Positions 1 to 37,045 of a stretch of DNA of 37,045 bases are shown here, piece after piece. The stretch's first letter is position 1. Each line of letters begins with the position of its first letter. Both the position numbers and the translations under genes were made by a program. The notes beneath the pieces are model-generated. The model had not been told where the DNA came from and did no database searches. It saw nothing but the letters and a program-made list of their open reading frames with translations. Source of the DNA: an uncultured Alphaproteobacteria bacterium (GTDB lineage: Bacteria > Pseudomonadota > Alphaproteobacteria > UBA3830); NCBI GenBank assembly GCA_905233185.1, contig CAJODB010000011.1:12441-49485 (forward strand). Direction: 5' to 3'.

Positions 1-610
1 CACATTCAGCATTCCCGTTTGTATCTCTCTTTTATTTTTTGTGAACGACCACTATCGGTTCTATGAATTGAAAAGCAAAATTCGGACTTCTGCATATCTC
101 GCTGCAAGTATGGTGCAACAATTGGGCAATACTCGCACGGATAAGCAACTTACGAAAAGCGATTTATTACGAGTAAGTTATGCAAGTTGTCTTAATTTGT
201 TTCATACAAACTCAATGTTTGCTCCGTATCCTTTTGGAATTTATTTTTTAGCACATTACTATTTCGTGAAAAAAAACGACGACGGCAATTATCAATATCA
301 ACGAGTATGGATTACCACAGGAAGAGGAAGTGCAACGACAAAGCTTTTCGATGGAATGAATAGTGGAATTAACTCACTAACGATGACATCTGCACAAGTT
401 GAGGCAATAGATCCAGATTTGATTTGTAACAACATTGGTGAAGAACGATTGCTTATAAAATGCTGGTATGGAGTAGTAAATGGTGGCAAAGATTTTAAGA
501 AATCTCAATTGGGATTGTTCATATTAGAACCAACTTTTGGTGATAAAGGAAATTTCTCATATAGCCTTGTTATCACGCCAAAACCTGGGCTATTCCCTGT
601 AAAAAATTAG
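1..610 (+). CDS. C-terminal part of a membrane-anchored protein, weakly TadE-like (partial at 5' end)
   Basis: The reading frame is open from the left edge (codons start at base 2) to a TAA at 608-610. A GTG at 41 is possible, but no ribosome site precedes it, and the residues upstream of it (IPVCISLLFF) look like the end of a hydrophobic anchor, so I treat the gene as truncated by the window. After the anchor comes a basic helical stretch, then a region with the order 'AASMVQQLGN...LTKSDLLRVSYAS...FAPYPFGIYF'. That resembles alphaproteobacterial TadE/TadG-like pilus-assembly pseudopilins, which have a short membrane helix, a 'valid-Q' helix, then a beta-rich extracytoplasmic domain. The rest has no motif I can name. 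Extracytoplasmic location is inferred from the anchor. The family call is weak; it could be any single-pass envelope protein. Confidence 0.5.
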   Translation, partial: TFSIPVCISLLFFVNDHYRFYELKSKIRTSAYLAASMVQQLGNTRTDKQLTKSDLLRVSYASCLNLFHTNSMFAPYPFGIYFLAHYYFVKKNDDGNYQYQRVWITTGRGSATTKLFDGMNSGINSLTMTSAQVEAIDPDLICNNIGEERLLIKCWYGVVNGGKDFKKSQLGLFILEPTFGDKGNFSYSLVITPKPGLFPVKN

Positions 611-833
611 AATAGATAGCTTGTGAAAGTAATTTTTGGATATTTGTAGATTGGCAGCCTTTGATAATTTGGATTTTCAAAAGTATGGTTTTCGATTATT
701 CACAATAACTCTAACTTACTATTTTATTATACCAAATAATATTCTTTTTTTGCGAGTAACTATCCATAATAAACCAAAAGATACATTTCCTTTTTCAAAT
801 ACTCCGAAATTTTCCTGAAATTATCCAAAAAGA
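611..833. other. Intergenic, no gene recognised
   Basis: AT-rich spacer between the envelope-protein gene and the tRNA pair. A 60-codon frame from a TTG at 636 exists, but it has no ribosome site and looks like low-complexity AT-rich translation, so it is not annotated. No convincing terminator hairpin was seen. Confidence 0.5.
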
Positions 834-910
834 TGGTGCGCCCGAGAGGAGTCGAACCTCCAACCTTCAGATCCGTAGTCTGACGCTCTATCCAATTGCG
901 CTACGGGCAC
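834..910 (-). tRNA. tRNA-Arg (anticodon ACG), CCA encoded
   Basis: Read on the minus strand, the sequence folds as a tRNA. The acceptor stem GTGCCCG pairs with CGGGCGC, with one G-U pair at position 2. The discriminator is A and the CCA end is encoded. The anticodon stem TCAGA/TCTGA encloses the loop CTACGGA, giving anticodon ACG (read as ICG after deamination, decoding CGN arginine codons). The T-arm contains GGTTCGACTCC. The tRNA-Val gene lies 22 bases away on the same strand, 5' of this one in transcription order. Confidence 0.95.
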
Positions 911-932
911 ACGTAAGTCGAAAAAATCCCAA

Positions 933-1007
933 TGGTGGGTGATGACGGGTTTGAACCGCCGACCTCCTCGGTGTAAACGAGATGCTCTACCACTGAGCTA
1001 ATCACCC
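933..1007 (-). tRNA. tRNA-Val (anticodon UAC), CCA encoded
   Basis: On the minus strand the acceptor stem GGGTGAT pairs with ATCACCC, followed by A and an encoded CCA. The D-arm is TAGCTCAGTGGTAGAGCA. The anticodon loop TTTACAC gives TAC, valine. The T-arm reads GGCGGTTCAAACCCGTC. The gene stands just upstream of tRNA-Arg(ACG), and the two may be co-transcribed. Confidence 0.95.
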
Positions 1008-1101
1008 ATGTTCATGCACCAAGTGATGATTGACTTGAAGATACAGTAAAAAATATTTCTATGCAACAAAGATTTTCTAAATTTACAGCTTACTAAAATT
1101 A

Positions 1102-2235
1102 CTATGCATTTTCTTTTTGTTGTGTCTCTTGATTAGAGACATCTTTAGAATCTTTTTTCAAGATTCTGTATAGTTCGGAAATTGTCCCCATTAAAGTTGC
1201 GCCATTTTGCGTGTTAACTTCCAAAAGTTCGCGAAAAGTTTTCTTTCCGATTGCGCTTGCGATTTTTATCAAAGCAGAAGATGGACTTTGTGGTTGCTCT
1301 TTCTCCAAAAATGCGGCTATTTCATCAAGAGCGTTGTAAGCCTGTTCTATTGTAGGAGTCGCATTGTTGTCGTTTACTTCCTCTTGAATAGTTTCTTCTT
1401 CATCTGCGTTGTTTTCGGCGGCAAGTTCGGCAGCAAGTTGCGCTTTTCTTTTGCTTTCTTCCTCATCGACCTGTTTTTTTCGTTCAACTAAATTTTTGGT
1501 ATTCACTTGTTTTATATCGTTCACATGCTCGTATATAATTCGAAAGCTTGGAGCATCCTTTTCACAATGTTCATTGAGAAAGTCCTCGAGTTTTTTCAAA
1601 TTCTCCAGCACATTCTTTACTCCATTGTCTATTTCAGCCAGAAAATCAACCGGAGTTGTTGCGATACTTTTTTGAAAATCCTTTAAAGTAATACCAGAGC
1701 TGTTTTTTACGCGTAAATTATGTCGAGCTGTAACCCAATCCGAAAGAGAAAACACTTCGGAAATACCATCTTGCGGATATGTTAAGGGTATCATCAGAAT
1801 TTTATCTGATATTTTCTCTGCAAAAAAATAAAAAGGAGCCATACGAGCCGTGACATCGCCGTTCGAATCAATCGCCGGCCAAATGTTGTCCCAATATCTT
1901 TTGCATAAAGCATGAAGAAGCATAATTCCTTGATTTAAACCTGAAAATCCGTACATTGCCGTTTCAGCTTCCAACCACCAAGCTGCGATTTGTAGATCTT
2001 TCGTCTTATTTTTTAATGTAGATTCGCAAACTTTTTCAACATCATTCCATGCTGCCTTTTTCGGTTCAATAAGCCAAACACCTTGAGATAATCTTGGATC
2101 ATCTTCTCGTCGCAATTCTTTTATTTGGTCATACACGTAATCGTATTTTAGATATTTTCCGCATTCTCCGATATTTTTTTCACCTTCATTATTTGGAATA
2201 GGCTGCAGAAAATCATTTATATCTATATTTCGCAT
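1102..2235 (-). CDS. tssA: Type VI secretion system protein TssA
   Basis: 377 residues. In the T6SS, TssA-family proteins help prime and cap the sheath/tube as it grows from the baseplate. The N-terminal third matches the ImpA_N domain: 'FLQPIPNNEGEKNIGE', then 'DDPRLSQGVWLIEPKKAAWNDV', and near residues 85-120 'LQIAAWWLEAETAMYGFSGLNQGIMLLHALCKRYWDNIWP', a highly typical stretch. A charged, Glu/Ala/Asn-rich linker (about 255-295) separates it from a C-terminal helical domain with 'AYNALDEIAAFLEKEQPQSP' and 'FRELLEV', as in other TssA proteins. It is the last gene of the tssK-L-M-A run and starts 7 bases after tssM ends, so it is almost certainly in the same transcript. Which TssA subclass it belongs to cannot be decided here. 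Confidence 0.9.
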   Translation of the reverse strand: MRNIDINDFLQPIPNNEGEKNIGECGKYLKYDYVYDQIKELRREDDPRLSQGVWLIEPKKAAWNDVEKVCESTLKNKTKDLQIAAWWLEAETAMYGFSGLNQGIMLLHALCKRYWDNIWPAIDSNGDVTARMAPFYFFAEKISDKILMIPLTYPQDGISEVFSLSDWVTARHNLRVKNSSGITLKDFQKSIATTPVDFLAEIDNGVKNVLENLKKLEDFLNEHCEKDAPSFRIIYEHVNDIKQVNTKNLVERKKQVDEEESKRKAQLAAELAAENNADEEETIQEEVNDNNATPTIEQAYNALDEIAAFLEKEQPQSPSSALIKIASAIGKKTFRELLEVNTQNGATLMGTISELYRILKKDSKDVSNQETQQKENA

Positions 2236-2242
2236 TTAAATA

Positions 2243-5200
2243 TTACTCCTCAGACGAGCTTTCCGCTGCTTCTTGTAATTCCTGTTCCATTTGTGCCGAA
2301 GGTTGAGTCGCAGCAGCTGTTCCTTCTTCTATAAAACTGGCTTCTGTTGCATGTAAATCTGGACATGTGCTTGGGAATACAGGCCACATCATAGGTGTCA
2401 TTTTATCGCCATCTTTCATTTGCGGAGTTATTTTTAAGACCATTTTTGATGTCAGAATATCATTACTTTGATTTATAACAGGAACATCGAATTGTACAAG
2501 AATACCATTTGGATATTCTACTTCTTTATTCATTTTATGTTCTTCAATTAATCTGAACATTCCCCATCTTCCAGTGAAAGAAAATGTCGCGTTCGGTTGT
2601 TCAACCTTCAAATTTTTAGGAAGATTATTTTCATATGGCTTTTCATCAGCATCTTCTACCCATGAGAATTGCATTTCGACAGGATCATTATTGAAGAAAA
2701 CAGCATTTCCATTATCTTGTACCTCAACATTTTTCACTCGTAATTGCCTCTCGAGAACTGAAGACGTAAATGCCTCTGTCTCAGGAGATGGGCGTAATGC
2801 TACAGTGAACGAGACAATCGCGGATTGGGCATCAGAACTTTTTACATGAGATATCCAAGTCCTCAAAAATGGTATTAACTTGTCCATAGATTTCAAGAAA
2901 TCGAAAACTTGCGGATTTATTTGCTTACGTTCGGCATTTCCTTCCAAAACACTTTCAAGATTGCTCGATTGCTGATCATAAATTTTGATAAGTTTTTCGA
3001 TATCGGTGAGAGTCGCTTCCTCCTCTGAATCTCCAAATGGGAATTTATGCGCCAATGATTTATTAAAGAATGATTGAATCGCTTTATATGATGCTGCAGC
3101 TTTATCATACTGAATAAGATCAGCGCGACTAATAAGGGCTTTTGCGACATCTGCTCGCTTAGTAGCAAAGAAATCTCCGCTATCTTCGGAAATAGATTTT
3201 ATCTCGCCTTGAGGATCGAAAGAATTGATACTCACCTGCTTCAAAGTATCGGATAAAAAACTCTCTAATGCAGCAATGGAGTTGCCAGGTTTTTGCGCTT
3301 CGTAATCATCTATGCTTGTTATAATTTCGCGCCATTTATCCAATAAAGTTTGATCACGCAAATTAATCGCAAAAGGTGGCATAGATAAAAATTCAACGAC
3401 GGGAGATGCTAAATCTTTCGCTAAAAATTTCAAACGATTAAATTGCGATAACAAATACTTTTTTAAAGCTTGTTCTTCGCCGATATTCAGAAACTTCGGA
3501 TTACGATCGCCGTTCCAGCCATCGAATACCGCTCCACCTGTTGAATAAGGTGTTTCGAGATTGAACAGCGCATCTACTTTTTCCAAAAGTCCCATATAAT
3601 GAGAGACAACCATTGCAGCAAAACCGCAATCTTTCATACTATCTTCATCACAAACTTCGCTGAAAAATTTTGCGACCTTTCCCAAATAAATACTGGATTT
3701 TCGAATATTATCAGCTTGTCGTTTATACGCATCTTCTAGTAATGTTCTGGCGTTCCCAAGAGGCAAATCATCAAAAATTTGCGCATTTCCAAGCATCGCT
3801 TGCGCTGTAGGATAGAAACATTTACGGCAAATCGTTTTATAATTATCGAAATATTGGACTCGCATATCTGCCGGCATAGTTCCGGCAAAAGTGTAATATT
3901 GTTCAATCAGATCAGCCAATTCTTTAAGACGTCTAACGTCCCACATGAGCATTTTATCGTCCATAATTACAGTTGTAAGTGTTGAACTTGGCGGAGTGCA
4001 TATAAATGGAAAATCCAAAATAGTTTTTAGCTCTTTTTGAAACGTTTCAAAAGACGGAGATAGACTTTCTAAATTTTCTGCAATTATTGTTCCCGTCATT
4101 GTAGTTTTGTGTGCACGAATTTTATCTTTAAATTTTTGAAATTCGATTTCGGCAGAACGCAATAAATCTTTTATGCAATCCATACTAACAATTTCCGATG
4201 CGTTTAACGTGTCGACCATACCCGCCCAATCTTTTGATGGCATAAAATGCTCATCGCATCTCCACGCAAAATTTTTGTTTTGCATTATATCGGAAAGTAA
4301 TACGGTTTTTTGATAAACTCGTGCAAGATCGGCGTTGCTATATGAGATACTGGCTTGCTTTGATGCCAGCGATAATTTATCTATATCTTCGCATATATTT
4401 TGCAGAATTTTTTCAACGGTGCCGTTAAAAACTTCATTTATAAAAGCATTAAAAACTTCTATCAATCGATTTTCGATAGGTTCTTTAAAAAGCTTTAAAT
4501 CAAATTGCGGAGGAAGCAGTTTTTTATTCGGACTGCGCATACGCATTTCTTCAACAATATCAAATTTATCCTTAAAAAGAGAATTAGTTAGATCGATCAT
4601 GCTTTTTCGATCCTCAAGAGTACGTATAGAATTATATTCTTTTGTTAGTCTTTTTAGTGTTGAGATTTGATCGGTAAATTCTTTTAATTTTCTGAATGTT
4701 ATAAACGAACTTATGTCGAACAAATCTTGGTGAGCATATTGTTCCTGGTCTTCATCATTTGGTTCTAACCCTCCTAAAACATTTTTCGTATTCATATTTA
4801 AATCGATAAACATCGCCCGAATAACAACAGAATCAAAAATCAAACTAACCGTATCAGTCATTTGTTTATATAAATGAGAAAACCACGATTGCGGAACGAA
4901 AAACGACATAAATTCGAATCGGCTCATAATCGGCATACTTTGCAACAATGTTTTCGTTTGCTGATTTAGAAGAACCTGATCTTCTGCATTCGCCAGCTGT
5001 TCTTCCATACGCTGCAGCTTAACCATCATACTTTTTATTGTACTGAAAGTTCGAAAATACCCGTTTATTTTATCGCGAATATGAAAATTTCCGTAAAACC
5101 ATCCGATAGAAATAAACAAGGAAGTTCCTGCAAAAATTAATTTATTGCGAAAAATCGTTTTCGTCATATCAATCGCATCATTTCTTATCGGATATGCAAT

Positions 5201-6448
5201 GTTATGTTCTTTAAAAATCTTTTCGCTAAACAGATCTTGCAAAAAATATAGTTCATCATTGTATGTCGATTCGTTTTTTAAATTAATATGCGAATATGGT
5301 TTTGGACTTAGCGCTGATGGTTCTAAAAGCTCTTCAGATATTTCAATTTCTTTAGGACGTCCTGTGAAATACACTCCACGAAGCAGTAATCCATCAGATG
5401 GGTTATGAGACTGAAACATAGTATTCAAATAAAGCGCTAGAGGATTCTTCAATTGGTTAAAGTAAGTTTCAAACAAAACGGCATTTCTGAGATCTTCTGA
5501 AACTTCTTTTCTTTTTGCAAAAATTAAAAGAGCGCGACGTATTCCTGTATTTATTGTATTAAACAGCTCCTGAATACATGCTGATGAAAACGCCGTATTT
5601 ATCGAATTCGGATTTGACCAGCCAAAAATTTGTTGTTTCGATTGATGATCCAATAAGTGTGCAAAATCTGTAAAACCGGGAATAACATCGCATTTTGTTA
5701 CAATTACGTATATAGGCAGACGGAAATTTATATCATGCTGAAACGCAAATACTTTTGCGAACAGATCTTTTGCATAAGTTTCTATATCTGAAGATTTTGA
5801 AAGCAACATATCCGCAGATAATGTAATTATCAGTCCATCTAATGGCCGTCTTGGTCTGATAAACATAAAAAGTTCGCTTAAGAACGACCAAAATGTAGAT
5901 TCTTTTTCAGCAACATCGGGTTTTGGCATCTCGAAGATTGCTCCTTTTTTGAATAATTTCCACATAGGAGTCGTAGAATCATCAGATGTTAAATATTCGA
6001 ACTTCAGAGAATTAAGAATCGTACTTTTTCCACTGTTTTCCGGGCCTACCATCATCAAGCACGGAAGTTTATATCTCCATCGAATGTCATAAGTCGTGTT
6101 TTTTATTACTTCCAAAACCTGAAAGAAAATTTTTGTTATCGGTCCTGCGTTTATAAGTCCATTCAAAGCTAAAATCTCACCAAGTCTTCCTGATATTATC
6201 GGAAGATCTTCGTATTTCATCTTTATTTGCTTTGTCGTTTGCTCTTCTTTTTTCTGATTCTGGTCTTTTCTTTCGCTTTTTTTAATTACAGGAGCAGTTG
6301 GACGCGCGTTAATATACAAAACGCATAATGCGAAGAAGATAAGAAGCAAAAAAATTATTATGGCAACCGCTCCAACGCATATTGGTTTTACCAACTCGGG
6401 CGGAATAATTGCTAATTGCTGTTTTACTACACCTAAAACACTATCCAT
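2243..6448 (-). CDS. tssM: Type VI secretion system membrane-complex protein TssM (IcmF family)
   Basis: 1401 residues, within the usual TssM range. TssM spans the inner membrane, and its large periplasmic part connects the cytoplasmic baseplate to the outer membrane. A first membrane helix lies at about 22-47 and another at about 436-453. Between them is a cytoplasmic GTPase-like domain with an intact Walker A/P-loop GPENSGKST (135-143) and a TKCD motif (251-254), plus the conserved 'LRGVYFTG' (356-363). The long C-terminal part is the periplasmic helical and beta region, including 'FTGRWGMFRLIEEHK' near the end. The intact P-loop suggests nucleotide binding is retained, whereas it has degenerated in many TssM proteins. 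Its ATG shares one base with the tssL stop (TAATG), so translation is coupled. No tssJ lipoprotein gene, its usual outer-membrane partner, is adjacent. Confidence 0.95.
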   Translation of the reverse strand: MDSVLGVVKQQLAIIPPELVKPICVGAVAIIIFLLLIFFALCVLYINARPTAPVIKKSERKDQNQKKEEQTTKQIKMKYEDLPIISGRLGEILALNGLINAGPITKIFFQVLEVIKNTTYDIRWRYKLPCLMMVGPENSGKSTILNSLKFEYLTSDDSTTPMWKLFKKGAIFEMPKPDVAEKESTFWSFLSELFMFIRPRRPLDGLIITLSADMLLSKSSDIETYAKDLFAKVFAFQHDINFRLPIYVIVTKCDVIPGFTDFAHLLDHQSKQQIFGWSNPNSINTAFSSACIQELFNTINTGIRRALLIFAKRKEVSEDLRNAVLFETYFNQLKNPLALYLNTMFQSHNPSDGLLLRGVYFTGRPKEIEISEELLEPSALSPKPYSHINLKNESTYNDELYFLQDLFSEKIFKEHNIAYPIRNDAIDMTKTIFRNKLIFAGTSLFISIGWFYGNFHIRDKINGYFRTFSTIKSMMVKLQRMEEQLANAEDQVLLNQQTKTLLQSMPIMSRFEFMSFFVPQSWFSHLYKQMTDTVSLIFDSVVIRAMFIDLNMNTKNVLGGLEPNDEDQEQYAHQDLFDISSFITFRKLKEFTDQISTLKRLTKEYNSIRTLEDRKSMIDLTNSLFKDKFDIVEEMRMRSPNKKLLPPQFDLKLFKEPIENRLIEVFNAFINEVFNGTVEKILQNICEDIDKLSLASKQASISYSNADLARVYQKTVLLSDIMQNKNFAWRCDEHFMPSKDWAGMVDTLNASEIVSMDCIKDLLRSAEIEFQKFKDKIRAHKTTMTGTIIAENLESLSPSFETFQKELKTILDFPFICTPPSSTLTTVIMDDKMLMWDVRRLKELADLIEQYYTFAGTMPADMRVQYFDNYKTICRKCFYPTAQAMLGNAQIFDDLPLGNARTLLEDAYKRQADNIRKSSIYLGKVAKFFSEVCDEDSMKDCGFAAMVVSHYMGLLEKVDALFNLETPYSTGGAVFDGWNGDRNPKFLNIGEEQALKKYLLSQFNRLKFLAKDLASPVVEFLSMPPFAINLRDQTLLDKWREIITSIDDYEAQKPGNSIAALESFLSDTLKQVSINSFDPQGEIKSISEDSGDFFATKRADVAKALISRADLIQYDKAAASYKAIQSFFNKSLAHKFPFGDSEEEATLTDIEKLIKIYDQQSSNLESVLEGNAERKQINPQVFDFLKSMDKLIPFLRTWISHVKSSDAQSAIVSFTVALRPSPETEAFTSSVLERQLRVKNVEVQDNGNAVFFNNDPVEMQFSWVEDADEKPYENNLPKNLKVEQPNATFSFTGRWGMFRLIEEHKMNKEVEYPNGILVQFDVPVINQSNDILTSKMVLKITPQMKDGDKMTPMMWPVFPSTCPDLHATEASFIEEGTAAATQPSAQMEQELQEAAESSSEE

Positions 6449-7344
6449 TAACGCTCTCGCAATGCAATATCAGAAATTTCATTCAATAATCTGTGCAAAT
6501 CTCTTGTTTCAATTAACCAGGCCATTGTGCTGATTGAAAGAAACATAAATAAAAAGAATGTAGATAAATATGTGACTATCGCACCATCAGGAAGAAGTTT
6601 TCGGCGAACAGTCGGCATTGTAAATGTGTATTCTTTCTGAAAAATTCTGTATTCAGCAGTAATAATTGCTTCTCTATCTCGTTTGGTTATAAAGTCGAAT
6701 AACTTGCGTCTATACATATTTATTTCGGTGGTTTCTTCATCGATCCCTCTGAATTTTCCTTTAAATCCCAACGAAAGCATATCCAGATATATTTCCGCTT
6801 TTTCTGTTCCAAGAGGTTCTTTTTCTGAAATTACTTTGTCTATTCTGTTAAAAATTTCATCTCCCGCGATTTGAGAACCGAAAAATTTTGTTTCAAGCAT
6901 ATTCTCTTCCCAATATCGTTTCCCATTCCAATCCATATTGAGAAAAACTTCATCCGCAATAGCAGTCATAGCGTAAATTATTTCTTTTGTGCTCTTATGG
7001 AATGACGAAGCTTTTTCGCTATCCATAAGAGCTTTTAGGAGCATACTTATTGAATGATGAATCAGTCGGAAACTATCTTGCTGCTGTTCTACAGCCTGGA
7101 GAGCCGATTCAGCCGCTGCAATAGTATCATTTGGGGTGGCGGCAGAAGCTTGTGATGATGCAAGCGTTGTCGGCGACGTTGCTGTTGTTGAAGTTGCAGA
7201 CGACACAGATGCAGCAGAAACATCCTTTATAGGCGACAATATCTCATCTCGATATGCAAATATGCGACAGCAAAACGCTCCGAACATTTTTTTCAGATCG
7301 GACGTTCCAATCAGATCGCTTGTCACATCATCAGCAATCGACAT
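6448..7344 (-). CDS. tssL: Type VI secretion system membrane-complex protein TssL (DotU family)
   Basis: 298 residues. TssL is a C-tail-anchored inner-membrane protein whose cytoplasmic 'hook' domain binds TssM and the baseplate. Typical stretches are 'IIYAMTAIADEVFLNMDWNGKRYWEENMLETKFFGSQIAGDEIFNRID' and 'EIYLDMLSLGFKGKFRG'. One membrane helix lies near the C-terminus (about 252-275, rich in F, L and M), followed by a short tail. There is no peptidoglycan-binding extension. Residues 42-72 are an unusual Ala/Ser/Thr-rich low-complexity insertion early in the hook domain. A strong ribosome site (GGAGG) precedes the ATG. The start overlaps the end of tssK by 14 bases, and the stop overlaps the tssM start by one base. 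Confidence 0.93.
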   Translation of the reverse strand: MSIADDVTSDLIGTSDLKKMFGAFCCRIFAYRDEILSPIKDVSAASVSSATSTTATSPTTLASSQASAATPNDTIAAAESALQAVEQQQDSFRLIHHSISMLLKALMDSEKASSFHKSTKEIIYAMTAIADEVFLNMDWNGKRYWEENMLETKFFGSQIAGDEIFNRIDKVISEKEPLGTEKAEIYLDMLSLGFKGKFRGIDEETTEINMYRRKLFDFITKRDREAIITAEYRIFQKEYTFTMPTVRRKLLPDGAIVTYLSTFFLFMFLSISTMAWLIETRDLHRLLNEISDIALRER

Positions 7345-8623
7345 ACAATATTACCTCCTCCGGAATTATCGTTTGGGAAGAATTTATTAGGCACAATTTC
7401 TCCATTGGTTTTATGTATGCGGTCTTTGTTTTTACTGCAATCAGTTGCATTCCATTTGGTTGTGTTATATATGCCCCTCGTTCCATTATTGTTCGTTCAG
7501 CTCCCAAAATACGACGATCTCGGATTGCTGTCATCATGGATTCACTGGCGATTTGCACTCCGTTAATCCAATTAATCAGATCATCTTCAGTTGATGAGAA
7601 GGCTCTTTGAATTCCAATAGCTATTTCGTCTTTTTCAAGCCATTCTTTTTTCATTTGCAGCTTAAACATTGGTCCATCTTTATCAAAATGCACAATGTCG
7701 TATCTTTGTTTCAATGCGTTTAGTACATTTTGTGCATATTGCAACAAACTGTTAAATGTTCCGAAAAGGTCATTATGATCGTATATCGGCATTCTGGGGA
7801 TTAATTGCGTGGGGTTTATGGAAATGATTTTCGAAATAACATCTAAAAGAATTTTGTAAATCTCAAAAGGTTGAATTCCATTGACTCTTACCATAGCTTC
7901 AAGAGGCAGTGCGGCTTGTATGAGCAACCTCAAGCTTGCCATTGATTCATCAGACGCAATTCGGTTGTAGTTGTCCTTTCTGTCTGCAAAATACGAAACT
8001 TTTCCGCGGATAATTTGCACAATTTCACGACACAATTCCGATATCTTTGAATGCTCATCAATTGTGATATACGGAGGAATGAAATTTGTACCAATTACTC
8101 CGTTATCTACTGATTTTTCTGCTTCAAAAATCGGAAAATATGTATATCGACCATCTATTTCTTCTTGAGTAAGAAGCTTCAAACGAGGTTTCAGTACAGG
8201 AATATTTATGTTGTTTTCGCCCGTATTTTCATCAGAAATGTCACGTATTTCATCAGAATAATAGCGCGCCATATCTCCCGAAAGCGCATTTCCTCCCAGA
8301 TTTCGAGTAGGAATAGCCAAATAAATTTTCGTAGCAACACTATGAGAAAGGAAATATTCACTTAAATTTTTCTCAAGCGGATGATCTTTAATAGCGTCGT
8401 AATCAAAACAATATCCATCTTGAAAAATCCCTCGAACCTTTAATATGCGTATGACTCCAGACGACAACGCAGAGGTATCGACTTGCAACTCATGTATTCC
8501 ATAGCAAAAAGCCGAATTAGATGCCGCAAACACGCTGAATAAGTGCTGGATGTTGTTATCTGACTGCTGAAAATGATGGGGAGACAAGAGCATTCCTTCA
8601 TGCCATTGAACAAAACTACCCAT
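7331..8623 (-). CDS. tssK: Type VI secretion system baseplate protein TssK
   Basis: 430 residues from the preferred start. TssK is the trimeric baseplate component that docks the phage-like baseplate onto the TssL/TssM membrane complex. The N-terminus 'VQWHEGMLLSPHHFQQSD' is the family signature. I chose the ATG at 8621-8623 over one 48 bases upstream because AGAGG precedes it at good distance, and the upstream extension (cysteine-rich, 16 residues) lies outside the conserved start. It is the first gene of the tssK-tssL-tssM-tssA operon and is divergent from the RND efflux operon. The other core T6SS genes (sheath, tube, spike, ClpV, TssE/F/G/J) are not in the window, so the system is split or incomplete. 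Confidence 0.94.
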   Translation of the reverse strand: MGSFVQWHEGMLLSPHHFQQSDNNIQHLFSVFAASNSAFCYGIHELQVDTSALSSGVIRILKVRGIFQDGYCFDYDAIKDHPLEKNLSEYFLSHSVATKIYLAIPTRNLGGNALSGDMARYYSDEIRDISDENTGENNINIPVLKPRLKLLTQEEIDGRYTYFPIFEAEKSVDNGVIGTNFIPPYITIDEHSKISELCREIVQIIRGKVSYFADRKDNYNRIASDESMASLRLLIQAALPLEAMVRVNGIQPFEIYKILLDVISKIISINPTQLIPRMPIYDHNDLFGTFNSLLQYAQNVLNALKQRYDIVHFDKDGPMFKLQMKKEWLEKDEIAIGIQRAFSSTEDDLINWINGVQIASESMMTAIRDRRILGAERTIMERGAYITQPNGMQLIAVKTKTAYIKPMEKLCLINSSQTIIPEEVILYVDC

Positions 8624-8861
8624 TACGCACCTCTTACACTTTATACTTCTAACACAGCAACAAACGCACATATAAACGACATGCTGTGTAGTAGGATAAA
8701 TTGATAATGGTTAACGAATAGTTTACAGATTAACTTTAATTAAAAGAATTTTTTTGACGAAATCACTTATTTCAGATTGTTTTAAATCTATGAAAGAAAA
8801 GAAGCTTTTTGCATTTTCTAATATGTTTTTTACAGCAGGGAATCCTTTGCCTCATTCTATC

Positions 8862-8876
8862 TTAACTTCACCTTAA
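8862..8876. promoter_or_regulatory. Putative CtrA box 1 (TTAA-N7-TTAA)
   Basis: TTAACTTCACCTTAA, followed by C, is an exact match to the full CtrA recognition element TTAA-N7-TTAAC known from Caulobacter. It lies 27 bases (about 2.5 helical turns) upstream of a second exact element. The recognised regulator is encoded 6 kb away in this window. Binding is inferred, not shown. Confidence 0.55.
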
Positions 8877-8888
8877 CTATCAGAAAAA

Positions 8889-8903
8889 TTAACCAAAAAT
8901 TAA
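8889..8903. promoter_or_regulatory. Putative CtrA box 2, abutting the -35 of the efflux operon
   Basis: TTAACCAAAAATTAA is an exact TTAA-N7-TTAA element whose last base directly touches the TTGACT -35 hexamer. That placement is typical of CtrA-activated promoters. TTAA is common in AT-rich DNA, but two exact spaced pairs in 42 bases are unlikely by chance. Confidence 0.55.
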
Positions 8904-8930
8904 TTGACTTACACTTTACGTACATATAAT
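8904..8930 (+). promoter_or_regulatory. Sigma-70-like promoter of the RND efflux operon
   Basis: TTGACT (8904-8909) and a perfect TATAAT (8925-8930) are separated by 15 bases, slightly shorter than the 17-base optimum. A short spacer fits a promoter that needs an activator, and CtrA box 2 abuts the -35. Transcription would start near 8937, about 25 bases before the preferred start codon of the adaptor gene. Confidence 0.55.
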
Positions 8931-8963
8931 AATTGATAGTTCATTAATCGTATGGTGATTTTT

Positions 8964-10142
8964 ATGCGTATTTCAGGCTGTTCTGCATTATTAGCTGTTT
9001 CGGTTTCTGTTCTTTCATTAACATTGATCACAGCTTGCAAAGAAAAAAAACAATCACAGCAAGCTCCTGCTCCTTTAGTTGGCATCATTAAGGCTGAAAA
9101 AAAGGATGTTCCATTCCAAATAGAGGTTCCTGCGAAAATTACAGGTTCTTTGGAGATTCAAGTTCGTGCGCAAGTCAGTGGCATCTTAAAATCACGAACA
9201 TTTAATGAAGGGCAATATGTGAAGCAAGGCGAAAAGCTGTTTGAGATAGATCCTGAACAGTATGAAGCTGCTCTTACACGCGCGAGAGGAGCCCTGGCAC
9301 AGGCAGAATCGGAGGTTCGTCGCACTACCCGTGATTATGAACGCATGAAAAAACTGCATAAAGCAGGCGCAATTAGTCAAAAAGATCATGACGATTCATT
9401 ATCTGCATATGAGCGTGCACAGGCAAATCTGAAAGTTGCTGAGGGTTCAGTAAGAGAAGCCGAAATAAATCTCGGATATACAGAAGTTAAAGCGCCTATA
9501 TCAGGTATTGTAAGAAAAGAAGCTCAATCAGTCGGAAATTTGGTAACCGCAAATGCGGAATCAAGTTTGTTAACTTCAATGGTACAAATATGCCCTCTTC
9601 ACGCGGTATTTTCTCTCCCGGGATCCATATGGAATGCTCTTGCAAAAGGGTCTTTATCAGGAAAAGTTCAGCTGCCTAAATTTGATAAGTGCAAAATCGA
9701 AGTTATTATGTCGGATGGTACGAAATATCCGAAGACTGGAAAAATAATCTTCATAGACAGTACAGAAGACCACTTAACATCCAGTGTGTCAGTTAAAGCA
9801 GAAATTCCAAGTGATGAGCAACAACGGATTTTGCTTCCCGGACAGTTCGTGCGCGTAAAATTGGTTGGTGCGGAATATAATGACGCTATCGTTGTTCCTG
9901 CTTCCGCGCTTATTTCAACATCTCTTGGACACGTAGTTTATGTTGTTAAAGAAGATAAAACTGTCGAAGTTCGTCCTGTAAAAGCTGAGCTAGTTGAAAA
10001 CAATGGAATCGTCAATGAAGGCCTAAAAGAAGGAGAAATCGTAATTTTTGAGGGAGTTTCAAAGGCACGACCAGGAGAAAAGGTTAATGGCGTTGAAAAA
10101 AGTATTTCGCAAGAGCAGCAAGAAAAGGAAGCTCAGAAATAA
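8964..10142 (+). CDS. RND efflux periplasmic adaptor lipoprotein (AcrA/MexA family)
   Basis: 392 residues from the ATG at 8964, which has GGTGA five bases upstream. An ATG at 8952 in the same frame has no ribosome site. The N-terminus is a lipoprotein signal ending in LITAC (Cys 25), so the mature protein should be lipidated and anchored in the membrane. The order is that of membrane-fusion proteins: a first lipoyl half ('VRAQVSGILKSRTFNEGQYVKQGEKLFEIDP'), a coiled-coil hairpin ('ALAQAESEVRRTTRDYERMKKLHKAGAISQKDHDD...'), a second lipoyl half ('GYTEVKAPISGIVRKEAQSVGNLV'), then beta-barrel and membrane-proximal domains. It links the RND pump encoded 39 bases downstream to the outer-membrane channel encoded third in the operon. 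Transported substrates cannot be predicted. Confidence 0.92.
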   Translation: MRISGCSALLAVSVSVLSLTLITACKEKKQSQQAPAPLVGIIKAEKKDVPFQIEVPAKITGSLEIQVRAQVSGILKSRTFNEGQYVKQGEKLFEIDPEQYEAALTRARGALAQAESEVRRTTRDYERMKKLHKAGAISQKDHDDSLSAYERAQANLKVAEGSVREAEINLGYTEVKAPISGIVRKEAQSVGNLVTANAESSLLTSMVQICPLHAVFSLPGSIWNALAKGSLSGKVQLPKFDKCKIEVIMSDGTKYPKTGKIIFIDSTEDHLTSSVSVKAEIPSDEQQRILLPGQFVRVKLVGAEYNDAIVVPASALISTSLGHVVYVVKEDKTVEVRPVKAELVENNGIVNEGLKEGEIVIFEGVSKARPGEKVNGVEKSISQEQQEKEAQK

Positions 10143-10181
10143 CAGCATTTGATAAATATAAAATAAAGGAAGGGTCCGAAA

Positions 10182-13100
10182 ATGTTTTCTCGTTTCTTTA
10201 TAGATAGACCAATTTTTGCTTCGGTTGTTTCTTTGGTAATAGTAATCGCAGGATTGGTTTCTATATTTAACCTTCCTGTGGCTCAGTATCCTGATCTTAC
10301 GCCTCCATCTGTCTATGTTATGGCAAATTATCCGGGAGCCAGTGCGGAAGTTTTGTCAGAAACCGTGCAAGCGCCTCTTGAACAAGCGATAAATGGCGTT
10401 GAAGATATGATTTATATGAACTCTGTCGCATCAAATGACGGAAGCTCTTCAACTGCAGTATTTTTTAAGGTTGGTACAGATCCTCAAGAAGCAATGGTCA
10501 ACGTAAATAACCGCGTTCAGATGGTTTTAAATACCCTTCCTGAAGATGTGAGAAGGCAAGGTGTTACAGTTCGCAAAAGATCGTCATCAATTTTGCAAGT
10601 TATCGCACTTTATTCGGAAGATCCTCGCTACAATTCGACCTATCTGGGAAATTATGCTCTGCTTAACATTGTAGATGAGCTAAAAAGACTAGATGGCGTA
10701 GGAGATGTCGTAATTATTGGCAGTAATGACTACTCAATGCGTGTGTGGCTGAAGCCTGATAAACTTGCGAAACTTGGCATCAGTACGAGCGAAGTCGCTG
10801 CAGCTATTTCATCGCAGAATTTACAACGTGCTGCAGGAGGAATCGGGAAAAGGCCTGTTGATTTGAAGGTCGATCGTAACTATATGATTGTGGCTCAAGG
10901 ACGCTATTCCACAGTAGAGCAGTTCGAAAATATCATACTGAGAGCAAATTCAGATGGTACAGCATTGCGTCTTAAAGATGTCGCAGATATAGAACTTGGA
11001 GCACAAAGCTATGATGTCATAGCAAGAAATAAAAACTTTGAGGCTGTTCCTATACTTATTTCGCTTTCTCCCGGAGCAAATGCTTTGGCAACAGCTAATC
11101 GAGTTACAGCAAAACTTAATAAAATGGCTGAAGCTTTTCCGAAAGGGATTAAGTACACCATAACATTTGAGACAAGTCGATTTGTTCAAAATTCCATCAA
11201 TGAGGTTATAAAAACTCTTGTCGAGGCGTTCGTGCTTGTGTTTTTGGTGGTTCTTTTGTTCTTGAAAAATCTCGGAGCGACACTTATTCCGTGTCTCGCT
11301 GTTCCTGTATCAATTATTGGCGCATTTGCAGGCATGATGGTTTTTGGGTTCTCAATTAATACACTTACTTTGTTCGGATTGGTTCTTGCAATCGGAATTG
11401 TCGTCGATGACGCCATTATTGTTATTGAAAATGTCGAACGAATAATGCGAACAGAGAAACTGGCAGCACGAGAAGCAACTATAAAAGCTATGGATGAGGT
11501 TTCAGGAGCAATTGTCGCAATTGTTTTGGTTCTATGCGCAGTTTTTATACCTGTTTCGTTCATGGGAGGTCTTGCAGGAACCATGTATAAGCAATTCGCA
11601 ATCACAATTGCTGTTTCCGTTACGATTTCGGGTGTATGTGCACTGACTTTGACACCGGCTTTGTGCGCGATTTTCCTAGATAATGAATCATCTGTTGCCA
11701 ACAAAATGAGTAACAGCAACTTTTTTGCCTCTTTCGATCGTTGGTTTGAGTGGCTAACTAACAAATACACATCAACGGTTAAGTTCTTTTTGAAAAATGC
11801 GAAGACAGCCTTCATATCAATGGGCGTTATCTTTGCGCTGACATATGCGCTGTTTATGTCTACTCCAAGCAGTCTCGTTCCTGATGAAGATCAAGGCGTG
11901 TTTATGGCAACTGTTGTACTTGATCCGGGAGCTTCTTTAGATAGAACTCACAAAATTGTCGCAAAATTTTCTGAAAACATTTTAAAAGACTCAACAATTG
12001 AGGGATCTGTGTATGTAGCAGGCTATAATATGCTTAGCAACTCTACAGCAACAAATGCTGCGTCAATGTTTTTTATTCTTAAAGATTGGAGCGAAAGAGG
12101 TAAAGATCAAACGGCGCAAGCTCTCGTAAGAAAGGCCTTTGGTATCGGCGCTGGTATAGCCGATGGACGAGCAATCGCATTTTGCCCTCCTCCAATTGTC
12201 GGTATGAGTACTACAGGTGGTTTTGAGGGGTATATCCAGCAAACTGGAAATATGGACAGCAAAGCTCTGGAAGCTAAAGTAAATGAGATCGTTGCAGAGG
12301 CAGCAAAATGTCCTGAATTAAGTGGTGTTACATCAACGTTTAACTCCAGTACACCGCAACTAAATATGGAAGTAGATGACTTGAAAGCTCTATCTATGAA
12401 TGTTCCTATCAATGAGATATACAATACTGTTGCTTCAACATTCGGTTCCTATTATGTGAACGATTTTTCGCAATACGGTCGCGGATTTAAAGTTATGATG
12501 CAAGCTAAAGGAGAGTACCGCGCATATCCCGACCAAATAAAGGAAATATACGTACGTTCGACAAGTGGATCTATGATTCCTCTTTCCTCATTCGTAAAAC
12601 TTACACCAGGAGTTGGTCCTGATATTCTAGAGCGTTTCAACGTATTTCCGGCAGCAAAAATCATGGGAAATCCAGCTCCTGGATATACATCGGGACAAGC
12701 GCTTGCGGCGGTAGAAAAATTAGCTAAACGCATTCTTGGTGATGGATACCAAATGGCATGGGCCGGCTCTTCATATCAGGAAAAAGAAGCAGGGGGCAGC
12801 GCTGGTATAGCTCTTTCTCTTGGTTTGATAATCGTATTCTTGATTTTAGCGGCATTGTATGAACGATGGACGTTACCATTTGCGGTTATATTTGCTGTGC
12901 CTTTCGGAATGTTTGGAGCTGTTGTCTCAGTGATTTTGAGGGGGCTAAGCAACGACATTTATTTCCAAATCGCTCTTATTACTTTGGTAGGATTATCCGC
13001 CAAAAACGCAATTCTGATCGTTGAGTTCGCTGTAATGTTACGGAAAGAGGGGATGTCATTGGTAGACGCTGCAATACAAGCTGCGCATTTGCGATTCCGT

Positions 13101-13322
13101 CCTATTATTATGACTTCTCTTGCTTTTATATTGGGTTGCTTACCTTTGGCGATAAGTTCAGGAGCAGGACACGCAAGCAGAAATTCGCTCGGAACGGGAG
13201 TTGTCGGCGGAATGATCGGAGCTACAGCACTTGCGCCGTTATTCATTCCTTTGATGTATGTATTAATAACTATGATAAGCGAGATGTTCAGAAATAAAAG
13301 AAGGAGTAAAAAATATGCTTAA
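10182..13322 (+). CDS. RND efflux pump, HAE-1 family (AcrB/MexB-like)
   Basis: 1046 residues, the normal length of a hydrophobe/amphiphile RND pump. It exports drugs or other amphiphiles using the proton gradient. The N-terminus 'MFSRFFIDRPIFASV...LPVAQYPDLTPPSV' is diagnostic. The two adjacent aspartates of transmembrane helix 4 are present in GIVVDDAIIVIENVER (D409, D410), and the proton-relay lysine is present in 'VGLSAKNAILIVEFA' near the C-terminus. The 12-helix, two-periplasmic-loop layout is apparent from hydrophobic blocks at about 10-28, 340-500, 540-560 and 870-1035. A good ribosome site (AAGGAAGG) precedes the ATG. The stop overlaps the next gene's start by 8 bases. Confidence 0.95.
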   Translation: MFSRFFIDRPIFASVVSLVIVIAGLVSIFNLPVAQYPDLTPPSVYVMANYPGASAEVLSETVQAPLEQAINGVEDMIYMNSVASNDGSSSTAVFFKVGTDPQEAMVNVNNRVQMVLNTLPEDVRRQGVTVRKRSSSILQVIALYSEDPRYNSTYLGNYALLNIVDELKRLDGVGDVVIIGSNDYSMRVWLKPDKLAKLGISTSEVAAAISSQNLQRAAGGIGKRPVDLKVDRNYMIVAQGRYSTVEQFENIILRANSDGTALRLKDVADIELGAQSYDVIARNKNFEAVPILISLSPGANALATANRVTAKLNKMAEAFPKGIKYTITFETSRFVQNSINEVIKTLVEAFVLVFLVVLLFLKNLGATLIPCLAVPVSIIGAFAGMMVFGFSINTLTLFGLVLAIGIVVDDAIIVIENVERIMRTEKLAAREATIKAMDEVSGAIVAIVLVLCAVFIPVSFMGGLAGTMYKQFAITIAVSVTISGVCALTLTPALCAIFLDNESSVANKMSNSNFFASFDRWFEWLTNKYTSTVKFFLKNAKTAFISMGVIFALTYALFMSTPSSLVPDEDQGVFMATVVLDPGASLDRTHKIVAKFSENILKDSTIEGSVYVAGYNMLSNSTATNAASMFFILKDWSERGKDQTAQALVRKAFGIGAGIADGRAIAFCPPPIVGMSTTGGFEGYIQQTGNMDSKALEAKVNEIVAEAAKCPELSGVTSTFNSSTPQLNMEVDDLKALSMNVPINEIYNTVASTFGSYYVNDFSQYGRGFKVMMQAKGEYRAYPDQIKEIYVRSTSGSMIPLSSFVKLTPGVGPDILERFNVFPAAKIMGNPAPGYTSGQALAAVEKLAKRILGDGYQMAWAGSSYQEKEAGGSAGIALSLGLIIVFLILAALYERWTLPFAVIFAVPFGMFGAVVSVILRGLSNDIYFQIALITLVGLSAKNAILIVEFAVMLRKEGMSLVDAAIQAAHLRFRPIIMTSLAFILGCLPLAISSGAGHASRNSLGTGVVGGMIGATALAPLFIPLMYVLITMISEMFRNKRRSKKYA

Positions 13323-14760
13323 AAAGAATGTTATTGTTAGAGGAATTTTATCTTCATATGTCCTTATTTTTGTAGCAGGTTGCGAAGTTGGTCCTGATTA
13401 TGAACGTCCGAAATTGAACCTTCCGCAAACACAAGCAAAAGCAGATGAAGAAGTAGCTGAATTTTTGGTAGAAGGCTGGTGGAGAATCTTCAAAGACAAA
13501 ACATTGGATGATCTTGAAACGCAAGCCTTAAAAAACAACGCTGATATAAAGCAGGCGATTGCAAATATCGAAGAAGCTGCGGCTATGGCTGATGTTTCTA
13601 TTGCCGATTATTTCCCAACAATTGGATTAAATGCAAGTGGAACGCAAGCAGGATTGTCAAGCGCGGCAGCTGCATCTCAGGGGGGCAAATACAGGCGTGC
13701 AATCGATTATACGGGCACTATCGGAGCGTCTTATGAGCTCGATTTCTTTGGTAAATACAGAAGAGCAAACGAGGCAGCTCGAGCCAATTTGTTGGCATCA
13801 CATGCAGCAAAAGAAGTCGTATTATTGACCGTTACATCCGAAGTAGCAAAAACCTATTTTGCATTACGTGCTCTTGATTCAAAATTAGCTATAGCAAGAC
13901 GCACCTTTAAAACACGCCAAGAAAGCTATTTGGTCTATAAATCGAGATTTGAAAATGGCTATTGCACAGAATTCGATTACTTAAGGATGAAAGCTGAAAT
14001 GGATTCGGTGAAATCTACAGTTTTGGATTTGGAATCTGCAGCAGCAAAGATCGAAAACGCTTTGAGTGTTTTGATTGGAACGAGTCCAAAGAATATGATT
14101 GCCAGAAAAACTTCGAGAGCATCTACACTTGAAAGCCTAAAAATCCCGACAACTATTCCAAGTGGACTACCATCGAACTTATTGGCAAGACGTCCTGATG
14201 TTGTTGCAGCAGAAGGGCAGCTAATAGCAGCAAACGCAAATATCGGTCAGTCTATTGCTGCGAATTTTCCATCATTTTCACTAACAGGAGCATTTGGATT
14301 TGAAGGATCAACGCTTGGACATGTATTTACGCCTTCAACAGAGATGTGGAATTTGAATCAAACAATATCTTTGCCACTTTTTGCAGGTGGGCGTATTGAA
14401 GGAATGACCGAAGTTGCAAAAGCAAGGTACAAAAAAGCACTTGCGATGTATGAAAAAACTGTTCTAACCGCTTTTAGAGAGACTCTTGACGCTCTTATAA
14501 CTGCGAAAAAGAGCAGTGAAATTGTTGCATCGAGAAGCCGACAAGTTGAATCTCTTAAGAAGAGCTACCATATCGCTTTGACTCAAAAAGAATCCGGTTT
14601 AATCGGATTGTTAGATTTGCTGGATGTTGAAAGAGGACTTCTTTCTACTGAAATGGAACTAACAAATGCTTTGCAAAATCAATTGAACGCAATCGTTGAT
14701 CTGTGTAAATCTCTCGGAGGTGGTTGGAATATTGAAAAACCTTGTAAGAAGACAAAGTAA
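13315..14760 (+). CDS. RND efflux outer-membrane factor lipoprotein (OprM/NodT family)
   Basis: 481 residues. It forms the outer-membrane channel of the tripartite pump. A lipoprotein signal ends in VAGC (Cys 23), immediately followed by 'EVGPDYERP', the hallmark start of mature NodT/OprM proteins. Two outer-membrane-efflux repeats follow: 'WWRIFKDKTLDDLETQALKNNADIKQA', then the 'YELDFFGKYRRANEAA' turn, and in the second half 'LLARRPDVVAAEGQLIAANANIG' and 'ISLPLFAGGRIEG'. The start overlaps the pump gene by 8 bases with AAGGAG upstream, so the three genes form one operon. Confidence 0.95.
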   Translation: MLKKNVIVRGILSSYVLIFVAGCEVGPDYERPKLNLPQTQAKADEEVAEFLVEGWWRIFKDKTLDDLETQALKNNADIKQAIANIEEAAAMADVSIADYFPTIGLNASGTQAGLSSAAAASQGGKYRRAIDYTGTIGASYELDFFGKYRRANEAARANLLASHAAKEVVLLTVTSEVAKTYFALRALDSKLAIARRTFKTRQESYLVYKSRFENGYCTEFDYLRMKAEMDSVKSTVLDLESAAAKIENALSVLIGTSPKNMIARKTSRASTLESLKIPTTIPSGLPSNLLARRPDVVAAEGQLIAANANIGQSIAANFPSFSLTGAFGFEGSTLGHVFTPSTEMWNLNQTISLPLFAGGRIEGMTEVAKARYKKALAMYEKTVLTAFRETLDALITAKKSSEIVASRSRQVESLKKSYHIALTQKESGLIGLLDLLDVERGLLSTEMELTNALQNQLNAIVDLCKSLGGGWNIEKPCKKTK

Positions 14761-14804
14761 AGAAGCTTCTATCCTTATTTTATCTTATTTTTGCCAAAAA
14801 ACAT

Positions 14805-14833
14805 AGCGTTCGGAGAGGAAACTGCCGAACGCT
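14805..14833 (-). terminator. Intrinsic terminator between the convergent efflux operon and ctrA
   Basis: A 9-bp perfect stem AGCGTTCGG/CCGAACGCT with an 11-base loop lies between two convergent genes. On the minus strand it is followed by ATGTTTTTTGG, a T-tract, so it best serves ctrA. On the plus strand the T-rich sequence is weaker (CTAATTGATTATTGTT), but it may still stop readthrough from the efflux operon. Confidence 0.75.
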
Positions 14834-14873
14834 CTAATTGATTATTGTTATACTTTTAGTAATTCAAGATATC

Positions 14874-15632
14874 TTAAACAGCTGTTCTTTGCTGCATTCT
14901 CGGATATTCTTTTAAGCCACTGTTATTTTCAATTTTGTTATTCGCAGAATTATCTTCTGGAACATCTTTCAAGGTATATCCTCTGCCCCAAATTGTTTCG
15001 ATATAGCATTCTCCATCCATAGCATCCATAAGTTTCTTTCTTAGTTTGCAAACGAAAACATCTATGATTTTCAGTTCAGGCTCATCAATTCCTCCATATA
15101 AATGATTGAGGAACATATCTTTAGTCAATGTTGCGCCACGTCTTAAGCAAAGCAACTCCAGTATTGCGTATTCTTTTCCTGTCAGATGTAGTACTTTTCC
15201 ATCGATTTCAACTCTTCTGCTTTGCAAATTGATCGACATTCTTCCGATTTTTATGGTTGATTCGGAATGTCCTTTTGATCGTCTTATGACAGCTTGAATT
15301 CTTGCTACAAGTTCTTTGGCATCGAATGGCTTCGTTATGTAATCATCTGCACCGATATCTAAGCAATTGACTTTATCTTTTGATTCAGAAAGTCCTGATA
15401 GTACAATAACTGGTGTTACAACATTTGCCGCGCGCAATTTTTTGATAACTTCCATTCCATCAATATCAGGAAGCATTAAATCCAATATAATTCCATCGTA
15501 ATCGTAGATTTTTCCTACTTCAAGACCATATTGACCGAAGCTCGTTGCATCAACAACTAATCCCTCTTTTCTCAATAACGCCTCTACGCTTTTTGCGGTC
15601 GGAGTATCATCTTCTATTAACAGAACTCTCAT
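14874..15632 (-). CDS. ctrA: Cell-cycle response regulator CtrA (OmpR/PhoB family)
   Basis: 252 residues from the ATG at 15632, which begins the conserved 'MRVLLIEDD' and has AGAGGGA upstream. An in-frame ATG 24 bases earlier adds residues outside the family's start. The receiver domain has D8/D9, the phospho-acceptor D51 ('IILDLMLPD') and the 'TKPF' lysine. The DNA-binding winged helix contains the near-invariant CtrA stretch 'HLTGKEYAILELL', 'TLTKDMFLNHLYGG' and 'DEPELKIIDVFVCKLRKKL'. CtrA is the master cell-cycle and envelope regulator of Alphaproteobacteria. The C-terminus is extended and Asn/Gln-rich and ends in TAV. In Caulobacter the CtrA C-terminal hydrophobic residues are a ClpXP signal; whether TAV does the same is open. 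A CtrA-type box lies over its own promoter. Confidence 0.96.
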   Translation of the reverse strand: MRVLLIEDDTPTAKSVEALLRKEGLVVDATSFGQYGLEVGKIYDYDGIILDLMLPDIDGMEVIKKLRAANVVTPVIVLSGLSESKDKVNCLDIGADDYITKPFDAKELVARIQAVIRRSKGHSESTIKIGRMSINLQSRRVEIDGKVLHLTGKEYAILELLCLRRGATLTKDMFLNHLYGGIDEPELKIIDVFVCKLRKKLMDAMDGECYIETIWGRGYTLKDVPEDNSANNKIENNSGLKEYPRMQQRTAV

Positions 15633-15715
15633 ACTTTCCCTCTTACTTAACTTCAAAAACTACTAAAAAAATAGCTATAACTATCTTTATATATTATCAC
15701 CTTATTGGGAGTTTA

Positions 15716-15730
15716 TTAAAAAATAATTAA
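15716..15730 (-). promoter_or_regulatory. Putative CtrA autoregulatory box upstream of ctrA
   Basis: An exact TTAA-N7-TTAA element lies 84-98 bases upstream of the ctrA start. Read on the minus strand, a GATAAT -10 candidate occurs at 15693-15698. The hexamer 17 bases upstream of it (15716-15721) falls inside the box, so bound CtrA would sit over the -35 region. Autoregulation of ctrA is known in Caulobacter; here it is inferred from the motif. The region is very AT-rich, which lowers the weight of the match. Confidence 0.5.
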
Positions 15731-15876
15731 AATTTTAAGTATTTCTTCGTTTTTTTTAAAAAATTATGATTATCACTTGATTATTACTAGATAATATAAT
15801 TCTCTATTGACGTTTTCTCAATAAAAAGTTAAAAATTCATCTGTATATACTTTGGTTGGGTTTTTATTATTTTTGT

Positions 15877-15954
15877 GGCGGGTGTAGCTCAGTTGGTCAG
15901 AGCGCCAGATTGTGGCTCTGGAAGTCGTCGGTTCAACTCCGATCACTCGCCCCA
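15877..15954 (+). tRNA. tRNA-His (anticodon GUG) with encoded G-1 and CCA
   Basis: The acceptor stem GCGGGTG (15878-15884) pairs with CACTCGC (15944-15950), with one G-U pair. The anticodon arm CCAGATTGTGGCTCTGG gives GTG, histidine. The discriminator is C73, and the base before the stem is G (15877), so the canonical G-1:C73 pair is encoded, followed by CCA. Many Alphaproteobacteria (the Rhizobiales/Rhodobacterales/Caulobacterales group) lack this G-1 and carry A73, so this gene is a useful phylogenetic marker. sspB starts 46 bases downstream. Confidence 0.95.
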
Positions 15955-16000
15955 CTGATTTTATACTTAGCCTAGTCATGAATTTTGGAGATGTTCACTA

Positions 16001-16483
16001 ATGAGTACAGGATTTAGATACGATGAATTAGTGCAAAAAGCACTTATTTCTGTTGTGCGCGATGTACTTAAGGACGTTTCTAAAAATGGCTTACCAGGCA
16101 ATCACCATTTTTATATTCGTTTCCGCACGGATCATCCAAAAACAAAGGTTCCAAAATTCCTCAAAGAACGTCATCCTGAAGAAGTTATGATCGTTATACA
16201 ATATCAATATTGGAATCTCGATGTTACAGACACATATTTTTCAGTAGATTTAAGTTTCAGTGGTGTTCAAGAAAATTTAAAAATTCCTTATGCTGCGCTT
16301 ACGGCTTTTGTAGATCCTTCAGTGAAGTTTGCTTTGCAATTTACACCAACTTTCGGAGATGACGATGGCAACGATGATGGCACACGCATGTCGTTCAAAG
16401 AAAAATCAGATGGTGACGATGATAGCAAAAAATCATCTGATGATGGAAAAATTATAAGCTTCGATAGCTTCAGAAAGAAATAA
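16001..16483 (+). CDS. sspB: ClpXP adaptor protein SspB (alphaproteobacterial type)
   Basis: 160 residues. SspB tethers ssrA-tagged and some other substrates to the ClpXP protease. The substrate-binding domain spans about 1-115 with 'HHFYIRFRTDHPKTKVPKFLKERHPEEVMIVIQYQYWNL' and 'SFSGVQENLKIPYAALTAFVDPSVKFALQF'. A long acidic, Asp/Ser-rich linker follows. The C-terminus IISFDSFRKK is the ClpX-binding peptide, nearly the same as in Caulobacter-type SspB. GGAG stands about ten bases before the ATG. It lies downstream of tRNA-His and 24 bases before the metalloprotease gene. Confidence 0.93.
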   Translation: MSTGFRYDELVQKALISVVRDVLKDVSKNGLPGNHHFYIRFRTDHPKTKVPKFLKERHPEEVMIVIQYQYWNLDVTDTYFSVDLSFSGVQENLKIPYAALTAFVDPSVKFALQFTPTFGDDDGNDDGTRMSFKEKSDGDDDSKKSSDDGKIISFDSFRKK

Positions 16484-16507
16484 TTTCTATAGTATAGTAA
16501 TATTATC

Positions 16508-17146
16508 ATGCATGATTTTATAGACACTATTGTCTTTAACATTTTTCCTCTCTTCTTCGCGATTGTTTTTCATGAAATTTCGCACGGGTTAGTTGCATAT
16601 TCTTTAGGAGACGATACCGCAAAAAATGCCGGACGTTTTAAACTGCATACACATTTTGATCTCTGGGGATCTTTTCTCATTCCTCTTGGATTGTATTTGA
16701 TGCATTCGCCATTTTTAATTGGATATGCGAAACCTGTTCCCGTAGATCCCCGAAAATTCAAGGACCCAATAACTGATATGGCGCTTGTAGCTATAGCAGG
16801 TCCGCTTTATAATCTACTGATTGCGATTATTTGTGCGTTTGGTTTGCAAGACTCAGATGGTTTTGTGTTTAGGATGCTGTTAAGCTTCACAATGATCAAT
16901 TTCGGTCTTTTCTTCTTCAATCTTATACCAATTCCACCGCTTGATGGCAGCAGAATAATTGCGGCAATAATTCCAAGAAGGTTTGTTGAGTCGTATTATA
17001 AATTAGAACCTTTCGGATTTTTTATAATAATAGGATTGGAAATGCTTAGTGAACCATTATCACAGTTAGTCGGGCATAGAGTAGGATTGTTTTATACGTT
17101 CATAGAAAAACCCATAAGAGGTATATTAACCATGTTGCTTTCATGA
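16508..17146 (+). CDS. Site-2-type membrane metalloprotease (peptidase M50)
   Basis: 212 residues, a minimal S2P-like zinc protease embedded in the inner membrane. The zinc-binding HEISH motif is at residues 22-26 in the first membrane helix (HEISHGLVAYSLGD). 'AIAGPLYNLLIAI' corresponds to the conserved GPxxN helix, and 'NLIPIPPLDGSRI' carries the third zinc ligand (Asp). It lacks PDZ and CBS domains, as in the short Rip3/YwhC-like subgroup. No clear ribosome site precedes the ATG, so expression may depend on upstream sspB. Its stop overlaps the HMG-CoA reductase start as ATGA, so it is translationally coupled to the mevalonate genes. The substrate is unknown. Confidence 0.88.
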   Translation: MHDFIDTIVFNIFPLFFAIVFHEISHGLVAYSLGDDTAKNAGRFKLHTHFDLWGSFLIPLGLYLMHSPFLIGYAKPVPVDPRKFKDPITDMALVAIAGPLYNLLIAIICAFGLQDSDGFVFRMLLSFTMINFGLFFFNLIPIPPLDGSRIIAAIIPRRFVESYYKLEPFGFFIIIGLEMLSEPLSQLVGHRVGLFYTFIEKPIRGILTMLLS

Positions 17147-18219
17147 CTTTTAATAAGGATAATGACGGCATGAAGTTTTCTGATACAAAAATTCAAACAA
17201 TAATTCCGACAAAAATAATCGGGCCGATAAATTTTGTTTATAATGGCATGAAAGAATCTGTTTCTGTGCCAATGGCGACATTAGAAACTCCCCTTTGGTA
17301 TTCTGCGAAACGCGGTGCCTTTGTATCGCAAAAATCGGACGGAATAAGGGTATTTGTTTTCGACGATTTCATGACTAGATCAATAATTCTTGAAGCAAAT
17401 GACGTGGAGGGCATGTTAAAATGCAAAGAGTGGATTTTCGCAAACCAAAAAAGCATTGAAAATATCGTTAATAAATCCAGCAGATTCGCGAAATTGAAAA
17501 ATATTCATATAGAAAATGTTGCGAAGTTACTTTATATACGTTTTTCCATAGAGACTGGAAATGCTTCAGGCCACAATATGGTTACAAAGGCTGCAGATGA
17601 TATCGCGAATTTTATAACATCCCATTGTGAAGGCGTAAATTATATCTCAGTCTCAGGAAATTATTGCGTAGATAAAAAAGTTTCCGCTATTAATGGCATT
17701 TTAGGACGTGGGAAACAAGTTTCGGCTGAAATAATCGTAAAAAAAGATGTCTGTGAATCGATTTTAAGAACATCTCCATCGAAAATCTGCGAATTGAACA
17801 CAAAGAAAAATCTTATCGGAAGTATTTTAGCTGGATCTGTGCGTAGTGCGAATGCTCATTATGCGAATACAGTCCTTGCGGTTTTCTTAGCGACAGGACA
17901 AGATGCAGCGAATATCATCGAAGCTTCACAGGGAATTACTTTTGCGGAAACGCATGGCGAGGATTTATATTTTTCCGTTAATATGCCAAATATAATTGTA
18001 GGAACTTTAGGAAATGGGAAAAATCTTGATTTTGCGATCAAAAATTTAGAACTAATGAAGTGCTATCCAAATGACGCTAACTCATCAAAAAGATTGGCCG
18101 CGATAATTGCTGCTGCGACATTATGTTCGGAACTGTCTTTGATAGCTGCTCAAACAAACCAAGGTGAATTGATGGAATCACATATTGCTTTAGAACGGGA
18201 CAATAACAAAAATGTCTAG
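17143..18219 (+). CDS. 3-hydroxy-3-methylglutaryl-CoA reductase, class I-like catalytic domain
   Basis: 358 residues, soluble. It reduces HMG-CoA to mevalonate with NAD(P)H, the second committed step of the mevalonate route to isoprenoids. Catalytic residues align with the eukaryote/archaeal-type (class I) enzyme: Glu48 in VPMATLETPLW, Lys in DKK (177-179), the 'GRGKQVSAE' block, Asp254 in TGQDAAN, and the C-terminal His347 in ESHIALER. 'NASGHNM' (140-146) replaces the usual DAMGMNM cofactor-loop sequence, and 'GTLGNGKNL' replaces GTVGGGTNL, so the cofactor site has diverged. The ATG overlaps the previous stop (ATGA); an internal Met 27 bases on is a less likely start. The gene overlaps HMG-CoA synthase by 8 bases. 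I call it class I-like from motifs; a tree would settle it. Confidence 0.88.
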   Translation: MTFNKDNDGMKFSDTKIQTIIPTKIIGPINFVYNGMKESVSVPMATLETPLWYSAKRGAFVSQKSDGIRVFVFDDFMTRSIILEANDVEGMLKCKEWIFANQKSIENIVNKSSRFAKLKNIHIENVAKLLYIRFSIETGNASGHNMVTKAADDIANFITSHCEGVNYISVSGNYCVDKKVSAINGILGRGKQVSAEIIVKKDVCESILRTSPSKICELNTKKNLIGSILAGSVRSANAHYANTVLAVFLATGQDAANIIEASQGITFAETHGEDLYFSVNMPNIIVGTLGNGKNLDFAIKNLELMKCYPNDANSSKRLAAIIAAATLCSELSLIAAQTNQGELMESHIALERDNNKNV

Positions 18220-19375
18220 CATCAATAAAAATAATGTCGGAATTGATGTTATTGCTTTTTCTACATCTGATTATTTCCTTTCGCTAAAAACTTTAGCTGA
18301 ACATAGAGACGTTGATTACCGTAAATATTACGAAGGCATAGGTCAGGAAAGAATGTCAATTTTCCCCCCTAACGAAGATATAGTTACGATCGCGATAGAT
18401 GCGGCACAAAAAGTTCTTTCAAAGATCGATAATAAAAATGACATTGATTTACTGATTTTTGCAACAGAATCTTCCTTCGATTTATCAAAATCCGCAGGAA
18501 TATACGTTCACCATTTTTTGGGATTAAAACCAAGCTGTCGTGTTTTTGATATGAAACAAGCCTGCTACTCTGCTACAGCCGCTTTACAGATGGCAAAAAG
18601 TTTTGTGGAAAGTAATTCAGCTTCGAAAGCGTTAGTCATTGGATCGGATATTGTAAAATACTCGCCAAATACTTCAGGAGAACCAACTCAAGGAGGTGCT
18701 GCCGTAGCTATGCTCGTTTCAGAAAATCCTCGACTGGCATATATAGAGCCTTTTTCCGGAATCTATACGACAGATATCGCTGATTTTTGGAGACCTGCAG
18801 CAGCAACTGAGGCGATGTTCGATGGCAGACTCTCTGCACACAATTATTTGCGATCTTTAGGATGTGCTCTTGACAATTATTTGGAGCAATCAAGCCTAAA
18901 TTTTGAGGATATTAACTATACCTGTTTTCATGCTCCGTTCAATAAAATGGCGATCAAAGCGGTGCGGCAATTTTTCCCTGAAAGAGACATAAAAGATGCC
19001 CTAATTTACAATGCGTTGATCGGGAATAGTTGTTCAGCATCTCTGTACATATCGCTTATTTCGCTAATCGATAATTGCAAACGAAATTTGGCAGGCAAGA
19101 GAATCGGAATGTATAGTTATGGATCTGGTAGTGTCGCAGAATACTATAGTTTGGTTATTTCTGATCGATATAAAAACACTCTCTTTTCGGATAGCAATAA
19201 GGAAAATCTTGCTAACAGAATAGAAATTTCCTTCGATGAATACGAGAAACTAAGCACAACCGCTGAGATATTCAACTATACCAGCAAAGAAGGCGGAAAA
19301 AGGCTTTACAGAAACATTGGATCAGTCTTTCTTGCGGAAATAAAAGACGGATATAGGATTTATGCAGAAGCTTGA
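18212..19375 (+). CDS. mvaS: Hydroxymethylglutaryl-CoA synthase
   Basis: 387 residues, a thiolase-fold enzyme that condenses acetyl-CoA with acetoacetyl-CoA to HMG-CoA. Catalytic residues are visible: Glu86 in ATESSFD, the nucleophile Cys118 in DMKQACYSATAALQMA, and His240 in TCFHAPFNKM, matching the Glu/Cys/His triad of bacterial MvaS. 'GIGQERMSIFPPNEDIVTIAIDAA' and 'GSYGSGSVAEYYS'-like C-terminal blocks (MYSYGSGSVAEYYS) also fit. It overlaps the reductase gene by 8 bases, so the two act together to make mevalonate. The kinases and decarboxylase needed to reach IPP are not in the window. Confidence 0.93.
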   Translation: MSSINKNNVGIDVIAFSTSDYFLSLKTLAEHRDVDYRKYYEGIGQERMSIFPPNEDIVTIAIDAAQKVLSKIDNKNDIDLLIFATESSFDLSKSAGIYVHHFLGLKPSCRVFDMKQACYSATAALQMAKSFVESNSASKALVIGSDIVKYSPNTSGEPTQGGAAVAMLVSENPRLAYIEPFSGIYTTDIADFWRPAAATEAMFDGRLSAHNYLRSLGCALDNYLEQSSLNFEDINYTCFHAPFNKMAIKAVRQFFPERDIKDALIYNALIGNSCSASLYISLISLIDNCKRNLAGKRIGMYSYGSGSVAEYYSLVISDRYKNTLFSDSNKENLANRIEISFDEYEKLSTTAEIFNYTSKEGGKRLYRNIGSVFLAEIKDGYRIYAEA

Positions 19376-20011
19376 TAGCTCAGTTTATCACACTGATTAA
19401 TATATACGAAAATAATATTAAGATATTTATTACCACTTTTGTCACTATTTTCATAACTATGGACGACTAAAAGAGGAGAAATTTACAGCTGTACATATTC
19501 TTGGCATAGAGCTGTATCCAAAAAGAAATAATTCAGCAAAGAAAATGGCCGTTTTTAGTAAAAACTTAACCAAGTTGTGGGTAATAAAGCACAAATCATA
19601 TTTCTTAAGTATACCTGCACATTGAATTAGTGCTGATAACTCCATATTGGAGGGATGATCTTTATATATAGGTATTACAATTACCGTTCTTGTGCTCAAT
19701 ATAACTCCTACATTATCGCTTCACTTGTATTAGTTTAATAAAGCAAAAGACACTCTCCACAAACACAACGTCAATACTAAAAATCAATCTCTAGTTTTGG
19801 TTCCCTCAGTTGGATAAGCTAATAATTTTCCTAATGCCGCCGCTGAGTCCATATTGCAGACATTTTAATCACATTTTTTTTCTTATCATGCCAAAATCTG
19901 GGGCATTTAATTGCAATACATCACTAAAGTAAACTGCTCCAATAACTTTTCTCTGGAATCTTCCATGTTTTTATTGCATACTATCGAAAGTGACTTAGAA
20001 AAAGTTAGCGA
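19376..20011. other. Gene-poor junction between the mevalonate operon and the glycan island
   Basis: 636 bases with no intact gene. It holds a decayed fragment on the minus strand (19457-19699, separate entry). The remaining sequence is AT-rich with short broken frames, including about 20 codons on the minus strand near 19795-19860 that I cannot identify. It marks the left edge of the accessory island. Confidence 0.6.
19457..19699 (-). pseudogene. Fragment resembling a DUF5672-type glycan-locus protein
   Basis: An 80-codon frame starts 'VIVIPIYKDHPSNMELSALIQCAGILKKYDLCFITHNL'. This resembles the first 40-45 residues of DUF5672-like proteins found in polysaccharide loci ('...VIPIYK..L...E..SL.QCL.IL.KYDI.FV.'). 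The similarity stops after about 45 residues, the rest of the frame is unrelated, and intact family members are several times longer. I read it as the surviving 5' end of a deleted gene. Recognition is from memory of the family pattern. Confidence 0.4.
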
Positions 20012-21007
20012 ATGCTTAATAATAAAACTATTTTGATAACAGGCGGTACGGGGTCTTTCGGTAAGAAATTTGCAAAAACAGTACTGGAAAGATATCCGAA
20101 TTTGAAAAAAGTGATTGTTTATTCTCGTGACGAATATAAACAGTTTTTGATGTCGAATATGCCAGAATTTAAAAATAATCTTGTCGCGGATAAAATGCGT
20201 TATTTTATAGGAGATGTTCGTGATAAAGAGCGTCTTTATCGGGCGTTTGATGGCGTTGATATTGTTATACATGCAGCTGCTCTTAAGCAAGTTCCGGCAT
20301 GCGAATATAATCCTTTTGAAGCCATAAAAACAAATGTTTTTGGAGCACAGAATATAATAAATGCAGCAATAGATAGAGGTGTAAAAAAGGTTGTTGCACT
20401 ATCAACAGATAAAGCTTGTGCTCCCGTAAATTTATACGGCGCAACAAAATTGTGTTCTGATAAATTATTTATTGCAGGAAATTCATATAGTGGGACACGA
20501 GAAACTCTGTTTTCTGTTGTTAGATATGGAAATGTCGCCGGATCGCGTGGATCAGTAATTCCATTTTTCAAAAGACTAGTAGAAGAAGGAGTAAAAGAAC
20601 TTCCGATAACTGATTTCAATATGACTCGTTTTTGGCTGAAATTAGAGCAGGCAGTTGAGATGGTACTTAGTGCGATCGAACGTATGCGGGGGGGGGAGTT
20701 GTACGTCCGAAAGATTCCGTCCATGAAAATCACAGATCTGGCAGAGGCAATTGCTCCGGGAATTAAGTTGAAAGAAGTAGGCATTCGTCCTGGTGAAAAA
20801 ATTCATGAGCAAATGATAACTTGTGAAGATGCTCGCAATACTTTGGAGTTTGATAATTATTTTGTAATATTGCCGGAAGTTTGTAATGCCGATTCTATGA
20901 AACTGCAACAAGGAAAACATGTTGCAACCGATTTTGAATATAATTCCGGAAAAAATACTTGGTGGCTTTCTGTCGATGAAATGCGAGAATTAATTAGGGA
21001 AATTTAA
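20012..21007 (+). CDS. pseB: UDP-N-acetylglucosamine 4,6-dehydratase (PseB/FlaA1-like)
   Basis: 331 residues, a short-chain dehydrogenase that converts UDP-GlcNAc to a 4-keto-6-deoxy hexosamine, the first step to pseudaminic acid and related sugars. It has GGTGSFG (11-17) for NADP, 'HAAALKQVPACEYNPFEAIKTNVFG', and the catalytic STDKA...Y142-x3-K146 set (D133, K134) typical of inverting PseB rather than RmlB. A run of nine G (20688-20696) encodes part of MRGGE near residues 226-229. Adding or removing one G stops translation within about 25 codons, removing the C-terminal third. No strong ribosome site precedes the ATG. The usual next enzymes PseC, PseH and PseG are absent nearby. A CapE-like role in L-FucNAc synthesis is the alternative. 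Confidence 0.85.
   Translation: MLNNKTILITGGTGSFGKKFAKTVLERYPNLKKVIVYSRDEYKQFLMSNMPEFKNNLVADKMRYFIGDVRDKERLYRAFDGVDIVIHAAALKQVPACEYNPFEAIKTNVFGAQNIINAAIDRGVKKVVALSTDKACAPVNLYGATKLCSDKLFIAGNSYSGTRETLFSVVRYGNVAGSRGSVIPFFKRLVEEGVKELPITDFNMTRFWLKLEQAVEMVLSAIERMRGGELYVRKIPSMKITDLAEAIAPGIKLKEVGIRPGEKIHEQMITCEDARNTLEFDNYFVILPEVCNADSMKLQQGKHVATDFEYNSGKNTWWLSVDEMRELIREI
20688..20696 (+). repeat. Poly-G(9) tract inside pseB
   Basis: Nine consecutive G in coding sequence of an AT-rich gene (codons CGG GGG GGG GAG). Reading ten G gives a TAA about 25 codons on; eight G gives a TGA within about 12 codons. The tract is therefore a candidate slipped-strand ON/OFF switch, with the sequenced state being ON. 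Confidence 0.75.
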
Positions 21008-21149
21008 GATGAAAATTTCTGTTGTGACTGAATGAAATTAAGGATAGATTTTACCATCAAAGGATGATCCAGATGGTTTTATCTTTTAGATAAAGTGAAA
21101 AATGATATTGGTTTAATTCCTGAGGTGGTATTTATAATTTGGGGTAGTC
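21008..21149. other. Short spacer, possibly a decayed gene
   Basis: It begins with ATG and eight codons (MKISVVTE) then a stop, which recalls the start of UDP-GlcNAc 2-epimerases (MKIxVVTGTRPE). What follows is broken in all frames. I cannot identify it with any confidence. A GGGG stands five bases before the GTG start of the next gene. Confidence 0.25.
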
Positions 21150-22064
21150 GTGGGTGACGTAAATAATGTAGCTCTTGTAGGATCAACAGGTCTCTTGGGA
21201 AAAGCAATTTACGAGATGCTAAAATCAAATGGCTATGAGGTCGTGGGCGTTGCACGAAAGAATGCCGACTTTAATTTTGATATTAAAAATGATGATGCTC
21301 TTAGAGATTTTCTTTTATCGAATAAATTTTGCGTTGTAATCAATGCAGTTGCAATTGTAAACCACGAAATTTGTGATAATAATCCAGCGTTAGCGTATCT
21401 TGTTAATTCAAGGCCGAGTGCTATTTTTGCTCAGCTATCAAAAGAATTGGATTTTAAATACGTCTATATTTCAACTGATGGTTATTTCCACGGAGATAAA
21501 AATTTTAAGCATTGTGAAGATGCTAATGTATCTTTTTTTAATGAATATGTAAGAACCAAGTTTGCGGGTGAACAATTCGCGCTTACAAATCCAAATTCGC
21601 TTGTTGTTAGAACGAATATAGTAGGTTTCAAAGGAGCAACATCTCCAACGTTTTTTGAGTGGGCGCTAAATGCTGTTAAAAATCAAGAAAATATAACGTT
21701 ATTTGAAGATTATTTTACATCGAGTATTTCAACAGCACAATTTTCAAGTGCATTATTAGATCTAATTAATAAAGATGCAAAAGGTTTGTATAATGTTGCA
21801 AGTAGTGAAGTGTCATCTAAGAAGCAATTTATAGAAAAAATGGCAGAAATTTTTAATTTAGAATTAATTAATGCAAAAATAGGAAGCGTTTCATCACTTA
21901 ATTCAAAGAGAGCAGATAGCCTTGGACTTGATGTTTCAAAAGCTGAAAAGCTTTTGGGATATAAAATGCCTGGTTTAAGAGAAGTTTTGGAAAAATTGAA
22001 AGAGGAATATTATGAGTTACAAAAATGCAATATTTGTAGGAAAAAGAAGAATAGCAATCGATGA
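21150..22064 (+). CDS. RmlD-like NAD(P)-dependent sugar-nucleotide reductase/epimerase
   Basis: 304 residues with GTG start. An extended SDR: the dinucleotide loop GSTGLLGKAI is at 11-20, 'VINAVAIVNHEICDNNPALAYLVNS' corresponds to the RmlD 'NAAAYTxVDxAE...A..VN' block, and 'YISTDGYFHG' and the catalytic Y133-x3-K137 (NEYVRTKFAGE) are intact. It probably reduces a keto-sugar nucleotide in the glycan pathway; the substrate is not predictable. The C-terminal 17 codons overlap the start of the NeuB-family gene by 53 bases, unusually long, so coupling is tight and the true ancestral stop may have been lost. It could belong to the same biosynthetic block as PseB or to that of NeuB downstream. Confidence 0.75.
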   Translation: MGDVNNVALVGSTGLLGKAIYEMLKSNGYEVVGVARKNADFNFDIKNDDALRDFLLSNKFCVVINAVAIVNHEICDNNPALAYLVNSRPSAIFAQLSKELDFKYVYISTDGYFHGDKNFKHCEDANVSFFNEYVRTKFAGEQFALTNPNSLVVRTNIVGFKGATSPTFFEWALNAVKNQENITLFEDYFTSSISTAQFSSALLDLINKDAKGLYNVASSEVSSKKQFIEKMAEIFNLELINAKIGSVSSLNSKRADSLGLDVSKAEKLLGYKMPGLREVLEKLKEEYYELQKCNICRKKKNSNR

Positions 22065-23091
22065 ACCAACATACTTTATTGCTGATATTGCAGCGAATCA
22101 TGATGGTAATTTAGAAAGGGCGAAAAAATTAATATATCTAGCAAAAGAGGCTGGTGCAGATTGTGCGAAATTTCAACATTTTTTAGCAGATAAAATAGTA
22201 AGTGATTACGGCTTTAAACACTTAAAAACTGGACAATCGCATCAAGCAAATTGGAAAAAATCAGTTTGGGAAACATATGATGAATATCACTGTAAGAGGG
22301 AATGGACTGCTGAACTTGTAAAAACCTGTAAAGATGCAGAAATTGATTTTATGACTACACCTTACGATTTTGATGCAATCAATGAAGTCGATGATTATGT
22401 AAACGCCTATAAAATTGGCTCAGGCGATATTACATGGCTTGATTTTATAAAAAAAATTACAAGTTTAAATAAACCTTACTTTTTAGCCTGCGGAGCTTCG
22501 TCCTTGGAAGATGTTAAAAGGGCAGTCGATTTTGCAACAGAAGTAAATCCACAGATCATTTTGATGCAATGCAATACAAACTACACAGCGTCTCTAGATA
22601 ATTATAAGTACATAAATTTGAACGTACTCAAAACTTTTGCAAAAATGTACCCTGAAATGATTTTGGGATTATCAGATCATACATTTGGTTGTGCAACCGT
22701 TTTAGGGGCAGTTACGCTTGGAGCGAGGGTTATAGAAAAACATTTTACGGATGATAATCAGAGAGAAGGTCCCGATCATAAATTTGCAATGAATCCAACA
22801 ACATGGCGTGATATGGTAGATAGAACGCGCGAGCTTGAACTCGCTCTAGGTGACGGTATAAAAAAGGTAGAAGATAACGAAAAGGATACGGTAATTGTTC
22901 AAAGACGCTCTATTTGTTTAAAGCGTGACATGAAAAAGGGAGAAATATTAACTAATGCTGATTTAGACATCTTAAGACCCTCTCCTGAAGGGGCATTTTT
23001 GCCCTTTGAAATCAATGATGTTATCGGTAAATCTTTAAACGTCGATAAGGTTAAAGGAGATAGTTTATATAAAGGCGAAATTAATGCATAA
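22012..23091 (+). CDS. NeuB-family nonulosonic acid synthase with SAF domain
   Basis: 359 residues. These enzymes condense phosphoenolpyruvate with a six-carbon sugar to make a nine-carbon sialic-acid-like sugar. The TIM-barrel part has 'ADIAANHDG' (24-32), 'AGADCAKFQ' (47-55), metal-site histidines H223 in GLSDHT and H244 in IEKHFT, and 'GPDHKFAMNP'. A C-terminal SAF (antifreeze-like) domain spans about 295-355 ('RRSICLKRDMKKGEILTNADLDILRP...IGKSL'). The ATG has a perfect AGAGG upstream, which fixes the start inside the previous gene. It is distinct from the decayed PseI at 26324, so it may handle a different sugar (legionaminate-like or novel). It overlaps the next gene by 8 bases. Confidence 0.88.
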   Translation: MSYKNAIFVGKRRIAIDEPTYFIADIAANHDGNLERAKKLIYLAKEAGADCAKFQHFLADKIVSDYGFKHLKTGQSHQANWKKSVWETYDEYHCKREWTAELVKTCKDAEIDFMTTPYDFDAINEVDDYVNAYKIGSGDITWLDFIKKITSLNKPYFLACGASSLEDVKRAVDFATEVNPQIILMQCNTNYTASLDNYKYINLNVLKTFAKMYPEMILGLSDHTFGCATVLGAVTLGARVIEKHFTDDNQREGPDHKFAMNPTTWRDMVDRTRELELALGDGIKKVEDNEKDTVIVQRRSICLKRDMKKGEILTNADLDILRPSPEGAFLPFEINDVIGKSLNVDKVKGDSLYKGEINA

Positions 23092-23857
23092 ACTGGGACT
23101 TAAACTTTGGTCCGTAAATACGGATAATTACCTTAGAGAGGCTAAAAAATTATACAATCGAGGAATATATGACTATATAGAACTTTACATTGTTCCGAAT
23201 AATGAGGATAAATTATCCACATGGAAAGAACTAAATATCCCCTACATAATTCATGCGCCTCATTTTCTTCACAAAATGAATTTATCATTAAAAGAATATG
23301 AAGAAAATAATATAAAGATATATAGAGAGGTAAAATTATATGCCGATATCTTAAAAGCGCCAAAAATCATTTTCCATTCAGGAACCGACGGTGACTATAA
23401 AGAAACCGCAAGACAGCTAAAAAATTTAAATGAACCTCGTGCATTAATTGAAAACAAACCATATAAACTTATGCCGGCAATTAAAGGAAAGGCATATGTT
23501 GGTACTAAATTTGAAGAAATAGAATATATAATAAATGAAGTGGGATGCGGTTTTTGCTTTGATATTTGCCATGCAATTTGTGCGGCTAATTCTCATGGTC
23601 TTGATATATATAAAAGTTTGGAAAAATGGGTAACTCTAAATCCCAATTTGATTCACCTTTCAGATAAAGATATCTCAACAGAAATGGATTTTCATTTAAA
23701 TTTTGGCAATGGCACAATAGACTTTGGAAAAGTGTTGGGTATATTACCTAATAATGTTCCTATAACAATAGAAACACCTAAAAAATCAAAAAAAAACATA
23801 GATGACTTTATTGAAGATGTTAATTATATAAGAGCAATACAGGGGGGCATAGAATGA
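23084..23857 (+). CDS. TIM-barrel (xylose isomerase/AP-endonuclease-2-like) sugar enzyme
   Basis: 257 residues, with a metal-binding TIM barrel. Candidate ligands occur in the expected order: H57/H60 (IIHAPH), H98 (IIFHSG), E123 (LIENKP), D160 and H163 (DICHA), H191 (IHLSDKD), H204 (MDFHLNFGNGTIDFG) and E230 (ITIETP). The family includes sugar-phosphate isomerases, epimerases and endonuclease IV. Here the setting between a NeuB-type synthase and a PIG-L deacetylase argues for an isomerase or epimerase acting on a nonulosonate precursor. It overlaps both neighbours (8 bases before, ATGA after), so it is an obligate part of this unit. The exact reaction is unknown to me. Confidence 0.72.
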   Translation: MHKLGLKLWSVNTDNYLREAKKLYNRGIYDYIELYIVPNNEDKLSTWKELNIPYIIHAPHFLHKMNLSLKEYEENNIKIYREVKLYADILKAPKIIFHSGTDGDYKETARQLKNLNEPRALIENKPYKLMPAIKGKAYVGTKFEEIEYIINEVGCGFCFDICHAICAANSHGLDIYKSLEKWVTLNPNLIHLSDKDISTEMDFHLNFGNGTIDFGKVLGILPNNVPITIETPKKSKKNIDDFIEDVNYIRAIQGGIE

Positions 23858-24549
23858 CCAACATTCTTGTTGTAGCAGCGCATCAAGATGATGATATATT
23901 AGGATGCGGTGCAACTCTTGCAAAAGAAATTGAGAATGGAAATAAAGTTAGAATTATATACATAGCAGAAGGAACTTCCGCTCGCTATAATCTTCCGCAT
24001 TTAACCAATGAACAAAAACGGCTAATGGATATTGATTTGCAAAAGCGTAAATCATATACTCTAGCATCATTAAAAATATTAGGGTGTAAGAGTTATGAAT
24101 TTTATAATCTACCGTGTGGAAGGATTGACTGCGAACCTATTATTGAAGTGGGTAAGATAATAGAAAACGAAATAAAATTTTATGATCCTGATATAATTTT
24201 CACTCACTCGGATACTGATGTAAATAATGACCACAGACTTATTCATCAAGCTGTTTTACAGGCTACTCGTCCTGGAGCAAACAACAAAGTAAAAAAAATA
24301 TTGTGTTTCGAAATATTGTCTTCAACGGAATGGCGTTTTAATAAAAGTTTTTCACCCAATGTTTTCATAGGAATTGAAGAAAAGTATCTAAAAATAAAAA
24401 TTGCATCTTTAATGGAATATAAGTCGGAAGTGAAAAAATATCCTTATCCTCGTTCTGAAAGAGGAATCATAACTCTTGCTCAATATAGGGGAATGCAGTG
24501 TGCAAATGAGTACGCAGAGGCATTTGAGCTTTTGAGGGAGATTGTTTGA
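23854..24549 (+). CDS. PIG-L family N-acetyl-sugar deacetylase
   Basis: 231 residues. The zinc-binding motif is AAHQDDDILGCGA (H10, D12, D13; family consensus AHPDDE, with Asp for the final Glu), and the second part is THSDTDVNNDHRLIHQA (H118, D126, H127). PIG-L enzymes remove N-acetyl groups from GlcNAc-type sugars. Next to a formyltransferase-like gene, this suggests replacing N-acetyl with another acyl group. The start (ATGA) overlaps the TIM-barrel gene and the stop overlaps the next start (TGATG). Confidence 0.86.
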   Translation: MTNILVVAAHQDDDILGCGATLAKEIENGNKVRIIYIAEGTSARYNLPHLTNEQKRLMDIDLQKRKSYTLASLKILGCKSYEFYNLPCGRIDCEPIIEVGKIIENEIKFYDPDIIFTHSDTDVNNDHRLIHQAVLQATRPGANNKVKKILCFEILSSTEWRFNKSFSPNVFIGIEEKYLKIKIASLMEYKSEVKKYPYPRSERGIITLAQYRGMQCANEYAEAFELLREIV

Positions 24550-25196
24550 TGCGAATAGCTTGTGTATCGTATAGAGATTGGGCTTTGAAGATATACGATG
24601 AAATATCAAAAGATCCTGAACAAGAATTTTTAATAATCCGCTCACATAAAGAATATTCCGATGAAAAAATAATAAATTTTAATCCTGATTATATCTTATT
24701 CTATGGTTGGAGCTGGATAATAAAAGGAGATATAATAAAAAATTATAAATGCATTATGCTTCATCCTGCGCCTTTACCAAAATATAGAGGTGGATCTCCT
24801 ATACAAAACCAGATAATAAGAGCTGAAGTCTCATCTGCTGTTACTTTATTTGTTATGGATGAAGGAATAGATACGGGAGACATTATTGCCCAAGAAGAAA
24901 TTTCTTTAGAAGGACATTTATCTGATATTTTAGATAGAATTACCGAAACTGGCATAAAACTCACTAAAAAATTATTATTAGGTGATTTTGTTCTGAAGAA
25001 ACAAGATAATTCAAAAGCAACAACTTATAAAAGACTTACAGAAAAAGATAATGAAATTACACTTGATGAAATAAAGAATATGCCTGCTGAGTATTTATAC
25101 AATAAGATAAGAATGCTTGAATATCCTTATCCTAACGCATATATAAGAACAGCAGATGGCAAAAAATTGAGAATCAAAATGGCTGAAATTGATTAA
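24549..25196 (+). CDS. Formyltransferase-family protein (N-acyl transfer to an amino sugar, probable)
   Basis: 215 residues from ATG 24549. It has the folate-dependent formyltransferase fold with 'LHPAPLPKYRGGSPIQNQI', 'AVTLFVMDEGIDTGDIIAQ' (catalytic Asp) and a C-terminal tail 'LEYPYPNAYIRTADGKKLRI' like the OB-type end of Fmt and ArnA. In classical enzymes the catalytic trio is Asn-x-His...Asp; here the Asn position is Met (IMLHPAP), while His and Asp remain. It is therefore either a distinct subfamily or changed in mechanism. Preceded by a deacetylase, the likely role is N-formylation of a sugar amine made by that enzyme; this is inference. TGATG overlap couples it to the PIG-L gene. Confidence 0.75.
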   Translation: MRIACVSYRDWALKIYDEISKDPEQEFLIIRSHKEYSDEKIINFNPDYILFYGWSWIIKGDIIKNYKCIMLHPAPLPKYRGGSPIQNQIIRAEVSSAVTLFVMDEGIDTGDIIAQEEISLEGHLSDILDRITETGIKLTKKLLLGDFVLKKQDNSKATTYKRLTEKDNEITLDEIKNMPAEYLYNKIRMLEYPYPNAYIRTADGKKLRIKMAEID

Positions 25197-25207
25197 GGAA
25201 ACTTAAG

Positions 25208-26116
25208 ATGAATTTGAAAACACTTTATAATGATGGGGTTAATATTACAGAATATTTTCGTTCAAAAAATAATGTTCAAGAAAATAAGCAAGAGGCGATT
25301 TTGATATCATATGATTTACAGGCTGGTTCATATATAAAACATCTACCCGAAAAAGGCATGTACCATATTGATGGTAATCCGAAAGAAATGATCTCTCATC
25401 AATATCTTTGTAAATTCGTAAAATACCTTGGTAATGAAATATCTCAATTTGAACATTTATCCATATTGGAAGCTGGAGTTGGAGAAGCAACAACCCTTGC
25501 TTATTTAATTGAATATATGGAAGGAAGCGGCAGTAAGTTTTATGGTTTTGATATAGCTCCGTCTAGGATTTTGTATGGTAAAGAATTTTTACGCTCAAAA
25601 AAACGAGAAGCAGAGTTATTTGTTGGAAATATGTTGTCAATTCCTTGTCAAGATAATTCGTTTGATATTGTTTACACTGTACATGCAATAGAACCAAACA
25701 CAAGTGATGCTAAAAATATTATCAAAGAATTATATCGTGTAACAAAAAAGTATCTAATTTTGATTGAACCAAGTTTTGAGCTTGGTAATGAAGAGACAAA
25801 AGCTAATATCAACAAACATGCATATATTAAAAGTCTAAAGCAACAGGTAGATGAGTTAAAATATGAAGTTATAAAATACGAACTTTTTCCTATCGGCACA
25901 TTTTCAAATCAACCAGCTATTATGATTATAAAAAAGGATTCTAATTGTGATGATGCCACCAGTTATTGTTGTCCCTCATGTCATTCAAAAATAATTTTTG
26001 ACAAGCGGGGGGGGTATTGCATAAATTGTTCTATTTTTTATCCAATAATTAGAGAAATTCCCATCTTAACAAGAGAAGCAGGCATATTTTTTTCTCATTA
26101 CCTTGATAAATTTTGA
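25208..26116 (+). CDS. SAM-dependent methyltransferase with C-terminal zinc-ribbon-like tail and poly-G tract
   Basis: 302 residues. Class I methyltransferase fold: motif I 'ILEAGVGEATTL' (86-97), 'FYGFDIAPSRI' for the SAM ribose, and 'CQDNSFDIVYTVHAIEP' for the post-motif strand. The last 50 residues carry C255-x2-C258 and C271-x2-C274 and 'YPIIREIPIL', like Trm112-type zinc tails. Eight G (26007-26014) encode the RGG between the two cysteine pairs; one base more or less ends the protein within about 15 or 4 codons, removing the second CxxC. Substrate unknown; probably O- or N-methylation of the glycan sugar. GGAA precedes the ATG, 11 bases after the formyltransferase stop. Confidence 0.78.
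   Translation: MNLKTLYNDGVNITEYFRSKNNVQENKQEAILISYDLQAGSYIKHLPEKGMYHIDGNPKEMISHQYLCKFVKYLGNEISQFEHLSILEAGVGEATTLAYLIEYMEGSGSKFYGFDIAPSRILYGKEFLRSKKREAELFVGNMLSIPCQDNSFDIVYTVHAIEPNTSDAKNIIKELYRVTKKYLILIEPSFELGNEETKANINKHAYIKSLKQQVDELKYEVIKYELFPIGTFSNQPAIMIIKKDSNCDDATSYCCPSCHSKIIFDKRGGYCINCSIFYPIIREIPILTREAGIFFSHYLDKF
26007..26014 (+). repeat. Poly-G(8) tract in a methyltransferase C-terminus
   Basis: Eight consecutive G (CGG GGG GGG) between the two CxxC pairs. With nine G the frame stops at TAG about 15 codons later; with seven G at TAA within four codons. A candidate phase-variation tract. Confidence 0.7.
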
Positions 26117-26323
26117 AGGATAACTTAAATTACAAAAGTATCTTAGTTATAGTCATCAAAATATCGTGAATGATAATAAAGTTTTGCACTCAGATTATTT
26201 TACCCAAGCTTCAAAATCAGAAGCAGTTGTAATAAAAAATGCTTCTCATGCGAGCAGCCCAGAATATAAGAGGACAAAAGTTAGTTTATGTGCTTATTGT
26301 GACATGATGATTTTTTTTCGTTT
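26117..26323. other. Decayed sequence between the methyltransferase and the pseI remnant
   Basis: About 200 bases with no start-to-stop gene. One frame (about 26170-26330) gives some 50 residues beginning VNDNKVLHSDYFTQASKSEAVVIKN, with no family I recognise. It probably belongs to a lost gene of the glycan locus. Confidence 0.4.
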
Positions 26324-26653
26324 CATCCGATAAAGACAATTGCAACAAACAAATGCGGAGAAGATTTTGCTTTTGTACTTAATCCAGCAGAATTTAAGGC
26401 AATGGTCAATTGCTACCAGGAATACAGAAAAGTTCTTAGCAAAGTTTATTATGATTTAAATCCAAAAAGATGCAAATTCGCTCACTCGTTATTTGTAATA
26501 AAAAATATAAAAAAGGAGAGAAATTTACCGCTGAAAATGTAAGCTCGGTCAGACATGTCGGATGGACTTCATCCAAAGTATTATGATATGGTTATTGAGA
26601 AAAGAGCTTCAGAAGATTTAAAGTATAGAACGCAAGTATATTGTAAAAGGTAA
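26324..26653 (+). pseudogene. pseI: Remnant of pseudaminic acid synthase PseI (C-terminal part, frameshifted)
   Basis: In three successive frames the translation gives the C-terminal third of PseI. First comes 'CGEDFAFVLNPAEFKAMVNCYQEYRKVL' (end of the barrel). Next is 'HSLFVIKNIK', then after a one-base shift 'KGEKFTAENVSSVRHV', and after a second shift 'LHPKYYDMVIEKRASEDLKYRT' (the SAF domain). The N-terminal two thirds and any start codon are missing. At least two frameshifts and the truncation make it non-functional. It differs clearly from the intact NeuB-type gene upstream, so the locus once carried two nonulosonate synthases. The aldo/keto reductase begins 7 bases later. Confidence 0.75.
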
Positions 26654-26659
26654 CAAATA

Positions 26660-27559
26660 ATGAGACTTTGTCTTGGAACAGTTCAATTTGGTATGGATTA
26701 TGGCATTAGAGGACAAAAACAACCAACTGTTAATGAATCAGTTAAAATGCTTGATTTCGCGACTCAAAATGGAATATCCAATATAGATACAGCAGCAGCG
26801 TATGGAACAGCGGAGGATATTGTTGGTGAATTTTTATCTAAAAAAACCATTGAGCGAGATAAACTTTTTATAATTTCAAAGATTACTCCAAATGTATTGG
26901 ATGGAATACAGCCGAAAGATTATAAGAAAAAGATTAACGAATGTCTTTTGAAAAGTTTGAAGAGGCTTCATACAGATTATTTAGATAGCTATATTTTTCA
27001 TTCGTCACGCTATGCATTTGACGAAGAAAAATTGAAAGCACTATATGAGATGAAAAAGGAAGAGAAAATAAAACATTGTGGTGTATCTGTTTATTATCCA
27101 GAGGAAGCAAAGATATGCATAGAAAGTCCCTATGTTGATTTTATTCAGTTGCCTTCAAGCCTCTTTGATCAACGCATGCTAAGAAATGGAGTGTTCGAGT
27201 TAGCAGATCAAAATAAAAGTACCCAAATTCATTCCAGAAGTGCCTTTATTCAAGGTCTACTTTTGATGAATAAAAAGGAAATCCCGGATTATTTGAAATC
27301 TGCGATACCTTTGATCGATAAAATCGAGATTATATGTAAAACGTATAATATTTCTAGGGTAAAGTTAGCAATGCTTTTCGTAAAACAGTTTTCAGCTATT
27401 TCTCATTTGGTGTTCGGAGTCCGTAATATTGATCAACTTAAAGAGGATGTTAAGGCCTTTTCTCAAGAGTATCCTAATGATATCTTAACGGAGGTAACTG
27501 AGTCGTTTAAGAGTATTCCCACGGAAATAGTTGTGCCGAGTTTATGGGTAAAGAAATAG
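26660..27559 (+). CDS. Aldo/keto reductase family oxidoreductase
   Basis: 299 residues, (beta/alpha)8 barrel using NADPH. The full catalytic tetrad is present: D43 and Y48 in NIDTAAAYG, K74 in IISKI, and H114 in YIFHSS. The start 'MRLCLGTVQFGMDYGI' is typical of the AKR members found in nonulosonate and other sugar loci. It probably reduces or oxidises a keto-sugar intermediate. It follows the pseI remnant, and a ribosome-site-led methyltransferase starts 8 bases after its stop, so the operon reading continues through the decayed segment. Confidence 0.82.
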   Translation: MRLCLGTVQFGMDYGIRGQKQPTVNESVKMLDFATQNGISNIDTAAAYGTAEDIVGEFLSKKTIERDKLFIISKITPNVLDGIQPKDYKKKINECLLKSLKRLHTDYLDSYIFHSSRYAFDEEKLKALYEMKKEEKIKHCGVSVYYPEEAKICIESPYVDFIQLPSSLFDQRMLRNGVFELADQNKSTQIHSRSAFIQGLLLMNKKEIPDYLKSAIPLIDKIEIICKTYNISRVKLAMLFVKQFSAISHLVFGVRNIDQLKEDVKAFSQEYPNDILTEVTESFKSIPTEIVVPSLWVKK

Positions 27560-27567
27560 GAGAGAAT

Positions 27568-28233
27568 ATGCAGGATACGATATTTGAAAAGCAAGAAGCA
27601 GATCAATGGTTTTTAAGAAATAGAGATACATTGATAAACAGAAAAGCTGAAAATGATTTGATAGTTCAAGAAATTTCCAAACTTCCTAATTTAAATGAAA
27701 TAAAATCAGTAATTGAACTTGGTTCATCAAATGGTTATAGATTAAACTTTTTTAAAGAAATATTGTCCAGTTGTAAAAAAATTGTCGGTATGGATGCTTC
27801 TGAACAAGCTGTTCAAGATGGAATAAAAAGATATGGTCTTGAGATGCATAAAAATACATTATGCAATTTTAAAACACAAGAAAAATTTGACCTTGTAATA
27901 GTAAATTTTGTACTTCACTGGATTGACCGCGAGAATATATTTCAGTGTATAGCGAATATAGACAAATGTACAAATTCGGGGGGGGGAATGCTTGTTATTG
28001 GTGATTTTTCTCCATATTACCCATATAAAAAAATTTATCATCATTATACAAAAGAAAGAATTTATACATATAAGCTGAATTATGAAAATGTATTTTTAAG
28101 CCTTAATACTTATAAAACAATGAAAAAAATTACATTCAATCATGATGATAAAAATAAAGAAGCAGATAACTTAAATAATGCCTCAATAGTAATTTTGAAA
28201 AAGAATTCAAATGAGTATTATCCTGTAGAATAG
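27568..28233 (+). CDS. SAM-dependent methyltransferase with poly-G tract
   Basis: 221 residues from ATG 27568, chosen because AGGAGAG precedes it. An ATG at 27544 lies inside the previous gene without such a site. Motif I is VIELGSSNGYRLNFF (48-62), then 'IVGMDASEQAVQDGIKRYG', 'FDLVIVNFVLHWIDRENIF' and 'GGGMLVIGDFSPYYP'. The last is the usual 'LKPGG' strand, here encoded by nine G (27978-27986). Ten G leads to a TGA within ten codons, and eight G to a TGA after about 30 codons, either of which removes the C-terminal 70 residues. The substrate is unknown. Confidence 0.78.
   Translation: MQDTIFEKQEADQWFLRNRDTLINRKAENDLIVQEISKLPNLNEIKSVIELGSSNGYRLNFFKEILSSCKKIVGMDASEQAVQDGIKRYGLEMHKNTLCNFKTQEKFDLVIVNFVLHWIDRENIFQCIANIDKCTNSGGGMLVIGDFSPYYPYKKIYHHYTKERIYTYKLNYENVFLSLNTYKTMKKITFNHDDKNKEADNLNNASIVILKKNSNEYYPVE
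27978..27986 (+). repeat. Poly-G(9) tract in a methyltransferase
   Basis: Nine consecutive G (TCG GGG GGG GGA) at the conserved glycine turn before motif IV/V. Both one-base slip products terminate early. A candidate phase-variation tract. Confidence 0.75.
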
Positions 28234-28242
28234 GAGTAAAGC

Positions 28243-29571
28243 GTGGAAACTATAATTTTTAATAATAAAAAATCTAAAGAGTTACAAGAAAAAGCGGTTA
28301 AATTAATACCTGGTATGACTCAATTGTTATCAAAACGTCCTGACAGATATTCAAGAGGCGTTTGGCCTACTTATTTCAAAGAAGCGCATGGTATTGAAGT
28401 TGTTGATTTAGATGATAATCATTATTTAGATTTTTCAATAGGCGGAATAGGTGCAACTGTATTGGGTTACGCTGACTCTGATGTAAATAAAGCGGTAATT
28501 GACGTTATTAATGAAGGTTCGGCATCAACATTAAATCCTCCTGAAGAAGTTACTTTAGCAGAAAAATTGATTGAACTTCATCCTTGGGCTGATATGATAA
28601 GATTTTCAAGAGGTGGCGGGGAAGCAATGTCTATTGCCGTTAGAATTGTAAGAACTGCGACAAGAAAAGATAAAATAGTTTTTTGTGGTTATCATGGCTG
28701 GTGTGATTGGTATTTAGCAGCAAATTTAGGAAAAAAAGAGGCGCTTGATGATCATTGGATCGCAGGACTTAATCCGAATGGAGTGCCAAAAGGATTAACA
28801 GGAACCGTTATACCTTTTCGTTATAATAATGTTGCCGATTTTAAAAATGCGATTAGAGAAGCAGGTGATGATTTAGCGGGAATTATAATGGAGCCTATAA
28901 GAAATTATGAACCTACACAAGAATTTATAGATATCATTCATTCAATAGCTAAAGAAAAAAAAGTTCCCTTAGTTATAGACGAAGTTTCCGCGGGTTTTAG
29001 AATTTGTAATGGCGGAGCGCATTTAAAACTCGGTTTTGAACCTGATATTGCAGTATTTTCAAAAGCATTGGGTAACGGTTATCCTATATCAGCCGTTATC
29101 GGAAAAAAATGGATTATGGAACATGCTCAAGAAGCCTTTATTACATCAACTAATTGGACAGAAAGGGTTGGTAATGCTGCAGCTATTGCAATGATTGATA
29201 AATTTGTAAAAAATGATGTTTCAAAACATCTTCTAAGAATTTCAACTCTTGTTTGGCAAGGTTGGAATAATCTTGCGAAAAAGCATGGACTTGAAATAGA
29301 GATAGGCGGTTTTAAACCAATGATACATTTTAGTTTTAAGGATAATCATTTTGTTAATATCGCATATTTTACTCAAGAAATGTTGAAGCGAGGCTTTTTA
29401 GCTGGTTCAGGTTTCTATTCAATGTATGCTCATCAAGAAAACCAAGTTGAAAGCTATTTAAAAGCTGTTGATGAGGTCTTTAAAAAACTTTCCGAATTAA
29501 TTAGAGAAGGAGCAGTAGAAAAACATCTTGAAGGTAAACCAGCACAAGCAGGCTTTGGTAGAATTAATTAG
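28243..29571 (+). CDS. Class III aminotransferase (glutamate-1-semialdehyde aminomutase-like)
   Basis: 442 residues, PLP enzyme with a GTG start and AGGAGT upstream. Motifs: 'FSRGGGEAMSIAVRIVRTATRK' (phosphate-binding loop), 'GYHGWCDWYLA', D246 in 'VPLVIDEVSAGFR', and the PLP lysine K274 in FSKALGNGYP. It resembles HemL, but the locus and divergence argue for an aminotransferase or aminomutase acting on a glycan precursor instead of tetrapyrrole synthesis. Standard pseudaminate and legionaminate pathways use DegT-type aminotransferases, none of which is present here, so this enzyme may fill or extend that step. Followed 13 bases later by the CMP-sugar transferase. Confidence 0.83.
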   Translation: METIIFNNKKSKELQEKAVKLIPGMTQLLSKRPDRYSRGVWPTYFKEAHGIEVVDLDDNHYLDFSIGGIGATVLGYADSDVNKAVIDVINEGSASTLNPPEEVTLAEKLIELHPWADMIRFSRGGGEAMSIAVRIVRTATRKDKIVFCGYHGWCDWYLAANLGKKEALDDHWIAGLNPNGVPKGLTGTVIPFRYNNVADFKNAIREAGDDLAGIIMEPIRNYEPTQEFIDIIHSIAKEKKVPLVIDEVSAGFRICNGGAHLKLGFEPDIAVFSKALGNGYPISAVIGKKWIMEHAQEAFITSTNWTERVGNAAAIAMIDKFVKNDVSKHLLRISTLVWQGWNNLAKKHGLEIEIGGFKPMIHFSFKDNHFVNIAYFTQEMLKRGFLAGSGFYSMYAHQENQVESYLKAVDEVFKKLSELIREGAVEKHLEGKPAQAGFGRIN

Positions 29572-29584
29572 GAGAACTGATTAA

Positions 29585-30268
29585 GTGTCTGTTATCGCAA
29601 TAATTACAGCGAGAGGCGGTTCTAAAAGAATACCCAGGAAAAATATAAAAGAATTTATGGGAAAGCCTATGCTCTCTTATGCTATAGATGCTACTTTAAA
29701 ATCAAACATTTTTGATGAAGTAATGGTTTCAACGGATGATATTGAAATAGCGAAAGTTGCAAGAAAATACGGTGCAAATGTTCCGTTTATGAGAAGTAAA
29801 AAAACTGCGAGCGACTATGCCACAACTTTTGATGTAATAGATGAAGTTATAAGCAAGTATAAAAGACAAAATATGAATTTTGATACTGTGTGTTGTATAT
29901 ATCCTTGTGTGCCTTTTTTAAAATCGGATACATTAAAATCAGCATATGAAAAAATGCAAGATTTTGATGCAGTCATACCTGTATGTAAATACCCAGTTCC
30001 TGTTGAATGGGCTATGAAAATTGAAAACAGTATGCTTATTCCAATTGATAGAAAAGCACAGAATATTCGTTCACAAGATTTGAAACCGAAATATTTCGAT
30101 GTCGGAATGTTTTATTTTTGTAAAACAGAAAAAATATATGAACATAATTCACTTATACCAAGTAAAGCTACAGCATATATAATAGATGAAGCGGAATGTC
30201 AAGATATTGACACAATTGATGATTGGAAATCTGCAGAAATGAAATATAAAGTTTTGTATGGTATGTAA
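29585..30268 (+). CDS. CMP-nonulosonate cytidylyltransferase (PseF-like)
   Basis: 227 residues with GTG start; AGGAG lies ten bases upstream. It activates a nonulosonic acid to its CMP form for transfer. The nucleotide-binding ARGGSKRIPRKNI (9-21) is that of NeuA/PseF, and 'VCCIYPCVPFL', 'RSQDLKPKYFDVGMFYFC' and the final 'ECQDIDTIDDWKSAE' match PseF more than NeuA. The PseF-like character is interesting because PseI next to it is broken, so it may now serve the NeuB-type product. It is the last gene of the plus-strand block before a gene-poor stretch. Confidence 0.82.
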   Translation: MSVIAIITARGGSKRIPRKNIKEFMGKPMLSYAIDATLKSNIFDEVMVSTDDIEIAKVARKYGANVPFMRSKKTASDYATTFDVIDEVISKYKRQNMNFDTVCCIYPCVPFLKSDTLKSAYEKMQDFDAVIPVCKYPVPVEWAMKIENSMLIPIDRKAQNIRSQDLKPKYFDVGMFYFCKTEKIYEHNSLIPSKATAYIIDEAECQDIDTIDDWKSAEMKYKVLYGM

Positions 30269-30944
30269 AAGTATTTGATTAACAAGCGCTTAATATTCGA
30301 ATGAATATGCTGAACGTTTGAAAAGTTAATTATGGAGAGAAGAAGAGGGGGGCTTTTTTACAAAAAAGTTCTAAATGGAATTCAAATCAATAAATACGCT
30401 AGCAACTGCGATTAAAATTGTTTTAGACATCTTATCTTGCACAGAACGGTTGGTAATACTATTTTTTACAAATTCCTTCTTATTATAACTTTCGAAAAAA
30501 CAGCCTCGTTTGTCGTTAAAAATTTGAGGTTCTATAATAAGGTCTTCGATATTAGTTTTTAACACAGTTCATAATTTTTCTTACACTCTCTCTGTAAGTA
30601 TAATTTATAATTTTTTTAGGAAGTACATCAATTATTTTAGTGAATTATTAACCATTTTGACTCTAGACCAATACTTTTTTGGCTTTTTATTTTTCAAAAT
30701 ATCTTCTGAAGTTTAATTTCGATAGCGAGAACAGGTTTGTCTCTTTTTGTGACTTATTTTTTCTCATTCAGTAGTCAATGATTCACGAGATTCTGTGCTC
30801 AACTTTATTAATCCTCTCTTTTCTCGATTATTTAAATAAAACTTACCTATGATAATGGTAGTTGCCATCGCCTAATTTGTTGTATTCCATTTAACTCCTA
30901 TTTTTCTCTTTTTATTTCCTAATACTTGCTGAAACAAAACAAGC
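30269..30944. other. Gene-poor region with remnants
   Basis: 676 bases with no intact gene. It contains the rmlC fragment (30371-30565, minus; separate entry), a G6 run beside a weak A/T inverted repeat (CTTTTTT/AAAAAAG at 30353-30368), and a short minus-strand frame near 30840-30890 (MEYNKLGDG...) that could be the start of a lost aldo/keto reductase. The rest is AT-rich with no assignable content. Confidence 0.5.
30371..30565 (-). pseudogene. rmlC: N-terminal fragment of dTDP-4-dehydrorhamnose 3,5-epimerase (RmlC)
   Basis: 64 codons: 'LKTNIEDLIIEPQIFNDKRGCFFESYNKKEF', then 'SVQDKMSKT', closely matching the N-terminus of RmlC ('...LIIEPKVFGDERGFFFESFN...NFVQDNHSKS'). The catalytic core that should follow (about 120 residues) is missing, and the frame runs into unrelated sequence. 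Orientation is opposite to the flanking operon. It indicates that a rhamnose or related deoxysugar pathway was once encoded here. Confidence 0.7.
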
Positions 30945-31853
30945 TTATTTTTTCTTAATCACAACAATCATATGCATACAATCGTCACTGTCCATATCTT
31001 TCACAATTCGTTCTTCAAATAATTTTATAAGTTCTAAAAATTTAGGAACTTCATATGTTTTTCCTATAAGTACTCTTAATTGATAAATTTCTTGTGCTGA
31101 TAACTTATCGCACCATAAAGAAGTTCCTGCAAAAAGGTTATAAGGTTGTATTTTAATGAGATCAGCATGGTTATCTTGAGCGAATTCCAGTAACTCTTGT
31201 TTAGTTTGATTAACAACATATTGAGAACCATACATCATCTTTTCAAGAATTTCTTTCATATTTCTGTTTTTTGAGATTTTTGCAAAGTTATCGCCATTAT
31301 ATGCGCTAAAAATAAGATATCCGCCCTTTTTTACAAGGCGAAGTGATTCTTTTAAATACGCTTTCCAATCTATAATATGGCAAATGAAGTCGCAAGAGGT
31401 TACGACATCGAATGAATTATCCGCGAAAGGAATATTCCTAGCATCGCAACAAACAGTTTTAATATTTGCTTCCCCCCCCCCACCGTTTGAAATATGACTC
31501 AACATCGCTTGCGAAATATCCTGGGCTGTGACTTCAGCGGCAATTTCTGCAATTTTTACTGTTAATCTACCTGTTCCAGCTCCGCAATCAAGCACTTTAT
31601 CCGAAGGTTTTATATACTTGAGAAAATACTTTGATGAAACTGCATCAAAAAATGAGTGCTCAACGGTTCGATAATAATAATCAGAATTATCCTTATCTTG
31701 CCAATACTTAGATTTAAAATCTTTGATTGTTTGCAAATTATCTATATTAATATCATATTCCTTTGTTCCTACTATTGTTTTTTTTGCGTCCTCACATGAA
31801 GCTCTTTCCTTCTTAAATTTATCTTTAATTTTGCGAACAAACTCAAATTTCAC
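30945..31853 (-). CDS. SAM-dependent methyltransferase with poly-G tract (minus strand)
   Basis: 302 residues from a GTG at 31853 with GGAG eight bases upstream. An ATG at 31880 in the same frame has no good site. A helical N-terminal region (1-60), then motif I VLDCGAGTGRLT (87-98), 'VTAQDISQAMLSHI', 'FADNSFDVVTSCDFICHIID' and 'LVKKGGYLIFSAYNG' mark a UbiE/UbiG-like methyltransferase. Ten C on the plus strand (31472-31481) encode glycines between motif II and the next strand; nine or eleven would truncate it before the catalytic half. It is divergent from the next gene and shares a 110-base intergenic region. Confidence 0.78.
   Translation of the reverse strand: MKFEFVRKIKDKFKKERASCEDAKKTIVGTKEYDINIDNLQTIKDFKSKYWQDKDNSDYYYRTVEHSFFDAVSSKYFLKYIKPSDKVLDCGAGTGRLTVKIAEIAAEVTAQDISQAMLSHISNGGGGEANIKTVCCDARNIPFADNSFDVVTSCDFICHIIDWKAYLKESLRLVKKGGYLIFSAYNGDNFAKISKNRNMKEILEKMMYGSQYVVNQTKQELLEFAQDNHADLIKIQPYNLFAGTSLWCDKLSAQEIYQLRVLIGKTYEVPKFLELIKLFEERIVKDMDSDDCMHMIVVIKKK
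31472..31481 (-). repeat. Poly-G(10) tract (C10 on plus strand) in a methyltransferase
   Basis: The longest of the four tracts (GGT GGG GGG GGG GAA on the coding strand). Eleven G gives a TAA about six codons later; nine gives a TAA about 30 codons later. A candidate phase-variation tract, and the one most prone to slip by length. Confidence 0.78.
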
Positions 31854-31887
31854 TTTTCTATCTCCAATACACAGTAACATTTATCAC

Positions 31888-31915
31888 TTGATACTGTACT
31901 AAATACAGATATACT
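31888..31915 (+). promoter_or_regulatory. Candidate promoter for the 31964 gene
   Basis: TTGATA (31888-31893) and TATACT (31910-31915) are spaced by 16 bases in the divergent intergenic region. The spacer contains a small inverted repeat CTGTA-CTAAA-TACAG that could bind a regulator. AGAGGAG lies just before the downstream ATG. The prediction is by motif only. Confidence 0.4.
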
Positions 31916-31963
31916 TACTGAAAGTCAATGTAGTACGGCGAAAATTATATAGAGGAGATTTAT

Positions 31964-32977
31964 ATGTTTGATTATGAAGGACAAACCGAAGAAGAACTTG
32001 TCGATATTTGTAATGACAGACACAATAATAACTATCCTTCTCCTTCTTGGACTGCTGAAGTATATTCAATAGGAAAATGTCTGAGAGATACAACAGGTTA
32101 TCCTTCTTTTTTGCCGTTGAATATATATACTCAACATGGTCCAAATGGTTCTGCGGGCGGAAAAATTCCTGAGCATGAATATAAAAACAACGCGTATTGC
32201 CTTTTCGTATCATCTAGCTCATCAAAAAAATATGGTGATACAACACCAAAAAAAACGATACAATATGAATACCCCATAATTACGTACAGGCGTAAGCATG
32301 GAATAAATCAAGCTAATGACGCTCGAGGAACTATTGTTTTTCCAGATCACTCTATTCCTGGGTTTAATGTCAATTTTGATTATGATGACTTTTGTAATGA
32401 ATTAAATAATTTATCTGAAGAGTATAAACCAGTGTGTATCTGTTTACATTATCATGATATTAACAAGGGACAGCATAAGGAGTTTATTAAACGTGGGTTC
32501 CCTGTATATTCAGCTGGAACTCCTTATTCAAACGATTACATAGACAAATTCTATAATATCCTAAAAAATTTCAAGTATTCTATGAGTAACGCAATTGGTT
32601 CACATGTTTATTACAGCATAGAGATGGGAATTCCTTTTTCTTTAATAGGGAAAAGACCAAATTATTACAACGAATCTTTTGGTGGACAGGCAATAGGTGA
32701 TTTTGATATCTTTAAAAGGTATCCTGAAATGGTGAGTTTGTATAAACTTTTCTGTAATACGCCAAGAAATAGAATAACACTCGAACAGAAAATCTATGTA
32801 TATAAGGCATTGGGAATCGATGAAGGCGTGAAGGGGAAAAAGTTAGGAATAATACTTTGGATTGCGTACCTTAAGTATTTTTTTAGTTCAGAAAATTTAA
32901 AGAAATCATTTCAGTATGTTGTAAAACATCCTGCATTTTTTCTGCAACCTAAATTTTGGAAAGGAATATTGAAATAG
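31964..32977 (+). CDS. Glycan-locus protein of unknown function, GT-B-like C-terminal half
   Basis: 337 residues, strong ribosome site (AGAGGAG). I do not recognise a named family. The middle has a strand-helix pattern, 'RGTIVFPDHSIPGF', 'KPVCICLHYHDINKGQHKEFIKRGFPVYSAG'. It continues with 'SMSNAIGSHVYYSIEMGIPFSLIGKRPNYYNE', which resembles the donor-binding half of GT-B glycosyltransferases and polysialyl/capsule enzymes, where a 'N.IGS..fYa...GiPv' loop recurs. No signal peptide; a basic and aromatic C-terminus could associate with the membrane. It starts a four-gene set with the methyltransferase-kinase and the GT downstream. A transferase adding the locus's sugar to an acceptor is a reasonable guess only. 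Confidence 0.6.
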   Translation: MFDYEGQTEEELVDICNDRHNNNYPSPSWTAEVYSIGKCLRDTTGYPSFLPLNIYTQHGPNGSAGGKIPEHEYKNNAYCLFVSSSSSKKYGDTTPKKTIQYEYPIITYRRKHGINQANDARGTIVFPDHSIPGFNVNFDYDDFCNELNNLSEEYKPVCICLHYHDINKGQHKEFIKRGFPVYSAGTPYSNDYIDKFYNILKNFKYSMSNAIGSHVYYSIEMGIPFSLIGKRPNYYNESFGGQAIGDFDIFKRYPEMVSLYKLFCNTPRNRITLEQKIYVYKALGIDEGVKGKKLGIILWIAYLKYFFSSENLKKSFQYVVKHPAFFLQPKFWKGILK

Positions 32978-32986
32978 GAGAGATAG

Positions 32987-34756
32987 ATGAGCATTCGAAC
33001 TTCAATAGACAATAAACTAAATCTTAAATATTATAAAGGAACGGATGATTATTCAGATGGTGATATCGAGTTAGAACTACTAAAAATTGTGCAAGAAAAC
33101 GAAGATTTTTCAGAAGTTTTAAAAAAAGATAATCGATGGGCTGTTTTGTACCATTTAACACCATTAAGGCGTAATTTATTGGAATGGTATGATTTTAATA
33201 AAGAGGCAGATGTTTTAGAAATTGGAGCAGGACTTGGGGCTATAACGGGACTGTTATGCGAGAAAAACAGATCTGTAACAGCTGTAGAATTGTCTAAGAT
33301 AAGGGCTTCGATTATTGCAGAACGCACTAAAAAATATAATAATCTTGAAATATTTGTTGGAAACTTAAACGATATTAAGTTTGATAAAAAATTCGATTAC
33401 ATAACCCTAATTGGCGTTTTGGAATATGCAGCAAGATATACGCAGTCTGAAAATCCTTATTTTGACTTTCTTGCTGGCATTAAAAAATTGTTAAAACCAA
33501 ACGGAACTTTAATTATTGCAATAGAAAATAAGTTTGGTTTGAAGTATTGGGCTGGTGCAAATGAAGACCATACGGGACGGTTATTTGATAGTATTGAAAA
33601 TTACCCTCAAAATCTTGGAATTAAAACATTTGGTAAATATGAATTGGAACAATTAATAAAGAGTGAGGGTTTTAGCAATCTTGAATTTTATTATCCCATG
33701 CCAGATTATAAAATACCAACTCAGATATTCTCAGATAAATGTGTGCCAAACTTCGGGCAAATGAATAATTTTTCGAATAATTATGATCAACCAAGAAAAA
33801 TACTCTTTAATGAAAAACTTGCTTATGCAAATATCATAAAAAATAAACAATTTTCGTTCTTCGCTAATTCATTTTTAATTTTTGCTTCGAATATAACTTC
33901 TGAAAAGCGTAATTTATATTCTAATTTTAAGAGGGAAATAGGTTTAAAATATCAAATTGAAACTGATATTCTTGAAGAGCAAGCAAGAAAATATTCTAAA
34001 AAGACGCCAATTTCGAAAAAATCGAAAGAGCATATTTCTGAAATTTATGAGAACTATAAGATTTTATGTAAACAGCTCGATAGTTGTGAAACTTTTACAA
34101 TAGCGCCCTGCAAAAAAATAAAAAATAGCATTATTTTTGATTATATAGAAGGAGAAAATCTTAGCGACACCTTGCAAGAGTTAATTCTTTCTCAAAAACG
34201 GGAAAAAATAATAAGTTTTATGCAAGAATATAAAAAGCTCATTGAAAAATATTACTTTAAAGCAAGGAAAGTTGAAAAATATTCAACAAAAAAAGTCGCT
34301 GATATATTCGGCGAACATGATTTTGAGAATGTTTTTGTTTATGATATGCTTAATATTGATTTGATTATGGATAATATAATCAAAACGAAAAATAAGTATA
34401 CAATTATTGATTATGAATTTATAATAAATAACTCACTCCCAGTTGATTATATAATAGCAAGAACTGTATTCAATATTTATTATAAGTTTTGTGATGTTTT
34501 GTCCGATGTGATTTCAAAAGAAGAAATGTTCAAAACCTTAGATATAAAATTAGAGGATGCAAAAAAATACTATGAGATGGAAAAATCATTTCAACGGTAT
34601 GTATTTAAAGATGCAAATTATACAATAGGAAATCAGTATCAAAAAGCTCATTTATTACTTGAAGAGAATAATCATAATAACGAAGAAAGAAAACTTATGG
34701 AATTAAAATTTGGCAAAAGTATATTTAAATTAACATTAACAAAAGAGGCAGTATAA
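32987..34756 (+). CDS. Two-domain protein: N-terminal methyltransferase, C-terminal kinase-like
   Basis: 589 residues. The N-terminal domain is a class I methyltransferase with motif I VLEIGAGLGAITGLL (about 70-84), 'VTAVELSKIRASI', 'FDYITLIGVLEYA' and 'LLKPNGTLIIAIENKFGLKYWAGA'. The C-terminal 230 residues have a kinase-like pattern: hinge 'IIFDYIEGENL', a catalytic-loop-like NIDLIMDNII (D...N) and IIDYEFI in the place of the metal-binding DFG. The order recalls WbdD, which caps O-antigen chains by phosphorylation and methylation, although the long coiled coil of WbdD is absent. A chain-terminating or sugar-modifying role is inferred. It lies 9 bases after the previous gene with GGAGAG before the ATG. 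Confidence 0.7.
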   Translation: MSIRTSIDNKLNLKYYKGTDDYSDGDIELELLKIVQENEDFSEVLKKDNRWAVLYHLTPLRRNLLEWYDFNKEADVLEIGAGLGAITGLLCEKNRSVTAVELSKIRASIIAERTKKYNNLEIFVGNLNDIKFDKKFDYITLIGVLEYAARYTQSENPYFDFLAGIKKLLKPNGTLIIAIENKFGLKYWAGANEDHTGRLFDSIENYPQNLGIKTFGKYELEQLIKSEGFSNLEFYYPMPDYKIPTQIFSDKCVPNFGQMNNFSNNYDQPRKILFNEKLAYANIIKNKQFSFFANSFLIFASNITSEKRNLYSNFKREIGLKYQIETDILEEQARKYSKKTPISKKSKEHISEIYENYKILCKQLDSCETFTIAPCKKIKNSIIFDYIEGENLSDTLQELILSQKREKIISFMQEYKKLIEKYYFKARKVEKYSTKKVADIFGEHDFENVFVYDMLNIDLIMDNIIKTKNKYTIIDYEFIINNSLPVDYIIARTVFNIYYKFCDVLSDVISKEEMFKTLDIKLEDAKKYYEMEKSFQRYVFKDANYTIGNQYQKAHLLLEENNHNNEERKLMELKFGKSIFKLTLTKEAV

Positions 34757-34803
34757 TTTCCATTATATGTTGTATAATTAAACACTGAAAAAAAAAGGTT
34801 AAT

Positions 34804-35847
34804 ATGAAAAAAAAATATGTTTTTACAATTTGCTCAAACAATTATTTGGCACAGGCAAAAACGCTCGGCGACAGCGTTTTAGAACATAACCCTGACTATA
34901 AATTTATAATTGCATTATGCGATAAGAAAAGCTCCGAAGTTGATTATTCTCCTTTTTTCGATTTTGAGATAATTGAGGCGCATAATCTTGAAATTGAAGC
35001 TTTTGATAAAATGTCAGCTATATATAATATTGTAGAGCTTAATACATCAATAAAACCCTTTGTTTTTAAATATATATACAGACACTTTGACGCTGATATA
35101 GTAATATATCTTGATCCTGATATTATGGTATTTGAAAACTTTAAATGCATTGAAAACGAGCTTGTAATATCAAGTATATTATTAACTCCGCACATATATA
35201 AACCGATTCCATTTGATGATAAAAATCCTACGGAAAACACATTTACCAATTATGGCATATATAATCTTGGTTTTCTTGCAACGAAAAAATCACAAGATTC
35301 CGATTCTTTATTTGAATGGTTGAGTGACAGAATGGCACAAAATTGCTTTATTCGTGAAGCTGAAGGTATTTTTGTCGATCAACTTCCGATGAATTTTGCA
35401 CCTATATTTTTCAACAATATTAAAATAACTTACAATGAAGGAATGAACGCAGCACCATGGAACTTGCAGGAAAGAATAATATCCATAAAGAATGGTAAAT
35501 ATTATGTCAATAATAGATTTAATCTTATATTTTATCATTTTAGCAATTATAATCCTTTGAATCCAGAGGTCGTTGCAGTATATTATACAAGAGTTGGTTT
35601 TAATGATAATCCTTCGCTAAAGGTACTGTATGATGAATATAATAAGAAACTCCTATCAAATGGTTATGAGAAATATAAAACCATAAAAAATTTTTACAGC
35701 TCAGATCTTTCAGGCTGGGAAAGGACAGTTAAGCTACCGAAGTCCGAAAAAGAAAGCATTGTAAAATACATGATTCAACATCCATTTTTTATTTTCAGAA
35801 AAAACTTCTATAAGTTACTTTTTCGTTTAATGCATATTGAAAACTGA
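34804..35847 (+). CDS. Glycosyltransferase, GT-A fold with DxD motif
   Basis: 347 residues. It begins 'YVFTICSNNYLAQAKTLGDSVLEHNPDYKFIIALCD', the nucleotide-sugar-binding start seen in GT8-like enzymes, and has the metal-binding DPD in YLDPDIMVF (D104-D106). 'NYGIYNLGFLATK', 'EGIFVDQLPMNFAPIFF' and 'FYHFSNYNP' match conserved acceptor-side blocks of this group. It probably transfers a hexose or related sugar from a UDP donor. No membrane helix was seen. AAGGTT precedes the ATG; a TATAAT occurs at 34773-34778 but without a clear -35. Confidence 0.8.
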   Translation: MKKKYVFTICSNNYLAQAKTLGDSVLEHNPDYKFIIALCDKKSSEVDYSPFFDFEIIEAHNLEIEAFDKMSAIYNIVELNTSIKPFVFKYIYRHFDADIVIYLDPDIMVFENFKCIENELVISSILLTPHIYKPIPFDDKNPTENTFTNYGIYNLGFLATKKSQDSDSLFEWLSDRMAQNCFIREAEGIFVDQLPMNFAPIFFNNIKITYNEGMNAAPWNLQERIISIKNGKYYVNNRFNLIFYHFSNYNPLNPEVVAVYYTRVGFNDNPSLKVLYDEYNKKLLSNGYEKYKTIKNFYSSDLSGWERTVKLPKSEKESIVKYMIQHPFFIFRKNFYKLLFRLMHIEN

Positions 35848-36159
35848 ACCTTTAAGTTTACTAATATCTTATACGATTGAGAGTCATAAAATACTGTAGA
35901 TTTAATAGCTATAAGATAAAATTGGGTTCGTAACTTAAGAATAGATATAATAATTTACAGATAATATCGTTACTAAAATGAAATTCTATTTTTTTAGTGA
36001 AAGTTGTCTTTATTTTCTATTCATTTCCTCTTATGAATCTTACTTTTTTCAATTGTTTTAAATTTTCTATTGAAATTATTTTGGCAGTAACTTTAAAGTA
36101 TTTCAGTTACGAAAATATAATTGACTTTTTGTATTAAGAAAATATTGTGTGATATTTTT
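35848..36159. other. Gene-free AT-rich stretch before the integrase remnant
   Basis: 312 bases. I looked for the missing C-terminal part of the integrase (conserved His/Arg and Tyr) in the minus-strand frames and did not find it. No tRNA, repeat or strong terminator was seen. Confidence 0.5.
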
Positions 36160-37008
36160 TCAAGTATTTCTAGTGAAGCGAAATGACTTTACCACAAGCT
36201 GTTTTTCCATTTTCATACGTTCAACAGGAATACGCCATTCGTTCTTTTCAAAGTCGAATTCTTCCCAACGTGCTCCTCGCAATTCGCCACTTCTTACAAA
36301 CGTTAATATCAGAAACTTTAAAGCTAATTTCGTTATCGGCGTTTCTTTGAAATTATCAAAGTTCTTCAGAAATTCTTTTAACTCTTTTTCGGAAAAATAT
36401 GCATAATGCTTGACTTCAGGCTGTTTGTAAGCTCCTGCCGTGCCAGATATCAAATTAGGTTCAGCTTTCTTTGTCGCTATTGCGTATAATACTTGACTAA
36501 CAACTCCACGCGTTTTTCTGGCTTCTGCTAAAGTACCACGATTTTCAATTTTTTGAATTACATTGATTACATCCTATGCAGTTATCTTTTTCATAGGTAC
36601 ACTGCCTAAATCACCAAATATATGCCTTTTCAATCTGCTTAGAATAATCTGAGTTTCACGTCCCTGTTTGCCTTTCCACTTTTTCTCATACCATTCAAGA
36701 GCTATATTTTTAAAAGTATTTGCGATATCTTCTTTCAGTTCATTCTTAAACTGCTTTTTATTTTGCAACGGATCTTTGCCATCTCTTATTTGCTTTTTGT
36801 ATTCATCTCGTTTAGCTCTTGCTTCCTTTAATGAGATTGCTGGGTAAACACCCAATGCCATTAATTTTTCTTTTCCGGCATAATTATATTTGAGACGCCA
36901 ATATTTGCTTCCATCGGGTTTAATCAGCAAAAACATACCTCCGCCGTCGAATTTTTTATAACTTTTTTCTTGAGGCCCGAAATTCTTGCAAGCAAGTTCT
37001 GTCAGCAT
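36160..37008 (-). pseudogene. Tyrosine integrase (P4-type, Arm DNA-binding/DUF4102), inactivated
   Basis: The N-terminal part (start 37008, GGAG upstream) has the Arm DNA-binding domain: 'LTELACKNFGPQEKSYKKFDGGGMFLLIKPDGSKYWRLKYNYAGKEKLMALGVYPAISLKEAR'. The frame meets a TAG at 36574-36576 after 'MKKITA' and continues in the same frame ('DVINVIQKIENRGTLAEARKTRGV...') into the catalytic domain 'LKFLILTFVRSGELRGARWEEFD', which has the first catalytic Arg. It then breaks off before the His/Arg and Tyr residues. An in-frame nonsense codon (probably from CAG) plus 3' deletion means the enzyme is dead. Such integrases mobilise genomic islands into tRNA genes, so it supports horizontal acquisition of the glycan island. 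Confidence 0.85.
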
Positions 37009-37045
37009 ATATGCACTCCATTTTCTTCAAGCTTAAAAAATACCC

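Follow-up and report, generated by a model that had tools for sequence, protein, structure and literature searches.

The uncultured alphaproteobacterial order UBA3830 very probably replaced its ancestral MEP route to isoprenoid precursors, the one that Alphaproteobacteria normally use, with a mevalonate route that arrived as a single operon, broke up later and was then lost again in several lineages. The starting point was a pair of overlapping genes, mvaA and mvaS, in a stretch of 37,045 nucleotides (the window) from a metagenomic draft genome of 1.30 Mb in 66 contigs (94% complete). A first-pass annotation of the window had read the pair as mevalonate entry enzymes with a class I-like reductase, gained horizontally where the MEP route was missing; this part of its interpretation stands, while a host-derived route and a remarkable cofactor loop do not. 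It did not see that the trait is order-wide, that the transfer is old, or that the route was lost again several times.

In the proposed scheme MvaS would convert acetoacetyl-CoA and acetyl-CoA to HMG-CoA, and MvaA would convert HMG-CoA to mevalonate. Two kinases, diphosphomevalonate decarboxylase (MVD) and a type 2 IPP isomerase (Idi2), all encoded on other contigs, would lead from mevalonate to IPP and DMAPP, from which UppS would supply the cell-wall lipid carriers.

The mvaA and mvaS genes

The two open reading frames overlap by 8 bases (Table 1). The mvaA protein matched PF00368 (E = 1.6e-84), TIGR00533, the model for class I (NADPH) HMG-CoA reductase (HMGR), with 310.8 bits (1.3e-92; below its cut-off of 441.8), and the solved class I reductases (1e-63). 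It lacks approximately 70 N-terminal residues of the TIGR00533 model, and none of the class II (NAD) HMGR models matched it at E <= 0.001. The true start of the gene is probably at 17170 (MKFSDT...), where the HMGRs of relatives begin in the alignment. The mvaS protein scored 405.5 bits with TIGR01835, above the equivalog cut-off of 360.35, and aligned over most of its length with the solved synthase 3v4n (4.6e-82). Alignment with solved structures placed the catalytic residues of the reductase, Glu in TLETPLW, Lys in DKK, Asp in GQDAAN and His in MESH, and the catalytic Cys of the synthase, so that the earlier remark that all of them are visible holds good. From these matches, mvaA and mvaS are predicted to encode HMG-CoA reductase and HMG-CoA synthase (HMGS).

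The cofactor loop of the reductase, NASGHNM in place of the DAMGMNM of eukaryotic and archaeal enzymes, had been singled out as an oddity. It proved to be ordinary: 62 of 66 HMGRs from outside the order carry DA[SA]GHNM, the change of Asp to Asn is the sole peculiarity of the window's family, and the notion that the loop marks an unusual use of cofactor was dropped. Both the short class I form and the GHN loop are standard across a wide bacterial subclade of HMGR; the window enzyme is best described as class I-type, not canonical class I, with the loop as a trait of that subclade. Lined up with the plant enzyme, its SSRFA segment contains the Ser-Arg known from the NADPH site in eukaryotic reductases.

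Table 1. Position of the window genes discussed and of the remaining mevalonate-route genes of the source genome
Feature	Position	Strand	Basis or remark
CtrA response regulator, alphaproteobacterial marker	14874..15656	-	NF045991, 361 bits (cut-off 350)
SspB-like protein, syntenic neighbour	16001..16483	+	PF04386, 3.2e-39; synteny
M50-family membrane peptidase, upstream neighbour of mvaA	16508..17146	+	PF02163; synteny in rumen clade
mvaA, predicted class I-type HMG-CoA reductase, short form	17143..18219	+	PF00368, TIGR00533, solved class I reductases
mvaS, predicted HMG-CoA synthase, bacterial type	18212..19375	+	TIGR01835, 3v4n
Mevalonate-kinase-like GHMP kinase	C2:87516		Same genome, other contig
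Second GHMP kinase, diverged	C5:1768-2535		Profile search, 4.8e-14
Diphosphomevalonate decarboxylase (MVD)	C3:59116		Same genome, other contig
Type 2 IPP isomerase (Idi2)	C7:48710		Same genome, other contig

The remaining genes of the route

The genome search that the first-pass annotation had proposed, for kinases, decarboxylase and isomerase, recovered all of them, one kinase by synteny and profile, and the single draft genome thus holds a complete set: HMGS, HMGR, two GHMP kinases, MVD and IPP isomerase. Since it encodes all the later steps, the suggestion that the pair might be feeding a host-derived route was abandoned. The mevalonate kinase (MVK) and MVD scored below their respective equivalog cut-offs, and no phosphomevalonate kinase (PMK) was found in the source genome with Pfam or NCBIfam models. 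A hole in the pathway of family f1 at this step, as read from PF00288 alone, was dropped when a profile built from clustered homologues of families f2 to f4 detected the kinase on contig C5. Its open reading frame of about 290 residues retains the GHMP motif GGFGASSA. In other families of the order a third GHMP kinase adjoins MVD; the diverged second kinase has this place in f3, f4 and genome G021, and in G021 its homologue lies directly upstream of MVD. Outside the order, the best matches to the profile are the second kinases of mevalonate operons; structure prediction for a same-family homologue (pLDDT 86) yielded a fold whose best solved match is the phosphomevalonate kinase of S. pneumoniae (1k47). 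Operon homology, the kinase tree and this fold suggest how the MVK and PMK roles would be divided between the C2 and C5 kinases, the second of them being an enzyme missed by standard annotation models. A further kinase, on contig C17 (L002), was rejected as mevalonate kinase; its nearest relative is the heptose-7-phosphate kinase HddA.

DXR had no match in the source genome and IspG none in any of the 50 genomes of the order; for IspG, 9 of 14 control genomes were positive. The absence of the MEP route, which had been surmised from the window, rests on these two markers, DXR in the source genome and IspG in the order. Apart from Rickettsia, the genomes of Rickettsiales and Holosporales known when PMC5615194 appeared are stated there to encode MEP enzymes.

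Distribution and loss within the order

HMGR was found in 34 of the 50 genomes, with all 11 genera represented; some of the 16 genomes without it are incomplete. Idi2 occurs in 37 and UppS in 46. The ATP/ADP translocase (NTT), a protein common in intracellular symbionts, is likewise present in 46, the source genome among them, and in none of the 14 controls. The order has been described from termites and ruminants, with NTT (PMC11257099, PMC7820578), and the genomes examined here fit that description. No match to Idi2 was found in the nearly complete genomes G007, G008, G021 and G003, in which the rest of the route is present. Genome G042 (96% complete) has the kinases, MVD and Idi2 without HMGR, reflecting either a gap or uptake of mevalonate.

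A search for HMGR across the class matched 21 of 385 genomes: four in the window's order, one below cut-off, 14 large genomes with a long reductase, and two small ones, from other families, with the short form. In the last two (L158 in G282, L159 in G177) the short class I HMGR adjoins HMGS, which makes it likely that the class has seen further acquisitions.

HMGR and kinases occur together in 34 genomes of the order, kinases alone in five, HMGR alone in none, and neither in 11 (Fisher p 1e-7, uncorrected for kinship; kinase hits were sorted by hand into mevalonate and heptose types). The 11 route-less genomes are spread over four groups (f4, g4, g5 and g6), all with route-bearing members too; provided that these groups are natural, the route was lost four times or more. 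Four of the 11 are 91–93% complete, and gaps in the assemblies are therefore a poor account of the joint disappearance of five or six dispersed genes. UppS is kept in 10 of the 11 and Idi2 in three. The retention of UppS indicates that precursors are probably imported, as in Rickettsia, presumably from the hosts. One weak hit of the kinase profile (G041:C51:7008-7232), in a genome that has lost the route, is interrupted by two in-frame stops and is a possible pseudogene remnant.

Origin of the genes

The nearest HMGRs outside the order are about 50–55% identical. They come from various bacteria, mostly gammaproteobacteria but also Lentisphaerae, Spirochaetia and other groups, which agrees with the horizontal gain proposed at the outset. 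Most of these relatives have the operon HMGR-(Idi2)-HMGS-GHMP-GHMP-MVD, and by comparison the window pair resembles the leading part of an operon that has come apart. The donor would be bacterial, probably of gammaproteobacterial type, and the operon would have arrived in the ancestor of the order, displaced the MEP route there and broken up later; several descendant lineages would then have lost the entire route, their isoprenoid precursors presumably being supplied by the hosts. The codon composition of the pair (GC3 0.32) equals that of the neighbouring genes, as does its GC content; the GC3 argues against a recent arrival. Within the window's family, a clade supported at 100/99 in the concatenated HMGR and HMGS tree, inheritance is vertical. 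The reductase of a MAG titled Rickettsia conorii (L052, DYTE01000003.1) groups with gammaproteobacterial and unnamed MAGs; the record is probably mislabelled.

Whether the families of the order gained their genes once, in a common ancestor, or separately and from different donors was weighed on several trees. A quick tree of HMGR alone scattered the four families, setting f3 beside a gammaproteobacterial MAG and f2 and f4 on separate long branches, and was first read as several acquisitions; between f3 and f1 the identity of MVD is no more than about 30% (f4, 49%), and gene clustering varies among the families. This reading was weakened by the concatenated tree, which unites f1, f3 and f4, if weakly (80/59), by an AU test that does not reject a single clade for the order (p 0.52), and by the kinase tree, where long branches meet but the first kinases of all four families form one clade (97), sister to the first kinase of the operons. 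The families also share the adjacency of HMGR and HMGS with no Idi between them. Separate gains are thus rather unlikely, though they deserve some weight, and the evidence leans towards a single old transfer without proving it.

Genomic context

The order SspB-M50 peptidase-HMGR is kept in rumen relatives, with CtrA added where the contig extends far enough, at 70–97% identity across separate rumen assemblies; synteny of the peptidase gene with mvaA was seen in L031/L035, L011/L037 and L019/L036, and the two genes are possibly co-transcribed. The syntenic records are titled Alphaproteobacteria or proteobacterium, which together with a CtrA above the curated cut-off points to an alphaproteobacterial origin of the window. 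The closest named relatives are rumen MAGs, namely RUG14145 (reductase 85% identical) and others of roe deer or red deer origin, together with MAGs that carry the label Holosporaceae, for the most part named with what we take to be termite sample codes.

Other parts of the window encode several recognizable systems. Type VI secretion genes for TssA-like (ImpA_N), TssM (IcmF), TssL (DotU) and TssK (VasE) proteins lie at 1102-8671 (-) and co-occur with NTT in this 1.3 Mb genome. An apparent tripartite RND efflux system follows at 8952-14760 (+); its adaptor and NodT-type outer membrane protein were identified by model match, with a pump-sized ORF of 1046 residues between the two genes. A nonulosonic-acid-type surface sugar cluster (20012-30268, +) includes PseB and PseF above cut-off, a NeuB/PseI-like protein, an RmlD-like protein, a PIG-L deacetylase, a formyltransferase, an aldo/keto reductase and a class III aminotransferase. 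No DegT-type PseC was found among its scanned genes, and the cluster is possibly an unusual pseudaminic-acid variant. A piece of an integrase lies at 36574-37008 (-), and the end of the window is the end of the contig.

Three further explanations were weighed. That the contig came from another organism of the metagenome is conceivable for a draft in this many pieces, but the presence of HMGR throughout so much of the order, the conserved CtrA-SspB-M50-HMGR context in independent assemblies, and the uniform GC and GC3 make contamination or a chimera highly improbable. Equally remote is the idea that the reductase is some other CoA-thioester enzyme: its TIGR00533 score does fall short of the curated threshold, yet a short N-terminus is typical of the HMGR subclade, all four catalytic residues are kept, the gene is paired with one for HMGS, and the similarity to solved HMGRs is strong. 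A partial salvage path on host mevalonate or IPP, resembling that of Rickettsia and leaving the window pair incidental, has somewhat more in its favour, namely the prevalence of NTT, the order members without an IPP route, and genome G042 with its kinases and no HMGR. It remains quite unlikely for the source genome, with its intact HMGS and HMGR and every later step, and suits only the route-less relatives. Replacement of the MEP route by one acquired operon is the explanation preferred here.

Comparison with known systems

An alphaproteobacterial endosymbiont with a mevalonate route has been described before. 'Candidatus Sarmatiella mevalonica' (Rickettsiales), an endosymbiont of Paramecium, has a full mevalonate set thought to be horizontally acquired (Castelli et al. 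2021, PMC11253213), and resembles the present order, as far as that account describes it, as a host-associated alphaproteobacterium with a complete set and presumed horizontal transfer. It is, however, one species of another order, whereas in UBA3830 most members have the route, IspG is absent throughout and loss is repeated. The operons of Oceanospirillaceae type (Neptuniibacter, Nitrincola) share the short class I HMGR with an A[S/A]GHNM loop, the same type of HMGS, two GHMP kinases, MVD and Idi2, but are compact, while the genes of the window's order are dispersed and its kinases fast-evolving. Coxiella burnetii and Legionella pneumophila, both intracellular, also have mevalonate genes in place of the MEP route (PMC9803151); they are Gammaproteobacteria. 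Rickettsia scavenges isoprenoids and has no mevalonate route whatsoever (PMC5615194, PMC6854040). The route-less members of the order resemble it in lacking both IspG and the mevalonate route, in sometimes keeping Idi and in carrying NTT, but differ in that sister genomes retain the route.

The papers searched for a mevalonate route in Holosporales, and for class I reductases of bacteria, had nothing on this order, and a review of Holosporales (PMC11909080) does not mention isoprenoids. The order-wide switch with repeated loss was not found in the openly licensed papers searched; within these it is new, its novelty being thus unproven.

The chances are about even that a protist- or gut-associated order exchanged the MEP route once for an acquired operon and that at least four of its lineages (in f4, g4, g5 and g6) later gave up the new route too and became dependent in the manner of Rickettsia. 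If so, metabolic rescue would have given way to reliance on host isoprenoids in several replicate cases. When host-associated Alphaproteobacteria lose the MEP route, acquisition of the mevalonate route can, it appears, rescue them on the scale of a whole order. Sister genomes that have kept or lost the route offer a test system for the import of isoprenoids from the host, and allow a prediction of which members would need an HMG-CoA reductase of their own and which would need that of the host.
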